Source of the DNA: Pectobacterium zantedeschiae
GTDB taxonomy: Bacteria; Pseudomonadota; Gammaproteobacteria; Enterobacterales; Enterobacteriaceae
Length of the DNA: 64,000 nucleotides
Assembly: GCF_004137795.1 (NCBI RefSeq)
Contig: NZ_NWTM01000001.1
Coordinates: forward strand, 1,973,229-2,037,228
Reading direction: 5' to 3'
Shown here: one piece after another, positions 1 through 64,000 of the stretch
Position numbering within the stretch: position 1 is the first letter of the stretch
Layout of the letters: each line of letters starts with the position of its first letter
Made by a program: the position numbers and the translations under genes
The notes under the pieces: model-generated
Seen by the model: only the letters and a program-made list of their open reading frames with translations
Databases searched by the model: none
What the model was told of the DNA's origin: nothing

Positions 1-873
1 CTGGGCGAAACGTTGCAAGTTATTGTAGCCCAGCGTTGCATAGGTTAGCGGATGCGCAACAGCCGGATCCTGTTCCGCTTCGACAACCAGCCATCCGCTG
101 TAGCTATTGGCTTTCAGAATGCTGAACACCGCCGGATAATCAACGCAGCCATCGCCCGGTACGGTAAAGACGCCACTTAGCACCGCGTCCAAAAAGCTGG
201 TCTTACGGTTTTTTACGTCTTTCAGCACATCTGGGCGGATATCTTTGCAGTGAACGTGATTAATACGATTAATCCAGCGCTTTGCTACTGCCACCGGATC
301 GGCACCCGCAAACGTTAAGTGTCCGGTATCCAACAGTAACCCGACTTCCGGCCCGGTATGTTCCATCAAATTATCCACGTCCTGTGCGCTTTCAATCACT
401 GTGCCCATATGGTGATGATAGGCAATCTGCACGCCCTGACTTTGCGTATAGCGCGCAAATTCGGTCAGCTTTTTACCGTATTCCGGCCAGCGTTCTTCGG
501 GGAAACGCGGACGCAGATGAACCGGTTTCTGCTGGTCGCCGTGAATCGCGCCCGTGACTTCGGCAAACACCAGTACCGTCGCACCGAGGTCACGCAATAA
601 CGCCAGATGCCCCTGCACCGCTTCAATCTCTTCTTCTACTGAACGGGTGAGCAGTTCGCCAGAATACCAGCCAGAAACTAAGCGCAGATCGTGCGCTTGC
701 AAAATTGGCCCCAGCACGCTGGCCTGACGTGGGAATTTATTACCTAACTCAAAACCGACGAAGCCTGCCTGTCGCCCTTCACTCAGACAGGTTTCCAGCG
801 GTGTGTCCGCCCCCAGAGAAGGCAGATCGTCATTTGTCCAGGTGAGTGGATTAATACCAAGTTGAACGGTCAT
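1..873 (-). CDS. iolE: Inosose dehydratase IolE (3' end cut by window edge)
   Basis: The protein dehydrates 2-keto-myo-inositol (scyllo-inosose) to the diketo intermediate, the second step of myo-inositol breakdown in the cytoplasm. It is an AP-endonuclease-like TIM barrel; metal-site segments are visible (YHHHMGT, LLLDTGH, NHVHCKDIR and VVEAEQDP near the C-terminus). The reading frame begins at ATG 871-873 with MTVQLGINPLTW and covers 291 codons up to the edge. The family is about 295-300 residues, so only a few C-terminal residues are missing. It is the last visible gene of the leftward iol operon, 33 bp after iolC. Function is read from family similarity and context. Confidence 0.93.
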   Translation of the reverse strand, partial: MTVQLGINPLTWTNDDLPSLGADTPLETCLSEGRQAGFVGFELGNKFPRQASVLGPILQAHDLRLVSGWYSGELLTRSVEEEIEAVQGHLALLRDLGATVLVFAEVTGAIHGDQQKPVHLRPRFPEERWPEYGKKLTEFARYTQSQGVQIAYHHHMGTVIESAQDVDNLMEHTGPEVGLLLDTGHLTFAGADPVAVAKRWINRINHVHCKDIRPDVLKDVKNRKTSFLDAVLSGVFTVPGDGCVDYPAVFSILKANSYSGWLVVEAEQDPAVAHPLTYATLGYNNLQRFAQ

Positions 874-906
874 GTTATGTCCCTTATTCAAACACATAGA
901 AATGGG

Positions 907-2811
907 TTAACCACGCTGCCGCCAGACGGCGATCAGTTGCAGGTAGTTATGTTTAACTTGCTCAATCAATTCGACGTCATCGATTTCATTACGTAGCCAC
1001 TTTTGCGCAGGCTGGGCAAACAGGGTGCGCCCGACGGCAAATCCTTTCACAATCGGGAAGCCCACTGCGGCGCTAAAGCCTTGTTGCAGTGTTTCCAGCG
1101 GTGCATCCAACCCAAGAATGACCACGCCACGACAGTAAGGATCGCGCTGTGCCAGCAGCGGCGTAAGCTGCGCCCAGCCGTCGGCGGACAGCGGTGGCAG
1201 TTTCCACCAGTCTGGCCGTACGCCAAGGTTGTAGAAGCGCTGAATGGCGCGCAGATAAAGCGCATCACTGTGCGCCATCCCTGCGGGAAGAATGACTTCG
1301 AGCAGTAGCTCATGGCCGGATTGACGACAGGCCTGATAGACCTCCATCACCTTCATTTCCTGCTCGCGCCGCAGCGCATGGGCATCTTCCGGGTGGAAGA
1401 ACACCAGACATTTCACCACGTGTTCAAGCGGCCAGCTCACTAACTGTGAACCGATGTTGCCACGTTCCATGACTAACGGGCGCGATCCCGGTAGCTCAAT
1501 CGGCCGACCAATCCACCAGCCTTTCCCAGTGATATCATTCAGCGCATCCTGCCCAAACGTGCCGTCACACAGCAGGCCAGCTTTGCCCTCCAGCCCCGCC
1601 AGCTGCGCCGCATCATAGCTGGCACGCAGAATCAGCTTCTTCAGCGCCGGAATACGACTGATTTCCGTGCCGCAGTTCAGCGCCATATCTTCCAGTTGGC
1701 TGCGGTGATCGAACGCAATCACGCACAATTCATCCCACTGTTTACGGCGTGTTGTCACACGGTGTAGATGGTTAAGCTCTTCGTCCAGATCGGGACGTGG
1801 AACACTTGCCGCCCGTGCTAAATAGTTATCCAGTTCGATCTTGCTTGGCATGGCTGGCGCACAACCATGGCGTGATACCACCAGCGCACCACAGGCATTG
1901 GCGTAAGCACAGGCTTTCTCCCAACCTTCACCATTGAGATATCCACGCAGCAGACCGGACATAAACGCATCACCCGCCCCCAGTACGTTGAGAACATCTA
2001 CACGCACTCCTTTGATCGTGATGCCTTTATCCAGGTGGTCGGGAATGGCGTCGCTAAATACCGAACACCCCAACGCCCCTCGTTTGCACACCAGCTCCGC
2101 CTGCGTGTGCTGCCGTACCGTGCGCAGCGCCTGTAAGGTATCCGTGCTGCCGCCAGCAATGTGGAATTCCTCTTCGGTACCGACAATCACGTCGAACAGC
2201 GACAGCACCTGCTGCAATTGCACCGTGACGGCCTGTGCTTCAACAAAGCGGGTTTCGCCATCGCCCAGCGACGTCAGCCCCCACAGCACTGGACGGTAAT
2301 CAATATCCAGCGCCGTCTTCACCCCGTTTCGCCGAGCATATTGCAGCGCAGTTAACACCGCTGCACGCGTGTTAGGGTGAGAGAGATGCGTGCCGGTAAT
2401 CGCCAGACAGCGTGACGACGCAATGTAATCTTCGGTGAAATCCTCTGGTGAAATCGCCATATCGGCGCAGTTATCACGGTAAAAAATCAGCGGAAAGGTA
2501 TCGCGATCTTTGATACCCAACAGCACCAGCGCCGTCAGGCGTTCCTTATCAGTAATCAAATGGCTGGTGTCGCAGCCGACCTGATTTAGCTCTTCACGCA
2601 GGAAGCGCCCCATATGCTCATCGCCCACCCGCGCCAGCATCGAAGAACGTAGCCCCTGTCGCGCCGTACCATAAGCCACGTTTCCAGACGAACCGCCAAG
2701 ATACTTGGCAAAACTGCCCATATCTTCCAGACGCGCGCCGATTTGCTGCCCGTACAGATCGACAGCAACGCGCCCCATGCAAATCACATCAAACGTCTTT
2801 TCCTTACTCAT
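907..2811 (-). CDS. iolC: IolC, 5-dehydro-2-deoxygluconokinase fused to a C-terminal DUF2090 aldolase-like domain
   Basis: The 634-residue protein has two parts. Residues 1 to about 320 are a PfkB-family kinase with the GAGD motif at 278-281 (D281 is the expected catalytic base); it phosphorylates 5-keto-2-deoxygluconate. Residues from about 330 to the end match the DUF2090 domain, related to the aldolase that splits the phosphorylated product to DHAP and malonate semialdehyde. Kinase-only IolC proteins are about 320-340 residues, so this is the long form annotated in some proteobacteria as bifunctional kinase/aldolase. An AGGG sits about 12 bp before ATG 2811. It lies between the Gfo/Idh dehydrogenase and iolE. 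Aldolase activity of the second domain is family inference. Confidence 0.93.
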   Translation of the reverse strand: MSKEKTFDVICMGRVAVDLYGQQIGARLEDMGSFAKYLGGSSGNVAYGTARQGLRSSMLARVGDEHMGRFLREELNQVGCDTSHLITDKERLTALVLLGIKDRDTFPLIFYRDNCADMAISPEDFTEDYIASSRCLAITGTHLSHPNTRAAVLTALQYARRNGVKTALDIDYRPVLWGLTSLGDGETRFVEAQAVTVQLQQVLSLFDVIVGTEEEFHIAGGSTDTLQALRTVRQHTQAELVCKRGALGCSVFSDAIPDHLDKGITIKGVRVDVLNVLGAGDAFMSGLLRGYLNGEGWEKACAYANACGALVVSRHGCAPAMPSKIELDNYLARAASVPRPDLDEELNHLHRVTTRRKQWDELCVIAFDHRSQLEDMALNCGTEISRIPALKKLILRASYDAAQLAGLEGKAGLLCDGTFGQDALNDITGKGWWIGRPIELPGSRPLVMERGNIGSQLVSWPLEHVVKCLVFFHPEDAHALRREQEMKVMEVYQACRQSGHELLLEVILPAGMAHSDALYLRAIQRFYNLGVRPDWWKLPPLSADGWAQLTPLLAQRDPYCRGVVILGLDAPLETLQQGFSAAVGFPIVKGFAVGRTLFAQPAQKWLRNEIDDVELIEQVKHNYLQLIAVWRQRG

Positions 2812-2853
2812 AGCGGCAAACCCTGTAAAAAAGTCGCGTAAAAAAAGCCTTAA

Positions 2854-3987
2854 TTAGCCCACCTCGTCCACGTTGACCCAACGTGCCGTTTCGTGTGACT
2901 GCACTATCGCATCCAGAACTCGCGATACCTTCCAGCCCTCTTCGAAATCCGGCCACATAGGTACGTCAGCCGCAATACCGTCGATCAGATCGCGTACTTC
3001 CACCGTTTTCTGATCGTTAAACCCAATACCGTGCCCGGCGCTGGCACAGAATGCCGCGTAATCAGGATGCTGCGGCCCGGTCAGCAGCGTTTTGAACCCC
3101 TGCCGATTCTCCGGTTCGTCATGCCGATACAGCTTCAGTTCCGCCATGCGCTCCTGCGTGAAACTCAGCGTGCCTTTGGTGCCGGTCACCACGTAGGTCA
3201 AGCCCATTTTGCGGCCGCAGGCGATACGTGAAGTTTCAATCACGCCACGCGCGCCGCTAGCAAACCGCACCATGGCATGCGCCTGATCTTCATTCTCCAC
3301 CTGCACAAGTTCACCGCTGCCCGATGCCATCGGACGCTGCGCAATAACCGTTTGTAGATCGCCGCAGACGCTGGTGATATCACCCACCAGATACTGAGCC
3401 ATGTTAACGATGTGCGCCGCCAGATCCCCCAACGCCCCCAGACCTGCCATTTCTTTGAAACAGTGCCAGTCCGCAGGTTTGTTAGGATCGGCCAGATAAT
3501 CCTCATTGTGCGTACCGTAAAAATGCACCACCTCACCAATTTCGCCGCTGGCAATAATCTCTTTGGCCAGCTGTGAGGTCGGGTTCTTCATGTAGTTGAA
3601 GCCCACCAGCGTTTTCACGCCCGCCCGCTGTGCCGCATCGACCATTTCTCTGGCGTCACGTGCGTTCAGCGCCAGCGGTTTTTCCGAGTAAACGTGTTTG
3701 CCGTGCTGGATAGCCGCCATCGCCATCGTCTTATGCAGAAAGTTTGGCGCGCAGATATCCACCACATCAATGTCGGGATCCGCCACCAGTTCACGCCAAT
3801 CCCCGGTTGAACGCTTAAACCCGAACTCTTGCGCCCGTTTAGCCGCCAGCTCCGGTGACACTTCCGCCAGCATGGCTTTCACCAGATTCCCTTTTAACGG
3901 GAAGACCGTCGGTGCCTGCGCGTAGGCGATGGCATGCGCACGTCCGATATAGCCCGTGCCGATTAACCCAATGTGTACATCCTTCAT
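2854..3987 (-). CDS. Gfo/Idh/MocA family oxidoreductase (probable second inositol dehydrogenase)
   Basis: An NAD(P)-dependent sugar/polyol dehydrogenase of 377 residues. An N-terminal Rossmann fold carries GTGYIG at 10-15, and the EKP motif with the usual catalytic lysine is at 102-104; a C-terminal alpha/beta domain follows. I place the start at ATG 3987 because GAGGTG lies just before it; the in-frame GTG six bases upstream falls inside that ribosome site. It sits in the iol operon between the importer permease and iolC, so its substrate is probably an inositol isomer (for example scyllo-inositol) or a keto-inositol. It is distinct from IolG at 7718-8704. The exact substrate cannot be read from sequence. 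Confidence 0.85.
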   Translation of the reverse strand: MKDVHIGLIGTGYIGRAHAIAYAQAPTVFPLKGNLVKAMLAEVSPELAAKRAQEFGFKRSTGDWRELVADPDIDVVDICAPNFLHKTMAMAAIQHGKHVYSEKPLALNARDAREMVDAAQRAGVKTLVGFNYMKNPTSQLAKEIIASGEIGEVVHFYGTHNEDYLADPNKPADWHCFKEMAGLGALGDLAAHIVNMAQYLVGDITSVCGDLQTVIAQRPMASGSGELVQVENEDQAHAMVRFASGARGVIETSRIACGRKMGLTYVVTGTKGTLSFTQERMAELKLYRHDEPENRQGFKTLLTGPQHPDYAAFCASAGHGIGFNDQKTVEVRDLIDGIAADVPMWPDFEEGWKVSRVLDAIVQSHETARWVNVDEVG

Positions 3988-4026
3988 ATTCACCTCGGTG
4001 CAAAAAAGATTCGGTACAGGTGCGGA

Positions 4027-5058
4027 TCAGATAGCGCCGCGACGGCTCTTGGCATAGGTGTCAAACGCCACAGCCAGCACGATGATCAACCCCGTGATAA
4101 TCTGCTGGTAGTAGGCGGATACGTTCATCAATACCAGTCCGTTAATCAGGATCCCCATGATGATCGAGCCGATAATCGTTCCGCTGATCCGGCCATAGCC
4201 GCCCATCAGCGATGTGCCGCCGATCACCACCGAGGCGATAACACGCAGTTCGAAGGTGATCCCCGCGACTGCTTCTGCGCTGCCGAGACGGGCGCTGAGA
4301 ATAAAACCCGCCAGTCCTGCCAGACAGCCAATCACGACATAGACGCTGACCAGTACACGCTGCACATTCACACCAGCGAGACGCGCGGCTTCGGTGTTGC
4401 CGCCAATGGCGTAGACAAAGCGCCCCCAACGGGTTTTATGCAGCGCCAGATAGCCCAGCAAGGCGACCAACGCGAAGATCCAGATCGGCACCGAAATACC
4501 GAGAATCTCCCCCCGCCCCCACCAGCGATAGCCAGGGTCAAAGCCCGCTATCGGCGCACCGTCGTTCATCACCAGCGTTAATCCGCGCCAGATGGTCATC
4601 CCGCCCAGCGTGACGATAAACGGCGGCAGACGCAGTTTGGTCACCCCTAAACCATGCAGGAAGCCAATGAAAGTGCCCATTGCCAGACAAACGCCCAATG
4701 CAACCAACCAGCTCAAGCCGTACCAGGCATCAGGATCGACGGTGGTGAAGTTGTCGCCTTTAATCACCGATGCCGCAGTGATCGCACATACCGCCAGAAT
4801 TGAGCCGACGGACAAGTCGATTCCGGCAGTCAAAATGACAAACGTCATCCCTACCGCCATGATGCCGTAGATGGACACTTCGGTAAGGATGTTGGTGATG
4901 TTGCGTTCGGACAGAAAATTGCTGTTCTGCGACTGAAAGAAAATCAGCAGCAAAATCATGAAAATAAATACGCCAAAGCGTTCAAAAAAGGCAATTGGGT
5001 CAAAACGTCCGCGCGTATTGGACGGCGTAATGGCCTTAGAAAGCGGCTGCTGGGACAT
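4027..5058 (-). CDS. Inositol/ribose-type ABC transporter permease
   Basis: A 343-residue inner-membrane permease of the BPD_transp_2 (RbsC-like) family. Hydrophobic segments start around residue 30 and continue to the end, and family features are visible (GIMAVGMTFVILTAGIDLSVGS, followed by glycine-rich GGTSLMGGYGRISGT near residue 285). It forms the channel for a sugar importer with the ATPase immediately upstream (12-bp gap) and the periplasmic binding protein before that. GGAGGTG precedes ATG 5058. Context between iolG and iolC points to myo-inositol as substrate, as for the Caulobacter IatP family; ribose or another sugar is less likely. Confidence 0.92.
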   Translation of the reverse strand: MSQQPLSKAITPSNTRGRFDPIAFFERFGVFIFMILLLIFFQSQNSNFLSERNITNILTEVSIYGIMAVGMTFVILTAGIDLSVGSILAVCAITAASVIKGDNFTTVDPDAWYGLSWLVALGVCLAMGTFIGFLHGLGVTKLRLPPFIVTLGGMTIWRGLTLVMNDGAPIAGFDPGYRWWGRGEILGISVPIWIFALVALLGYLALHKTRWGRFVYAIGGNTEAARLAGVNVQRVLVSVYVVIGCLAGLAGFILSARLGSAEAVAGITFELRVIASVVIGGTSLMGGYGRISGTIIGSIIMGILINGLVLMNVSAYYQQIITGLIIVLAVAFDTYAKSRRGAI

Positions 5059-5070
5059 ACGTCACCTCCG

Positions 5071-6618
5071 TTATGCTGCGTGTAATGCGTCGTGGCAAAT
5101 GGCCATCATCGTCATCAGTTTTTCTTCTGTGGCGTCATCGCCATGAATTTCCCCGCTGATCCGCCCTTCGCTGAGCGTGATAATGCGGTCAGAAATCGCC
5201 ATGATTTCCGGCAGGTCGGAGGAAATCACAATCACGGCGACGCCCCGTTTTGCCATATCGAACAGCACCTGATGCACTTCAGACTTGGTGCCGACATCAA
5301 TGCCGCGCGTGGGCTCATCCACGATCAATACCTTGGGGTTCAGTGCCATACAGCGGGCAAGAATCACCTTTTGCTGGTTACCGCCCGACAGCTTGCGCAC
5401 TTCCTGCTCGCTGTTCACCATTTTGATATGCAGCGCCTGACGGTAAGCATCAATCAGATCGTCTTCCTTACGGGTGTTCACAAACCAACGCCAGCGCATA
5501 AGCGACGAGAGATTAGAGAGCGAGATATTTTCCCTGATAGATAACCCCAGCACCGCCCCCTCTTTCTTGCGGTCTTCCGGTACCAACGCAATACCCTGTG
5601 ACAGCGCATGCAACGGAGTCGACGGATGATAAGGTGCGTCATCCAGCACAAACTCACCGGTAGAAAACGCATCGGCACCAAATAGACAACGCGCGATTTC
5701 CGTGCGCCCTGCGCCTACCAGCCCAGCGATCCCGAGCACTTCACCCGCGTGCACCTGGAAACTGATATCTTTCAGTGCGATACCGTGTGCATCCAGCGGC
5801 GGTTTTTCTCGGCTTAACCCCTTCACCGCCAAACGTACCGGCTTATCCTGATGATGTGTTTCAGAAGGTGGACGGCGGTTAAACACCACGTCACGCCCCA
5901 CCATCAGGCGAATAATCTCCTGCACGTTGGTGCTGGCGACATCCCCAGAACCGGTGTAGCGGCCATCCTGAAACACGGTAAAACGATCGCATAGCTGGAA
6001 GACTTCATGCAGCCGATGCGTCACATACACTACGCTCACGCCTCGTCCTTTTAGCTCACGCACCACACGGTGCAGGCTGTCGACTTCACTGTCGCTCAGC
6101 GCCGCCGATGGCTCATCCATCACAATCAGCTTGGCGTTCAGCGTCAGCGCTCTGGCGATCTCCACCATCTGCTGCTGTGCTACGCTCAAACGCGCCACCT
6201 GCGTCGTCGGCGCAATGTTCAATTTCAGGTAATCGAGTACCGCTTTCGCCTCGCGATTGACCGCCAGCGCGTCAACGAACACGCTATTGCGCTGCGGCTC
6301 TCGCCCCAGGAACATGTTTTCCGCGACGCTCATATTCGGCAGCAGATTAAATTCCTGATAAATGGTGATAATCCCCCGCTTTTGACGTTCAACCGGCGAT
6401 TCGAGCGGTAACAGTTGCTGGCCACCAAACCAGATATCGCCGCTGGTCTGCGGCTGCGCCCCTGCCAGCGCCTTTAACAGCGTCGATTTACCCGCGCCGT
6501 TCTCTCCCAATAGCGCATGAATCTCCCCCGGCTGTACGGTCAGTTGCGCATTACTTAGCGCCCAGACGCCAGAGAAACTCTTTGCCAGATTGGTGATGTT
6601 CAGTAGGGGTTCCGTCAT
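5071..6618 (-). CDS. Inositol/ribose-type ABC transporter ATP-binding protein (duplicated cassette)
   Basis: A 515-residue ATPase with two ABC cassettes in tandem, as in RbsA and MglA. The first has Walker A GENGAGKST at 38-46 and a Walker B ending LIVMDEPSAAL; the second has the degenerate P-loop GLVGAGRTE, signature LSGGNQQK and Walker B LIVDEPTRGIDVG. Only one cassette is therefore expected to hydrolyse ATP well, which is usual in this family. It energises import with the permease directly downstream and the binding protein upstream. GGAGGAAGG precedes ATG 6618. The inositol assignment comes from position in the iol operon. Confidence 0.93.
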   Translation of the reverse strand: MTEPLLNITNLAKSFSGVWALSNAQLTVQPGEIHALLGENGAGKSTLLKALAGAQPQTSGDIWFGGQQLLPLESPVERQKRGIITIYQEFNLLPNMSVAENMFLGREPQRNSVFVDALAVNREAKAVLDYLKLNIAPTTQVARLSVAQQQMVEIARALTLNAKLIVMDEPSAALSDSEVDSLHRVVRELKGRGVSVVYVTHRLHEVFQLCDRFTVFQDGRYTGSGDVASTNVQEIIRLMVGRDVVFNRRPPSETHHQDKPVRLAVKGLSREKPPLDAHGIALKDISFQVHAGEVLGIAGLVGAGRTEIARCLFGADAFSTGEFVLDDAPYHPSTPLHALSQGIALVPEDRKKEGAVLGLSIRENISLSNLSSLMRWRWFVNTRKEDDLIDAYRQALHIKMVNSEQEVRKLSGGNQQKVILARCMALNPKVLIVDEPTRGIDVGTKSEVHQVLFDMAKRGVAVIVISSDLPEIMAISDRIITLSEGRISGEIHGDDATEEKLMTMMAICHDALHAA

Positions 6619-6698
6619 GCGTACCTTCCTCCCGCGAGGCCGCGCGGTCGCGGCCTGCTGAATACCTTTGATTAGTTAACAGTGGCGTGGAAAACGAT

Positions 6699-7637
6699 TT
6701 ATTTACCTGCTTCGCCAATACGCTCAGCATCGTTCAGGTTATCTTTAGTAATCATGGTCGGTTGGTAATCAGCCCCGGTGATAGGCGCTTTACTGCGGAT
6801 GTTATTGGTTAACTGCGTTAACGCCGTGGTCACGGCATAGCCTGGACGCTGATCGGCGGTCACATCCAGCCAGCCGTCGCGTACGCGAGCCAGCGCTTCC
6901 GGTACGGCATCAAAGCCCGTCACCATCACGTCGCCGGGTTTCAGGCCTTGCCCCTGTAATGCTTCAATCGCGCCCAACGCCATATCGTCATTCGCGGAGA
7001 GGATCACCTGCGGGCGTTTAGGCAACGAAGGAAAAACACTTTCAACGATGCGCATCCCTTCAGAACGCATCCAGTTCCCCGTCTGGTCGGCCACAATGTG
7101 GTACTTGCTGCCACCCGCTTTCAGGCTGTCGCGAATCCCCTGCGTCCGTTCGATGTTAGAAGAAGAGCCAGGCTGACCGGTCAGCAGAATGATCTCTGCT
7201 CCGTTCGGAAATTTGGTTTTGACATAGTCGGCAATCGCCTGACCACCTTTGTAGTTGTTGGCGCCAAAATGCGGCACGGCTTTTTCCGTTTTCACCGAAC
7301 GATCCAGCGTCACCACTGGCAGCTTGGCATCCTGAATTTCGGTCACCGCGCTGGAAACCGCGTTGACGTCATTCGGCGACACTACGAAACCCTGCGCACC
7401 ACGCGTGATGGCATTCTCCAAATCAGCGGCCTGCTTTGGCGAGCTACCCTGCCCATCCAGCACCTGCAAATTCACGCCCAGTTCTTTGGCGGCTTTGACG
7501 GCGGTGCGCTGCATGTGAACTTCAAACGGCATAGCGAGATTCGGCGTACTGAAAACGATTTGTTCATTTTGGGCCTGAGCAAGACCAGACAGACCCAGTG
7601 CGATGGCGATTGCGGTAACGCTGATGATCTTTTTCAT
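6699..7637 (-). CDS. Periplasmic sugar-binding protein of the inositol ABC importer
   Basis: A 312-residue type I periplasmic binding protein (Peripla_BP_4, RbsB-like). The N-terminus is a clear Sec signal, MKKIISVTAIAIALGLSGLA, with probable cleavage after AQA near residue 22. The mature part begins NEQIVFSTPNLAMPFEVH and carries ligand-site segments typical of the family (DRSV, GTDx-like FDAVPE, TGQPGSSSN). It should bind the sugar in the periplasm and deliver it to the permease. It follows iolG by 80 bp and precedes the ATPase by the same distance. Binding of myo-inositol is inferred from the operon, as for Caulobacter IbpA. Confidence 0.92.
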   Translation of the reverse strand: MKKIISVTAIAIALGLSGLAQAQNEQIVFSTPNLAMPFEVHMQRTAVKAAKELGVNLQVLDGQGSSPKQAADLENAITRGAQGFVVSPNDVNAVSSAVTEIQDAKLPVVTLDRSVKTEKAVPHFGANNYKGGQAIADYVKTKFPNGAEIILLTGQPGSSSNIERTQGIRDSLKAGGSKYHIVADQTGNWMRSEGMRIVESVFPSLPKRPQVILSANDDMALGAIEALQGQGLKPGDVMVTGFDAVPEALARVRDGWLDVTADQRPGYAVTTALTQLTNNIRSKAPITGADYQPTMITKDNLNDAERIGEAGK

Positions 7638-7717
7638 ATGTCTTTTCTCTTCATCTGCTTCTGTTATGGGTATGGGTGTAGGGTTGAAAGCAGGTAAAAC
7701 GTGGAGTGCCGATACGG

Positions 7718-8704
7718 TTACACGGCGACCTCCTTGCCTTGAGCCAGGGATTCAAACGCTTTATCCGCCAGATTTAACGCCCGCTCCCCGTCCAGACCGG
7801 AACACTCTGGCTGGGTACGGCCATTCAGCACATCGACAAAGTGCTGCCACTCTGCCGCGTAGGCCGCGTGATAGCGTTGCAGGAAGAAATATTCAGGTTT
7901 TGCGGACAGACAGCCGTCATCCGTCCACTGCTCGACGACGTTTTCACGGATATTGCCTGCGGTGAGCACGCCTTTCGCGCCATGCAATTCAAGGCGCTGA
8001 TCGTAGCCGTAGCCAGAACGGCGGCTGTTGACAATGGTTGCCATCGCGCCAGAGGCAAATTTCAGCACGATGAATGCGGTATCAATGTCACCCGCTTCAC
8101 CAATCGCTGGATCGACCAAATTGCTGCCTTGTGCAAAAACCGACACGGGCTCTTCGCCCATAATGAAGCGCGCCATATCAAAATCATGGATCGTCATATC
8201 GCGGAACATACCGCCGGAAACGCGGACATACTCGGCAGGTGGCGGAGACGGATCGCGGGAGATAATCAGGAGAGATTCCGGTTTGCCGATATTGCCTTCG
8301 CCAGCCAGCGTTTTGACGCGGCGGAATTGCGGGTCGTAGCGGCGATTGAACCCCACAAACAGCGGCACGTTCTGCTGTTTCACAACGGTCAGGCAGTCGC
8401 GAACGCGGGCAATATCCAGATGTACTGGCTTTTCACAGAAAATGGCTTTGCCATGCTTAGCGGCCAGTTCAATCAAGTCAGCGTGCGTGTCGGTCGCAGA
8501 GGCAATCAGAACAGCGTGTACCTCCGGATCGTTCATGACCTCATCCACGGTTTGCACTTTGGTGTGGTAACGTTCGGCCAGCGCCGTGGCATTTGCTGGG
8601 TTGGGATCGACCACCGCGTACAGGTTGGTTTCTTTGTGTGCCGCGATGTTCACTGCATGGACCTGACCAATACGACCTGCGCCTAGTAAAGCGATGTTAA
8701 ACAT
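7718..8704 (-). CDS. iolG: myo-Inositol 2-dehydrogenase IolG
   Basis: Oxidises myo-inositol to 2-keto-myo-inositol with NAD+, the first catabolic step. The 328-residue protein has the Rossmann motif GAGRIG at 8-13, EKP at 91-93 holding the catalytic lysine, and the conserved MTIHDFDMARF segment near residue 170 that contributes substrate-site Asp and His. The frame is open for another 24 codons upstream, but I start at ATG 8702-8704 because GGGAGC lies seven bases before it and MFNIALLGAGRIG is the family N-terminus. It is the first gene of the leftward iol operon, with a 400-bp upstream region carrying candidate operators. Confidence 0.93.
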   Translation of the reverse strand: MFNIALLGAGRIGQVHAVNIAAHKETNLYAVVDPNPANATALAERYHTKVQTVDEVMNDPEVHAVLIASATDTHADLIELAAKHGKAIFCEKPVHLDIARVRDCLTVVKQQNVPLFVGFNRRYDPQFRRVKTLAGEGNIGKPESLLIISRDPSPPPAEYVRVSGGMFRDMTIHDFDMARFIMGEEPVSVFAQGSNLVDPAIGEAGDIDTAFIVLKFASGAMATIVNSRRSGYGYDQRLELHGAKGVLTAGNIRENVVEQWTDDGCLSAKPEYFFLQRYHAAYAAEWQHFVDVLNGRTQPECSGLDGERALNLADKAFESLAQGKEVAV

Positions 8705-9110
8705 AGATGCTCCCTTGCTACCTGTGTGGTATTTAACGCCAGACTGAGAAAGTGACGGGATAACGGCTAGTCTCATTCTCTCCAGCCATCACCCACTTTT
8801 TACCGCAAATCCTGATAGCTAAAATAAAACATTTATTTCAGTTTTGTATAAATTGAAAATTATGTTTTTGCGCGCCAGTTAACATTTTCATGACATCTTC
8901 GCTGTTTTCTGCAACCCCAATCACACATCGCGTGAGAACGTTTATGGGGATATACATGACTATCGGGGAGCGATCAGGTGCAGGCGTACAGCAGGAAGGA
9001 AAATGAAACCACGGTTTGAAAATGAAATGGATATTTCAATTCATTGCATCCTACTGCATTTAACCCTCTCAAAAATACAACTACGGGAGTCATCAAGGGT
9101 TTTGCCCTTA
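8705..9110 (-). promoter_or_regulatory. iolG operon upstream region with candidate operator palindromes
   Basis: No gene is seen here. The stretch is AT-rich and must hold the promoter of the iol operon. Two dyads stand out. At 8822-8838 AAATAAA-ACA-TTTATTT has perfect 7-bp arms, and two of the next three base pairs outward also match. At 9021-9045 AATGAA and TTCATT enclose a second dyad, GAAAT-N4-ATTTC at 9024-9037. Together with the dyad before iolA (13125-13139) these are candidate sites for IolR. The assignment is inference; I saw no confident -35/-10 pair. Confidence 0.45.
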
Positions 9111-9262
9111 TACGGCGTAAAAAATTATGCAGAGGAGATAGCAGGCTTAGGATGAGCCGCAGGACGCGGCGAAAGCTTGCGCCACGTAGGGAACGTGTCG
9201 CAAGCGGTCCGTTGAGCCTGATACCGACGAAGGCACAGCGTCAGCGGCATAATTTAGCCGTA
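9111..9262. repeat. Candidate dispersed intergenic element with imperfect terminal inverted repeats
   Basis: About 150 bp unlike its surroundings. The ends are imperfect inverted repeats: TACGGC (9111-9116) plus AAATTATGC (9122-9130) on the left against GCATAATTT (9247-9255) plus GCCGTA (9257-9262) on the right. Inside are stems, the best being a 12-bp arm around 9175-9205 (GCTTGCGCCACG against CGTGTCGCAAGC, one mismatch). It lies between the iolD stop and the iolG promoter region. GC-rich sequence with further stems continues to about 9350. This is the shape of a MITE-like or REP-like element; whether it is repeated in the genome cannot be tested from one copy. Confidence 0.5.
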
Positions 9263-9416
9263 AAGCCAGGGGTCAAGGGGCGAGCGGCGTTTGAGCCGTC
9301 CCTTGTCGGGCGCGTGCTACGGGGTAGCATGAAAATGGCGGCACTATCGCGCACGAAACCGTCTCTTAGTCTTCATAAAAAATGTGACAAAGAGACAGTA
9401 ACGCAGGGAAATTCAC
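9263..9416. other. Non-coding GC-rich stretch downstream of iolD
   Basis: No convincing gene. Stem-forming sequence continues from the element to the left: AAGGG...CGGC against GCCG...CCCTT around 9275-9305, and GTCTCTT (9361-9367) against AAGAGAC (9390-9396). A long open frame crosses this stretch rightwards from 9044 but runs into the antisense strand of iolD and has no family features. No clear U-tract terminator for iolD was seen. Confidence 0.4.
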
Positions 9417-11348
9417 CTAATATTGCCGTGCGCGGGAGAGCGCGGCTTTCACGTCATTGGCAGCAGATTCAATCTCTGGGTTATCGGCAACCTGCGCCGT
9501 GCCAGTACGCCACCAGGATTCATAGCCGTGCGTCATGGTCTTCGGCAGCACCTTGATATCGAGCAGCACCGGCCCTGCTTGCTGGCGAGATTCCACCAGC
9601 GCCTGCCTGAGCGAGGCTTCATCGTGCACCCGCCACGCTTTGCAGCCGTAACTTTCGGCGTTCTTGGCGAAATCCACCGGAATGAGCGCGCCGCGCAGTT
9701 GCCCCGACTCAGCATCACGATAGCGGTTTTCCGTGCAGAAACTCCCCATTCCCTGACTCATTTGCAGATTGTTAATACAACCAAAACCTGCGTTATCGAA
9801 CAGCAGCACGGTGATTTTAATGCCCTCCTGTACCGCTGTTTGCAGTTCGGTGTGGAGCATCAAGTAAGACCCGTCGCCAACCATCGCGTAGACAGGCTGC
9901 TGCGGTGCAGCAAGACGTGCGCCAATGGACGCCGCAATCTCGTATCCCATGCAGGAGTAGCCATATTCCAGATGATAGCTGTCCGGCGTTTTCACCTGCC
10001 ACACACGCTGTAGATCGCCCGGCAACGAGCCCGCCGCCCCCACCACAATCGCGTTATCCTCCAGCTCATCATTCAGTATGCCCAGTACGCGCGTTTGCGT
10101 CAGATGGGTATTCAACGTCTGACGGTATTCGTCCAGTTTGTCTTCCAGACCATCCACCACTTCAGGCACCAGTTCCCCTTTATCCTGTACGGTAAAGAGC
10201 CGTTGTAGTTCACGCTCCCACTCCTCACGAGCCTGTTTAACAGCCTGCTGCCAGCCGCTACGATACGACGCCGTCGCCAGCCGTTCGCTCAGCGCTTCCA
10301 GCCCGACACGGGCATCGGCGATCAACGGTAACGCATCCAGTTTTAGCGCATCAAACTCGGCAACGTTGAGCAGTAAAAACTCGACATCCGGGTTTTGAAA
10401 CAGCGACTTGGAACCCGTAGTAAAATCGGTTAAACGCGTTCCGACACCGATAATCAAATCGGCCTCTTGCGCCAGCCGATTGGCCGCCAACCCGCCCGTA
10501 ACGCCAATACCGCCACAGTTCAGCGGATGCGATGAAACAATGGCACCTTTGCCCGCCTGGGTTTCGCCAAACGGAATCGCAAATTGCTCAGCAAATTGTG
10601 CCAGTGCGTCATGTGCGCCGGAATAACGCACGCCGCCGCCGCAAATCAGCATTGGACGACGTTTTCTCGCAATCAGCGCCGCCGCTTCACTCAGCCGTGC
10701 TGCATCCGGCGGACGACGTTCGAGGTGATGGACGCGTTTGCGGAAAAACGATGCCGGATAATCCCAGACTTCTGCCTGCACATCCTGCGGTAAGCACAGC
10801 GTTACCGCGCCAGTATCCGCCGGATCGGTCAATACGCGCATGGCGTTAATCAGCGCACTCATCAGCTGTTCAGGGCGATTAATACGATCCCAATAGCGGG
10901 AAAGCGGTTTGAAACAGTCATTGGTGCTGATCGATAGATCGTGGTATTGCTCGACCTGCTGCAAGACCGGATCCGGCTGGCGGCAGGCAAAGAGATCGCC
11001 GGGCAGTAGCAGTACTGGGATACGGTTGGCGGTGGCGGTGGCCGCAGCGGTCACCATATTCGCCGCCCCCGGCCCCACAGATGAGGTCACCGCATAGATT
11101 TTCCGCCGCTTGTGCTGTTTGGCAAACCCGACGGCGATATGCGCCATTCCCTGTTCGTTGCACCCCTGATGCACGGTGAGACGGTTTGCCTCCTGCTCCA
11201 GCGCCTGGCCGATGCCCAACACATTACCGTGACCAAAAATGGTCATGACGCCCTGCACAAAAGGGGATTCCTCACCGTCTACGCTGATGTATTGCTGGTT
11301 GAGAAACCTGACCAGCGCCTGCGCCATGGTGATGCGACACGTATCCAT
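9417..11348 (-). CDS. iolD: 3D-(3,5/4)-trihydroxycyclohexane-1,2-dione hydrolase IolD
   Basis: A thiamine-diphosphate enzyme of 643 residues that opens the ring of the diketo intermediate to 5-deoxy-glucuronate. The three-domain plan of the acetolactate synthase family is visible: N-terminal PYR domain with the catalytic glutamate in CNEQGMAH (about residue 65), a middle domain around 210-360, and a C-terminal PP domain with the ThDP motif GDG at 491-493 ending near DNAGFGCIN (518-526). Length is normal for IolD. AAGGAG precedes ATG 11348. It is a separate leftward unit between iolA and the iolG operon. Confidence 0.95.
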
Positions 11349-11421
11349 TGAGCTACTCCTTCACGTAAGGGAGGATTAAAACGACTGATCCCTACTGCAA
11401 TATCGAGATACACGGGTATAC

Positions 11422-11460
11422 CACGGGGCGAGGCGTCCCTGCGGGAACCTCATCCCCGTG
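11422..11460. repeat. Intergenic hairpin between iolA and iolD
   Basis: CACGGGGCGAGG (11422-11433) can pair with CCTCATCCCCGTG (11448-11460) with a one-base bulge, and the loop itself can form TCCC-TGC-GGGA (11436-11446). It lies in the 197-bp gap after the iolA stop. There is no U-tract on either strand, so it is not a simple terminator; a dispersed hairpin or mRNA-stability element is possible. Confidence 0.5.
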
Positions 11461-11545
11461 TTCCCCCTAAAACTACACATTATTGATACAGCACATTTTC
11501 AGCACTTGTTATCGTTACAAACGCAGCACGAAACACTTACGCGCC

Positions 11546-13057
11546 TCACTCCAGCGTGGGCATGATGAAGCTGCTGGTATGGTGTTCCAGACGGACGCTG
11601 GCTGGCCAGCGGCTGGTGACGGTTTTCATCCGCGTGTAGAAGCGCACGCCGTCGTTGCCGTGGACATTGAGTGGCCCAAAAATAGAGCGCTTCCAGCCGC
11701 CGAAGCTGTGGAACGCCATCGGCACTGGGATCGGTACGTTCACGCCGACCATACCTGCCTGCACCTCTTCACAGAATTGGCGCGCCGTTTCGCCATCACG
11801 GGTAAAAATAGCCGTGCCGTTGCCGTATTCATGATTGTTAATCAACGTTACCGCCGTCTGGTAATCCGGCACACGCACGACGGATAGCACCGGACCAAAA
11901 ATTTCTTCCTGATAGATTTTCATTTCAGGCGTGACGTTATCGAACAACGTCGGCCCGATGAAATAGCCTTGGGGATGTCCCTGTACGGACAGCGTGCGGC
12001 CATCGATACGCAGCGTCGCGCCCTGATCGACGCCACTTTGAATATAGTCGGCAATTTTCGCACGATGCGGCGCACTGATTACCGGCCCCATCTCATTTTC
12101 CTGCCCGTCTACCAGACCCGGTCCGACACGCATCGCTTTTATCTGCGCACTCAGACGCTGGTGCAGTGCTTCTGCCGTGTCATCCCCCACCGCGACCACC
12201 ACCGACAACGCCATACAACGCTCGCCCGCCGCGCCAAACGCCGCGCCCATAATCGCGCTGGTGGCCATATCCATGTCTGCATCCGGCATCAGGATGCAGT
12301 GGTTCTTTGCCCCACCCAGCGCCTGACAGCGTTTACCATACGCCGACGCAGTCTGATAAATGTATTCTGCCACCGGCGTCGATCCCACAAAGCTCACCGC
12401 CTGCACGCGCGGATCGGTCAACAACACATCCACGGCCTCCTTGTCCCCCTGAACTACGTTAAATACGCCATCCGGCAGACCTGCTTCTTTCAACAGCTGC
12501 GCCAACAGCAGCGAGAGCGACGGATCTTTCTCCGACGGCTTAAGTACAAAGGTATTGCCCGTCGCCAGTGCAATCGGGAACATCCACATGGGCACCATCG
12601 CCGGGAAGTTAAACGGCGTAATTCCGACGCATACGCCGAGCGGCTGCATAAGCGAATGGCTATCCACCCCCGTGCCAACATTCGCCGAGTGCTCGCCCTT
12701 TTGTAGATGTGGAATGCCACAGGCAAACTCAACGACTTCCAGACCGCGCGTCACTTCCCCCACAGCATCGGAATAAACCTTTCCATGCTCCTGTGAAATC
12801 AGCCGAGCCAGCGTATCCATTCGTTCTTCCAGCAACGCCTTGAAGCGAAACAGGACGCGTGCACGGCGTAGCGGAGAATGCTTCGACCACGCAGGGAATG
12901 CCGCCGCCGCGCTGGCAATGGCCTGCTCTACTTCTGTCTTGTCAGACATCACAACCTGGCGAATTTGCTCGCCCGTCGCCGGGTTATACACCGCCGCATA
13001 GCGCTGGCTGTTGCTGGAGGCAATCGCCCCCTGAATGAAGTTAGATACGGTTTCCAT
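11546..13057 (-). CDS. iolA: Methylmalonate-semialdehyde/malonate-semialdehyde dehydrogenase (CoA acylating)
   Basis: Converts malonate semialdehyde from inositol breakdown to acetyl-CoA and CO2 with NAD+ and CoA; the family also serves valine catabolism (MmsA). The 503-residue protein has the ALDH plan: NAD-binding FNFPAMVPMW at about 149-158, FVGSTPVAEYIY near 223, and the catalytic cysteine C281 in GERCMALS. I start at ATG 13055-13057 because AAGGTG lies just before it; an upstream in-frame start adds 14 unlikely residues. It diverges from iolR, with a palindromic candidate operator 68 bp upstream of the start. Confidence 0.94.
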   Translation of the reverse strand: METVSNFIQGAIASSNSQRYAAVYNPATGEQIRQVVMSDKTEVEQAIASAAAAFPAWSKHSPLRRARVLFRFKALLEERMDTLARLISQEHGKVYSDAVGEVTRGLEVVEFACGIPHLQKGEHSANVGTGVDSHSLMQPLGVCVGITPFNFPAMVPMWMFPIALATGNTFVLKPSEKDPSLSLLLAQLLKEAGLPDGVFNVVQGDKEAVDVLLTDPRVQAVSFVGSTPVAEYIYQTASAYGKRCQALGGAKNHCILMPDADMDMATSAIMGAAFGAAGERCMALSVVVAVGDDTAEALHQRLSAQIKAMRVGPGLVDGQENEMGPVISAPHRAKIADYIQSGVDQGATLRIDGRTLSVQGHPQGYFIGPTLFDNVTPEMKIYQEEIFGPVLSVVRVPDYQTAVTLINNHEYGNGTAIFTRDGETARQFCEEVQAGMVGVNVPIPVPMAFHSFGGWKRSIFGPLNVHGNDGVRFYTRMKTVTSRWPASVRLEHHTSSFIMPTLE

Positions 13058-13124
13058 GTTTACACCTTTGTGGGTTTTGAGGAGACAAACGGCTGACATC
13101 GGATTACAGTATATGAAATGAATA

Positions 13125-13139
13125 TTCCATTTAATGGAA
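13125..13139. promoter_or_regulatory. Perfect palindrome, candidate IolR operator between iolA and iolR
   Basis: TTCCATT-T-AATGGAA is a perfect 7+1+7 dyad. A further half site, AATGAAT, lies directly to the left. It sits in the 345-bp region between divergent iolA and iolR, close to the expected iolA promoter. Candidate sites before iolG share the AT-rich AATGAA/TTCATT flavour but not the exact sequence. RpiR-family regulators bind such dyads; binding here is inferred. Confidence 0.5.
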
Positions 13140-13402
13140 AAATAAAATAAATGTTGATTATTGTGATCCGCTGCGAATTTTTATGTAAACTTGAAATCAG
13201 CTGTCCACAAAGACAGGCAAGCAGCGTCTAAAAATAGCTTTATCGATAAAAGGGTTGCCGCTGGAAATGTCGTACAGATAAAACAGCCGTATCCAGAAAT
13301 GAATTTTCTGTTCCGTTTCAGACACCAATCATCACAGATAGGACGGGAACTGGGCAGAATTGTGATATGTGAGTCTTACACGTCTTTGGGAGATGACCCG
13401 AT

Positions 13403-14260
13403 ATGCCCATGGCAACCAGCCTGAGAGAGTTACAGGAACAGATCCGCGAGCGTTATGATTCGCTCAGCAAGCGGTTACAGCAGGTCGCGCACTATGTGCT
13501 GGATAATACCAACAGCATCGCGTTTGATACCGTTGCGGTGATCGCCGAACGCGCGGATGTTCCCCCCTCAACGTTGATCCGCTTCGCCAACGCCTTTGAT
13601 TTCAGCGGTTTCAACGAAATGAAACAGCTATTCCGTATGAATCTGGTGGAGGAAACGGCCAGCTATACCGATCGGGCACGGCTGTTTCGAGCGATGGAAG
13701 CTGACGCAGTGCCAGAAACACCATTAGATATTCTGCATGAGTTTGCGCGTTCAAACGCACAGGCGATGCAACAACTGGCTGCACGCACTCCGCAAGAGGA
13801 TCTGCAAAAAGCGGTCGATCTGCTGGCGCAGGCAGACACGATCTATATCGTGGGATTACGGCGCTCTTTCAGCGTCGCGACTTACCTCACCTATGCACTC
13901 AGCCACCTGGAAAGCAGTGCGATTCTGGTCAACGGTCTGGGAGGCATGTTTCGCGAACAGCTCAGCCGCGTTAACTCGCGCGATGTGGTGGTCTCCATCA
14001 GCTTTTCGCCCTATTCACAGGAAACCGTGATGGTCAGCGAAATGGCAGCAAAAGCCGGAGCGCGCCAAATTGTGATTACCGACAGCCAGATCAGCCCGCT
14101 GGCAACGCTCAGCGATGTCTGCTTTGTGGTAAAGGAAGCGCAGGTTGATGCGTTCCGTTCACAGTCTGCCACGCTGTGTCTGGTGCAATCGTTGATGGTC
14201 TCGCTAGCCTACCGACAGGGAAACGGCGCAGAACAGAGCGAAAAACAGCAGCGCGGCTAG
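13403..14260 (+). CDS. iolR: RpiR/MurR-family transcriptional regulator, probable IolR
   Basis: A 285-residue regulator with an N-terminal HTH_6 domain (about 1-77; helix-turn-helix around PPSTLIRFANAFDFSGFNEMK) and a C-terminal SIS phosphosugar-binding domain (about 120-255; VGLRRSFSVATYLTYAL and VVSISFSPYSQETV). The family senses phosphorylated sugars, so the effector is probably phosphorylated 5-keto-2-deoxygluconate or a relative. ATG at 13403 has GGGAG ten bases upstream; a second ATG at 13409 is also possible. Divergent placement from iolA and proximity to all iol genes support the name IolR, repressor of inositol catabolism. Confidence 0.88.
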   Translation: MPMATSLRELQEQIRERYDSLSKRLQQVAHYVLDNTNSIAFDTVAVIAERADVPPSTLIRFANAFDFSGFNEMKQLFRMNLVEETASYTDRARLFRAMEADAVPETPLDILHEFARSNAQAMQQLAARTPQEDLQKAVDLLAQADTIYIVGLRRSFSVATYLTYALSHLESSAILVNGLGGMFREQLSRVNSRDVVVSISFSPYSQETVMVSEMAAKAGARQIVITDSQISPLATLSDVCFVVKEAQVDAFRSQSATLCLVQSLMVSLAYRQGNGAEQSEKQQRG

Positions 14261-14307
14261 CCGGAACTATTTACTGAGCAGGATTAATATATGGGGAGAC
14301 TCGTTTT

Positions 14308-14613
14308 ATGCTTCAAGTCATCGCTCAGGATTTTATTAAGCCAGAGAGCATTGAGATCGTTATGCCGCTGTACCGCGAATTAGTAGAGAAAACGCGGCAG
14401 GAACCGCTGTGCATTTCCTACGCACTTTTTATCAATCAGAAAGATCCAGGGCACTTCACCTTTATCGAAACCTGGCCGGATAGAGCCGCACTGGACATTC
14501 ATTGCCAGACCGAACACTTCCAACGCCTGGTCCCCATGATAAATAGCCACCAGCGGGCCGAGTGTACGTTCCTGCTGATGGATCCGTTTGACGGTGGCAC
14601 TCCCAGCGTTTGA
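14308..14613 (+). CDS. Antibiotic biosynthesis monooxygenase (ABM) domain protein, YgiN-like
   Basis: A 101-residue dimeric alpha+beta barrel (ABM fold) protein. The pattern of a beta strand at the start (MLQVIAQDFIKPES), a long helix (VMPLYRELVEKTRQEPLCISYALF) and FTFIETWPDRAALDIHCQTEHFQRLVP is typical of YgiN-like putative quinol monooxygenases; the HxxxxHF segment is characteristic. GGAG precedes the ATG. It follows iolR by 47 bp on the same strand and may be cotranscribed. The substrate is unknown, and a role in inositol metabolism is only suggested by position. Confidence 0.8.
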   Translation: MLQVIAQDFIKPESIEIVMPLYRELVEKTRQEPLCISYALFINQKDPGHFTFIETWPDRAALDIHCQTEHFQRLVPMINSHQRAECTFLLMDPFDGGTPSV

Positions 14614-14945
14614 AGCTATGCTAGTTTAGGTGTTAGGTCGCTAAGCGGCCTACATATCGTCATAATTCCCGTTATTCTGCTTTCTTTTGCATCAATTTTT
14701 AATTCATTTTTTTTGAATTAAAATCTCAATTTTTTCCTGTTTAACATTATTCACAACCAGATAACATACGAAAATCTTCTGACAACAGGCAAGTTAACTG
14801 TTAACTCAGCAGGATAATGAATATCAAACAAATTAAATAATTTGATAATCATTTTAATGAATCTGCCTATGTATTCTTATCCAGGTCAACACCATCAAGG
14901 GTAAATAGTGTGTCGGTAGATACGGCTCTCATTCAGGAGGAATCG
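14614..14945 (+). other. Intergenic region with two hairpins, upstream of binding-protein gene
   Basis: AT-rich sequence with no gene. TAGGTCGC-TAA-GCGGCCTA (14634-14652) is a short stem after the ABM gene without a U-tract. TTTTAATTCA (14697-14706) and TGAATTAAAA (14714-14723) form a perfect 10-bp dyad around seven T residues; this may be an operator or a weak bidirectional terminator. The promoter of the binding-protein gene at 14946 must lie in the remainder, which contains direct A/T-rich repeats but no site I can name. Confidence 0.4.
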
Positions 14946-16049
14946 ATGTTTAACATAAAACAGGTGGTCGCATTTACGGCGCTGATGGCGACGGCAGCGA
15001 CCAGCTATGCGGCAGTAGAGGCCGACAAGCGCCCGATTAACGAGCTTTATCAAAATGCGTTACGGGAAGGTGGCATTGTGACTGTCTACGCCGGCGGTGA
15101 CACTCCGGGCCAGCAAGATGGCATCAAACAGGCGTTTGAAAAACGCTTTCCAGGTATGAAGCTCAACGTCATTGTGGACTACAGTAAATTCCACGATGCA
15201 CGTATTGATAACCAACTGGCAACCAAGACGCTAGTGCCGGATGTGGTACAGCTACAAACCCTGCAGGATTACCCACGCTGGAAGAAAGAAGGCGTGTTGC
15301 TGAACTACAAACCGATCGGCTGGGATAAAGTGTACCCTGCGTTTAAAGATAAAGACGGTGCCTGGACTGGCGTGTTTGTCGATGCATTCAGCAACGTGGT
15401 GAATACTAAGCTAATTGCTGAAAATGCCTGGCCAACAGAAGCCAATGATTATCTGCGTCCCGATCTGAAAGGCAGCATTGTCTTAACCTACCCGAATGAC
15501 GACGATGCCGTGCTGTTCTGGTTTAAACAGGTTGTTGATAAATACGGCTGGGAGTATGTCGCTAAATTCAAAGAACAGAACCCGGTTTATGTACGTGGCA
15601 CACAGGCTCCCGCAGACGATGTTGAAAGCGGTAAATCAGCGGCGACATTCTCAACCGACGGCGCGCTAGCTCCCGATCAAAACGCCAACTCCCGTTTTGT
15701 CCTGCCGAAGAACGATCCGTTTGTCTCTTGGGCACAGCGTGCGGCTATTTTCAAGCAGGCTCAGCACCCGGAAAGCGCCAAACTGTATCTGAGTTGGTTG
15801 CTGGATAAAGAGACCCAGAGCAATGTCTGGTATATGTGGTCAGTTCGTACTGACGTTGCGCCGCCAGCTGGCTACAAACCTATCTGGGAATATAAGAATA
15901 CCAGTCCGCAGGCCTTTGCCGACTTCATGAGCGATCGTGCTGCGGTCGAATCATTCCGCGCTCAGATCGGTCTGTATCTCGGTGAAGTGAAAGGCGAACC
16001 GTCTCCGGGTAACTTAGGGCTGCATCCAAAAGAAGCATTGCCACACTAA
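14946..16049 (+). CDS. Periplasmic ABC substrate-binding protein (iron/polyamine-type fold), orphan
   Basis: The mature 367-residue product starts MFNIKQVVAFTALMATAATS with probable signal cleavage after SYA or AAVEA. The frame is open from a GTG at 14910, but AGGAGG five bases before ATG 14946 and the signal peptide decide the start. The mature part has the type II binding-protein plan (VTVYAGGDTPGQQDGIKQAF, DVVQLQTLQDYPRW, PDLKGSIVLTYPNDDDAV) of the SBP_bac_6/Fe3+ and spermidine-like group. No permease or ATPase gene is adjacent, so its partner is elsewhere or it works alone. The ligand is unknown. A terminator follows at 16101-16133. Confidence 0.85.
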   Translation: MFNIKQVVAFTALMATAATSYAAVEADKRPINELYQNALREGGIVTVYAGGDTPGQQDGIKQAFEKRFPGMKLNVIVDYSKFHDARIDNQLATKTLVPDVVQLQTLQDYPRWKKEGVLLNYKPIGWDKVYPAFKDKDGAWTGVFVDAFSNVVNTKLIAENAWPTEANDYLRPDLKGSIVLTYPNDDDAVLFWFKQVVDKYGWEYVAKFKEQNPVYVRGTQAPADDVESGKSAATFSTDGALAPDQNANSRFVLPKNDPFVSWAQRAAIFKQAQHPESAKLYLSWLLDKETQSNVWYMWSVRTDVAPPAGYKPIWEYKNTSPQAFADFMSDRAAVESFRAQIGLYLGEVKGEPSPGNLGLHPKEALPH

Positions 16050-16100
16050 AGATTTACGCCCCTTGATGTACTTCTAAAGCATCTGACTCGGCTTTAGAAA

Positions 16101-16133
16101 AAGCCCTTATCGCCAACAAAGCGATAAGGGCTT
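16101..16133. terminator. Bidirectional intrinsic terminator between convergent genes
   Basis: AAGCCCTTATCGC (16101-16113) and GCGATAAGGGCTT (16121-16133) are perfect 13-bp arms around a 7-base loop. On the plus strand ATTTGTC follows; on the minus strand TTTCTAAAG follows, so it can serve both the binding-protein gene and the convergent gene at 16166. Confidence 0.85.
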
Positions 16134-16165
16134 ATTTGTCACTTTCGGTATTCAGCATTCAACAC

Positions 16166-16618
16166 TCATTGACTGGTGGAAGACTGCTGTAAATAATCCG
16201 TCAAAAAGTGTTCCGGGTTACCCTGTCCAGACAGCGATTTGCTGTAACCAATGCGAACAGGCTGCGCCTCACCAGGTAAGTAGAGTTCGCCATATCCCTC
16301 GTTCATAATCAGCACCACGAACTTTTTATGATCAACCTGTAGCCAATAACGTGTGCCACTGGCTTGCTTCTCAACGTTCATTTTTTGGATTTTGGTATTC
16401 CACTCATGGTCGATACCCGTAATTTGTACCAGCGCCGTAGAATCTGCTGGCTCACCAATTCGTAGCGTCCAGACCTGTACCCCTTCCGTACCTTCATAGG
16501 CTTTGACCAGCGTCGCAATGGGTGGACGTGGCGTTTCCGCCGCAGCCACACGGGCAAATGAGAAGAGGCAAATCAGCAGAATAAATAATCCACCAAATGT
16601 AGTACGTAGCATAGTCAT
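16166..16618 (-). CDS. Small exported protein of unknown function
   Basis: A 150-residue protein with a strong Sec signal: MTMLRTTFGGLFILLICLFS then FARVAAAETPRPP, with cleavage likely after AAA near residue 27. The mature part (about 120 residues) is mixed beta, without cysteines or recognisable motifs: VQVWTLRIGEPADSTALVQITGIDHEW and GTRYWLQVDHKKFVVLIMNEGYGELYLP. It may start at the second ATG (16612). I do not recognise a family with confidence; it is probably periplasmic. It stands alone between a terminator and the diguanylate cyclase gene. Confidence 0.75.
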   Translation of the reverse strand: MTMLRTTFGGLFILLICLFSFARVAAAETPRPPIATLVKAYEGTEGVQVWTLRIGEPADSTALVQITGIDHEWNTKIQKMNVEKQASGTRYWLQVDHKKFVVLIMNEGYGELYLPGEAQPVRIGYSKSLSGQGNPEHFLTDYLQQSSTSQ

Positions 16619-16759
16619 GATTCAGTCCCTGTTTGCGGCACCCGGTGCCCTGTAAAAAATACGCCTTCTTTCGATACAGACGATCCTGACCCCTATTAAT
16701 GAATAGAAAACAGAATCCTGATGGTATTACAACACCCGAATATAAGGCTGATTGCGTAT

Positions 16760-17842
16760 TCAAGCCACTTCGGTTCGACGGCGACCTTTATTTTTCGCCC
16801 GATAAAGCGCCATATCCGCCGCTTTTAGCCAGTCAATATATTGGCCCATATCTGGAGAAATTTCCGCAATGCCTACACTCACAAAAACCGCCAGCTGCGG
16901 CGTCTGGTTCAGAAACTTCAGTGATAAACTCTCTCGAATACGGTTTACGGCATCCAGAGCATCCCCCGCGCTGGTCTGCGGTAAAATAACGGCAAATTCA
17001 TCGCCACCGAATCGCCCGATCACATCCGTCTCCCGAAAACCTGACGTCAGCTCACGCGCCAGCAACAATATCGCCTGATCGCCGACGTTATGCCCAAAGT
17101 TATCGTTAAAGGCTTTAAAATGGTCGATATCGAACAGGACTAACGTCGCAGTACGCTTATAGCGCTGGCAAATCTCATATTCATGCTTGAGCAGGCGTTC
17201 CCAGTGGTGACGGTTATAGAGGCTGGTCATGCCGTCATGAATACTGACTTCCATCAGCATACGCTTGTGCTCCGCCAGCTTCAGCGCGGTGGTATAAGTG
17301 ACATAACCCAAAGAAATCGGGTAGACCAGCAACATCGGCAGGCAGGCATAAAGCTGAATCGGCGTGGTATCCAGCGAAATAGGTACAGCAAACAGCGCAA
17401 TAACCAGCATGCAGGCAACACACTGTAATACGATTCCCTGAACAAACAGCTTGATTCCACCACCCGCCGTACCGTTCATCCCAACCATCGCGACAATCAG
17501 TGCGCTGGGCAGAAGATTCCCCCCCATGAAGCCTATCCAGATGCCACCAAATACCACATCAATCAATAAATTACGTTTCTCGCACCGCATCGGATCGCGC
17601 GAGCGTAGAGAAAGCATGTAAGCAATGTGTGGCCAGACAAAGGCGTTAAGAAAGAGAAATCCCCACATCAAAATCGGCACGGGTTTGACAATCAACACCG
17701 AAGAAATGAAGAGACAGCACAGTATCGTACCGACAATACGTGGAATATAGACCCGCTGGGAAAAGCGTAGCCCTGAGCGACGTACATCTACCGTTAAAAA
17801 CGTCGGCGGCGAGGCTGACATAACGACCCCCATGCGGTTCAC
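16760..17842 (-). CDS. MASE2-GGDEF diguanylate cyclase (AdrA/DgcC-like)
   Basis: A 360-residue inner-membrane enzyme that makes cyclic-di-GMP. Residues from about 28 to 185 form a MASE2-type membrane sensor with about six hydrophobic segments; the GGDEF domain follows from about 195 with the active-site motif GGDEF at 279-283 and an intact product-inhibition site RETD at 270-273, five residues before it. The overall plan equals DgcC (AdrA) of E. coli and Salmonella, which controls cellulose synthesis. No cellulose genes are nearby, so its target pathway here is open. It is monocistronic, with 200 bp upstream before bglG's 3' end. Confidence 0.9.
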   Translation of the reverse strand: MNRMGVVMSASPPTFLTVDVRRSGLRFSQRVYIPRIVGTILCCLFISSVLIVKPVPILMWGFLFLNAFVWPHIAYMLSLRSRDPMRCEKRNLLIDVVFGGIWIGFMGGNLLPSALIVAMVGMNGTAGGGIKLFVQGIVLQCVACMLVIALFAVPISLDTTPIQLYACLPMLLVYPISLGYVTYTTALKLAEHKRMLMEVSIHDGMTSLYNRHHWERLLKHEYEICQRYKRTATLVLFDIDHFKAFNDNFGHNVGDQAILLLARELTSGFRETDVIGRFGGDEFAVILPQTSAGDALDAVNRIRESLSLKFLNQTPQLAVFVSVGIAEISPDMGQYIDWLKAADMALYRAKNKGRRRTEVA

Positions 17843-18045
17843 TAAAGAATAGCGAGAAAAAACATTATGGCTGAAAACGTGCCAGCATCAGTGAACAGTA
17901 TTTTAATTTATTTTGTTACATAACGGACAGGTACCGTAACGGCTGAACAGAGTAACACGAATGTTAACGCGCGGTGGTCTTACCCGTTGCTTTCGTTTAG
18001 CTCCCGTAATTGTCGCAGCCATGCCCATCATGAACGTCCACGTTA

Positions 18046-18882
18046 TTAAGATGGGGAGGGTTGTAAACGGTTAATGTGAATGGTCAAAAACATCACCTCA
18101 TCGGTAGTCAGCTGGTAGCCGTAATTTTTTTCCACATAGTCATATACCTTCATCGCACAGGAATAGGCTCGTGGCATCAGTTCGGTAATTCCCTGATAGA
18201 TGGAATCATCGCCATGGCTCACTGTTTCCCGATTTAGCAGGCGCAGAGCGAAGAACTTCAGGTGCGTAATCAAACGCTGATAATTGAGAGTATGTTCATC
18301 AAAAGTGACACGAAGATCGTACTTCAGAATGGTTAAAATATCTTTAATGATACCCGCACTCTGCATCGTGCTCTGCATGTCGCTGTTATTCGCTGCATTC
18401 GCCAGGTGGAGAGCAATAAACCCCGCTTCATCCTCCGGTAAATCGATATCCAGTCGTACACGAATCAGTTCCAGCGCCTCCAATCCAACGGCAAATTCAC
18501 CGCGATAAAACTGACGAATATCCCACAGCATCAGATTCTTGATCGTCTGCCCTTTCTTATGACGTTGGATAGCAAAGTTGATATGGTCGCTTAAGGCCAG
18601 AAATAGTGTGTCCTGCACATCGAGCCGCAATGTTTTCTGCGCCAGAGTAATAATCTGCTGCGTGACCGCCAGGCAGTCCGGCGGAATATCCGCCAGCAGT
18701 TGTGACAGCACGTCCGCGATACCGTCACTTTTCTTCACGAACTGACTTTCAATGCGCTGCGGATCGATAGGATCGCCGATCTTTTTGCCAAAGCCGACAC
18801 CTTTGCCAATCGCCACAATTTCTCGTCGGTCATCGGCCAGCACCAGCACGGCGTTATTGCTCAGTATTTTTTCAATGATCAT
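18046..18882 (-). CDS. BglG/LicT-family transcriptional antiterminator
   Basis: A 278-residue RNA-binding antiterminator. Residues 1-55 are the CAT RNA-binding domain (MIIEKILSNNAVLVL is diagnostic), followed by PRD1 (about 65-170) and PRD2 (about 175-275). All four regulatory histidines expected for PTS phosphorylation are present: H100, H159, H207 and H269. It should bind a leader RNA hairpin and prevent early termination when beta-glucosides are available. It lies 94 bp downstream of the phospho-beta-glucosidase gene, whose leader carries a terminator at 20486-20537. No PTS enzyme II gene is adjacent. Confidence 0.93.
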   Translation of the reverse strand: MIIEKILSNNAVLVLADDRREIVAIGKGVGFGKKIGDPIDPQRIESQFVKKSDGIADVLSQLLADIPPDCLAVTQQIITLAQKTLRLDVQDTLFLALSDHINFAIQRHKKGQTIKNLMLWDIRQFYRGEFAVGLEALELIRVRLDIDLPEDEAGFIALHLANAANNSDMQSTMQSAGIIKDILTILKYDLRVTFDEHTLNYQRLITHLKFFALRLLNRETVSHGDDSIYQGITELMPRAYSCAMKVYDYVEKNYGYQLTTDEVMFLTIHINRLQPSPS

Positions 18883-18976
18883 CGCATCAGCCGTCCTGTC
18901 TGACGAGAAGGTACGCAGGCCTTCCCTGCCGTTTAACGCCTCAACGTCGTATTGCCGGGGCGTCTTCTTTCATCAT

Positions 18977-20431
<1,455 letters not shown>

Positions 20432-20485
20432 TCAGCAAGGCATCACTGATGTTATGGGTTGGACGCAATCATGCTGAATTCAGGC

Positions 20486-20537
20486 AAAAAAAAACCTGAT
20501 ACGGACATGTCTGAATCACATGCGTCGTATCAGGTTT
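20486..20537 (-). terminator. Leader terminator before the phospho-beta-glucosidase gene (antitermination target)
   Basis: Read leftwards, AAACCTGATACG (20526-20537) pairs perfectly over 12 bp with CGTATCAGGTTT (20492-20503) and is followed by nine U residues. It lies 85 bp before the bglA start, so it would stop transcription unless the BglG-type protein at 18046 acts. Confidence 0.88.
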
Positions 20538-20600
20538 CGCTCAGGCCTTAGCCCGATCACGTCCTTCTTATCGGGTTATATCCGCTAACAGCGGTAGACT
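20538..20600 (-). promoter_or_regulatory. Structured bgl leader with possible RAT antiterminator site
   Basis: Directly before the terminator the leader holds two more stems: CCGCT-AAC-AGCGG (20582-20594) and CCCGAT (20552-20557) with ATCGGG (20570-20575). The sequence overlapping the first terminator arm, ending CTGAGCGAAACC when read leftwards, resembles the 3' half of RAT sites (GCAGGCAAAACC). The 5' half is not a clean match, so the exact site is uncertain. Confidence 0.45.
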
Positions 20601-20695
20601 CAAATCAAGGTCGGGCAATCTGTGATGAATATCACCGATAATTCCCTCATCTGAGTATGATTCGTCCCTTGTACCAGTCATCGCTGAAATGCAGG

Positions 20696-22315
20696 CTATC
20701 GTTCACCACCATCATGGTCTCGCGCACCATTAAGCCGGACAAGTCGCTTCAATAACCCCAGCAACTTCATCCCGTCTGGTGACCCCAGCCCCGTACAAGC
20801 ATCCCATCCTTCTGAGGCGACAAACGCCCCGTTATTTCCCCGCACGATATCCTTGCAGCTATTACGATTACGGTATAGTAGTGGGGGGAAAAACAGCGAT
20901 GCCGACTCGGTCAAGGCAAGCATACGAGCCAACAATCCCGCCCACAGCGGTGCGACGGCACTGGTTCCTCCCACCACACCTTCCTGGCCGTTGACCTCAA
21001 CCAGATAACCCGTTTCGGGATCGGCATTGCCGCTAACATCAGGTACGCCACGGTGTTGTAGTGGATGATGGCCGCCATATTTGTCAACCAGAGACAATCC
21101 TAACTGCCAACCAGGCAGGGCAAAATATTGGCTGACTCCGCCACCTGTCGCACTACCGTCTCTGTTATGCCAGGTGGTTTCCTCCATCGCTTTTTGCAAG
21201 CGGGTGCCACCACAGGCTAAAACGTAAGGGCTGGATGCCGGGAAATCGACATGTAAGCCATGCGGTTCACCGTCTTTTGAACCGCGATCGCCAGAAGCTA
21301 CGCATACAGTAATGCCTAGTGCCGCGGCGGTTTGGAAAGCCTGGTTGTACACCAGTAATGATTGTGCCGTCCATTTCGACTCGCTGCCGCCCCAGCTAAT
21401 CGAAATCACCGACGGTGCATTTTTCTCATCATGAATCGCGGTATTGATCGCTTCTAAAAATCCGGCATCAGTATTCGGAGCAAAATACACCACAATTTTG
21501 GCTGCTGGCGCCAGCGTACCCACGATTTCGATATCCATCTGTACTTCAATATCAATCGGGTTCACTTCTTTGTCGCCGTCTGGGGAAGCAGGCGTATTTT
21601 TGGCACCTCCCACGTAAACATCAACGATCTGCGGTGGGTTGACACCCATGCGTTTAAAATAGTGCTCCAACTGCGGTAAGCGATACCCTCCCCCCAGTTC
21701 AATAATGCCAATGCACTGCCCTGCGCCATCATTTTCAGGGAAGTGATAGTGCTCAGCTAACTCTAGCGGCGTATAGCCCGAGGAATGCTTTGTTTCACTA
21801 GAGAATGGGGTATTCATATGCAGGCAACAGTTCGTCGCCAAACGCTCATCCAAACCGAGCACAGCGATAACTACGCCCTGTAGATATTCAGGCAGATAAA
21901 TCCCTCCCGATCTCCCGCGAAAAGCTCCGTTTTTGTGCTCATAGTGGGCTAAGCTCACACGAAATGCTTGTTCCATTTGCCCCGCAGTTCCCGTTAAGAA
22001 GAGGGTACGGCTGGCAGGATGTTCACGTTCGATAGATAGCCGATAATGTCGTGCAAACGCGCGGACATGCTCTATATCAGCATCATCTGCACTAAATTTT
22101 TTGGCATAACTGGCACGCGATAGCGGCCTGTTGGCGTTGATGCCGCCAAATTGTGGATCGATGCTATCGTGCAGTTCGGTGTAATACTCATCATCTGGCG
22201 TAGTAAAACGTAGTACCAGCATGACCCTGACGCTTTCATTAACATTACAGCGCTCGCGGTACGCTGCGTCAGCGATGTTTCCGCGCTCACTCCCTTTCAA
22301 TAATTGGTAAGTCAT
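20696..22315 (-). CDS. Sedolisin (S53) serine-carboxyl peptidase with pro-domain
   Basis: A 539-residue acid peptidase of the kumamolisin/sedolisin family. Residues 1 to about 165 match the pro-kumamolisin activation domain. The catalytic set is complete: E257 and D261 with the family E-x3-D spacing, oxyanion D343 in SGDRGS, and S452 in GGTSAVAP. The C-terminal calcium site (KDIVRG, then GWDACTGLGSPDG) is also present. I start at ATG 22315, preceded by GGGGGAGAAG; the frame begins at a GTG inside that site. There is no Sec or Tat signal, so export would need another route. It follows the exported chorismate mutase by 19 bp. Confidence 0.92.
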   Translation of the reverse strand: MTYQLLKGSERGNIADAAYRERCNVNESVRVMLVLRFTTPDDEYYTELHDSIDPQFGGINANRPLSRASYAKKFSADDADIEHVRAFARHYRLSIEREHPASRTLFLTGTAGQMEQAFRVSLAHYEHKNGAFRGRSGGIYLPEYLQGVVIAVLGLDERLATNCCLHMNTPFSSETKHSSGYTPLELAEHYHFPENDGAGQCIGIIELGGGYRLPQLEHYFKRMGVNPPQIVDVYVGGAKNTPASPDGDKEVNPIDIEVQMDIEIVGTLAPAAKIVVYFAPNTDAGFLEAINTAIHDEKNAPSVISISWGGSESKWTAQSLLVYNQAFQTAAALGITVCVASGDRGSKDGEPHGLHVDFPASSPYVLACGGTRLQKAMEETTWHNRDGSATGGGVSQYFALPGWQLGLSLVDKYGGHHPLQHRGVPDVSGNADPETGYLVEVNGQEGVVGGTSAVAPLWAGLLARMLALTESASLFFPPLLYRNRNSCKDIVRGNNGAFVASEGWDACTGLGSPDGMKLLGLLKRLVRLNGARDHDGGER

Positions 22316-22334
22316 CGTCTTCTCCCCCACTCAG

Positions 22335-22892
22335 CTATTTGCCGTCTGGTTCAATGTGACTCAATGCCGCATAAATCTGGCGTTTGTCGTTCTGTGACAG
22401 ATGCTCAACATTAATAGAAGAAAGAAACGTGGCCTCTTGCTGAGGCGCAAAATGCCCGCCATTCGAGAGATAACGTTTAATACTAATCAGGAGTTGGTCG
22501 TCAATCGTGAGTAACGTGGGCCTGATCGTGTCGTTCAGCGAAAGGGGTGTCCAGTCGCTCTCAGGTGTCGAAAGCCAGTCCGCCATGTAGCGATACTGAA
22601 TGGCTTTGCTGGCATTCATTAATGAAGTAAAAAACAACTGTGTACTCTGAGGAGATAAACCAACGGTAGCCGATTGCTCCCGCGCCTTACTCAAAATACG
22701 TTCTTCTTGCTTCAAATCCTCAACCGGCAGGTGTTGGCGGGCTTTGTACCCCGCAACATCTTTCATCAGTACCATCCTCTCCTGAATCAGTTGATAGATA
22801 CCAAGAGGGTTATCCTGCACGGTCGCGTGCAGAGGGAGACACCAGGCAGAACTCATCACTAACGAGATAACAGCGGAAATAGGCAAATTCAT
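22335..22892 (-). CDS. Exported chorismate mutase (AroQ-gamma type)
   Basis: Converts chorismate to prephenate, here outside the cytoplasm. The 185-residue precursor begins MNLPISAVISLVMSSAWCLP with signal cleavage predicted after LHA (residue 23). The all-helical AroQ fold is visible: LIQERMVLMKDVAGYKARQ carries the catalytic Arg39 and Lys of helix 1, followed by EERIL. The size equals the secreted mutases of Salmonella and Mycobacterium rather than the bifunctional PheA/TyrA enzymes. I prefer ATG 22892, where GGAGAG lies upstream and the signal peptide is proper; an open start at 22928 adds 12 unlikely residues. It probably shares an mRNA with the sedolisin. Confidence 0.9.
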   Translation of the reverse strand: MNLPISAVISLVMSSAWCLPLHATVQDNPLGIYQLIQERMVLMKDVAGYKARQHLPVEDLKQEERILSKAREQSATVGLSPQSTQLFFTSLMNASKAIQYRYMADWLSTPESDWTPLSLNDTIRPTLLTIDDQLLISIKRYLSNGGHFAPQQEATFLSSINVEHLSQNDKRQIYAALSHIEPDGK

Positions 22893-23212
22893 TGGGTTGC
22901 ACTCTCCTGTCAGCACTGCCATGAACATTTATGGCTATGTTTTTATTTCGCCATTGCGGCAGGAGATAATAGATTTCGCTACATGAACCTTCCATGACGA
23001 AACTATTTCAATCATTACCTACAGGACACACTTCATCTTGAGAATTTCCCGTTCTGTCGCGATAACCGCGATTAAGTCGTTAAATTACCAATAAGTTACG
23101 GATAACAGCACCGAATTGCTTTATCTGAAAGCCACATGATTAAGATACAAACAATAACCAAATGAAATAGTTCAATTTTGTTATTAAATGACATTATTCC
23201 GTAAAGCAAAGG
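22893..23212. other. Intergenic region upstream of chorismate mutase gene
   Basis: About 320 bp without a credible gene. It holds the promoter of the chorismate mutase-sedolisin pair and is AT-rich near 23080-23210. I saw no operator or RNA element I can name. Confidence 0.5.
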
Positions 23213-23254
23213 CGCACAAAAAAGCCCGTCGTGGCACTTGGCCATGACGGGCTT
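23213..23254 (-). terminator. Intrinsic terminator after yjbH
   Basis: Read leftwards, AAGCCCGTCATGGC (23241-23254) pairs with GCCACGACGGGCTT (23222-23235), 13 of 14 positions, and is followed by UUUUUUGUG. It lies 28 bp after the yjbH stop. Confidence 0.88.
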
Positions 23255-23281
23255 GATTAACCCTGAACGAACGGGGATCGA

Positions 23282-25417
23282 TTAGTGATCGGTGAGTCCA
23301 TACAGCGAGCCACGGCGCTGTAGCATTTGGCCACCGTCACGCGTGAGTGGTACCCAACCGACTGCTCCACGTTTTACCGTCGGTTCAGTGAACAACAGAT
23401 CAAACGGTATAGAGACGTAGAAGCCTTTGGTAAAGCTCCCTTCACCATATTCAGCAGCGCTGACGTTGGTTTTGGTTGCAAAGGCCCCGGCAACAATCCC
23501 GCTGTCAAAGCGGCGAGACAGGTCGAGGGTTACCCCTTTATCACCAGCCAGATAACGACCCACACTTACTTTCGCCACTGCACCTTCGACAAACGGCAAC
23601 TCCCAGTACGCGGTAAGATGGCCTGTCACCACATCATAATCGGCCATCCTCATGATATCGTTCCAGTCACGCTGTTTGACATAGTTAACATCCAGCCCCA
23701 GCGCCCAGCTTTTACCAAACGGACGATACAGTACTTCAGAACCGACGCCGGCATACATCATTTCCAGATAGCCGCCATAGACCTGTGTATACCAGTCCTG
23801 CGCAGGATTATCCCTACGAGTCAATTGCAGATTGGTCAATAACAGATCGGAAGAAGTAGAATATTCACGTACCCAGGTTCTGACTCGCGGCAGCGCTGCG
23901 CCGTCCGCTGGCGGTGCTTTATACTTGAACTTGTCATAGTTATTTACCAAGTTCAGCGTCGCCGTTCCCCCCACGCTCCAGTGATCGCTGAGTCGGTAGT
24001 CAACGTTACCTTTCAGAGCAACCTGATACATGTAGAAGGATTCAGGGCCACCGAAAGACTGCACCAGCGCCGGATCTAATGAATACGTCAGACGATCGGG
24101 TTCTGCAAGCAACACCTGCTGACCACGCACGTCAGATACCTGTTCTTTGCGATGTGTTTCAGGTTCGGGTTGACCAAGCGGAACGGCAGCCTGCTGAACC
24201 TGATGGAAGGCTTTGGCATCAACTTCCGTGCTGGCAATCGGTAAACGCTGGCTGCGCTGAACGATGTGATATTCATCAATACTACCCGGTACATGGTTCG
24301 CCAATACTGTAGCGGCACGCTGTGTAGCCTGTTCACTATCACGATATTTTGTCTGATCGGCAACAATGGTAACCTGCTTTTGGTCCGCGTAAATATCGGC
24401 GTCCTTAAAGCCTGCCTTATCATTCAGTTCTTTCGAAACGAGCTGCCAATTTGTTCCTTTACCATCCTGCACCGGCGCATACACGGGCGGTGCGTCGTCT
24501 AAATAGTTTGGCTTCAGACTGTTAAAGTTGGTACGCAGGGTAAAACCCCACATCAGGGTATTGCCCCGTTGCCACGACAACGTGGTATCCAGTATATCGC
24601 CCACGCGGTAAACCGCGCCGATGTTGAAAGGAGAATCATGTTTAAGCTGCTGTGGTCGACCATCGGGTGAAGTTCGTTCCGCACTGTAATCGTTACCGTC
24701 ATACTCTAGCTTTAGGCGCAACGGATCCCAAGGCGTTTGGTACTCTACGCCGCCAAACAGTGCCGCCGGGCCATGGAAGAAGTTTCCCACTTCAAACTGC
24801 CCCGTCTCTGTACTTTCAGTACGATTACAGAAGCTGGCTTTCAGTGAACAGGCCGGGTTTTTAATATTGCCGCTTTCGGCCATATTTCCCCATCCCATAC
24901 CCAGAGTGAAATCAAACGGCCCCATACGCTTACTGGCTACCAGATATTCGCTATCGAACAGCCCCGTACCGGCAATATCACGCAACCCCAGCGATACCTC
25001 AGGCATCCAGTAACTTTCCTGCCACAAGCGCGCCTTGAGATCGAAGGCTTTGTCCTTGTAGGTTTGACTACCGCTGAAAGACGCATCGCCACTATAAAGC
25101 CGGGTACGGATATCGGTATAACGCACCGTCGTTTCCAGCCAGTCGAACAGCTGAAGGGACACGGAGTAACGACGATACTCTTCATTGTCACGGTAATTGA
25201 GGCTAAATTCGCCCACTTCCGCCATGCGTGCTGTCGGCGTCTGCAATAAGCCCGTGCCACCGAAATCATATTGCGATACGCCAGCAGGCTGAAAACGCAG
25301 ATTCGGGTTCGTCGCAGTACGGCTGTTTTCTGTTTCAGCCGCCATCGCCTGCGCACTCAGGATGCTGCCAATCGCCAACGACAGACAGCCTAGTTTAACG
25401 TTTCTGTTTTTGGTCAT
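23282..25417 (-). CDS. yjbH: YjbH-family outer-membrane exopolysaccharide protein
   Basis: A 711-residue exported protein with signal peptide MTKNRNVKLGCLSLAIGSIL ending near AMAAE. The mature protein is rich in alternating aromatic/hydrophobic beta segments ending in aromatic residues (FALKARLWQESYW-like repeats, VSIPFDLLF near the end), as expected for an outer-membrane barrel; FSLNYRDNEEYRRYSVSLQLFDWLETTVRY is diagnostic of YjbH. The family (also GfcD) is needed for an Rcs-controlled exopolysaccharide. Its start overlaps the yjbG stop by 4 bp (ATGA), and a terminator follows. Confidence 0.92.
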   Translation of the reverse strand: MTKNRNVKLGCLSLAIGSILSAQAMAAETENSRTATNPNLRFQPAGVSQYDFGGTGLLQTPTARMAEVGEFSLNYRDNEEYRRYSVSLQLFDWLETTVRYTDIRTRLYSGDASFSGSQTYKDKAFDLKARLWQESYWMPEVSLGLRDIAGTGLFDSEYLVASKRMGPFDFTLGMGWGNMAESGNIKNPACSLKASFCNRTESTETGQFEVGNFFHGPAALFGGVEYQTPWDPLRLKLEYDGNDYSAERTSPDGRPQQLKHDSPFNIGAVYRVGDILDTTLSWQRGNTLMWGFTLRTNFNSLKPNYLDDAPPVYAPVQDGKGTNWQLVSKELNDKAGFKDADIYADQKQVTIVADQTKYRDSEQATQRAATVLANHVPGSIDEYHIVQRSQRLPIASTEVDAKAFHQVQQAAVPLGQPEPETHRKEQVSDVRGQQVLLAEPDRLTYSLDPALVQSFGGPESFYMYQVALKGNVDYRLSDHWSVGGTATLNLVNNYDKFKYKAPPADGAALPRVRTWVREYSTSSDLLLTNLQLTRRDNPAQDWYTQVYGGYLEMMYAGVGSEVLYRPFGKSWALGLDVNYVKQRDWNDIMRMADYDVVTGHLTAYWELPFVEGAVAKVSVGRYLAGDKGVTLDLSRRFDSGIVAGAFATKTNVSAAEYGEGSFTKGFYVSIPFDLLFTEPTVKRGAVGWVPLTRDGGQMLQRRGSLYGLTDH

Positions 25418-26196
25418 TCGAGTGGGATCCGGTTAGCAAGGTAGTCAGCAAGCTGATCGTTAAGTGATGACATATCCTGAGGTAAAACAGAAGGATTGAA
25501 ACCGATAAAGATCGTTTCGCCTGCGGCAGGTTCGCTATGCTGACGGTTCCACAGCGCTAGCGGTACTTTGCGCCACTGGCCATTTCCTCCAATCAGATAG
25601 CCATAACTGTTATCTGCTCCAGCTAAAAGCCGCCGCCCAGAGAGATAATCCTCAACCGACCACCCGGCGCGCAGCGCAACTGCCCCCGACGTTTCCAGCT
25701 CACCCACATCGGCGGAGGTATTCACCAGACCTATAAGCGACAGCTTGTCATTATGGGGCGCCACATACAGGGCATATTCCCCTACCAGAGGGCGATTATT
25801 TTCTATATAGACACGCACATGGTCAGGATCCAGATTCGTACGGATACGACCCGCAACATTAATCGGGCTAATCGTCTTTCTCAGAAGCCACGCGGAAATG
25901 GCCAAATCACCGTCACCAGAGTTACGCCAACGTGTTTCGAGCTCTGCCAGCTTTTGCAGCAAGACATCTCCCTGGGCACGAACCTTCTGCGTTGTCGCAA
26001 AATCAGAAATAAACGCCGTTTGCCAGTTGATATTCTGTGGCCAGGAAACCTGTTCGTAAAATTTTTCAAGACGCGTACCGTCATCCAGTTTAACAACGGC
26101 GATCGTCTCTTGAGGCGATTTCACCGTCAGTTGTGCAGACGTCGCGACGCCGGAAACCAGCAGCAACAAGGTAGCGATACGATTGAGTGCCAACAT
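25414..26196 (-). CDS. yjbG: YjbG/GfcC-family periplasmic polysaccharide protein
   Basis: A 260-residue precursor with signal MLALNRIATLLLLVSGVATSA. The mature part has the GfcC plan: two beta-grasp domains and a C-terminal amphipathic helix (LNDQLADYLANRIPLE). GfcC/YjbG proteins are periplasmic accessories of group 4 capsule or Yjb polysaccharide export. It is translationally coupled to yjbH by a 4-bp overlap and follows yjbF by 9 bp. Confidence 0.9.
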   Translation of the reverse strand: MLALNRIATLLLLVSGVATSAQLTVKSPQETIAVVKLDDGTRLEKFYEQVSWPQNINWQTAFISDFATTQKVRAQGDVLLQKLAELETRWRNSGDGDLAISAWLLRKTISPINVAGRIRTNLDPDHVRVYIENNRPLVGEYALYVAPHNDKLSLIGLVNTSADVGELETSGAVALRAGWSVEDYLSGRRLLAGADNSYGYLIGGNGQWRKVPLALWNRQHSEPAAGETIFIGFNPSVLPQDMSSLNDQLADYLANRIPLE

Positions 26197-26205
26197 AGCA
26201 GCCCC

Positions 26206-26886
26206 TTATTGTTGTACGTAGGGTTTTAATACGGTGAATGTAACCAATGCCATATCCGGCCCCATATACTGCTGGCTTTGGACCACACTTCCGTTAGCCG
26301 GATCAAGCCAGTAGCTATTGATGTAAGATTCATTTAAAGCGGGAACGGTAACTTGCTCATCAAAGCGCAGCAGCTCACGTGAGGTATCCAGAATTTTTAT
26401 CGTTTCTTTGCCACGGGCATGAAAAACGGACTGAGTATCGTAACCACCGCGGAAAACCTGAGACCATTCAACCCGGCTTTGCCATGTCATTGGTGTTGAT
26501 GTCTTCAATAGACCTAATGTCAGCGGATCCTGTTGCAGGTTATCCACATAGGTAATGTCTTCGCCGAAGCCCTGCGTTTTTACTACACGACCATGTTGGG
26601 TCGCTAGCATGTTTTTATCGGCCCCGATCCATTTCAACTGATTCTGCTCGGCAAAAGCGAGAACAACAAACGCCTGTGGTGCCTCTCCCACTTTCAAATA
26701 GGCCGACGCATAGGGTGTATTGGCAACCTGTTGGGCCGTCACATGGGTATCATCCTGACCAAAAAACGCCAGTTTGAACGTTTTCCCCACCTGCTCCACA
26801 TTTTGGGAACAGCCAGTCAACACAATAGATAAAAGAGGTATGGCAATCAGCGAACGTACCTTTGCCATTCGTTTTATTTTTGTCAT
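26206..26886 (-). CDS. yjbF: YjbF-family lipoprotein
   Basis: A 226-residue lipoprotein of the GfcB/YjbF family. The lipobox LTGC places the lipidated cysteine at residue 26 after a hydrophobic stretch (SLIAIPLLSIVLTGC). The mature part carries the family segments YASAYLKVGEAPQAFVVLAFAE and ALVTFTVLKPYVQQ. Start choice is uncertain: ATG 26886 (MTKIKRMAK) or ATG 26868 (MAKVRS); neither has a strong ribosome site, and the longer open frame from 26934 starts inside the terminator before it. Third gene from the end of yjbEFGH. Confidence 0.88.
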   Translation of the reverse strand: MTKIKRMAKVRSLIAIPLLSIVLTGCSQNVEQVGKTFKLAFFGQDDTHVTAQQVANTPYASAYLKVGEAPQAFVVLAFAEQNQLKWIGADKNMLATQHGRVVKTQGFGEDITYVDNLQQDPLTLGLLKTSTPMTWQSRVEWSQVFRGGYDTQSVFHARGKETIKILDTSRELLRFDEQVTVPALNESYINSYWLDPANGSVVQSQQYMGPDMALVTFTVLKPYVQQ

Positions 26887-26918
26887 GAAATGCAGTTCTC
26901 GTTGAACAGCGCAGCCTG

Positions 26919-26946
26919 GAAAAAGAAAGGCCACCGAAGTGGCCTT
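26919..26946 (-). terminator. Intrinsic terminator between yjbE and yjbF
   Basis: Read leftwards, AAGGCCAC (26939-26946) and GTGGCCTT (26927-26934) form a perfect 8-bp stem with a UUCG loop, followed by UCUUUUU. It begins 15 bp after the yjbE stop and would make yjbE mRNA more abundant than yjbFGH. Confidence 0.87.
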
Positions 26947-26961
26947 AGAATTGAAACGGAA

Positions 26962-27255
26962 TTAACTACGAGTACCGGTAGTTACCGTCGTTGTGCTTGT
27001 AGCATCGTTGTTGTCATTGCTGGAAACAGCAACAGCAACACCAACAGCAACAGCGGCAGCAACACCAACAGCAATCAGTGCAGTAGTACCAGCAGCAGCA
27101 CCGGCACCAGCAGCACCAGCAGCAGCACCAACACTTGCGCTGGTAGTCGTGGTGGTAGTGGTACCAGCAGCGGTTGCGCTGGAGACGCCATCAACAGCAA
27201 ACGCGTTTGACGACATAGCCAGAACAGCGGCCAGCGCGATTAACGTTTTCTTCAT
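26962..27255 (-). CDS. yjbE: YjbE-like small exported Ala/Thr/Gly-rich protein
   Basis: A 97-residue precursor: MKKTLIALAAVLAMSSNAFA is a textbook signal. The mature 77 residues are low complexity: a Thr run (TTTTTTT), Ala/Gly-rich segment (GAAAGAAGAGAAAG), then a hydrophobic Ala/Val stretch (ALIAVGVAAAVAVGVAVAV) and a polar tail SSNDNNDATSTTTVTTGTRS. The family (YjbE/GfcA) has no known enzyme activity and is the first gene of the exopolysaccharide operon. Start ATG 27255 has AAGGAAAT just upstream. The CAG/GCA-rich DNA is coding, not a microsatellite. Confidence 0.88.
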   Translation of the reverse strand: MKKTLIALAAVLAMSSNAFAVDGVSSATAAGTTTTTTTSASVGAAAGAAGAGAAAGTTALIAVGVAAAVAVGVAVAVSSNDNNDATSTTTVTTGTRS

Positions 27256-27612
27256 TACGATTTCCTTTTTAACATGAAGTACTTCAGGGTGGAGTACCGT
27301 CGAAAAGACCATACCCCGTCCTTCATTTCAGCCAGCACAACAGCAAACACATCTCTATTTGCCTCGTTACCAACCGTTACCGGGATCCTCCCAGTAATGA
27401 ACACAGTTCGATGGCAGTCAAACCACCTCTGATAAGCAGCAGCAGAAAACAAAACTACCACTCAATTTTTGCAACACTGTTAAAAATAGCAAGATCCCAG
27501 TGTAATAAACAGCAATGATCTCGGTAAAAAAGCAGATTTCTTTAATAAAATTTACAGTATTTTGGAAAAAAAGTCATAGATATCTTAACGATATCAATCC
27601 ATTGATTCACAA
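27256..27612 (-). promoter_or_regulatory. Upstream region of yjbE operon
   Basis: About 360 bp without a credible gene, AT-rich towards 27500-27612. It must hold the yjbE promoter. In E. coli this operon is controlled by Rcs; I looked for an RcsAB box and found only weak partial matches (around 27577), so I do not assign one. Confidence 0.4.
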
Positions 27613-27650
27613 ATACAAAAAACGCCAGATATTTCTTAATCTGGCGTTTT
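27613..27650 (-). terminator. Intrinsic terminator after gnd
   Basis: Read leftwards, AAAACGCCAGAT (27639-27650) pairs perfectly with ATCTGGCGTTTT (27619-27630) around an 8-base loop, and the U-run continues to 27615. It lies 35 bp after the gnd stop. Confidence 0.9.
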
Positions 27651-27685
27651 ATTAACAAACGGTATTATCTAAGCATAAGAAATGA

Positions 27686-29092
27686 TTATTCCAACCATTC
27701 GGTATGGAATACACCTGCTTTATCTGTACGCTTATAGGTATGCGCGCCGAAATAGTCGCGCTGAGCCTGGATCAGGTTAGCAGGCAGGACGGCGGAGCGG
27801 TAGCTGTCGTAATAGGCGATCGCCGCAGAGAACGTCGGAGTCGGGATCCCTTGCTGAACAGCGTAAGAGACCACATCACGCAGCGCTTGCTGGTATTCGT
27901 CCGCCACTTTCTTGAAGTAAGGCGCCAGCAGCAGGTTAGCGATGTCCGCTTTCTGTTCATACGCATCGGTGATTTTCTGCAGGAACTGTGCACGAATGAT
28001 GCAACCAGCGCGGAAAATCTTGGCGATTTCGCCGTAGTTCAGATCCCAGTTGTTTTCGTCTGATGCCGCTTTCAACTGCGAGAAACCCTGAGCATAAGAA
28101 ACGATTTTACCCAGATACAGCGCGCGGCGCACTTTCTCAACAAACTCGGCTTTATCACCACCAAATGGCTGAGCCGTCGGGCCAGTCAGCACTTTAGACG
28201 CAGCAACACGCTGATCTTTCAGTGAAGAAAGGTAACGAGCAAAAACGGATTCCGTGATCAGAGACAGCGGTTCGCCCAGATCCAGAGAGCTTTGGCTGGT
28301 CCATTTACCAGTACCTTTGTTGGCAGCTTCATCCAGAATCACATCAACCAGATATTTACCTTCTTCATCTTTTTTCTTGAAGATATCGGCTGTGATTTCA
28401 ATCAGGTAGCTACTTAACTCGCCTTTGTTCCACTCAGAGAACGTCGTAGCAAGCTCGTCGTTGTCCAGATTCAATGCCTGCTTGAGCAGTGCATAAGCCT
28501 CAGCAATAAGTTGCATATCACCGTATTCGATGCCGTTATGCACCATCTTGACATAGTGACCTGCACCATCAGCGCCAATGTAGGTTACACAAGCTTCGCC
28601 GTCAGCACGCGCGGCAATCTTTTCCAAAATAGGTGCAACCAGTTCATAGGCTTCTTTCTGACCACCCGGCATGATGGAAGGTCCTTTCAGCGCGCCTTCT
28701 TCCCCACCGGATACGCCAGTACCAATGAAGTTAAACCCTTCAGCAGACAGCTCACGGTTACGGCGAATGGTATCTTTATAGAAAGTATTACCGCCATCGA
28801 TCAGAATATCGCCCTTCTCCAGATAAGGTTTCAGCGATTCAATCGTTTTATCGGTTGCTTCACCGGCCTTCACCATCAGCAGAATACGGCGCGGTTTTTC
28901 CAGGGATTCGACAAACTCTTCAACGGTGTAAGAAGGCACCAGTTTTTTACCCGGATTTTCCGTGATAACTTCATCGGTTTTATCGGAAGAACGGTTAAAA
29001 ATGGAAACGCTATAGCCACGGCTCTCAATGTTCAGCGCCAAATTGCGCCCCATCACCGCCATACCAACAACGCCAATTTGCTGTTTGGACAT
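27686..29092 (-). CDS. gnd: 6-Phosphogluconate dehydrogenase (decarboxylating)
   Basis: Oxidative pentose phosphate enzyme making ribulose-5-phosphate, CO2 and NADPH. The 468-residue protein has the Rossmann motif [15 protein letters not shown] near residue 8, the [12 protein letters not shown] segment, [21 protein letters not shown] substrate site and the catalytic lysine/glutamate region [17 protein letters not shown] start at ATG 29092 ([13 protein letters not shown] upstream); the frame is open 66 codons further but that part has no similarity. gnd beside galF marks the classical enteric surface-polysaccharide locus. Confidence 0.97.
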
Positions 29093-29261
29093 TACAACAA
29101 CTCCTGTCTGAAGGATAACCTGTCTGCAACGACGACAACGCCTCGCGTTGCGACCTCGCAAGCAATTTAAAAACAGGCCAACATGGTAACTCAGCTTTGC
29201 ATGAGTGGGTAGTGATTGGTTTGATAGCGAAAGCGCGCCCAATCGGAACGTATGGCGGGGA

Positions 29262-29301
29262 AAAGAAAAAACCGCAGAACGATTCAACAATCTGCGGTTT
29301 T
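29262..29301 (-). terminator. Intrinsic terminator after galF
   Basis: Read leftwards, AAAACCGCAGA (29291-29301) pairs perfectly with TCTGCGGTTTT (29268-29278) and the U-run extends through UUUUUUCUUUUC. It lies 21 bp after the galF stop. Confidence 0.9.
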
Positions 29302-29322
29302 ACAGCATGTTACCACTCAATA

Positions 29323-30219
29323 TTACTTTTTCAGCAGCGCCTTAATACTTTCTTTAAATTCGGCACCAAATTCAGGATTACGTAATCCATAAGACACAAA
29401 CGCCTGTGCGTAACCCAATTTACGACCGCAGTTAAAGTTCTTACCCGACATCTGTACAGCATCAACCTGCTGAGTCGCAATCATATCGGCAATCACATCT
29501 GTTAACTGAATACGTCCCCATGCACCAGGAAGCGCTTTCTCCAGCAGAGGCCAAGCATCGGCAGTCAAGACATAGCGTCCTACCGCAGAAAGGTCAGACC
29601 CCGTTTCAGATGGTGCTTCAGGTTTTTCAATCATCGACGTAATGGCGGCAGCATCGCCCGGATTCACCAGCGGTTTCTCACAATCGACGACAGAGTACTC
29701 TGGCAGCACTTCATAAGGACGATGTTTTACCAGCACCTGACTGCGTCCCGTCTCTTCAAAACGAGAGATCAGCCGCGCCAGATTTTCCTTCGTCTGATCG
29801 GCCGTATTTTCATCCAATACTACATCGGGCAGTACTACCACAAACGGATTATCCCCAACGATTGGACGAGCACAGGAGACAGCATGCCCTAATCCCAGCG
29901 TTTCCCCCTGGCGGACGTTCATGATCGTCACGCCTTTAGGACAGATGGCCTGAACTTCGGCCAATAATTGACGCTTAGCGCGCTCTTCCAGCAAAGACTC
30001 AAGTTCAAACGAAGTATCGAAATGATTTTCGATAGCGTTTTTCGACGCATGCGTCACCAGAACAATTTCTGTAATCCCCGCCCTCACACACTCGTTGACG
30101 ATTTTCTCAATCACGGGGCGGTCAACCAGTGGCAACATTTCTTTAGGAATGGCCTTGGTCACCGGTAACAAATTCATCCCTAAACCTGCTACAGGGATAA
30201 TAGCTTTCAATGATGTCAT
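29323..30219 (-). CDS. galF: GalF, UTP-glucose-1-phosphate uridylyltransferase subunit/paralogue
   Basis: A 298-residue nucleotidyltransferase of the GalU/GalF family. The N-terminal motif reads [19 protein letters not shown]; catalytic GalU has GTRMLPATK there, and the loss of the arginine marks GalF, thought to modulate GalU and raise UDP-glucose. Other family segments are kept ([33 protein letters not shown]). It lies at the edge of the polysaccharide locus next to gnd, divergent from rmlA, which agrees with GalF rather than GalU. Confidence 0.9.
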
Positions 30220-30403
30220 GGATTGACTCTCTTCAATCTGATGGTTTTTATCTAACTGTTTTGATCTGGCCGATCGTTTTCACTCAGCGGGGGTAATACC
30301 GCAACACCACGCATGACGCTAAGATTACACCCAATCGGCCACAAAGCGATCTCAGGTAGCGACTTTTTCTGATACATCAGACAATTCTGGTGGAGTAGAG
30401 TGA

Positions 30404-30435
30404 TATAATAGAGGGACTATTTAGAGATATTCTTA
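30404..30435 (+). promoter_or_regulatory. Candidate promoter and RcsAB box upstream of rmlA
   Basis: TATAAT at 30404-30409 is a perfect -10 hexamer, but no good -35 stands 16-18 bp before it. TAGAGATATTCTTA at 30422-30435 matches 12 of 14 positions of the RcsAB box read in reverse (TAGGAATATTCTTA). It lies in the 240-bp region between divergent galF and rmlA. In Klebsiella and E. coli such a box controls galF/cps; which gene it serves here is open. Confidence 0.45.
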
Positions 30436-30459
30436 ATGAAATAAAGGGTGGACTAGTTG

Positions 30460-31329
30460 ATGAAAGGGATCGTGCTCGCGGGGGGAAGTGGTACTCGCTT
30501 ATACCCAATTACTCGCGGAGTGTCTAAGCAGTTACTGCCGATTTATGATAAACCGATGGTTTATTACCCCATTTCGGTTCTCATGCTAGCAGGTATCCGT
30601 GAAATACTGATTATTACTACACCTGAGGACATGCCAGCATTTCAACGTCTTTTGGGCGACGGAAGCCGTTTTGGCATTGAGCTTAGTTACGCGATTCAAC
30701 CTAGTCCTGATGGACTTGCCCAAGCTTTTATCATCGGTGAAGAATTCATCGATGGAGAACGCTGTGCGTTGGTGCTCGGTGATAATATTTATTTCGGCCA
30801 GAGCTTTGGTAAAAAACTTGAAGCCGTTGCAGCTAAAGAAGACGGGGCAACAATCTTCGGTTATCAAGTCACCGACGCCGAGCGGTTTGGCGTTGTCGAA
30901 TTTGATCAGGATTTCAGAGCGTTATCGATAGAAGAAAAACCGATTAAACCAAAGTCTAACTGGGCCGTCACCGGACTCTACTTCTATGACAGAAATGTCG
31001 TTGAAATGGCGAAACAGGTAAAACCATCGCACCGTGGTGAGTTAGAAATTACTACATTGAATCAAATGTATCTTGAGCAAGGCACATTGAATGTTGAGCT
31101 GCTAGGAAGAGGCTTTGCATGGCTGGATACGGGTACTCACGATAGCCTGATTGAAGCGTCACAATTTATTCATACCATCGAGAAACGCCAAGGGTTTAAA
31201 GTTGCATGTCTGGAAGAGATCGCATTTCGCAAAGGGTGGCTATCTAAGCAGCAAGTTGCCGACGAAGCAAAAGTGATGATCAAAACGTCTTATGGACAAT
31301 ATTTAACCCAACTCATCACAGAGAAATAA
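30460..31329 (+). CDS. rmlA: Glucose-1-phosphate thymidylyltransferase
   Basis: First step of dTDP-L-rhamnose synthesis: dTTP plus glucose-1-P to dTDP-glucose. The 289-residue protein has the nucleotidyltransferase signature [20 protein letters not shown], the VLGDNIYFG metal-site segment and [23 protein letters not shown] start at ATG 30460, preceded by AGGGTGG; the codon before it is a TTG. It heads a rightward rmlACD operon with a one-base gap to rmlC. Confidence 0.95.
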
Positions 31330-31330
31330 C

Positions 31331-31867
31331 ATGCAAATCATTGATACTGCTGTTCACGGTGCAAAAATCATTCAGCCAAAGGTGTTCGGTGATGCACGAG
31401 GCTTTTTTCTGGAAACGTTTGAAAAAAAACGTTATCAGGAGATGCTGGATATTGATTTAGATTTTGTTCAGGATAACCATTCCCGCTCAAGCAGAGGTGT
31501 TTTGCGCGGCCTGCATTTTCAGAAAACAAATCCACAGGGAAAATTGGTTCGCGTTGTACGCGGTGAAGTTTTTGATGTTGCAGTTGATATTCGCCAAGAT
31601 TCTCCAACATACGGTAAATGGTATGGCGTACTCCTATCTGAAGAGAACAAAACTCAATTCTGGTTACCACCCGGCTTAGCACACGGCTTTGTTGTGCTTT
31701 CTGATACCGCAGATTTCGAATACAAATGTACAGACTATTATGATCCTAGCGATGAAGGCTGCCTGTTGTGGAACGATCCTGAGCTTGGCATCGAATGGCC
31801 AATATCAACTCCGCTATTATCCGAGAAAGATAAATTAGGTAAATTACTCAAGGATCTAGCAAAGTGA
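31331..31867 (+). CDS. rmlC: dTDP-4-dehydrorhamnose 3,5-epimerase
   Basis: Third step of dTDP-rhamnose synthesis. The 178-residue cupin has the active-site segments RGLHFQ (with catalytic His), VRVVRGEVFDVAVDIR, PPGLAHGFVVLSDTADFEYKCTDYYDP (catalytic Tyr and Asp region). It follows rmlA by one base and overlaps rmlD by 4 bp. A distant paralogue at 42274-42804 belongs to the ascarylose set. Confidence 0.95.
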   Translation: MQIIDTAVHGAKIIQPKVFGDARGFFLETFEKKRYQEMLDIDLDFVQDNHSRSSRGVLRGLHFQKTNPQGKLVRVVRGEVFDVAVDIRQDSPTYGKWYGVLLSEENKTQFWLPPGLAHGFVVLSDTADFEYKCTDYYDPSDEGCLLWNDPELGIEWPISTPLLSEKDKLGKLLKDLAK

Positions 31868-32715
31868 AAATATTACTAACAGGCGCAAATGGGCAATTGG
31901 GTCGTTGTTTTCAGGACCGCCTTCCTGAAGACTGGCAAGTTTATGCTACCGATGCAGCAGAACTGGATATCACTAATTCAGACCAGGTCAACGCTGTTGT
32001 TGCTCGCTATCAACCTGATGCTATTGTCAACGCTGCTGCATATACTGCTGTGGATAAAGCAGAAAGCGAACCGGAATTAGCGGAGCGCATCAACGCGATA
32101 GGACCAGCCAACCTAGCAACCGTAGCTGCAAAATATAAAATTCGTTTGATTCATGTTTCGACCGACTACGTATTTGACGGAAATGCAACAACACCTTATA
32201 GCGAGAATACGGAGACCAACCCGCTAAGCGTGTATGGTGCAACCAAGCTAGCTGGTGAACATGCGGTAACCGCAGCATTACCAGACGCGATCATCGTACG
32301 TACTGCGTGGGTGTTCAGCGAATACGGTAATAATTTCGTTAAGACAATGCTGAGGCTGGCAAAAGAACGTGACGCATTAAGTATCGTTGCCGATCAAAAG
32401 GGATGCCCAACTTATGCAGGGGATTTAGCGCAGGCGATTATTTCTCTTATTGAGAAAAATGCGGAGTGCGGTATTTATCACTATTGCGGTGATAAAGAAG
32501 TTAGCTGGTATGAATTTGCAAAAATCATTTTTGGAATGGCAAAACAGCAAGGCATTATCGATAAACTACCACAATTAACTGCGATAACAACTGAGCAGTA
32601 CCCTACCCCGGCACATCGACCTCAATACTCTTCATTGTCGTGTGAAAAAATCGCAAGATTGACAATAAAACCATCAGACTGGGTTGGAGCATTGTCACGA
32701 ACCCTGCCACGTTGA
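31864..32715 (+). CDS. rmlD: dTDP-4-dehydrorhamnose reductase
   Basis: Last step, NAD(P)H reduction to dTDP-L-rhamnose. The 283-residue SDR protein begins MKILLTGANGQLGRCFQ (GxxGxxG), has VSTDYVFDGN with the serine/threonine of the active site, and Y-x3-K in VYGATKLAGE. Translation is coupled to rmlC by GTGA overlap (start GTG 31864). rmlB (4,6-dehydratase) is not present in the operon or in the window. A strong terminator follows. Confidence 0.94.
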   Translation: MKILLTGANGQLGRCFQDRLPEDWQVYATDAAELDITNSDQVNAVVARYQPDAIVNAAAYTAVDKAESEPELAERINAIGPANLATVAAKYKIRLIHVSTDYVFDGNATTPYSENTETNPLSVYGATKLAGEHAVTAALPDAIIVRTAWVFSEYGNNFVKTMLRLAKERDALSIVADQKGCPTYAGDLAQAIISLIEKNAECGIYHYCGDKEVSWYEFAKIIFGMAKQQGIIDKLPQLTAITTEQYPTPAHRPQYSSLSCEKIARLTIKPSDWVGALSRTLPR

Positions 32716-32719
32716 ATGA

Positions 32720-32754
32720 AAGACCTGCTTTACTATAAAAATAAAGCAGGTCTT
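32720..32754. terminator. Intrinsic terminator between convergent rmlD and manB
   Basis: AAGACCTGCTTTA (32720-32732) and TAAAGCAGGTCTT (32742-32754) are perfect 13-bp arms. AATTTA follows on the plus strand and TTCATTC on the minus strand, so it may serve both operons. Confidence 0.85.
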
Positions 32755-32790
32755 AATTTACTAATAATTCATACAACTAAAAATAACCTA

Positions 32791-34161
32791 TCACTGTCGT
32801 AACAGATTTAAAATTGCGTCAGTTTTCTCAACCATTAAAGCGCTATTTGCTTTGGATTCTACATTCAGGCGAACAACCGGTTCTGTATTAGAAGAACGAA
32901 GATTGAAACGCCAGTCTTCAAATTCCAAACTAATACCATCGGTTTCATCAATAGACAGCGCTTCTGGCAAGTATGCTGCTTTAACACGTTCTATCGCTTT
33001 AACGGGTTCGCTTAATGTAGAGTTGATCTCTCCAGACGCAGGATAGGCCTGCATCCTTTCACTCACCAAATCTCGTAAGCTTTTATCTTTTACACAAAGC
33101 AATTCAGCGACCAATAGCCAGGGAATCATTCCTGAATCACAGTACGCGAATGAACGGAAATAATGATGAGCGCTCATTTCTCCACCGTAAACGGCATCTT
33201 CTTGCCGCATCCGCTCCTTGATAAAAGCATGCCCCGTTTTTGACATCACCGGTTTGCCCTGGCAAGAATTAACGATATCAATGGTATTCCAGCTCAACCG
33301 AGGATCATGAATGATTTTGGCTCCGGGCTCTTTTTGGAGAAAAGCCTCGGCCAATAAACCAACAATGTAGTATCCCTCAATAAACTCACCAAGATGGTTG
33401 AACAAGAAACACCGATCAAAATCACCATCAAAGGCAATTCCTATATCAGCAGAATGGGCGATAACCGCATCAGAGGTATCTTTTCGACATTCTGGTAAGA
33501 GCGGATTAGGGATACCATTAGGGAAAGAGCCATCAGGCTGATGGTGTACTTTAATAAAGGTTACAGGAATATTTAATTTCTTGAAGCATGCTTCCAGCGC
33601 ATCAATAACGTGTCCTGCTGCACCATTACCACTGTTGATGACTAGCTTTAACGGTTTAAAATTCGCAGGCTCTATATAGGTCATTAAATGCTGAACATAA
33701 TCATCAAGCACAGAAATTTTTGTGTACTCGCCTTTTTCTTCGGCAAGAACTGGGGTAAAAACATTGTTCTCTGCCAGTACCTGAATATCGCGCAAGCCCG
33801 AATCACCACTAATTGGCTTCGCACCTTTGCAAACCAATTTCATTCCATTGTAATCAATTGGGTTATGGCTTGCGGTAACTTCAATGCCTCCGTCAATCCC
33901 CAGATGGTGTGTCGCGAAATAGATTTCTTCTGTACCGACTAATCCGATATCTAATACGTTTGTCCCCGCATCCCGTAAGCCATCGGACAACGCTAATTTC
34001 AAACTTTCGCTGGTTAGCCTGACATCGCCTCCAACAACAACATTTCTTGCTTTGGTAAATTGGCCATAAGCCCGACCAATCCGGTAAGCAATATTTTCAT
34101 TAAGTTCGTCGCCCAGGCGACCCCGAATATCATAGGCTTTAAAACAGGTGAGCGTAGACAT
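32791..34161 (-). CDS. manB: Phosphomannomutase
   Basis: Interconverts mannose-6-P and mannose-1-P for GDP-mannose. The 456-residue protein of the phosphohexomutase family begins [17 protein letters not shown], has the phosphoserine loop [14 protein letters not shown], the metal loop DGDFDRC, sugar site [10 protein letters not shown] and the phosphate-binding [12 protein letters not shown] near the C-terminus. Start ATG 34161; the preceding in-frame TTG is not preferred. It is the last gene of the long leftward polysaccharide operon, 12 bp after manC, and converges with rmlD. Also called cpsG/rfbK. Confidence 0.95.
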
Positions 34162-34173
34162 CAATAATACCTT

Positions 34174-35583
34174 TTATATTCTGCCATATCGATCTTGCAG
34201 TCTGACGATGTCATCGTCAGCCAAATAGTGTCCTGAACGTACCTCAATCATTACAAGATCAATAACACCAGGATTTTCTAAAGTATGAACAGCCCCAGGC
34301 GGAATAAACGTAGATTGATTTTCTGAAAGGAAAAACTCTTTTTCATCAATATTGACTTTGGCAGTGCCCACTAACACAACCCAATGCTCTGCACGATGAA
34401 AATGTTGTTGCAAAGAGAGGCCATGCCCAGGATGCACGATTATTTTTTTTACCTGGTAATGGTCACCAGAATCAATATTGCTAATTTTACCCCAAGGACG
34501 AAATGACTCGGAGTGTTCACGGTAGTGATGGAGATTACTTTCTTTCAGCCGATCAACCACTTTTTTTACATCTTGCGATCTATCTTTAGCGGCGACCAAA
34601 AGCGCATCTCCGGTATTAACAATGACAACATCATCAATGCCGATTGTTGCAACCAATGCAGAGTCAGAAGAGATGTAGTTATTATGGCTATCAAGCGCGA
34701 TTACCTCACCAATATTAACGTTACCCGATTCGTCCTTTTCTAAAATGTCCCATAGCGATGACCATGAACCAACATCACTCCATCCCGCAGCCAATGGAAT
34801 AACTACCGCATCACTGGTTTTCTCCATGACAGCATAGTCGACAGAATCGTCTGGGCAATTTGTGAAAGCGGCTTCATCAAGACGAGTAAAATCCAGATCT
34901 TCACGCGAGTTGGCACAAGCCTGCTCACAAGCAGCAAAGATGTCAGGCCGATATTCTTTCAGCGCATTCAAGTAGACACTCGCCTTGAACATGAACATAC
35001 CGCTGTTCCAATAATAATCACCTGATGAAACATAAGCTTCTGCGGTGCTCGCATCCGGTTTTTCAACAAAGCAATCGACGGTAAATGCCACATCATTAAC
35101 ACTGATGCCTCGACGAATATAGCCATATCCCGTATGTGCTTCAGTCGGGACAATGCCAAAGGTAATTAATTTCCCCAAGGCAGTAAGCTGCTGTGCCTGA
35201 TTTACGGCTAGCGTAAAGGCTGCCTCATTCTCAATGACATGGTCTGCGGCTAACACCAGCAAGATGGGATCAACATCAGGGGATGAGCGCATGGCTTGCA
35301 ACGCAGCCACAGCAATCGCCGGTGCCGTATTGCGGCCACATGGCTCAAGAATAATTTTCCCTTCACAACGCAATTCGCGAAGTTGCTCAGCAACAATAAA
35401 ACGGTGCGCCTCATTACAAATAACGAGCGGGGCTTCTGATTCAAATCCAGCTAATCGACTAATCGTAGCTTGCAACATGGTGACATCGCTGTGCAATGCC
35501 AATAACTGTTTGGGATACAAGGCACGGGATAGTGGCCAGAGGCGAGTACCGGAGCCACCTGCCATAATAACGGGAACAATCAT
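34174..35583 (-). CDS. manC: Mannose-1-phosphate guanylyltransferase / mannose-6-phosphate isomerase
   Basis: Makes GDP-mannose. The 469-residue protein has the nucleotidyltransferase part ([12 protein letters not shown] at about 9-20, FVEKPD near 170) and a C-terminal cupin isomerase part from about 345 ([50 protein letters not shown]). It is followed by manB, so GDP-mannose is available as a donor, as such or as precursor of GDP-fucose-type sugars; no gmd or fcl is in the window. Also called cpsB/rfbM. Confidence 0.95.
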
Positions 35584-35601
35584 GTTACATCCTTATATAT
35601 C

Positions 35602-36519
35602 TCAAACAGAAGAATTCCAATAGCTTTTGTACATAGACAATTTTTTGCACAGCGAGCGATTCAGGCGATGATAATTCTTACCTAATTTATATCCCAAATA
35701 TTTTGCCCCCGAACTCGCAATAGAAAAAGGGATATAGTGGTAATGATTATTTTTTAACAAATAACCAATTTGGCCACGGGCAAATTTTATCCCCTCGCCT
35801 TCTACCTTACCCAGGCTTGCCAACATCCACTCTTGCGTTTTATGGAAGACGCCAATGTCAAAATAGCGCTTAAATTCTTCACCGACGCTGTAATTGTGGG
35901 AATGACGAGCAAGAGCTTGCGGCATATAAGCCACTTTTATTCCTGCCGATAACATCCGCGCAGCCACGTAAGAGTCTTCACCTAGGATAAGTTTTGCCGG
36001 GAACCCCCCGAGTTGACGCAGTGCACTGACCCGATATCCGGAAAAAGAATTAGACATAAATGCTTTACGGAAGCCCTGAGGAAAATCATCTTCCATCGAT
36101 GTCACGTATCCAACTTCGCCATAGCTATGTAACCGAGCGTGCGTGGCGAGTGGATTCGCATCATGATGAGGAAGTTGACGCCCATAGACAGCCCCCACAT
36201 TTTCATTATTGAATGCGCTGAGAAGGTGGAAAAACGCCTCATCATTCTGCAATATCGCATCCTGGGTCATATAAATCACAAACTCGGTGTTAACTTTTTC
36301 TAATGCCATGGAGCGAGTGCCGCCATGATCAAAGGTCGATTTATCTATTTGATGGACTTCAAAACCAGCCTCAAGGGCATACGCCACAGTATTATCTGTA
36401 GAACTTGAATCAATAATAATAACGTTTTCAGGCTGTGTGGTTTGAGATCTAATTGAACGAATCGCCTCTAGCCACATTATTCCTGCATTATAAACCGGTA
36501 TAACAAGAGAAAAACCCAT
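35602..36519 (-). CDS. Glycosyltransferase family 2, rhamnosyltransferase-like
   Basis: A 305-residue cytoplasmic GT-A enzyme: SLVIPVYNAGIMWLEAIRSI at the N-terminus, IIDSSSTDNT, then FDHGGTRSMALE, a motif common in rhamnosyltransferases, and MTQDAILQ in place of the DxD. A second acidic segment LILGEDSYVAARML fits the catalytic base. It probably adds rhamnose or mannose to the lipid-linked repeat unit. It lies between manC and a gap of 100 bp; its GC content is closer to manC than to the AT-rich genes upstream in the operon. Confidence 0.85.
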   Translation of the reverse strand: MGFSLVIPVYNAGIMWLEAIRSIRSQTTQPENVIIIDSSSTDNTVAYALEAGFEVHQIDKSTFDHGGTRSMALEKVNTEFVIYMTQDAILQNDEAFFHLLSAFNNENVGAVYGRQLPHHDANPLATHARLHSYGEVGYVTSMEDDFPQGFRKAFMSNSFSGYRVSALRQLGGFPAKLILGEDSYVAARMLSAGIKVAYMPQALARHSHNYSVGEEFKRYFDIGVFHKTQEWMLASLGKVEGEGIKFARGQIGYLLKNNHYHYIPFSIASSGAKYLGYKLGKNYHRLNRSLCKKLSMYKSYWNSSV

Positions 36520-36620
36520 AATAACCCCAAGCCCCTGTAAATTTTAATGTCATCTACATTCTTTCACAGAAAAGCATTCCATATAAAATTTAAAATATAA
36601 CACCATCAATACAGCAGCAC

Positions 36621-37466
36621 CTACGATCTAAATAAACGCAATAAAAAAAACAAATTATCCTCAATAAAGAAAACATAAGATAATTTAAAAATAGAATATG
36701 GAAGAGAAGTAATATCATATCTGAAATTTATAATAACTTCATTTTTAGCCGATTGTAACCTTGACATCCTGGACATTTTTTTTCGACTACTCCATCCTCG
36801 ACAGTGGAAAGCCTGTGTACTGTGATCTACAGCTATGCGTCCAATTTCACGCAACCTAATAGATAATTCAATATCTTCTTTATACATAAAAAATCTTGGA
36901 TTAAAAAAATAACCATCTTTTATTATAAGGTTATTTACGATTGATTTCCTCACCAGAATTAAAGCACCACACAATGCATCAGGATATGATAACTCATCAA
37001 AAATCCGAATATCATTAGGATGCACAATATCTTTCCATGAAAATCCTGACTTATATATCCCTAATGAATCATAGTGTACTAATTCTTTTTTATTTTCAAA
37101 ATCAAATGACTTCAATACCGCAGATATAGCAACCAGTTCTGGATTACCATCTAACCGTTCAGTAAGCAGTCCTAGATTAAACTCATCTATTATGGCATCT
37201 GGATTAAGAAATAAAATATATTCACTAAGAGAAGATGACAACTCAACACCTAGGTTATTCGCCTGACTAAAACCAACATTTTCACCGCAATTAACCTTTA
37301 CTTTTTTATATCTATTAGAAAGATTTTTTATTTTTTCAAGATCAATTAAAGACCCATTATCAACAATAATAATTTCATTTATAAAACTCATTCTATCCAA
37401 CACAGGAATATTCCACTCCAGATAGTTAAAACTATTATAACTAACTATAATCACTGAAATTAACAC
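36621..37466 (-). CDS. Glycosyltransferase family 2, WbbL-like
   Basis: A 281-residue GT-A enzyme with ISVIIVSYNSFNYLEWNIPV, EIIIVDNGS, NCGENVGFSQANNLGV and FLNPDA (DxD-like), followed by FFMYKEDIELSIRLREIG. This set is typical of the WbbL group of dTDP-rhamnosyltransferases, in keeping with rmlACD in the window; the acceptor is unknown. The DNA is strongly AT-rich. Its start overlaps the wzy stop by 7 bp. Confidence 0.82.
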   Translation of the reverse strand: MLISVIIVSYNSFNYLEWNIPVLDRMSFINEIIIVDNGSLIDLEKIKNLSNRYKKVKVNCGENVGFSQANNLGVELSSSLSEYILFLNPDAIIDEFNLGLLTERLDGNPELVAISAVLKSFDFENKKELVHYDSLGIYKSGFSWKDIVHPNDIRIFDELSYPDALCGALILVRKSIVNNLIIKDGYFFNPRFFMYKEDIELSIRLREIGRIAVDHSTQAFHCRGWSSRKKMSRMSRLQSAKNEVIINFRYDITSLPYSIFKLSYVFFIEDNLFFLLRLFRS

Positions 37467-38704
37467 GTCTCTCTCCTCACCAGAAAAAATCTAAAAAACA
37501 CAAAAAAAACCAATTGAAAAATAACAGGAAGATAAAGCCAGAAATTGACAAAGAAAGAGAATATAGAACAAAAATAAAGAACAGAAAAACATGAAACAGT
37601 TAAGAATGATGGTTTTTTTAGCATGCTATTTTGTATTAAAACAGCAACAACAAAAACAAAAAAAGTAAACAAAATGCTAAAACCAATACCCCAATCTTGC
37701 ACAATAGGCATGAGATATGATGACACATTTAAATTATCTAAATCTAAAACCAATTCAACCTCATTCCCTCCAACCCCTCTAAAAACACTAGGTATAAGAG
37801 TAGAGAATGCATAACCATTGTTTAACCCGACGTATCCAGATGTAATTAAATTATCAAGATTTAACACATTAAAATAGCTATATGAATAAACCCAATAAAA
37901 CATTGATGGCAGAAAATTATATTCAGGCCTTACATGAATCAGTTCTTTAATATCACCACTGCGCAGCTCACCTAGAAATGCAAATATGACAAGGGCAAAA
38001 AATAGCACTACAGATATCTTAGTTAGATTTTTAGATTGAGTACCTAGAGATTTAATCACTAATAATTCAAGGAAGATAGTAATTATGTTCTGCCGAGTGA
38101 ACGTAAAAATAAAAACAAAAACAATGATGTATATGTGGATTTTAAATCTTTCATTTTGCTTTCGAAAATAGAACAGAATGACACACAATGACAGTGCAAA
38201 AGAATTTATAAAGCCATTTAAACTAGAAACGCCAAAATCCTTGTAATTACTATACCCTGAAACAAACTGAGAAACTAAAGGAATGAAACCACTCCATATG
38301 AAATTCAGAGAGAACAAAGCATATAGCAAAAAAAGAAAAAAGTTAAGTCGACTTGTTTTCACTTTTTCAGGCAAGGGTTCACATAACGCTCCCTTTCCCC
38401 TGCTAAAAGAAGAAATAATAACTCCAGATAATATCGGAACGGATATCAAATAAGCAGTCTCAGGCGATATACTCCTATAATAATAGGTCAAATTCAATTC
38501 TGAAAAAAGCAATAGAACACACCACGGGGCAATAAATGAAAACTCAATACGCCTATAATCAACTCGGTTATATAATATAAAGAAAAACCCTAAAAGAGAC
38601 ACTAGAAAAACAGGGAGCGATGAAAACTGAAAATAAATCATGAATATAACTGCAATAAATGAAATAACAAAGCCGCCTAATCTATCTATAGATATCTTGC
38701 CCAC
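37460..38704 (-). CDS. wzy: Wzy-type O-antigen/capsule repeat-unit polymerase
   Basis: A 414-residue integral membrane protein with about eleven hydrophobic segments (from FVISFIAVIFMIYFQFSS through FFLVRRETC) and a larger periplasmic loop around 255-320 (RPEYNFLPSMFYWVYSYS, SVFRGVGGNEVELVLDLDN). Wzy proteins share little sequence, and assignment rests on this topology, on the segment resembling oligosaccharide-repeat polymerases, and on position between glycosyltransferases with wzx in the same operon. It would join lipid-linked repeat units in the periplasm. AT-rich DNA. Confidence 0.75.
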   Translation of the reverse strand: MGKISIDRLGGFVISFIAVIFMIYFQFSSLPVFLVSLLGFFFILYNRVDYRRIEFSFIAPWCVLLLFSELNLTYYYRSISPETAYLISVPILSGVIISSFSRGKGALCEPLPEKVKTSRLNFFLFLLYALFSLNFIWSGFIPLVSQFVSGYSNYKDFGVSSLNGFINSFALSLCVILFYFRKQNERFKIHIYIIVFVFIFTFTRQNIITIFLELLVIKSLGTQSKNLTKISVVLFFALVIFAFLGELRSGDIKELIHVRPEYNFLPSMFYWVYSYSYFNVLNLDNLITSGYVGLNNGYAFSTLIPSVFRGVGGNEVELVLDLDNLNVSSYLMPIVQDWGIGFSILFTFFVFVVAVLIQNSMLKKPSFLTVSCFSVLYFCSIFSFFVNFWLYLPVIFQLVFFVFFRFFLVRRETC

Positions 38705-39892
38705 TTACGAATCCTTTATTATATCAGTTATTAAATTTCTTTTGTTTTCAGCATAAAAATTAACAATAGAAGAACTCATTTTTTTTAGTTCAGTACTATT
38801 ATTTATCAGTGCTTCGAGCTCATCAGCTATCTCAGCTATAGGCCTGTTTCTATCGAATGGCTTACATCCATCTCGGATTTCTATTCCTTTCATTGACTCA
38901 ATAGTACAAAAACACGGCAACCCATATGAAAGTGCTTCAACAACCTTAATCTTAATTCCAGATCCAAATATTACAGGTGATATCATAAGTCGGGCATTCC
39001 TAACCGTTTCAGTCAATAACTCTTCACTAAGAAACCCAAGAAAATGTACATTACTAACATGCTTATATGTATTACTTAATTTATTATTTCCGCCTATAAC
39101 TTGATAGCTAATATCATGTGTAAGTGGAGCTAATTCATTACAAATCCATTCAATCGCTTCTTTATTAGGGAAGTATCCCTCACCACCAATAAAAACAATA
39201 TTTTTCTTATTTTGAGAAACATCAACACCTATATCGTGAAAGGGAATAACAAAAGAACCAAGCTTAGTGTTATTTAAACCAAATATATTCTCAGCTCTAG
39301 ACTTATCAAAATCGGAAAGGAAATATATGTTTTTAAATCGACCATATATTTTCCTTTCTAATCGTTTAGTTTTAAATAGCTCTATAAGGGAGAAACATCG
39401 CTCAATGCCTTTTGTATATTTAAATCTATCTATAAATATATCTCCTTCTATGTTATGGCTAATGTGAGTGACAGAGTCAGCATAATCATTAATTAAAGCA
39501 TATGATGCAAGATGATCAGATATAATCACATCATAGTTATTTCTTTCAATTAGTGCCTTTATCTCATTTTTAGCGTTAGGATTATCTCGGACATGAACAA
39601 ACCTAGGGTTAGAGTTAAAAACATATCGAACAAAAGAAAATAACTTCTCCACTAATGTGAGTTGCTCAGCCTTTTTCCCATTCCTTTCAAATAAAAAAAA
39701 ACGTCCATTACATTTTATATGGAGAGGAAAGTCATCAATAGTAGACTTAAGGTCAACATCAAGAAAAACACAATCCAAGTGACTAATATAATCAGAATTA
39801 ACTAACGATACTAAATTTTTAAAAAAGACCTTTTTCCCGCCGCTATCTGGGTTAACCGGAAACTCAGGACATACATATAAAACTCTTTTCAT
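38705..39892 (-). CDS. Glycosyltransferase family 4
   Basis: A GT-B enzyme of 395 residues from ATG 39892 (MKRVLYVCPEFPVNPDSGG). The N-terminal domain has the glycine loop SGGKKVFFKNL; the C-terminal nucleotide domain has NIVFIGGEGYFPNKEAIEW and the GT4 signature SGIKIKVVEALSYGLPCFCT, in place of the usual E-x7-E motif. Donor and linkage cannot be read; with manB/manC in the operon a mannosyltransferase is plausible. An in-frame TTG at 39904 is a less likely start. AT-rich DNA; it abuts wzy (stop adjacent to the wzy start). Confidence 0.82.
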   Translation of the reverse strand: MKRVLYVCPEFPVNPDSGGKKVFFKNLVSLVNSDYISHLDCVFLDVDLKSTIDDFPLHIKCNGRFFLFERNGKKAEQLTLVEKLFSFVRYVFNSNPRFVHVRDNPNAKNEIKALIERNNYDVIISDHLASYALINDYADSVTHISHNIEGDIFIDRFKYTKGIERCFSLIELFKTKRLERKIYGRFKNIYFLSDFDKSRAENIFGLNNTKLGSFVIPFHDIGVDVSQNKKNIVFIGGEGYFPNKEAIEWICNELAPLTHDISYQVIGGNNKLSNTYKHVSNVHFLGFLSEELLTETVRNARLMISPVIFGSGIKIKVVEALSYGLPCFCTIESMKGIEIRDGCKPFDRNRPIAEIADELEALINNSTELKKMSSSIVNFYAENKRNLITDIIKDS

Positions 39893-39956
39893 ACTAGATA
39901 CCAAAATTAATCAATGGAGGAAAATTAATACGATAAATGAAAATTCAATAAAAATA

Positions 39957-40913
39957 CTAGCGATTATTAAAAAATTTCAATCGAGCAAAAAAGCTTATCA
40001 ACTTGATAAAAGACCGACTAAAGATGCCAACAGATTTTGTTGATTCTTCCAGCCCCCAAATACAATTAACAGAGTGTTTTTGCATTTGCATTAATGTATA
40101 TATCGTATGCCTCATGATTTTTGGTACTTTTTTCGAATCTATTAAATAATTCCTTAGTAAATTAGATTTGTAAATGAACGCATCCTGCACTTCTTTTTTC
40201 ATACTTTCATTTTCATTAATTCTATATACGGCAACCTTATCATTTAACTTGAGAATACCGCTTATAGAGGTCGTCCATCGACACCAAAACTCATAGTCAG
40301 CTACAGGGGCCCAATCAGCAATAAACCCGCCAAGAGCAATACTTTTTTTCCGATCCATGACAACAGAAAGGGTACCATTAAAGCGATTTGATATAAAAAA
40401 ATCAATTTTCGAATAATACTTTTTTTGGCGTATATTATTCGATACATTATTTATTTTTTCGCTTTTTTTCAATCTCTCATCTGATATGTAACTATCGAAA
40501 CCAAAAATAGGAATACTCCCTTCGGTCATATCAGGAAACATTCTATTTATAGCGACCGAAAAATTATCTTTAAACACATCATCGTCATGTAATATAGTAA
40601 TATACTTTCCTTTTGCTAAAGAAAGGCATTGATTCCAATTGCCAAACATCCCTAAGTTTTCATGGTTTATTACATACTTAAACCTACCTAATTTTTTATT
40701 TTTAGCGATGAACTCATGACGTTCTTTTAACTCAATAGAATTATTATCAACAATAATAACTTCAACTGGAAAAATAAAGTTTTGAATAAAACAACTTTTT
40801 AATGTTTCATTCAATAGAGCAAATCGATTATATGTCGGTATTGCTATTGTCAGAAGAAACTCATCCTCATCATTATAAGAATTAAAAAAAACCGAATAAT
40901 TATCATTCATCAT
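39957..40913 (-). CDS. Glycosyltransferase family 2 (abequosyltransferase-like group)
   Basis: A 318-residue GT-A enzyme: LTIAIPTYNRFALLNETLKS, VEVIIVDNNS, NHENLGMFGNWNQCLSLAKG and the metal motif LHDDDVF. The NxGxxxNWNxC segment is common in a GT2 group that includes transferases of 3,6-dideoxyhexoses in Salmonella and Yersinia O-antigens, so it is a candidate for the ascarylosyltransferase; this is inference. It follows wzx by 18 bp. AT-rich DNA. Confidence 0.8.
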   Translation of the reverse strand: MMNDNYSVFFNSYNDEDEFLLTIAIPTYNRFALLNETLKSCFIQNFIFPVEVIIVDNNSIELKERHEFIAKNKKLGRFKYVINHENLGMFGNWNQCLSLAKGKYITILHDDDVFKDNFSVAINRMFPDMTEGSIPIFGFDSYISDERLKKSEKINNVSNNIRQKKYYSKIDFFISNRFNGTLSVVMDRKKSIALGGFIADWAPVADYEFWCRWTTSISGILKLNDKVAVYRINENESMKKEVQDAFIYKSNLLRNYLIDSKKVPKIMRHTIYTLMQMQKHSVNCIWGLEESTKSVGIFSRSFIKLISFFARLKFFNNR

Positions 40914-40931
40914 AACGCTCTTTCTTTAAAT

Positions 40932-42263
40932 TCATTTAACATGAAAATCTTTATATATCATATATGGCCATTTCCAGTTGTTATATAAAAGTTGAATAAC
41001 ACCTGGTATAACAATCAAGAAATACATTGACGGTGAAAAAAAACGCATCGAAACATATATCAATAATACAATCACAATACCTGATATCAATGCTGGATAT
41101 AAAAAAGGCACTGTGTTTTTAGTTGTTATATAAGTGGCTGCTATAGTATGGTTTAGTTCCAGCGCCCCAAAACAGAAAATTAACAGAAGAGCACTTTTGG
41201 ATGGCAGGTGACTTCCTTCTTTCAGAAAAGAAAGAAAATAACTACCTAGTGTCACCGAAAAAAAAGCCACAATAAAAAAAATCAGTAATGAACGTAACAG
41301 TACTTTTTTGTACAAGAACCAATTTTCACTAGAATCATTCACGTGTGTCATAGCAAACTTGGGTATATTTAAATTAAAATACACTTGTGATATCGCCATA
41401 TTGACACTTAAAACTTGCATAGCAATAGCAAATGATGTTAAATCTTGACTATTTAAATAAACTCCCCCGATGAAAATAGATGCTTTATTTATAAGATATG
41501 CGCCAAATGTAACAGCACCTAATCTAAAGGAATTTGGTATCATCGCTGATAAAACTGATTTAGTTTTATCATTTCCATCATGTAATAAAAACGGTTCATT
41601 CCTTAGAGCATATATACAATAAACCCGACCAAGAAGAACCCCCAAAAGATATGAGATAGCTAATGACAAAACACTTTTTGTTATTATCAACCCAAAAATA
41701 CTAAATATTATCCACGCAGTCTTTATAATTATATTTGATACATTGCTCTCATAAATTTTATTTACACCCATCAGTATGGGGTTTAAATATAAATAATATA
41801 TATTTAAAACAAAACCAATAACAAAGATCGCCCATAAACACCATACATTTGGAATATCTGATTTAATAGTAAAACCATGAATATAATATGTACCAAGTAA
41901 AAGCAAAAGGCTAAAAGCCACTGTAGATATTGTCCTATATATCTTTTTCGATGATATATATATATCACCCAGCAACATATCATTCCTTTTGTTTAACTTA
42001 CTATTATCACCTAATGAAAACCCTTCTGATACTATTTTATCCGCACCATTATAAGCGTAAGAAACCGCTCTTAATATTGTTGGCGAAAAACCAAAATCGA
42101 GAACCCCAGTAAAACTAATTACAGCTAAAATAATCATCCAAAAAGCAACTTGCTCCTGAGGCAAATAGGCCAACATAAAAGGTAGCAAAAGAACCCCATA
42201 ACCTATACTAAGTATTTGAGACAAATACCCAGTAATGATCTGCTTTTTTCCTACACTATGCAT
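40932..42263 (-). CDS. wzx: Wzx-type polysaccharide flippase
   Basis: A 443-residue membrane protein of the MOP/MATE superfamily with about twelve hydrophobic segments; the N-terminus KKQIITGYLSQILSIGYGVL and GVLDFGFSPTILRAVSYAYNG are family features. It should flip the undecaprenyl-linked repeat unit to the periplasm for Wzy. A long cytoplasmic loop after the second or third segment (SEGFSLGDNSKLNKRND) is somewhat unusual. It lies between a GT2 gene and the ascarylose genes. Confidence 0.88.
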   Translation of the reverse strand: MHSVGKKQIITGYLSQILSIGYGVLLLPFMLAYLPQEQVAFWMIILAVISFTGVLDFGFSPTILRAVSYAYNGADKIVSEGFSLGDNSKLNKRNDMLLGDIYISSKKIYRTISTVAFSLLLLLGTYYIHGFTIKSDIPNVWCLWAIFVIGFVLNIYYLYLNPILMGVNKIYESNVSNIIIKTAWIIFSIFGLIITKSVLSLAISYLLGVLLGRVYCIYALRNEPFLLHDGNDKTKSVLSAMIPNSFRLGAVTFGAYLINKASIFIGGVYLNSQDLTSFAIAMQVLSVNMAISQVYFNLNIPKFAMTHVNDSSENWFLYKKVLLRSLLIFFIVAFFSVTLGSYFLSFLKEGSHLPSKSALLLIFCFGALELNHTIAATYITTKNTVPFLYPALISGIVIVLLIYVSMRFFSPSMYFLIVIPGVIQLLYNNWKWPYMIYKDFHVK

Positions 42264-42273
42264 AATAAAAATA

Positions 42274-42804
42274 TTACCATGATTTTAATAATGGAAAATT
42301 TAAATCTCTTTGTGAGATTATGTATTTCACATCCTTACCATTCCAATCAAAACCAAAGCTATCCCAGCGAATACCTGAGTCATGATCAGGAGCATGAACC
42401 GTGGACGTCATATAAACCATTGTTGCACTTTCCGATAAAGCCAGAAATCCATGAGCATAACCTCGGCCAATGTACAGTGCATTTGCTTTTTCCGACGACA
42501 GTGTCGTTGAAAAATACTCTCCAAATGTCTTTGAACCGATACGAATATCTACAACGACATCCAAAATTTCGCCACTAACACAATAAACCAATTTTGTATG
42601 ATCATAAGGTGGAAGTTGAAAGTGCATTCCTCGCAGTACCCCCTTATGTGAAGTTGAATAAAAACTCTCTGTAAAATCCCCCTCTAATCCATTTTCAATA
42701 AAAGTCGGAGCATGAAAAGTTTTAACAAAAAAACCACGTTCATCTTTAAATAATTTATTATCTATCTCGTAGATGCCATCTAGATTTGTAGCATTTATTT
42801 TCAC
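42274..42804 (-). CDS. ascE: RmlC-like epimerase, probable CDP-3,6-dideoxyhexulose 5-epimerase AscE
   Basis: A 176-residue cupin of the RmlC family: FKDERGFFVKTFHAPTF, RGMHFQLPPYDHTKLVYCVSG, GYAHGFLALSESATMVYMTS. It differs from the true RmlC at 31331 and lies directly after a CDP-sugar reductase and the ddh/asc genes, so it most likely inverts C5 of the CDP-3,6-dideoxy-4-hexulose to give the L-series, the step that leads to ascarylose. I choose GTG 42804 as start: GGAGG lies six bases before it and it falls just after the stop of the upstream gene; the frame is open ten codons further from a TTG. Confidence 0.75.
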   Translation of the reverse strand: MKINATNLDGIYEIDNKLFKDERGFFVKTFHAPTFIENGLEGDFTESFYSTSHKGVLRGMHFQLPPYDHTKLVYCVSGEILDVVVDIRIGSKTFGEYFSTTLSSEKANALYIGRGYAHGFLALSESATMVYMTSTVHAPDHDSGIRWDSFGFDWNGKDVKYIISQRDLNFPLLKSW

Positions 42805-42805
42805 T

Positions 42806-43717
42806 TCATCCCTCCAAATCTTTGTAGTAATCAATTGTCCTACTAATGCCCTGATGTATTGTATACTTGGGAGACCAATTCAACTCAGATTGCAGCGTAG
42901 AAATATCAGCATACGCTATAGGAATATCATTTTCCGATGGTTCGCCCCACTCCTTATCAACCGTTTTGCAGAGATGTTGTTCTATTATAGAAATAAGTTC
43001 CCTGATGCTGATAGCGCGGCCAGAACCTAGATTGTATACTCGATACCCCCTCTCCCCCTCAAAACTTTTAACACCAGAAATATAAGCACTAACAACGTCA
43101 CTTATATAAATAGGGTCAATTTTTTGCAATCCATCAGAAAGAGAAACCTTATCTCCTCTCAATGATTTCTGAATAACCGTAGGTATCAATTTGGTATTAT
43201 CTTTTTCACCATAAGGTGAAAAAATTCTAAAGGTTATCGATGGAACACTATCCTGATAAGTTTTTAGGATATGCTGAAAAGCAAGCTTAGTTTTCGCATA
43301 AAAATTAAATGCTTTTTCGCTGGCATTTACTGAAACTGGTTGCTGGCTACAATCAAGCTCAAAAAACGTTCCAGTATTAATAAACCCTTTAACTCTATAT
43401 TTTTCACACAATCCCAATAAAGCTGTGGGAAACGTAACATTAGAATTCATTTGGTCGATAAAATCATTCTCGTTATCAAATTTTCGATATAAGGTCGCTA
43501 GATGTATCATATAATCAATCTTATGTTGCGAAAATGCAGAGTCGAGAGGAACTCTATCAATATCGTAAAATATTATTTCTGATTTTATTTCTTGCAAACG
43601 CCATAAATCAGACGTAGAACGCTTATAGCCAATTACACAGAAGCCCTCTTTTATAAGGGCCTCTGCTACATGACTACCGATGAAACCTGTAATTCCGGTA
43701 ATCAATACTTTCTTCAT
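42806..43717 (-). CDS. ascF: NAD-dependent epimerase/reductase, probable CDP-ascarylose synthase AscF
   Basis: A 303-residue extended SDR protein with LITGITGFIGSHVAEALI (GxxGxxG), the TGTFFEL segment and Y-x3-K in FYAKTKLAF. The sequence class is that of CDP-abequose/paratose/ascarylose synthases, which reduce C4 of the CDP-3,6-dideoxyhexulose. Because an epimerase gene follows and the complete ddh set precedes it, L-ascarylose is the best reading; abequose or paratose synthase is the alternative. It is one base after ascC's stop and overlaps nothing if ascE starts at 42804. Confidence 0.72.
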   Translation of the reverse strand: MKKVLITGITGFIGSHVAEALIKEGFCVIGYKRSTSDLWRLQEIKSEIIFYDIDRVPLDSAFSQHKIDYMIHLATLYRKFDNENDFIDQMNSNVTFPTALLGLCEKYRVKGFINTGTFFELDCSQQPVSVNASEKAFNFYAKTKLAFQHILKTYQDSVPSITFRIFSPYGEKDNTKLIPTVIQKSLRGDKVSLSDGLQKIDPIYISDVVSAYISGVKSFEGERGYRVYNLGSGRAISIRELISIIEQHLCKTVDKEWGEPSENDIPIAYADISTLQSELNWSPKYTIHQGISRTIDYYKDLEG

Positions 43718-43718
43718 G

Positions 43719-45032
43719 TTAAAAATTCAACCCAAAGAATTCTTCAAATTTTCCGATCACAAAATCCAAATGTTCAGTATCTAATCCCGGATAAATGCCG
43801 ATCCAGAAAGTCTGGTTCATGATACGGTCAGTATTGGTTAATTCACCGACAACACGGTATTTCACGCCTTCAAAATAAGGCTGACGAGTCAGGTTACCCG
43901 CAAACAACAAACGTGTGCCAATTTTTGCATCGTCCAGAAATTTAACCAGATCGACACGATTAATACCGCTTTCTTCTTTAAGGGTAATCGGAAAACCGAA
44001 CCATGAAGGCTCAGAATTTGGCGTAGCTTCAGGTAACTCAATGAATTCTTCGCATGATGCAAGGCCTGCTTTCAGGTATTCAAAATTGGCATTACGCTTC
44101 GCAACGAAATCCGGCAAGCGATCCATTTGCGCCAGGCCACATGCAGCTTGCATGTCCGAGATTTTTAGGTTGTACCCGACATGTGAATAGGTATATTTAT
44201 GGTCATAGCCAAAAGGCAGGGAACCTAATTTCTGGCCAAATCGATTATTACAGGTGTTATCACAGCCCGGCTCACAGTAGCAATCACGTCCCCAATCGCG
44301 GAAAGATTCAGTGATCGTTTTCAATTCGGATGAATTAGTAAAGACGGCACCGCCTTCGCCCATAGTAATATGGTGCGCAGGGTAGAAACTTACGGTAGCA
44401 ATGTCACCAAATGTGCCAACGATCTGACCGTTGTATTTGGCACCCAACGCATCACAGCAGTCTTCAATCAGCCAGAGATTGTATTTATCGGCAATTCTCT
44501 TAACTTCAGATAAATCAAACACATTCCCCAGAGTATGGGCGATCATAATCGCACGGGTTTTATCACTGATTGCCGCTTCAATTTTACAGGGGTCGATATT
44601 GTAAGTAGGAATATGAACATCAACAAAAACAGGAATCAGGCCATACTGAATCGATGGGTTAACCGTGGTTGGAAACCCTGCAGCAACAGTAATCACTTCG
44701 TCACCCGCCTTTAACGCACGATCACCCAGTTTCGGGGACGTCAGCGTAGCCAGAGCCAGAAGGTTAGCGGCAGAACCTGATACTGTCGTCAGGACATGTT
44801 TTACACCAAGGAATTCACCCAAACGGCGTTCAAATTCACGGTTAAAACGCCCTGTTGTCAGCCAGCCATCCAGACAAGCATCAACCATCATTTTGATTTC
44901 TGGAGCACCGATCACTTTGCCCGCAGGAGGGATGATACTTTCACCAGCCAAAAATACTTTGGAGGCAAAAGCCTGGTTAGCATATTGTTCGACCAGTTTA
45001 GCGATGTCTTCTCTTAGGTTTTGGGTGCTCAT
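43719..45032 (-). CDS. ascC: CDP-4-keto-6-deoxy-D-glucose 3-dehydrase (E1)
   Basis: A PMP-dependent, iron-sulfur dehydrase that removes the C3 hydroxyl. The 437-residue aminotransferase-fold protein has histidine instead of the PLP lysine: H220-H221 in [12 protein letters not shown], the hallmark of E1 (RfbH/DdhC/AscC). Cysteines C251, C253, C257 and C261 ([13 protein letters not shown]) form the [2Fe-2S] site. The start ATG 45032 shares one base with the stop of ascB (TGATG), so translation is coupled. Works with AscD (E3). Confidence 0.93.
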
Positions 45033-46138
45033 CAATAGTGACCTTTATCGTTTTGAGTTTTCATATAATCATGTATTTCATTTAACGTAATCTGGCGCAT
45101 ATCTGCACCAGCTAACCAAGCTTTGTGCCACGTGACAATGCGGTTCAGCGTCTCTTCAAGCCGCCATACTGGTGCCCAATTCAAACGCATTTTAGCCTTG
45201 GAACAATCTAGCTTCAGATAGTGTGCTTCGTGGGGGTGTTCACCATCATCCAGAATCCATGATGCATCCTTGCCCCACGCACCAACCATCTTTTCAACAA
45301 TCCATTGAACCGGTTGGGCATCTTCATCTAACGGTCCAAAGTTCCAGCCCTCTGCATACTCCGTACCATTTACATAAAGCGCCTGCGCGGCACAAAGATA
45401 TCCAGATAGGGGTTCAAGTACATGCTGCCAAGGACGGATCGCGTGCGGATTGCGAATCAGCACAGGGCGTTGCTCTTCAAACGCTTTAAGGATATCAGGA
45501 ATAAGACGATCGAGGGCCCAGTCACCGCCGCCGATCACATTACCCGCTCTGACAGAAGCCAGCGCACAACCATGTTTCTGATATTTATCAGCATTAAAGT
45601 ATGACTGTCGATATGCTGCGGCGACTAATTCAGCACAGCCTTTACTGTTGCTGTAAGGATCATAACCGCCCATGGGCTCATTCTCACGATATCCCCAGAC
45701 CCACTCTTTATTTTCGTAGCATTTATCACTGGTAATATTGACTACCGCTTTAACGCCACCGATTTTACGCACCGCTTCCAGCAAATGCACGGTCCCCATG
45801 ACATTCGTAGCGTAAGTATCGACAGGAATATCGTATGAAAGTCTGACAAGCGGCTGAGCCGCCATATGGAAAATAATTTCAGGACCGAATGCTCTGATAC
45901 TTTCTTCCATTTTCTGGTAATCACGGATATCCCCAATGTCACTGGACATTCCTTTTTCAACACAGGCAGCTTGGTAGATAGATGGCTCGGTAGGTGGTTG
46001 CAACGCATACCCCTTTACCTCTGCCCCCATGCTCTGTAGCCACAGGCATAACCAACTACCTTTGAAGCCAGTATGCCCTGTTACGAAGACTTTTTTTCCT
46101 TGCCAAAATGCTGAATTTATCACGCTGCTTACTCCCAT
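45032..46138 (-). CDS. ascB: CDP-glucose 4,6-dehydratase
   Basis: Converts CDP-glucose to CDP-4-keto-6-deoxyglucose. The extended SDR protein has [18 protein letters not shown] near the N-terminus, [26 protein letters not shown]-like active-site Thr/Ser and Y-x3-K in YDPYSNSKG, and matches RfbG/DdhB throughout ([27 protein letters not shown]). Start is uncertain: ATG 46138 (10-bp overlap with ascA) or the GTG at 46123. Coupled to ascC at its stop. Confidence 0.94.
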
Positions 46139-46902
46139 TTTTTCCAAGGAGCTTCACCATTTTGCCAAAGTTCATCAAGAAGCATTTTGTCTCTTAACGT
46201 ATCCATTGGCTGCCAAAAACCCGTGTACTCATAAGCCATCAGCTCACCCTGTGCGGCCAGAGTCATCAGAGGTGATTGTTCCCAAACGCTGCTATCACCA
46301 TCAATCAAATCTAACACCTTAGGTGACAGAACAAAGAAGCCGCCATTAATCAAGGCACCATCGCCTTTTGGTTTTTCTTTAAAACTTTTCACCTGTCCCT
46401 GAGATAATTCAAGGGCTCCGAAACGGCCAGGCGGTAATGTCGCAGTTAATGTGGCAAGTTTGCCATGGCGTTTATGGAAGGCGATCGTATCTTGAATATC
46501 GAGGCCACATACACCGTCACCGTAGGTAAAGCAAAAGCACTCATCATCTTTAATATATTCAGAAACGCGGCGTAGTCGGCCTCCAGTCATGGAGTGATCG
46601 CCGGTATCGACGAGCGTAACCTTCCAGGGCTCGGCACGTTTTTGAAGCACCGTCATTTCATTATCCTTCATATTGAAGGTAATATCAGACATGTGCAGGA
46701 AATAATTCGCAAAATACTCCTTAATAACATATCCCTTATATCCACAGCATATGATGAATTCATTTATGCCATGATAAGAGTACATCTTCATGATATGCCA
46801 TAAGATAGGTTTCCCACCAATTTCAACCATGGGCTTAGGCTTAGTCACCGTTTCTTCGCTCAGCCTAGTACCTAACCCACCTGCAAGTATCACCGCTTTC
46901 AT
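46129..46902 (-). CDS. ascA: Glucose-1-phosphate cytidylyltransferase
   Basis: Makes CDP-glucose from CTP and glucose-1-P, first step to CDP-3,6-dideoxyhexoses. The 257-residue protein has [20 protein letters not shown], the diagnostic N-terminus of RfbF/DdhA, with GDGVCGLDI metal-site region and [26 protein letters not shown] precedes ATG 46902. It follows ascD by 93 bp and overlaps ascB. Confidence 0.95.
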
Positions 46903-46995
46903 GGAACGCTCCTAGTTGGTCCCTACTCTTTAATTTTTTGCCATATACAGATGACAAATAATACATTCGGTATATCTTTCTTAATCACTTATTAT

Positions 46996-47955
46996 TCAAC
47001 CAGATACTACAAAGGCATCTGAATAAAAATTAGCGGTAGGAAGTCCCTTTTCAATCAATAATGCTTTTGCCGACTCAATCATTGATTGGCTTCCACAGGC
47101 ATAGACACTGGCTGTATTCAAGTCACCAATATCAGCGATAACAAACTCCTGAACATAGCCGTATCTTCCATTCCAACCCTCTTCAGGTTGAGACAAAACC
47201 AGATTGCATTTAACATTAGCGTGCTGGCTTTCCCATAGCTCAACAGAAGGATCATAGAACAAACTACTTTTTCTATTTCCCCAATAAATATAAATATCTC
47301 GTTGAACACCATTATTAAGCAAGTCAGTAACAATGGACTTTATCGGTGCAAATCCAGTACCCGTTGCAAGAAATATTATTGGCCCAGAGCTTTCATTATT
47401 CCGATAAAAAAAGGTGCCTTTGGGCCCTTCAAGCTGCATTAATTGGTTAGCGGATAAATTACTAAATACCTTGCTACTCATAGCACCATTTTCTACACGC
47501 TTTAAATGAAGTTCAATTTTGCTATTATTTTTCGGAATAGAGGCAATAGAGTAACTCCTGGTTATTCCTTGATACTTAAGATCAAGATACTGCCCAGGCA
47601 AGAATATAAGGTTAGCTGTAGGTGGTAAACGCAGCGTAATAATTACAATATCCTCATGAGGATATTCGATAGAATCAACCTTGCACGGTGCGGTTTTACT
47701 TTTAATATTCGCCAGTTCAGGATAGTACTCCGCCTCTAGGGTCATATCACAGTCAGGCTTTACCTGACAAGTCAAAATAGTAGTAAGGATTTCACCTTGA
47801 GGACTAAGAATATGGGCTTCACAAGCGTTACACGAACCATTTTTACAGCTATGTTCCAGAACAATTCCTTGATCTATTGCTGCATCTAAAATTGTTTTTT
47901 CTGATCCACATTCAAAAACAACACCAGAAGGCATTAATGTGATTTTATTCGTCAT
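46996..47955 (-). CDS. ascD: CDP-6-deoxy-delta-3,4-glucoseen reductase (E3)
   Basis: A 319-residue FAD/[2Fe-2S] reductase that passes electrons from NADH to E1. Residues 1 to about 90 are a plant-type ferredoxin domain with cysteines in SCKNGSCNAC and a distal LTCQ; then an FAD domain (RSYSIAS) and an NAD domain (GTGFAPIKSI, YACGSQSMI, ending in F-Y-S-D-A-F). Same plan as RfbI/DdhD/AscD. ATG 47955 is chosen over an in-frame TTG at 47967; neither has a strong ribosome site. It heads the ascarylose gene set. Confidence 0.93.
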   Translation of the reverse strand: MTNKITLMPSGVVFECGSEKTILDAAIDQGIVLEHSCKNGSCNACEAHILSPQGEILTTILTCQVKPDCDMTLEAEYYPELANIKSKTAPCKVDSIEYPHEDIVIITLRLPPTANLIFLPGQYLDLKYQGITRSYSIASIPKNNSKIELHLKRVENGAMSSKVFSNLSANQLMQLEGPKGTFFYRNNESSGPIIFLATGTGFAPIKSIVTDLLNNGVQRDIYIYWGNRKSSLFYDPSVELWESQHANVKCNLVLSQPEEGWNGRYGYVQEFVIADIGDLNTASVYACGSQSMIESAKALLIEKGLPTANFYSDAFVVSG

Positions 47956-48077
47956 AATGGAAGCCAACTATTATTTATATTTTCGGCTAAATTCAGTTAG
48001 TCGATTTAGCACTAATTACAAATATGAAAAATGCCACTGATATTATCTTCTCAATGTCTATTTCATTTGAGAAATCA

Positions 48078-49511
48078 CTAATACGCACCGTCTCTTTTTA
48101 AAACAACATTGATCGTCTTAAATAAGATAGCGATATCATTCCATAGTGACCAATTTTTTACATACCATGCATCAAAGTACACACGGGTATCATAATCAAC
48201 ATCATTTCTGCCGCTGACCTGCCATAGCCCGGTCATTCCTGGCTTTGCCATGAGATAATAGTCGACATCGCCGGCATAACGTTCCAGTTCTTGCTCAACA
48301 ATAGGACGAGGGCCAACCAAGCTCATTTCTCCTTTCAACACATTGAACAACTGAGGCAGCTCATCTAAGCTAGTCTTCCTAATGAAATGACCTACTTTGG
48401 TGATTCTGGGATCGTTTTTTAACTTAAAATCTTTTTCCCATTCGGCTCTGGCTTCGGGATCTTTATCGAGTAATTCCTGCAACACTTCCTGAGAGTTGAC
48501 GATCATTGAACGAAACTTCAAACATTTAAATTTTTTTGCATTACGCCCAACACGTTCATGCCCATATATGGCAGGGCCACCATCTTTAGAAATCAGGAAA
48601 GCTAAGAATAACAACAGGGGTGAAGCAACCAAAATAATAGAGATAGAACCCACAATATCAAATGTTCTTTTTACTATTCGTGACGTTCTTTTAGCCAGAT
48701 TGTTACTGACTCGCAGAATCATCACTTCGTGGCTAAAAATGAAGGACATTTCAGTTCCATACAAAGGAACGCCGCGCAACGTTGGAATGACAGAGACAGA
48801 ACGACATTTCTTTTTAGCTAGTGATTTTAACCAGTAATCTCTCAGATCATAATCTTCAGCATCAACAGCGACAATGAATTGCGTTTCTTCAGAACAGCAC
48901 TGTTCCCAAAGTTCATCTTCAGAAGAGAGAACGGGAATATTAAAAATTTTCTTATCGTCATTTTTCTTAGTTGAAAAAAACGCAACTATACTAAAACCCA
49001 GAATCTCTTCGCTTTGTAAAGCAGCATAGGCATCTCTGGCATTTTTACCGTTTCCAATAATGACCGTTTGCTTTTTCCAAAGATTCAGTTTGTCTAAAAC
49101 ACGTTTAGTTAACGAGCGCCCCAGAGGAACGAGCATAAGCGCGAAAAACCACGTTAGCACCCAAACATATCGGGAGAAATCCCATTTTGAAAACGCGACA
49201 AATGCCAAATCTAAGATGGAAAAAATGACTAACGTTCTTAAAACTTCCTTTAACTCAAACCAGAACGGCTTACGATAAGAGTAATGTCTCAATCTAACCC
49301 AAAACCAACTGACACAAATACCCGAAAGAACAACATGTGAAATAAATCTGGCAAAAAATTCATTTTTTGGAATAAAAGAATAAAGATCAAGACCAAAAAG
49401 CTCAATCAGAATAAAAGTAAGCATTAATGAAAAATTAAAAAAGAAAAAATCTGAAAAAGCTAATGAGAATTTTATTATATTTATTTTTCTAAAATTTAAA
49501 AATGAATGCAT
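48078..49511 (-). CDS. wbaP: Undecaprenyl-phosphate galactose-1-phosphate transferase
   Basis: Initiates repeat-unit assembly by moving Gal-1-P to undecaprenyl phosphate. The 477-residue protein has about four N-terminal membrane segments, a soluble loop domain (TVIIGNGKNARDAYAAL), then a membrane hairpin and the catalytic domain (KFRSMIVNSQEVL, RKTSLDELPQLFNVLKGEMSLVGPRP, GLWQVSGRNDVDYDTRVYFDAWYV). It matches Salmonella RfbP closely in layout and in the family segments I know, including WFWVRLRHYSYRKPFW. Start ATG 49511. It follows wzc after a terminator-like hairpin. Confidence 0.93.
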   Translation of the reverse strand: MHSFLNFRKINIIKFSLAFSDFFFFNFSLMLTFILIELFGLDLYSFIPKNEFFARFISHVVLSGICVSWFWVRLRHYSYRKPFWFELKEVLRTLVIFSILDLAFVAFSKWDFSRYVWVLTWFFALMLVPLGRSLTKRVLDKLNLWKKQTVIIGNGKNARDAYAALQSEEILGFSIVAFFSTKKNDDKKIFNIPVLSSEDELWEQCCSEETQFIVAVDAEDYDLRDYWLKSLAKKKCRSVSVIPTLRGVPLYGTEMSFIFSHEVMILRVSNNLAKRTSRIVKRTFDIVGSISIILVASPLLLFLAFLISKDGGPAIYGHERVGRNAKKFKCLKFRSMIVNSQEVLQELLDKDPEARAEWEKDFKLKNDPRITKVGHFIRKTSLDELPQLFNVLKGEMSLVGPRPIVEQELERYAGDVDYYLMAKPGMTGLWQVSGRNDVDYDTRVYFDAWYVKNWSLWNDIAILFKTINVVLKRDGAY

Positions 49512-49567
49512 GATTATTACACACCTTAGCAATTGCTAATATTTCATTAACTAATTTATTTAAAAAT

Positions 49568-49600
49568 AAAAAAACGCCTTAGCATTTATAATGCTTTAGG
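49568..49600 (-). terminator. Attenuator-like terminator between wzc and wbaP
   Basis: Read leftwards, CCTAAAGCATT (49590-49600) pairs with AATGCTAAGG (49577-49586), ending in CGUUUUUUA. It lies about 117 bp after the wzc stop, inside the operon. Group 1 capsule operons of E. coli have a stem-loop at the same place that cuts expression of downstream serotype genes; ops/RfaH would allow read-through. Confidence 0.8.
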
Positions 49601-49716
49601 TAACATTATTTTAGTAGATTTATTATATTCGATATAAGCATTGATAGTGGGAAGAGCAAGTAATCCTATAAGAGAACTACTTGCCATGGTAAGAAAGATA
49701 CACTTATTTAAGAAGA

Positions 49717-51885
49717 CTATTTATCTGATTTATATTCATATGAATAATAATCATAGTTGCCATAGCTATAGTAGCTAGCCGCACGTTTTACAATAGCATT
49801 CAGAATAACACCTTTAATCTCTGTACCATTCTGCTCAAAACGACGGATACTCACTTCAATTTCTTTCAGTGTATTCACCTCAAAACGAGCGACCAGAAGT
49901 GAAGTTCCAGCATGCCGACTAATCACAGCAGCATCAGTTACAGCAAGAATTGGAGGCGTATCCAGCAATACAATGTCATAGTTATTCGTCGCCCAATCGA
50001 CAAATTGTGAGAAACGACTATGCATTAACAATTCAGAAGGATTAGGTGGGATTTGTCCACGAGGGATAAAATCCATATTTTCTACAGCGGTTTTACGAAT
50101 GCTTTTCTCGGTCGTGATTTGCCCAGACAGTATATCGGAAAGCCCGTCTGTACCCTGGCATCCCATCAACTCATGAGCATAGCCTTTGCGCATATCACAG
50201 TCGACGATGAGTACTCGCTGCCCTGACTGAGCGATAACAGCTCCGAGGTTCGCACTGACAAACGTTTTACCTATCGCAGGACTGGCACCAGAGATCATAA
50301 GCACATTGTTTTTGGCTTCCATCATGGCGAAATGTAGGCTGGTGCGTAAACTTCTGATGGCTTCAATCGCGAGATCCGCGGGATTCCCAACGGCAAGTAA
50401 TTCTGTAGATCGAGTATTGCCTCTTTTACTTTTAACTAGTAGAGCTCTATCTTTCTTCTGTTGCCATTCAGATAATGGGACGCTGGCATAAACATTTATG
50501 CCCATATCTTCCAGTTGTTCAGGGCTTTCAAGTCCTTTATGTAACAAAGTCTTAAGTATCACAAATATTGCCGATATAAAAATCCCAGCAATCATCGTCA
50601 GTAGAACTATCACTGTTTTTCTTGGTTTTACAGGCTTAATACTAAGAGCAGCCGAGTCAATAACACGAACATTACCAACTGTACTCGCTTTATTAATGTT
50701 TAGTTCCTGTTGTTTATTTAGCAACTGCATATAAACTTCTTGCCCAACATTCACATCGCGCGTTAATCGTAATATTTCCTGTTGAGTTTTAGGCATAGCA
50801 CCTACACGCTTATTGATTTTCTCACGTTCTTCTTCAAGTGTTTTTCGTTTTTCCATTAGCGCACGGTAAGCCGGATGTTCTTTGGTATACAGTTTTGATA
50901 TTTCTGCTTCTTTAAATGTCAATTCATTAAGTTGAGATTCAACTGCGACCATCGTTTCCAATACCGATTTTGCTTCCAGAGTAAGGTCAACAGATTCATT
51001 TTTTTGTCGATAACTATTCAGTTTATTATCGGCTTCATCAAGCGTTAAACGTACATTAGGGAGTTGCTCCTTAAGAAATTCTAAGCTTTTTCCTGCTTCT
51101 TCAGATTTACGCTCAACATTTTGCTGCAGGTAATTTTGGCTGATGCTATTTAATATTTTATTAGTTAAATCAGGATCTTCCCCCTGATAACCTAATGCCA
51201 ACACACCTGTATCTTTACCTTTATCAGCTACAATCAAATCTTCTAAAACGTTATTAATTGCAGTAATTTCATTTAATTTTTTAACACGAAAAACAGTGCC
51301 ATTTGCAGCCTGAATATCACTCACTAATATGGATACACCATTTTTATTTGTTAGCTGCCCTACCTTTCCTTCAATTTTTATTGCATCACTAATATCGACT
51401 TCATAAGTATTAGCATCAATAACACGTAAATCAAACCATTCATCTTTCCATGATGCAGGAACATCAAGTCGAGACACTGCAATTCCCTCAGGCTTATACT
51501 CCATCAAACGAGAGAATCCTTTGCCAAAAAGCGGAAAGTATTTTTTTTGGACAACGACATCCAAAGATAAATCACTGACCGTCTTCCCCACCACCATGCG
51601 GGATTTTATCAACTCTACTTCAGCCGCAGATTCAGGTTTAGCATCGGGTAAAACATTGGATATATCTTTTAATAATGAATTACCCGTATTTTTTTCGACT
51701 TGAATTAAAGCATCAGATTTATAAATTGGAGTAGCAAACGTAGCATAAAGGATACCAATAATAGTAAAAATTGCAGTAACACCAATAATTAACCAACGAT
51801 GATCCAGCAATGTTCCTAATAAACGCCCTAAATCAATTTCATCCGAATTCGTTTCAGATGTTTTTACTGAAATTTTCTCTGCCAT
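49717..51885 (-). CDS. wzc: Wzc tyrosine autokinase / polysaccharide copolymerase
   Basis: A 722-residue inner-membrane protein controlling chain length and export with Wza. Two membrane segments (about 32-50 and 425-445) flank a periplasmic, partly coiled-coil region (EEAGKSLEFLKEQLPNVRLTLDEA). The C-terminal BY-kinase has Walker A GASPAIGKTF, Walker A' VLIVDCDMRKG and Walker B IVLLDTPP. The tail YYSYGNYDYYSYEYKSDK carries eight tyrosines as autophosphorylation sites. It follows wzb by 16 bp. Confidence 0.95.
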   Translation of the reverse strand: MAEKISVKTSETNSDEIDLGRLLGTLLDHRWLIIGVTAIFTIIGILYATFATPIYKSDALIQVEKNTGNSLLKDISNVLPDAKPESAAEVELIKSRMVVGKTVSDLSLDVVVQKKYFPLFGKGFSRLMEYKPEGIAVSRLDVPASWKDEWFDLRVIDANTYEVDISDAIKIEGKVGQLTNKNGVSILVSDIQAANGTVFRVKKLNEITAINNVLEDLIVADKGKDTGVLALGYQGEDPDLTNKILNSISQNYLQQNVERKSEEAGKSLEFLKEQLPNVRLTLDEADNKLNSYRQKNESVDLTLEAKSVLETMVAVESQLNELTFKEAEISKLYTKEHPAYRALMEKRKTLEEEREKINKRVGAMPKTQQEILRLTRDVNVGQEVYMQLLNKQQELNINKASTVGNVRVIDSAALSIKPVKPRKTVIVLLTMIAGIFISAIFVILKTLLHKGLESPEQLEDMGINVYASVPLSEWQQKKDRALLVKSKRGNTRSTELLAVGNPADLAIEAIRSLRTSLHFAMMEAKNNVLMISGASPAIGKTFVSANLGAVIAQSGQRVLIVDCDMRKGYAHELMGCQGTDGLSDILSGQITTEKSIRKTAVENMDFIPRGQIPPNPSELLMHSRFSQFVDWATNNYDIVLLDTPPILAVTDAAVISRHAGTSLLVARFEVNTLKEIEVSIRRFEQNGTEIKGVILNAIVKRAASYYSYGNYDYYSYEYKSDK

Positions 51886-51901
51886 GGGTTTCCCTGACTT
51901 G

Positions 51902-52336
51902 TTAACGGCTTAATACCTGTACCCATTTCTGGGCGGACTGCTCAAGTTGCAAGTAGACGAATTCAAATGCTTCACGACTTTTACGATATGGATCGGCAAT
52001 CTCTTGCTGATTGACCCAACGGCCAAATAACATTGTCTTACCTCGGACCTCTGGCGCGATACGGCACACTCCATCAATGTGCCCTTTTTCCATAACCAAA
52101 ATAAGATCATATTGCCGACATAGCTCTGAAGTCAGTTGTTGTGCTTCATGACCATCAAGAGAAAGATTATGCTGGTTCGCAACATCTGCTGCGGTCACAT
52201 CTGCGGGTTTTCCGACTAACGCACCTAATCCAGCGGATGAAATTTTTTTAGCAGGAAATGCCTTTTTTAATAGTCGTTCCCCCGTAGGAGAACGGCAAAT
52301 GTTACCTACACAAACAACTAATATAGAATCAAACAT
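51902..52336 (-). CDS. wzb: Wzb low-molecular-weight protein-tyrosine phosphatase
   Basis: Dephosphorylates Wzc. The 144-residue protein has the P-loop C9-x5-R15 in CVGNICRSPTGE and the catalytic aspartate in IADPYRKS near residue 115. Cytoplasmic. It lies between wza (8-bp gap) and wzc, as in colanic acid and group 1 capsule operons. Confidence 0.96.
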   Translation of the reverse strand: MFDSILVVCVGNICRSPTGERLLKKAFPAKKISSAGLGALVGKPADVTAADVANQHNLSLDGHEAQQLTSELCRQYDLILVMEKGHIDGVCRIAPEVRGKTMLFGRWVNQQEIADPYRKSREAFEFVYLQLEQSAQKWVQVLSR

Positions 52337-52344
52337 AGTTATCT

Positions 52345-53481
52345 CTATGGCCAGGTGCGAACTCGCAGGCTCCCCTCACTCAAATCGTTAAACGCAGAAA
52401 TCGTCGGTGCAAGTTGTGAAATCAAACGGTTCCAACGAACGATTGGTGCTGAAGTCACATAAACCACATCATAAGGTTGCAGTTGGAATTCCGCGCCCAT
52501 AACAAGCGAAGTTGCGTCGGCGACATTAAGCTGATAAATATCAGCCAGCTTCGGCCCCTGTGTTCCTCTCAGTGGGCGAATGACAAAGACACCAGTCGCA
52601 TCAGCCAACGTTTGATCCATACCTTCGGCGTTACCTAAAGCTTCCGTCAACGTCATGCCGCTGCGGTCCATTTTAAGTGTACTTTGCTTTTTGACTTCGC
52701 CCATTACGAACACTTTCAGGTCGTCATTACGCGGTATATAGAGGATATCGCCAGGATAAAGGAGATGGTTTTGAGACAGGTCGCCATTTTGCATCAGCGC
52801 CTGAAGAGAAATACGTTTTTCCTGACCGTTATGAGTAAGAACTATGTTACGCCAATCAGCATTCTCCGTCAGTCCGCCAGCACTGTTGATAGCATCTAAA
52901 ACAGTGAGAGGCACATTCGTGATAGGTTGCTGCCCTGATTTATCAACTTCACCGGTTACATACGCTTTTTGCGAACGAAACGCGGCAATGCTGACATCAA
53001 CCTGCGGAGATTCAATATATGTTGCTAAACGGCCCATGACCTCATCACGAACCTCCGTCACCGTTTTACCTGCAACTTTAACCTTACCAATGTACGGATA
53101 AAAGATTGTACCGTCGGAATGTACCCAGTTACCGGTATCAGCAGCGGTACGGTATGTACCAGCAGGCGTGGTCAATTCAGGGTGGTCCCATACAGTCACC
53201 ATGATGACATCGCCAATGCCGATGCGATATTCATACTGCTGTAGTTCGCTTTCCAATGCAGGATTAGTCTGTGCGATTAATGGTTTGACGCGCATTTTAT
53301 CGACTAAATAAGGCGTAAGAGGATAAACATTCACCAGTTTATCAATATTGAAATCAGCGTCTTGCTGCTCGATAACCTCTTTACCACTCGTCGAAAGATG
53401 ACTTCCGGGAATTATGGTACAGCCGCTAAGAAAGGCTATAGACACAACTAACGGTGCCAATTTTAACTTGTGCTTTATCAT
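52345..53481 (-). CDS. wza: Wza outer-membrane polysaccharide export lipoprotein
   Basis: Forms the octameric outer-membrane channel for the polymer. The 378-residue protein has a lipobox FLSGC with lipidated C21, the poly-export domain ([43 protein letters not shown]) and two SLBB domains ([30 protein letters not shown]). The C-terminal helix ending SLRVRTWP fits the membrane-spanning barrel. Length is as in E. coli (379). 123 bp after wecA. Confidence 0.96.
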
Positions 53482-53604
53482 CCTGTTATTCCATCACTCT
53501 TAATTCAAAATTGCACAAATCCCTACAAAATATCAAATGATTATAGAGAATATTTATTCAACTGAACCTGCAGTCTAGCGTATAAAAAGTCTGTAATTTG
53601 TCGC

Positions 53605-54690
53605 TTAGCGGCGCTGCACGATACGGTTTGGCAGCTTAGCCACCAGCCTGCTCGAATGCGTTCGCCGCCTCAACTGCACTACTTTTCCTATACGCGGCAT
53701 AAAATAGAAATAAGCAATAAACGTTAAAAAAAACAGGCCCAACATCATGGACTGGCTCACGTTATTACGATCGCTGATGATACCTATGGCAGCCAGCAAC
53801 AATGCCGCAAACGTAATTATCATCAACGACTGCCGCGAGGTTAGTCCTGAGGACATCAAAATGTGGTGAAGATGGCCCCTATCAGCTTTAAACGGACTAT
53901 CGCCTCTCAAAAACCGCCGCAGCATGATGGCAATCATGTCCATCAATGGGAGTGCAATTAACCAAAGTGCCGTCACTGGATGCATAACTGCAGTCTCTCC
54001 CTGAGACGCAAGAACCAGTAACCAAAGTACGGTAAATCCTATAACGGTGCTACCCGCATCCCCCATAAAAACTTTAAATTTTTTTCCCAACGGAATGCCA
54101 AGATTAAGAAAAAGATAAGGTAGCGTAGCCACCATCATACATAGGCTCCAGAGTCCTAGCTGACGTTCGCCTCCAGAATAGAACAAGAAAAATAGCGAAC
54201 AAAAAGCGATACAGGAAAGCGAACCCAGTAAACCATCAATTCCATCGACCATATTAAAGGCGTTGATAGCACCACATACGGCAAACAGCGTAATAACGTA
54301 TCCGAATCCCCCTAAAAGAAGCTCATGCCCAAATAACACACTCCCCAATGATGAAAGGTATAAACCGGAGTACATCATTAAACAGCCCACTATCATTTGA
54401 ACCGCGAATCGTGGCAGAACAGGAAGGTCAAACCGGTCATCAATGACACCGATAACCAAGAGCAATGTGACGCAAAGCATGTATAGAGGGAAATCAGGAA
54501 GCCAATCAGAATGAAACATAAACAAAGTGCAGAGAGCGAGGTAAATCGACAAGCCCCCGACAAGAGGAATATTTCCGCGGTGCTTTTTCCGGGCACACGG
54601 TTTATCCACCAATCCGATGATGGTTGCTACTTTTCTAGCCAAAAACAGCGCGACGAATGCGCTTAAAAATACAGCGATGAAATCTTGCAT
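53605..54690 (-). CDS. WecA-like undecaprenyl-phosphate N-acetylhexosamine-1-phosphate transferase
   Basis: A 361-residue PNPT-family membrane enzyme with about eleven hydrophobic segments. Motifs present: KKHRGNIPLVGGLSIY, the aspartates in GVIDDRFDLP, NAFNMVDGIDGLLG, FMGDAGSTVIG and the loop RGHLHHILMSSG. It transfers GlcNAc-1-P (or a related sugar phosphate) to undecaprenyl phosphate. It is the first gene of the polysaccharide operon, 35 bp after the JUMPstart, even though WbaP is in the same operon. The genome's wecA proper is expected in the ECA cluster, so I leave the symbol blank. Confidence 0.9.
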   Translation of the reverse strand: MQDFIAVFLSAFVALFLARKVATIIGLVDKPCARKKHRGNIPLVGGLSIYLALCTLFMFHSDWLPDFPLYMLCVTLLLVIGVIDDRFDLPVLPRFAVQMIVGCLMMYSGLYLSSLGSVLFGHELLLGGFGYVITLFAVCGAINAFNMVDGIDGLLGSLSCIAFCSLFFLFYSGGERQLGLWSLCMMVATLPYLFLNLGIPLGKKFKVFMGDAGSTVIGFTVLWLLVLASQGETAVMHPVTALWLIALPLMDMIAIMLRRFLRGDSPFKADRGHLHHILMSSGLTSRQSLMIITFAALLLAAIGIISDRNNVSQSMMLGLFFLTFIAYFYFMPRIGKVVQLRRRTHSSRLVAKLPNRIVQRR

Positions 54691-54725
54691 TTTTGCACCA
54701 TCATCAACCGTTAAATGTTCTGCAT

Positions 54726-54767
54726 CAGGAACGCTACCGCCCTTGGCTCATAGCTACCAATGCACTG
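54726..54767 (-). promoter_or_regulatory. JUMPstart sequence with ops element (RfaH recruitment)
   Basis: Read leftwards, CAGTGCATTGGTAGCTATGA is followed by GCCAAGGGCGGTAGCGTTCCTG, a near-perfect JUMPstart. The ops core GGCGGTAGCGTTCC is at 54728-54741. It lies in the 5' leader of the wecA-wza operon, 36 bp before its first gene. ops pauses RNA polymerase and loads the antiterminator RfaH, which long polysaccharide operons need. Confidence 0.95.
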
Positions 54768-55431
54768 TTAAATCATGTATGAAGCTCATTTACTGGATTA
54801 AAGATTAAAACCCATAAAACGTCCGCTGCGTATCAGCCTTTTCTTATTAGCAAACTCATAGACACCACTAACCACTTGTTAATAATCATTATTTTTCTTT
54901 ATACAACTACACTATCACCGCAGAGACTTATTTTTCATCCCAATAGTATTGATGACGAAGTAAAGAGTACAAGGGTAAGATGTTCCTGAACGTTCTTTTC
55001 AGAATAAGACTACGCACTCACTTTCCCTAATGCACTGCCGGCCTAAAAGGCCACCTTACAGGAAGCGGTCGGATGCGAATAAAAAATCATAGCAAAAATC
55101 AGAGCCTCCCTGTCGTGAAAATCCTGTTAAATCGGCACGCTATTCTATGCGTTGTCTGCCGACACTATCAAACACTAACGCGCCCCATCCCGCTCATAAT
55201 TCTGAAAATCTTGCCTATCGATGCTTTTTCACACTGTTTTCCGCAATTCACCACGCAGCATTGAAAAATGGCTAATTGCCCCATAAAAGCAAGATGAAAT
55301 GCGAGTAAACAAGCTATCTACTGGTTTGTTGGCCTCGTAAAAATAAAGAATATCCCTGCAAATTCTGGTTCATCTGTGCGTGCCCTGATACGCTATCGGG
55401 GTTATGTTCATTTAAAGGTGAAAAAATAGAT
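54768..55431. promoter_or_regulatory. Divergent regulatory region of the polysaccharide operon and yegH, with weak RcsAB-like site
   Basis: About 660 bp without a gene. TAAGATGTTCCTGA at 54976-54989 matches 10 of 14 positions of the E. coli wza-type RcsAB box (TAAGATTATTCTCA), a weak candidate. GGCCT-AAA-AGGCC near 55041-55053 is a short dyad. The main promoter of the leftward operon must lie in 54768-55000, and that of yegH near 55300-55420; I could not fix either. The long upstream leader is usual for such operons. Confidence 0.4.
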
Positions 55432-57018
55432 ATGGAGTGGATCGCTGATCCAACGATATGGGCCGGGTTGGCCACGCTGGTTGTTCTGGAACTCGTTCTG
55501 GGCATTGATAATCTTATCTTCATCGCCATTCTGGCTGAGAAATTACCAAAAGAACAACGCGACAAAGCCAGAGTCGTCGGTCTGTTGCTTGCCCTGGTTA
55601 TGCGTCTGGGTCTGCTGGCGTCCATTTCCTGGCTGGTGTCTTTGACGACCCCCCTTTTCACGTTCCTTGGGCATACATTCAGCGCGCGAGACGTCATCAT
55701 GCTGGTTGGCGGGCTATTTCTACTTTTTAAAGCCACAATGGAGCTCAACGAACGTCTCGAAGGAAAAGATGAGGAGCAGCAAGCCCAGCGTAAAGGCGCA
55801 CGATTCTGGCCAGTCGTCGCACAAATCGTGGTGCTGGATGCCATATTCTCACTGGATTCCGTGATTACCGCAGTGGGCATGACCGATCATCTGCTGGTCA
55901 TGATGTCTGCCGTGACTATCGCCATCTTCCTGATGTTACTGGCAAGTAAGCCACTTACCCGTTTTGTCGCCGAACACCCAACCATCGTTATTCTGTGTCT
56001 CAGCTTCCTGTTGATGATTGGTTTCAGTCTGGTAGCAGACGCGTTTGGTTATCACATCCCCAAAGGCTATCTCTACGCTGCGATAGGTTTCTCGGTGATG
56101 ATCGAGATGTTAAACCAGGTTTCCCTGTTTAATCGCCGACGCTTTCTTTCTTCTACGGTTCCGCTACGCCAGCGTACCGCAGAAGTTGTTTTACGTATTT
56201 TGCGAGGCAATCATGAAGAAGCCGAGCTCGACAATCAAACCTCGTCGATGATCGCAGACAATACCCGGGCAGGCCGCGAAGTTTTCAATATTCAGGAACG
56301 CCGGATGATAAAGCGGGTACTGGGGCTGGCACAGCGAACCATCAGCAGCATTATGACGTCGCGGCATGATATCGAATCGGTTGAGTTGGATATCACACAG
56401 GATGCGCTCGCTAAACTATTGACGACCAACCAGCACTCCCGACTCGTGGTCACCGACAGCAATACCTCCGATGAACCGCTAGGCATCGTACATGTTGCTG
56501 ATTTGCTGCAACAACAGCTAAACCGCGAACCGTTTAACCCACGTATTTTGATTCGTCAGCCGCTGGTCTTTCCTGAACAACTTTCGCTTTTACAGGCGTT
56601 AGAACAGTTTAGAGAAGGAAGAACGCATTTTGCGTTTGTCGTTGATGAGTTTGGTTCGATGGAAGGGATTGTCACATTAAGCGACGTGATGGAGACCATC
56701 GCAGGCAACCTGCCACGCGAAGGCGAAGATCGCGATGCACGCCACAGTATTCAGCAGAATAACGACGGCAGTTGGACCGTAAACGGCTATATCCCGCTGG
56801 AAGATCTGACGATGTATGTTCCGCTGACGCTGGATGAAAAACGTGAATACTACACGCTGGCAGGGCTGCTGATGGAGCACGCACAGCGTGTTCCGCAAGT
56901 CGGTGATACATTATCAATCGATAACTATCAGTTCACTATCCTTGCGGTGGAAAGTCATCGTATCATGGAAGTCCGTATCACGCCGAACGACGAGCCACAG
57001 ACTGATTTTGAAGTGTGA
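55432..57018 (+). CDS. yegH: YegH-like TerC/CBS/CorC-domain membrane protein
   Basis: A 528-residue inner-membrane protein. Residues 1 to about 220 are a TerC-family domain with about seven segments ([24 protein letters not shown] is diagnostic; [19 protein letters not shown] is its repeat). CBS domains lie around 300-420 ([34 protein letters not shown]), and a CorC/HlyC transporter-associated domain closes the protein. Length equals E. coli YegH (527), which sits in the same place beside wza. Function is unknown; metal-ion handling is suggested by the domains. AAGGTG precedes the ATG. Confidence 0.93.
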
Positions 57019-57057
57019 TGATGCCGATGTAGCACAACAGACAACATAGTCGTACTT

Positions 57058-57086
57058 ACAGCCCCTTCCAGAACGGTAGGGACTGT
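57058..57086. terminator. Probable terminator between convergent yegH and dcuC
   Basis: ACAG-C-CCCT (57058-57066) and AGGG-A-CTGT (57078-57086) pair with one mismatch, followed on the plus strand by TTTGCT. The U-run is short, so strength is uncertain. Confidence 0.45.
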
Positions 57087-57099
57087 TTGCTAGGTATTA

Positions 57100-58452
57100 T
57101 CAGGCAGGTATCATAATCTCAGTGGCAACCACCACCACAATCAGCCCAACCAACACGGGAACAGATGTGCGCTTCACCACCTCGAACGGCGATATTTTCG
57201 CCATCCCGGCAACAGCAACGACTACACCGGATACCGGAGAAATCGTACGGCCCAGATTGGAAGCCTGAAGCATTGGAATAGCCAGATAAGCAGGGTTTAT
57301 ACCCATTTGTGACGCCAGTTTTGGAATCAGCTCAACAAACGCATAGAACGGCGCATTACCCGAGCCCGTCGTCATCGCTGCCAACATCGTAATGACCACC
57401 AGTACCAGCATAATCACCAACCCACCGCTGCCAAATGACTGCGCGAGACCAATTAGGCCACTGATAAAGCCAATCGTGCCAAGCCCCTGAGCAAAAACAC
57501 CGGCGGCAACCAGCAGGATTACAACACTAGAGAAAGCATCTGCCATGCCACGATAAGCGACATCCAGCCCATCAAATACTTTTTGCGCATTGAATGAACG
57601 GACAAATTCCAGCACCGCGGCCAGCACCATACAGATAACCAGTACGGTGATAATGTGAAGTTCCGGCCCCCATTTTCCATCAAAGACCAGTACACCCATG
57701 ATCGGCGTAAACGGCAGAATGGCGTAAAAACGTGGGGCATTCGTCGTAATTTCGCTGACATCCAGAATCTCATGGCTAACATTTGCTTTGTTGTCCAGAT
57801 AGCGCTGCCAGAAGAAATGCGCGACGGCCATGCACACGATAGCCATAATAGAAATAGGTAGCGTGGCCTTAAAGGCGAAATCCACTAATTTCATCTGCGA
57901 TGCCTGCGCAGCAAGCACGACATCACCCGACGTCGGCGACAGGATCAGCGCCACAGGGGATGCACAAATTGCCGCAGCCGCACCGCGGCTAATACCGACA
58001 TTCACCATGACAGGGAATAGTGTTGCCATTAACAGTACCCCCAGTCCGGTTGCCGATGACACCGCCAGTGACATCAGACAAGCGACAAAATAGGCCGCAA
58101 TCATCAGCAAATAAGGCGAGTTGATCATTTTCAACGGACGGGAAACCAGCTTGACGACGACATCATTGGCACCAATATGCGTCATATAAGCCGCAAACCC
58201 ACACAGCACCATAATCATCATGCCGAGATCGCCACCACGGCTCATCAACAAAATTTTTACGTATTCAGCAATATCTGTAGCGCTCCAGCCCGTCGCTTTT
58301 GCACTGGCTGGCAGTATGTTTTTCCCCAGCATGGCACTGATTGCCAAGAGTAACAGGCCTCCTACCAGCAACACGCCGGTCGCGGAGTACCCTTTTATAA
58401 TGTAACGACCAACCAGAATCGTTACAGCAACACCAACCAAAAGTTCGAGCAT
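57100..58452 (-). CDS. dcuC: DcuC-family anaerobic C4-dicarboxylate transporter
   Basis: A 450-residue inner-membrane carrier with about twelve hydrophobic segments. It follows E. coli DcuC segment by segment: VARYIIKGYSATGVLL-like N-terminus, YVKILLMSRGGDLGMMIM, AAYMTHIGANDVVVKL, SAPVALILSPTSGDVVLAAQAS-like, MTTGSGNAPFYAFVELIPKLA, QASNLGRTISPVSGVVVAVAGMAKISPFEVVKRTSVPVL. DcuC exports succinate in fermentation. Start ATG 58452 (MLELLVGVAV) has no strong ribosome site; the frame is open to 58515. It interrupts the yegH-asmA neighbourhood known from E. coli. Confidence 0.93.
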   Translation of the reverse strand: MLELLVGVAVTILVGRYIIKGYSATGVLLVGGLLLLAISAMLGKNILPASAKATGWSATDIAEYVKILLMSRGGDLGMMIMVLCGFAAYMTHIGANDVVVKLVSRPLKMINSPYLLMIAAYFVACLMSLAVSSATGLGVLLMATLFPVMVNVGISRGAAAAICASPVALILSPTSGDVVLAAQASQMKLVDFAFKATLPISIMAIVCMAVAHFFWQRYLDNKANVSHEILDVSEITTNAPRFYAILPFTPIMGVLVFDGKWGPELHIITVLVICMVLAAVLEFVRSFNAQKVFDGLDVAYRGMADAFSSVVILLVAAGVFAQGLGTIGFISGLIGLAQSFGSGGLVIMLVLVVITMLAAMTTGSGNAPFYAFVELIPKLASQMGINPAYLAIPMLQASNLGRTISPVSGVVVAVAGMAKISPFEVVKRTSVPVLVGLIVVVVATEIMIPA

Positions 58453-58661
58453 AGTGAGTTTCGATACCTGAGTAATAAATGATCTGACAGAAATTCCCCG
58501 GCAGCGGAATGGCACCGCACCGAAAACAGGGAGCGGAGTTTACTGCTTTAGAAAATAAAAAAAGAGAAAAATATTAATATCTAGCGTTAAAAAAGAGACA
58601 TCGAGCACAAAGTCTCGTTAGAGGAGGATGACGGATTCAGGAAAAATAGTAGGGAGAAGTG

Positions 58662-58693
58662 GCCGATTTGCTGACGGGAATAAGCAAATCGGC
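58662..58693. other. Perfect hairpin downstream of asmA
   Basis: GCCGATTTGCT (58662-58672) and AGCAAATCGGC (58683-58693) are perfect 11-bp arms. It lies 26 bp after the asmA stop. Neither strand has a proper U-run, so it may be a weak terminator or 3'-end stabiliser. Confidence 0.5.
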
Positions 58694-58719
58694 TAAAAGC
58701 ACAGAGCATTTCTGAAAAA

Positions 58720-60555
58720 TTAAAGACGATCAAGCAGTTGCTTCAGGTCTTTGCCCTTCTGACTTTTCTGATTTTCGCTGGCCCAATCATTCAGGCGTTT
58801 CTTCAGTTCGTCCTGTAGGCGTTTACGCAATAACTGATCCACCTGCAACTGGTAATTCAATTTATCCCACTCGCCATAGACGCGTAACGGAATCGCTGTG
58901 TTTTTCAACACGCTGACCAGTTGTTCATCGCCCTGCCACCCCTGCGTGATAGAGACATTCACATTGACGTCACACGTCTGCGCTGGCAGATCGAATTGCC
59001 CTGCACCGCTTAGCGACATCAGCTCTGAGCGACCATTAATATCGGTAAGGCGCAACTTACCGGCATTCAACTGTGCTTTTCCCGTCAGCTGTTGCAGTTC
59101 GGTATAACGTTCATAACGCTCTTGTCCTCGCACATTTCCGTTGCTACGGGCTACAGCCATCTGCACCATTTGCTGAATATTCAAGCCCTGTAGACGGACA
59201 TTATTGGCTTGCAGCGTCGCAGCTCCCTGCCATTGCTGGAGCAATGCCGGTAACGCAATACTATTGCCGCTAAATTGCCCCACCATAGACAATTTTCCGC
59301 TGACCGTCTCAGCAGGCAGTGCAAGTGCGGACATCAGTTGAGACAGTTCAATATCCTTGAGATCTGGACGTAACGTGATGTTGGTTGATGATTTTGTCAC
59401 GACTTTAGCGGGTAAAGAGAAATGTCCACCACCCAGCTCACCACTTAAAGTAGTGATATCTAACAACCCTGGCTGATTGTCTGCGCGTAGCGCAAATTGT
59501 CGGACATCAAGTCCACGGTAGATCAGTGATGCGGCCTGTAACGACAGACGAGCAGTGAATTGCTGTAGGCTATCTTCTGGATTAGCCGCGCCACTTTCAT
59601 TTGAAATAACAGGAGCGGATGGTTTAACGGCCACCGTAGGGGCGTTATTCTCTTTTACCGATGCGAGCCCCAGCAGAGAATCCAAATCCAGTTTTTCAGA
59701 CAACAGATCCAATTCATAATGCGGAATATCACCCAGCGTCATGCTACCAGACCCAGACAACTGGCTGTTATTGGTATTAAGTGAAAGCTGGTTAAATGTG
59801 ATTTTTTCAGGTTGCTGTTGATAGCTCGCCTGCACACTTCCCGTTCCGCTGATACCGTTTGTCGGTATCCCCGCGCCCTGAAGCTGATAATCCAGTTTGG
59901 TGATAGTGGCATTTATCTGCTGAGGGAAATGCAGTAAGTCGACATCTGCGGCAAGAGAGAAAGCGATATCGCGCTGATCGCGATTGATGCGGCTAGATAA
60001 TTCGATGTTGATCTGACGATCGCTGCTCTGCTCCATCGCAAGATTAATATCGCGAACATTAATCTGTTCATTATTACTACGTTGCAGAACCAACAGGCTA
60101 TCAGCAACTTTTATCTTATCAATATCTAATCGCCAGCGTCGTTCTTCCGATGGGGCTTGCGAGCCCGCAGGGGCAATTGGCGCATTGTTCGATTGTTTGG
60201 CTTCACTTTCCGGCGTCAGTCGAATAATAGCGCCTTTCAGCATCACCTGTTTGACTGCCAGTTTGTGCGACAGTAGCGGCCATAGTTGCACATCAAGGCG
60301 CATATTTTCAGCACTGACAATGGGGGCACTAGAACCCGGCGCATTTAATGACATACCGCCAGATAAAATACTCAGCTGCGGCCACACATGCCAGCGCAGG
60401 TCGCCATCCAGTTGCAGATGATAGCCGCTACGTTCCTCAACCTGCTTCACCATGTAAGCGCGGAAGTCATTTGGATTAACCAGTACGACCAAGGCCGTCA
60501 TTCCTGCCACCAGCACCACAAGCAGAATTGCCAGCGTCGTCAGAAATCTTCTCAT
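58720..60555 (-). CDS. asmA: AsmA family outer-membrane assembly protein
   Basis: A 611-residue protein anchored by one N-terminal membrane segment (LTTLAILLVVLVAGMTALVVLVNP) with a large periplasmic part. RSGYHLQLDGDLRWHVWPQLSI and the C-terminal AsmA_2 region (LSGAGQFDLPAQTCDVNVNV) are family features. AsmA-like proteins are repeating beta-groove proteins linked to lipid transport and outer-membrane integrity. E. coli AsmA is 617 residues and sits next to dcd, as here. Confidence 0.94.
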   Translation of the reverse strand: MRRFLTTLAILLVVLVAGMTALVVLVNPNDFRAYMVKQVEERSGYHLQLDGDLRWHVWPQLSILSGGMSLNAPGSSAPIVSAENMRLDVQLWPLLSHKLAVKQVMLKGAIIRLTPESEAKQSNNAPIAPAGSQAPSEERRWRLDIDKIKVADSLLVLQRSNNEQINVRDINLAMEQSSDRQINIELSSRINRDQRDIAFSLAADVDLLHFPQQINATITKLDYQLQGAGIPTNGISGTGSVQASYQQQPEKITFNQLSLNTNNSQLSGSGSMTLGDIPHYELDLLSEKLDLDSLLGLASVKENNAPTVAVKPSAPVISNESGAANPEDSLQQFTARLSLQAASLIYRGLDVRQFALRADNQPGLLDITTLSGELGGGHFSLPAKVVTKSSTNITLRPDLKDIELSQLMSALALPAETVSGKLSMVGQFSGNSIALPALLQQWQGAATLQANNVRLQGLNIQQMVQMAVARSNGNVRGQERYERYTELQQLTGKAQLNAGKLRLTDINGRSELMSLSGAGQFDLPAQTCDVNVNVSITQGWQGDEQLVSVLKNTAIPLRVYGEWDKLNYQLQVDQLLRKRLQDELKKRLNDWASENQKSQKGKDLKQLLDRL

Positions 60556-60612
60556 GCCATCCTCATTGCGAAACGTACGGCTACCCGCTTTTACATGCCT
60601 GTCGCCAAACGC

Positions 60613-61194
60613 TTAGTCTTTATCGATCCGGCTCGCTACCGCACCCTGTTGATCTTTATATTTGGCATCCTGACGGCGGTTGTACGGACGAGCAGCCGGC
60701 CCGGAAAGCGGTTCAAAACTCAGTGCGCCAATCATCATGCCGGGGCGTAACGCCAGCGGCAACTTACCTGAATTATAGAACTCCAGCACAATTCTTCCTT
60801 GCCAACCTGGATCAATACGGTGTGCGGTGACGTGAACCATCAATCCCAAACGAGCAAGAGAAGAGCGGCCATCCAGCCAGCCAACCAAATTATCCGGCAG
60901 CGTGACGGACTCAAACGTCACGGCAAGCGCTAATTCTCCCGGGTGCAGAAAGAATGCCTCACCTTCAGGCAAATTAATCTCATCACTCATGACGCGATCC
61001 AGCGCCGCGCTGACTTCATCCTTCGGGCCGCTTAAGTCAATGAAAGCCGCAGTGTGTCCGCGGAAGACGCGAAACTGATTTCCCAAACGAACATCAACGG
61101 TCGCGCCACTGATCCTCTCAACTGGCGGACGGGGTGTAATCACCAGTCGGCCATCATCCAGCCAGGCTTCAATGTCACGGTCACACAGTCTCAT
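60613..61194 (-). CDS. dcd: dCTP deaminase
   Basis: Converts dCTP to dUTP, feeding dTTP synthesis. The 193-residue protein equals E. coli Dcd in length and in segments: [39 protein letters not shown] (catalytic Glu lies in LEFYN shortly after) and [20 protein letters not shown] at the end. ATG 61194 is chosen because GGAG lies seven bases before it; four further codons are open upstream. Between asmA and udk. Confidence 0.96.
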
Positions 61195-61319
61195 CTTATT
61201 CTCCATTCGACACTGGTATCTATCAGATAAACCTCATCTATCCCCGTCATACTTCACGCTGCTGCACCTTTTTTCAAACGCTAACGTTCGGTCACGCAAC
61301 CTGAATGATTCAGGACATA

Positions 61320-61961
61320 TTATTCAAAGAACTGGCTTATCTTCGCTTTCAAAATATCAATCGCGATGCGATTTTTACCACCGCGTGGCACGATAATATC
61401 GGCATACTGTTTAGATGGCTCAATGAATTGCAGGAACATCGGGCGTACGGTCTTCTGATACTGTTCCATCACAGAATCCATTGAACGACCACGCTCATTA
61501 ACGTCGCGACGCATACGGCGCAGCAGGCAAATATCCAGTGGTGTATCAACAAAGATAGAGAAATTCATCTCATCACGCAGGCGCGCATCCGTCAGCAACA
61601 GGATACCTTCCAGGATAATGACCTTTTTCAGCTCAATATGCACTGTTTCCTGTTTACGCGTGTGCTCGACATAGCTGTACTGTGGCACTTCGATTGCCTG
61701 ACCGGCTTTCAGCATCTGCAAATGTTTGATTAGCAAGCTGTGATCCATCGAGCTTGGATGGTCATAGTTGGTTTTTACCCGCTCTTCCATGGTCAGATGG
61801 CTTTGATCTTTATAATAACTGTCCTCAGATATCACCCCGATATGCTGATCACCAACCTGATCGCGCAATTCACGATACAAGGTGCTGGAAATAAGACTTT
61901 TACCCGAAGCGGACGCTCCTGAGATCCCGATGATGACGCACTGGTGAGACTGATCAGTCAT
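61320..61961 (-). CDS. udk: Uridine kinase
   Basis: Phosphorylates uridine and cytidine with GTP or ATP in the salvage pathway. The 213-residue P-loop kinase has Walker [12 protein letters not shown] near residue 12, [30 protein letters not shown] and [16 protein letters not shown] 61961 gives the family length (E. coli 213); a longer open frame to 62030 lacks similarity. It follows dcd's upstream gap of 125 bp and is probably cotranscribed with dcd. Confidence 0.96.
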
Positions 61962-62109
61962 GGTATTAACGACCTGATTAACATAAATAAAAGAGAGGGG
62001 AATGCGCCAACAGGCACTTTGACGCGGCAATTATAGGGAGTTACCCCCCTTGACGCCACCCTTTCCGCGCATTGTGTCAGGGGAAACAAGGCACTGACGC
62101 ATTCAACAA

Positions 62110-62127
62110 GCCGGGACGATGCCCGGC
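62110..62127 (-). terminator. Possible terminator after apbC
   Basis: GCCGGG (62110-62115) and CCCGGC (62122-62127) form a GC-rich stem, followed leftwards by UUGUUGAAU. It is 13 bp after the apbC stop. The U-run is poor. Confidence 0.45.
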
Positions 62128-62140
62128 ATTGATAGAAACG

Positions 62141-63250
62141 TTATAGCGCTCTGAATGAAATTTCGCTGGGGATAACATTACCCTGCCAGTAGAGCTGAGC
62201 GGCAACCTGCCCTGCCAGTTCACGGTACAGAGAAGTGAACTCACTGTCCGGCTGGCTGACCACCGTCGGCTCACCACGGTCAAGATCTTCACGCAGGGAG
62301 ATGTGCAGTGGAAGCTGACCTAACAGAGAACAGTGATATTTTTCCGCCAGCTTCTGCGCCCCGCCAGTCCCGAAGATCGGTTCCAGATGACCACAGTTGC
62401 TACAAATATGGACGCTCATGTTCTCAACGATACCCAACACAGGCACGCTGACTTTTTCAAACATCGCGATGCCCTTCATAGCATCCATCAACGCGATATC
62501 CTGTGGCGTCGTCACGACAACGGCACCGGTAACAGGAATACTCTGCGCCAGCGTCAGTTGTATATCTCCTGTACCTGGAGGCATATCTAACACCAGATAA
62601 TCCAGATCCGGCCAAAGCGTATCCTGCAGCAGTTGTAATAACGCTTTACTGGCCATCGGTCCACGCCACACCATCGCATTATCATCCGTCACCAGATAGC
62701 CAATCGAGTTGGTTGCCAGACCGTGCGCGATTATCGGCGCCATGTGCTGGCCATCCGGTGAGGTTGGACGCTCACTGGCCGAACCCAACATGGTCGGGAT
62801 GGAAGGGCCGTAGATATCGGCATCCAGAATACCCACATTCGCGCCTTCTGCCGCTAAGGCCAGCGCCATATTGACCGCCGTACTGGATTTGCCAACGCCC
62901 CCTTTCCCAGAGCTGACAGCAATGATGTTTTTCACCCCCTTCACGCCCGCCAGGTCGTTAACCCGGCGTAGCGTAGCGACATCATGTGTTAAGCGCCATT
63001 CGACGGCGTTTGCGCCTGATAAACGTAATAACTCATCGCTAACCGTTTCTTTTAATACAGCCAAACCACTCAGCCAGACAAACGGCATCGTCAGTTCGAT
63101 GTGCAACACATTATCCAGCAGTGCACAATGGCGCAGCGCATTCAGTGTCGTCAGATTATTTTTCAGTGTCGGGTGCTGAAAAGTAGATAAAACCCCGGTG
63201 ACCATCGCACGCAATGCTTCAGGACGTTGTTCGGGGACTGTAGCGTTCAT
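62141..63250 (-). CDS. apbC: Iron-sulfur cluster carrier protein ApbC (Mrp)
   Basis: A 369-residue P-loop ATPase that carries and transfers [4Fe-4S] clusters. An N-terminal DUF59-like domain (1 to about 90) precedes the deviant Walker A SSGKGGVGKSS near residue 115; the cluster-binding CxxC is in HICSNCGHLEP near residue 285. LVLDMPPGTGDIQLTL is the Walker B region. AAGGAG precedes ATG 63250. It is divergent from metG, as in E. coli. Confidence 0.96.
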   Translation of the reverse strand: MNATVPEQRPEALRAMVTGVLSTFQHPTLKNNLTTLNALRHCALLDNVLHIELTMPFVWLSGLAVLKETVSDELLRLSGANAVEWRLTHDVATLRRVNDLAGVKGVKNIIAVSSGKGGVGKSSTAVNMALALAAEGANVGILDADIYGPSIPTMLGSASERPTSPDGQHMAPIIAHGLATNSIGYLVTDDNAMVWRGPMASKALLQLLQDTLWPDLDYLVLDMPPGTGDIQLTLAQSIPVTGAVVVTTPQDIALMDAMKGIAMFEKVSVPVLGIVENMSVHICSNCGHLEPIFGTGGAQKLAEKYHCSLLGQLPLHISLREDLDRGEPTVVSQPDSEFTSLYRELAGQVAAQLYWQGNVIPSEISFRAL

Positions 63251-63473
63251 TCCGGCTCCTTGAAATTCTCATATTTGACCGTTGAGACCGTGTATAGCAT
63301 ATCAGAGCCATAGCGACCTGACGCTCTTCGGCATCAAAAACGTGGAAACGCTACGCAAAATAGAGTCTGCCGTGGTGTTTCCTACCGTTTTTACTCACGC
63401 CAGCGGTTTACGCAGCAAGGCGCTATCGGTTAACATCGATCTCCCTCTATTCACAAAAGAAAGCAAGTTCCTC

Positions 63474-64000
63474 ATGACTCAAGTCGCAAAGAAAATCTTG
63501 GTAACGTGCGCGCTGCCTTACGCTAATGGTTCGATTCACCTCGGTCATATGCTTGAACACGTTCAGGCCGATATTTGGGTTCGTTACCAGCGAATGCGCG
63601 GCAACCAGGTTCACTTTATCTGTGCGGACGACGCCCACGGCACACCGATCATGCTGAAAGCACAGCAGATGGGGATTGCGCCAGAACAGATGATCGCGGC
63701 AATGAGTCAGGAGCATCAACAAGACTTTGCTGGCTTCAATATCAGTTATGACAACTACCACTCTACGCATAGCGAAGAGAACCGTGAGCTGTCAGGCCTG
63801 ATTTATGGCCGTCTGAAAGAGAACGGTTTTATTAAAAATCGCACAATTTCTCAGCTGTACGATCCTGAGAAAGGCATGTTTCTGCCAGATCGTTTCGTTA
63901 AAGGCACCTGCCCGAAATGTAAGGCTGCCGATCAATATGGCGATAACTGTGAAGTGTGTGGCGCGACCTACAGCCCAACAGAGCTGATCGAACCGAAGTC
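63474..64000 (+). CDS. metG: Methionyl-tRNA synthetase, N-terminal part (cut by window edge)
   Basis: Charges tRNA-Met. The visible 175 codons cover the start of the class I catalytic domain: [19 protein letters not shown] with the HIGH-type motif [14 protein letters not shown], and the zinc-knuckle cysteines in [17 protein letters not shown]. The family is about 675 residues, so three quarters lie outside. Start ATG 63474 gives MTQVAKKIL as in enterics. Confidence 0.97.

Follow-up and report, generated by a model that had tools for sequence, protein, structure and literature searches.

A probable CDP-L-ascarylose gene set within an exopolysaccharide cluster of Pectobacterium zantedeschiae

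Analysis of a 64,000-nucleotide stretch of the Pectobacterium zantedeschiae genome (contig NZ_NWTM01000001.1, positions 1,973,229 to 2,037,228; hereafter the window) reveals six complete and contiguous minus-strand genes, at window positions 42274-47967, whose joint product is probably a CDP-linked 3,6-dideoxy-L-hexose, with CDP-L-ascarylose (3,6-dideoxy-L-arabino-hexose) as the likeliest candidate, destined for the terminal branch of a polymer (Table 1). If this is true, a soft-rot plant pathogen displays on its exopolysaccharide a sugar better known from nematode pheromones and from the O-antigen of Yersinia. The presence of the six-gene set is far beyond chance. Profile searches recover every gene named in the initial annotation, namely ascD-ascA-ascB-ascC (here ddhDABC) together with an SDR and an epimerase, and between ddhA and wzx each gene either overlaps its neighbour or is separated from it by no more than 10 bases.

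Table 1. Features of the polysaccharide cluster in the window, with positions, strand and supporting matches.
Feature	Position	Strand	Evidence
JUMPstart/ops-like leader, ends GGCGGTAGCGTT	54730..54767	-	upstream of wecA
WecA-type transferase, first cluster gene	53605..54690	-	TIGR02380 541 bits
Wza export protein	52345..53481	-	NF011658 696 bits
Wzb phosphatase	51902..52336	-	NF007520 223 bits, under cut-off 243
Wzc tyrosine kinase/co-polymerase	49717..51885	-	NF008568 1247 bits
WbaP, undecaprenyl-phosphate galactose phosphotransferase	48078..49532	-	TIGR03022 566 bits
DdhD/E3, CDP-6-deoxy-glucoseen reductase	46996..47967	-	Pfam Fer2, FAD_binding_6, NAD_binding_1, each above cut-off
DdhA, glucose-1-phosphate cytidylyltransferase	46129..46902	-	TIGR02623 472 bits, cut-off 300
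DdhB, CDP-glucose 4,6-dehydratase	45032..46147	-	TIGR02622 518 bits, cut-off 278
DdhC/E1/RfbH, CDP-4-keto-6-deoxy-D-glucose 3-dehydrase	43719..45035	-	NF011936 RfbH 757 bits, cut-off 423
SDR, predicted NADPH-dependent C4-ketoreductase after epimerase	42806..43717	-	Pfam Epimerase 118 bits
RmlC-fold epimerase, CDP-type, predicted C5 epimerase (AscE-like)	42274..42834	-	TIGR01221 rmlC 167.5 bits, cut-off 155.75
Wzx flippase	40932..42263	-	NF041503 454 bits
Family 2 glycosyltransferase, candidate dideoxy-sugar transferase	39957..40913	-	PF00535 73 bits
Group 1 glycosyltransferase	38705..39904	-	PF13692 50 bits
Wzy polymerase	37460..38704	-	TIGR04370 48.5 bits, cut-off 40; Pfam match none
Family 2-type glycosyltransferase, end of exchanged block	36621..37466	-	weak sub-cut-off glycosyltransferase matches
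RfbN/WbaN rhamnosyltransferase-like glycosyltransferase, conserved flank	35602..36519	-	46% identity to same-place gene of L132
ManC	34174..35583	-	TIGR01479 720 bits
ManB	32791..34164	-	NF011943 824 bits
rmlA-rmlC-rmlD (dTDP-L-rhamnose)	30457..32715	+	TIGR01207 519, TIGR01221 262, TIGR01214 355 bits

The steps of DdhA, DdhB and DdhC with DdhD are established chemistry of these families: DdhA would convert glucose-1-phosphate and CTP to CDP-glucose, from which DdhB would form CDP-4-keto-6-deoxy-D-glucose, and DdhC with DdhD would remove the C3 hydroxyl. The alignment of DdhC to the E1 dehydrase structure 3bcx runs over the full length (812 bits, 437 residues), and DdhC keeps both H220, a His that is replaced by Lys in the 3bb8 variant, and every cysteine of DCYCxPGCDNTC; the E1 with H220 and Fe-S cysteines proposed at the outset thus stands. 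DdhD combines ferredoxin 2Fe-2S, FAD and NAD domains and is 27-48% identical to DdhD proteins from the ddh loci of other genera. We note that its previously given start, 47955, is the next in-frame start after 47967.

In the epimerase tree, the protein encoded at 42274 lies within a 49-row clade (100/95) apart from RmlC. Among the named loci of this clade, 28/44 carry ddhC in the fetched stretch versus 0/20 outside it (Fisher p 3.9e-7, for loci that are not independent). This count drops the window and L003, which is of the same genus, as well as L067 and L069, which have no usable epimerase ORF; it includes L017, L030, L033 and L068, whose ORFs exceeded the length filter and were trimmed for the tree. 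Five of the 16 clade loci lacking ddhC in the stretch have an E1 elsewhere in the genome. A grouping with non-CDP epimerases, which the initial annotation had left to be checked, is therefore not what we find: the protein sits with ddhC-associated epimerases, and by this placement we assign it to the CDP pathway and not to dTDP-rhamnose, with a predicted substrate. The epimerase keeps H71, K81, Y141 and D177, the RmlC catalytic residues, and would invert C5 of CDP-4-keto-3,6-dideoxy-D-glucose using His71/Asp177 as the base, Lys81, and Tyr141 as the acid; in RmlC itself, the Tyr protonates C5 according to PMC7949155.

Its best relative of solved structure (164 bits) is PDB 5buv, which we take to be WbcA and which has a Cys in place of the catalytic Tyr. 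The 5buv gene was found in the hemH locus of genome G805 (100% identity over 168 residues), where it adjoins ddhA-ddhB, followed by an SDR gene, with neither ddhC nor ddhD in the locus; it was also the one match that the L135 epimerase gave as a query (E 1e-30) against 25 genomes from the genus to which G644 belongs. The ddhC and clade-epimerase pair, in turn, occurs in 28 named loci from several phyla in one pattern-limited scan, and the potential for such a pathway, judged by gene content, is wider than Yersinia. RfbH/DdhC itself is nevertheless uncommon, scoring above its cut-off in 12/394 genomes of the order and 11/392 of the family.

The SDR at 42806, which would reduce C4 with NADPH, matches 22 NCBIfam models, none at its cut-off, and carries the motifs NTGT and YxxxK and a basic KRS after beta2. 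Window-type SDRs form a clade of their own (100/94) that weakly joins (95/88) the side of the tree holding the L135 SDR and the usual epimerase-linked reductases, a side that also includes the SDRs of L130 and L133, two loci in which no epimerase of this kind occurs. A 13-row clade of abequose/paratose synthases (100/98), with the annotated Salmonella CDP-abequose and CDP-paratose synthases, excludes the window SDR. However, the AU test does not reject a sister position of the window type to these synthases (p 0.194), and the same holds in two other SDR trees (p 0.374, and p 0.305 in a tree that also omits the RmlD-like class), so that the separation from abequose/paratose synthases, which the initial annotation had made a test of its reading, holds for the clade and not for the sister position. 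A single clade of the window SDR and the epimerase-linked SDRs is rejected when L130 and L133 are left out (p 0.017), and again when the SDR neighboring the 5buv gene is left out with them (p 0.00026); once all three are added to the epimerase-linked group, the grouping appears in the best tree (95/88), this larger group having been defined after the trees were seen. The SDR trees omit L106, L043, L067, L019 and L004, whose rows are long or short. At least three reductase classes (window type, L135 type and RmlD-like) pair with this epimerase family. The most divergent SDR of the window group is that of L047, from a Thermoplasmata MAG, where it is accompanied by ddhA, ddhB and an epimerase; no E1 was found in a search of that genome, and the window SDR type may therefore also accept 6-deoxy substrates. 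Searches of plasmids with the window SDR (E 1e-30) and of E. coli genomes with the DdhC-SDR-epimerase stretch returned no match.

The cluster around the six genes is group 1-like, with wza, wzb, wzc, an initiating transferase, wzx and wzy lying together, and its wza-wzb-wzc setting, claimed from the first reading, is real by profile matches. WbaP (Gal) and the RfbN-like transferase (Rha) would start the repeat unit, and the family 2 glycosyltransferase at 39957, which appears to co-travel with the pathway, would add the dideoxy sugar to it as a terminal branch. Homologues of this transferase at 70 bits or more occur in 7/30 of the ddhC loci that have a clade epimerase, as opposed to 0/20 of those that lack one (p 0.033); the corresponding counts for Wzx are 5/30 and 0/20 (p 0.075, not significant alone). 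The Sphingomonas locus L147, outside these counts, holds homologues of both. Wzx and Wzy would then flip and polymerise the unit for export through Wzc and Wza. One Wzy_C-type match (ligase or polymerase family) lies elsewhere in the genome; both polymer export and lipid A-core ligation are consequently possible, and part of the polymer may be ligated to LPS. A literature search for the polysaccharide chemistry of this species found none, and two Pectobacterium phage papers offered nothing of use on the gene cluster.

The nature of the final sugar depends on how the SDR and the epimerase work together, and we have weighed four other readings against CDP-L-ascarylose. It is very unlikely that the SDR is an abequose/paratose-type synthase acting on the unepimerised ketone, with the epimerase idle or giving a minor product. 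Although the AU test tolerates such a clade with the window SDR type (p 0.194), the best trees place the window SDR outside the synthases, and the loop before the catalytic Tyr differs, with Gly in 8/8 window-type and 12/14 L135-type rows as opposed to Asp in 10/11 abequose/paratose-type rows. Moreover, in 8/8 window-type rows (the window plus seven fetched loci) the genes for the SDR and the epimerase abut or overlap, and Pectobacterium, Thiomicrorhabdus, Ghiorsea and Halomonas all preserve this pairing. In L006, a paratose-type SDR is found in addition to the pair, which suggests that the two genes form an independent module. On this sequence evidence the abequose/paratose route appears disfavoured. 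Reduction of C4 from the other face, giving CDP-3,6-dideoxy-L-lyxo-hexose, the C4 epimer of ascarylose, strikes us as very unlikely. The face of hydride attack is not fixed by anything in the sequence, the SDR belongs to a different class from the reductases linked to such epimerases elsewhere, and the several reductase classes that accompany this epimerase family would suit it; were it true, these classes would be stereochemical variants and not redundant copies. Against it, the string 'dideoxy-L-lyxo-hex' is absent from the literature searched, which yielded no natural source, and the flippase and transferase homologues common with L135-type loci would point to the same sugar as in those loci. 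In addition, a review credits Y. pseudotuberculosis with every natural isomer known, naming abequose, ascarylose, colitose, tyvelose and paratose, with ascarylose carried by serotype O5a (PMC8533242).

The epimerase and SDR might instead act on CDP-4-keto-6-deoxy-D-glucose at C3 and/or C5, leading, as in loci that lack ddhC, to the CDP form of 6-deoxy-L-altrose, 6-deoxy-D-gulose or a similar 6-deoxyhexose, a route for which we see a slim chance. It would accord with the 5buv gene adjoining ddhA-ddhB only, and with the 11/16 ddhC-less clade loci that have no E1 in a whole-genome search, most of them MAGs by title and of unstated completeness; in the window, however, intact ddhC and ddhD stand in the same run with the E1 catalytic residues kept, and with only one SDR present the ddhC-ddhD part would be purposeless. 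That the 42274 gene encodes a second RmlC for dTDP-L-rhamnose is scarcely credible, even though its TIGR01221 score exceeds the cut-off and its L147 homologue is annotated RfbC. The true rmlC lies separately at 31331-31867, its product is 36% identical to the window epimerase, and the two fall in separate supported clades; we therefore rule out a second RmlC. If the CDP-pathway assignment is right, RmlC-labelled genes beside ddhC can be mislabelled epimerases of that pathway.

CDP-L-ascarylose, as the preferred product, invites comparison with the Yersinia pseudotuberculosis asc genes. Both systems combine ddhDABC, a non-dTDP RmlC-fold epimerase and one SDR in a polysaccharide cluster with wzx, whereas the window has an SDR class unlike that of ddhC-epimerase-SDR loci, places the SDR before the epimerase and adjoins wza-wzb-wzc. 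The match to the Yersinia route originally drawn is apt for the genes, and probably for the sugar, but with this reductase class and gene order the pathway does not look like a plain copy of the Yersinia one. Similarly, the Salmonella abequose/paratose/tyvelose genes share ddhDABC (RfbH 78.8% identity), an RfbN-like transferase and RmlABCD with the window, which differs in lacking an abequose/paratose-clade SDR and in its extra epimerase. In L146 and L148, an SDR follows ddhC without a clade epimerase, in contrast to the overlapping epimerase gene of the window. A comparable setting is that of the Sphingomonas hengshuiensis plasmid locus L147, with ddhDABC, epimerase, SDR, homologous wzx and family 2 glycosyltransferase genes, and a polysaccharide tyrosine autokinase nearby; unlike the window, it has an L135-class SDR, and both L147 and L135 place the epimerase before the SDR.

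The exopolysaccharide setting of a dideoxyhexose-derived sugar has a precedent in Pectobacterium: the exopolysaccharide of P. atrosepticum carries erwiniose, derived from the same CDP intermediate. The initial annotation was right that the genes adjoin wza-wzb-wzc, a siting for which erwiniose and the Sphingomonas plasmid locus supply further context. In two further genomes of the genus, the conserved flanks of this site enclose an erwiniose-type module, as called by families and not against ErwE; in L100 and L126, the gene after ddhC encodes a ThDP enzyme. No YerE/ErwE-like ThDP enzyme follows ddhC in the window, and on this ground we reject an erwiniose or yersiniose product. Genome G126 shares with the window the frame wza-wzb-wzc-wbaP-ddhDABC ... 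RfbN-like transferase-manC-manB-rml-galF-gnd at 82-99% protein identity (91% for the 35602 glycosyltransferase, whose same-place relative lies in the Salmonella-type locus L132). At the exchanged site, the window has the SDR, epimerase, wzx, wzy and three glycosyltransferases, whereas G126 has a ThDP enzyme, aldolases, an acetaldehyde dehydrogenase, SDRs and a different flippase; the 36621 glycosyltransferase has no match in G126. The terminal-sugar block would then be an exchangeable low-GC cassette with fixed flanks, occupied elsewhere in the genus by the erwiniose-type module. If so, a single site lets the genus exchange its terminal sugar (erwiniose-, ascarylose- or abequose/paratose-type) against a constant set of backbone genes, which would make the locus well suited to asking how flippases and transferases track the terminal sugar and how phages and plants read it. 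At the start of the cluster, the 12-base pattern of the JUMPstart/ops-like leader is not significant alone, and the same element, with a final G, is found in L126 and L129.

The ascarylose-type gene set reported in the initial annotation is present as six complete genes encoding DdhD, DdhA, DdhB, DdhC, an SDR and an RmlC-fold epimerase. DdhA, DdhB and DdhC pass the curated NCBIfam equivalog cut-offs, and DdhD combines ferredoxin, FAD and NAD domains. An end-to-end alignment of DdhC with the E1 dehydrase structure 3bcx shows that it retains the Fe-S motif cysteines and also the His replaced by Lys in the 3bb8 variant, bearing out the E1 residues named earlier. From ddhA to wzx the genes are tightly packed, overlapping or separated by no more than 10 bases. 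The gene run opens with wecA, followed by wza-wzb-wzc-wbaP, and closes with manC-manB, in line with the proposed setting alongside wza-wzb-wzc. The proposed product is partly supported: the cassette is one for a CDP-3,6-dideoxy-L-hexose, most likely ascarylose, with a reductase class of its own.

Positions of the cassette and of neighboring features in the window
Feature	Position	Strand	Remarks
rmlA-rmlC-rmlD	30457-32715	+	rmlB absent from locus
Six-gene set	42274-47967	-	
Epimerase	42274-42834	-	
SDR	42806-43717	-	
JUMPstart/ops-like leader	54730-54767	-	upstream of wecA; ends in GGCGGTAGCGTT

Scanning genome_contigs (84,980 species) with a sequence pattern yielded 67 loci. A tree built from 81 epimerase and RmlC rows puts the window epimerase inside a 49-row clade (100/95) and leaves both the RmlC encoded in the window and its counterparts from Salmonella-type loci outside; the phylogeny suggested earlier places the epimerase in a ddhC-linked clade, apart from RmlC. 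Among 64 usable named loci, DdhC is encoded in the fetched stretch of 28 of the 44 clade loci and 0 of the 20 outside (p 3.9e-7, for loci picked by epimerase sequence alone and not phylogenetically independent). An E1 was sought genome-wide for the 16 clade loci that lack ddhC in the stretch and for 11 of the 20 outside loci (27 in total), and was located elsewhere in five, all of them in the clade.

The window residues His71, Lys81, Tyr141 and Asp177 are equivalent to RmlC His63, Lys73, Tyr133 and Asp170, to which PMC7949155 assigns catalytic roles, with Tyr as the proton donor at C5. This Tyr is retained in all epimerase rows listed in the residue comparison, including those from loci without ddhC, and is therefore no marker of the dideoxy route by itself. 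The solved epimerase 5buv has Cys at this position, and its gene (100% match over 168 residues) lies in a hemH-ddhA-ddhB locus without ddhC, where it serves a sugar other than the window's, probably 6-deoxy-D-gulose. The NCBIfam RmlC model matches the window epimerase and a Sphingomonas homologue is annotated RfbC, so that the same mislabeling may be expected elsewhere. One Ilyobacter MAG locus (L019, 7367-12045) carries four RmlC-family genes, two inside the ddhC-linked clade and two outside.

In the window SDR the second beta strand is followed by a basic KRS instead of the acidic FD found in tyvelose epimerases, and this fits a predicted NADPH reductase. In a 47-row SDR tree anchored by annotated Salmonella CDP-abequose, CDP-paratose and CDP-paratose 2-epimerase proteins, each of five groups forms one clade. 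As for the SDR phylogeny called for earlier, the window protein does not group firmly with abequose or paratose synthases; it belongs to a separate seven-row clade (100/94) from two Pectobacterium, Thiomicrorhabdus, Ghiorsea, an uncultured proteobacterium, Halomonas and a Thermoplasmata archaeon. This clade joins the L135 side (the group that includes the L135-type SDRs) at 95/88, and the alternative join with the abequose/paratose type is not rejected (p 0.194). The L135 side is linked to the epimerase in part only, as it also holds the SDRs of L130 and L133, two loci without an epimerase of the ddhC-linked clade. The third position of the loop before the catalytic Tyr is Gly in 8/8 window-type and 12/14 L135-type rows, and Asp in 10/11 abequose/paratose-type rows (all but L104). 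This epimerase family is adjoined by no fewer than three reductase classes (window, L135 and RmlD-like types).

By derivation, C5 inversion of CDP-4-keto-3,6-dideoxy-D-glucose followed by C4 reduction would allow two products, the hydride face at C4 deciding between the L-arabino isomer (ascarylose) and the L-lyxo isomer. The string "dideoxy-L-lyxo-hex" was not found in the literature searched, and ascarylose is the more parsimonious choice. No report of this sugar in Pectobacterium was found among the matches listed, PMC9326479 included, in literature that lacks most subscription papers; of the matches listed, PMC12154563 is the sole one with both Pectobacterium and ascarylose. According to PMC10689435, 3,6-dideoxyhexoses had been known from few enterobacteria only.

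Several loci combine these genes differently. In a Ghiorsea MAG locus (L006, 6447-8908), a single ddhDABC set is followed by a paratose-clade SDR and, adjacent to it, an SDR-epimerase pair of the window type, and two dideoxy sugars may thus be made. L045 has a paratose-clade SDR in addition to an L135-type SDR with its epimerase. A Thermoplasmata archaeal MAG (L047, 8298-11630) carries ddhA, a window-type SDR, an epimerase and ddhB; E1 was not found in the 1.3 Mb searched.

Across 50 ddhC loci (window and the congeneric L003 left out; at least 70 bits), homologues of the 39957 glycosyltransferase occur in 7/30 with the clade epimerase and 0/20 without (p 0.033), and flippase homologues in 5/30 and 0/20 (p 0.075). 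In Y. pseudotuberculosis, Wzx proteins are reported to match particular terminal sugars, and those of Wzx1 include ascarylose (PMC6436433). The common homologues support, without proving, a terminal sugar shared with the L135-type loci, which are known here from their genes. Both homologues also occur in L147, outside the 50-locus count: this 37 kb Sphingomonas hengshuiensis plasmid carries a ddhDABC-epimerase-SDR-wzx-GT cluster adjoining a polysaccharide tyrosine autokinase. The families of WbaP, the RfbN-like transferase, ManBC and RmlACD are compatible with a main chain of Gal-Rha-Man with putative linkages. The genome's sole RmlB match over cut-off is on contig C6. The genome encodes one Wzy_C-type protein and two Wzz-domain proteins, one of them Wzc, so that the polymer may be exported, ligated to LPS, or both.

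The JUMPstart/ops-like element recurs in related loci L126 and L129, there with GGCGGTAGCGTG. Its 12-base pattern, with one mismatch allowed, is not significant alone (2 matches, a count reached in 26/100 shuffles), and the leader is credible because of its position and conservation.

DdhC matches occur in 6/25 Pectobacterium genomes (E 1e-100), the SDR-epimerase block in two of these six (the window genome and G397). Among named genomes, Pectobacterium aroidearum L6 is the nearest (epimerase 99%; wza-to-rmlD block 88-100% where covered). Identities between genome G126 and the window are high on the export side (Wza 97%, Wzb 86%, Wzc 82%, WbaP 96%), in the ddh genes (DdhD 97%, DdhA 98%, DdhB 97%, DdhC 99%) and in the far flank (RfbN-like GT 91%, ManC 98%, ManB 96%, RmlD 85%, RmlC 95%, RmlA 95%, GalF 96%, Gnd 98%). 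Of the seven window genes running from the SDR to 36621, two reach just 28-36% in G126 and the other five are unmatched. The GC content of this exchanged block is 0.29-0.36, against 0.37-0.49 in the flanks. Downstream of ddhC, G126 and G405 instead encode an aldolase, an acetolactate synthase-type ThDP enzyme, SDRs, acetaldehyde dehydrogenase and 4-hydroxy-2-oxovalerate aldolase (families scanned in G126 alone). The exopolysaccharide of P. atrosepticum is built on a Gal-Man-Rha backbone that bears a side chain of erwiniose-Gal (PMC8657720), and the ErwE of this species couples onto CDP-4-keto-3,6-dideoxyglucose (PMC12247030); by family, the G126 genes would form an erwiniose-type module. The window locus is thus an exopolysaccharide locus of a kind already known in Pectobacterium, in which the terminal-sugar cassette has been exchanged for one with its own reductase class. 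In G408, an abequose/paratose-clade SDR is interrupted by the contig end. In Pectobacterium G413 (L128, ~1-11700), this polysaccharide locus is disrupted: only shortened frames are left of wzc, the gene for the initiating transferase, ddhB, ddhC and an SDR gene, while ddhD, ddhA, manC and manB are intact or almost intact.
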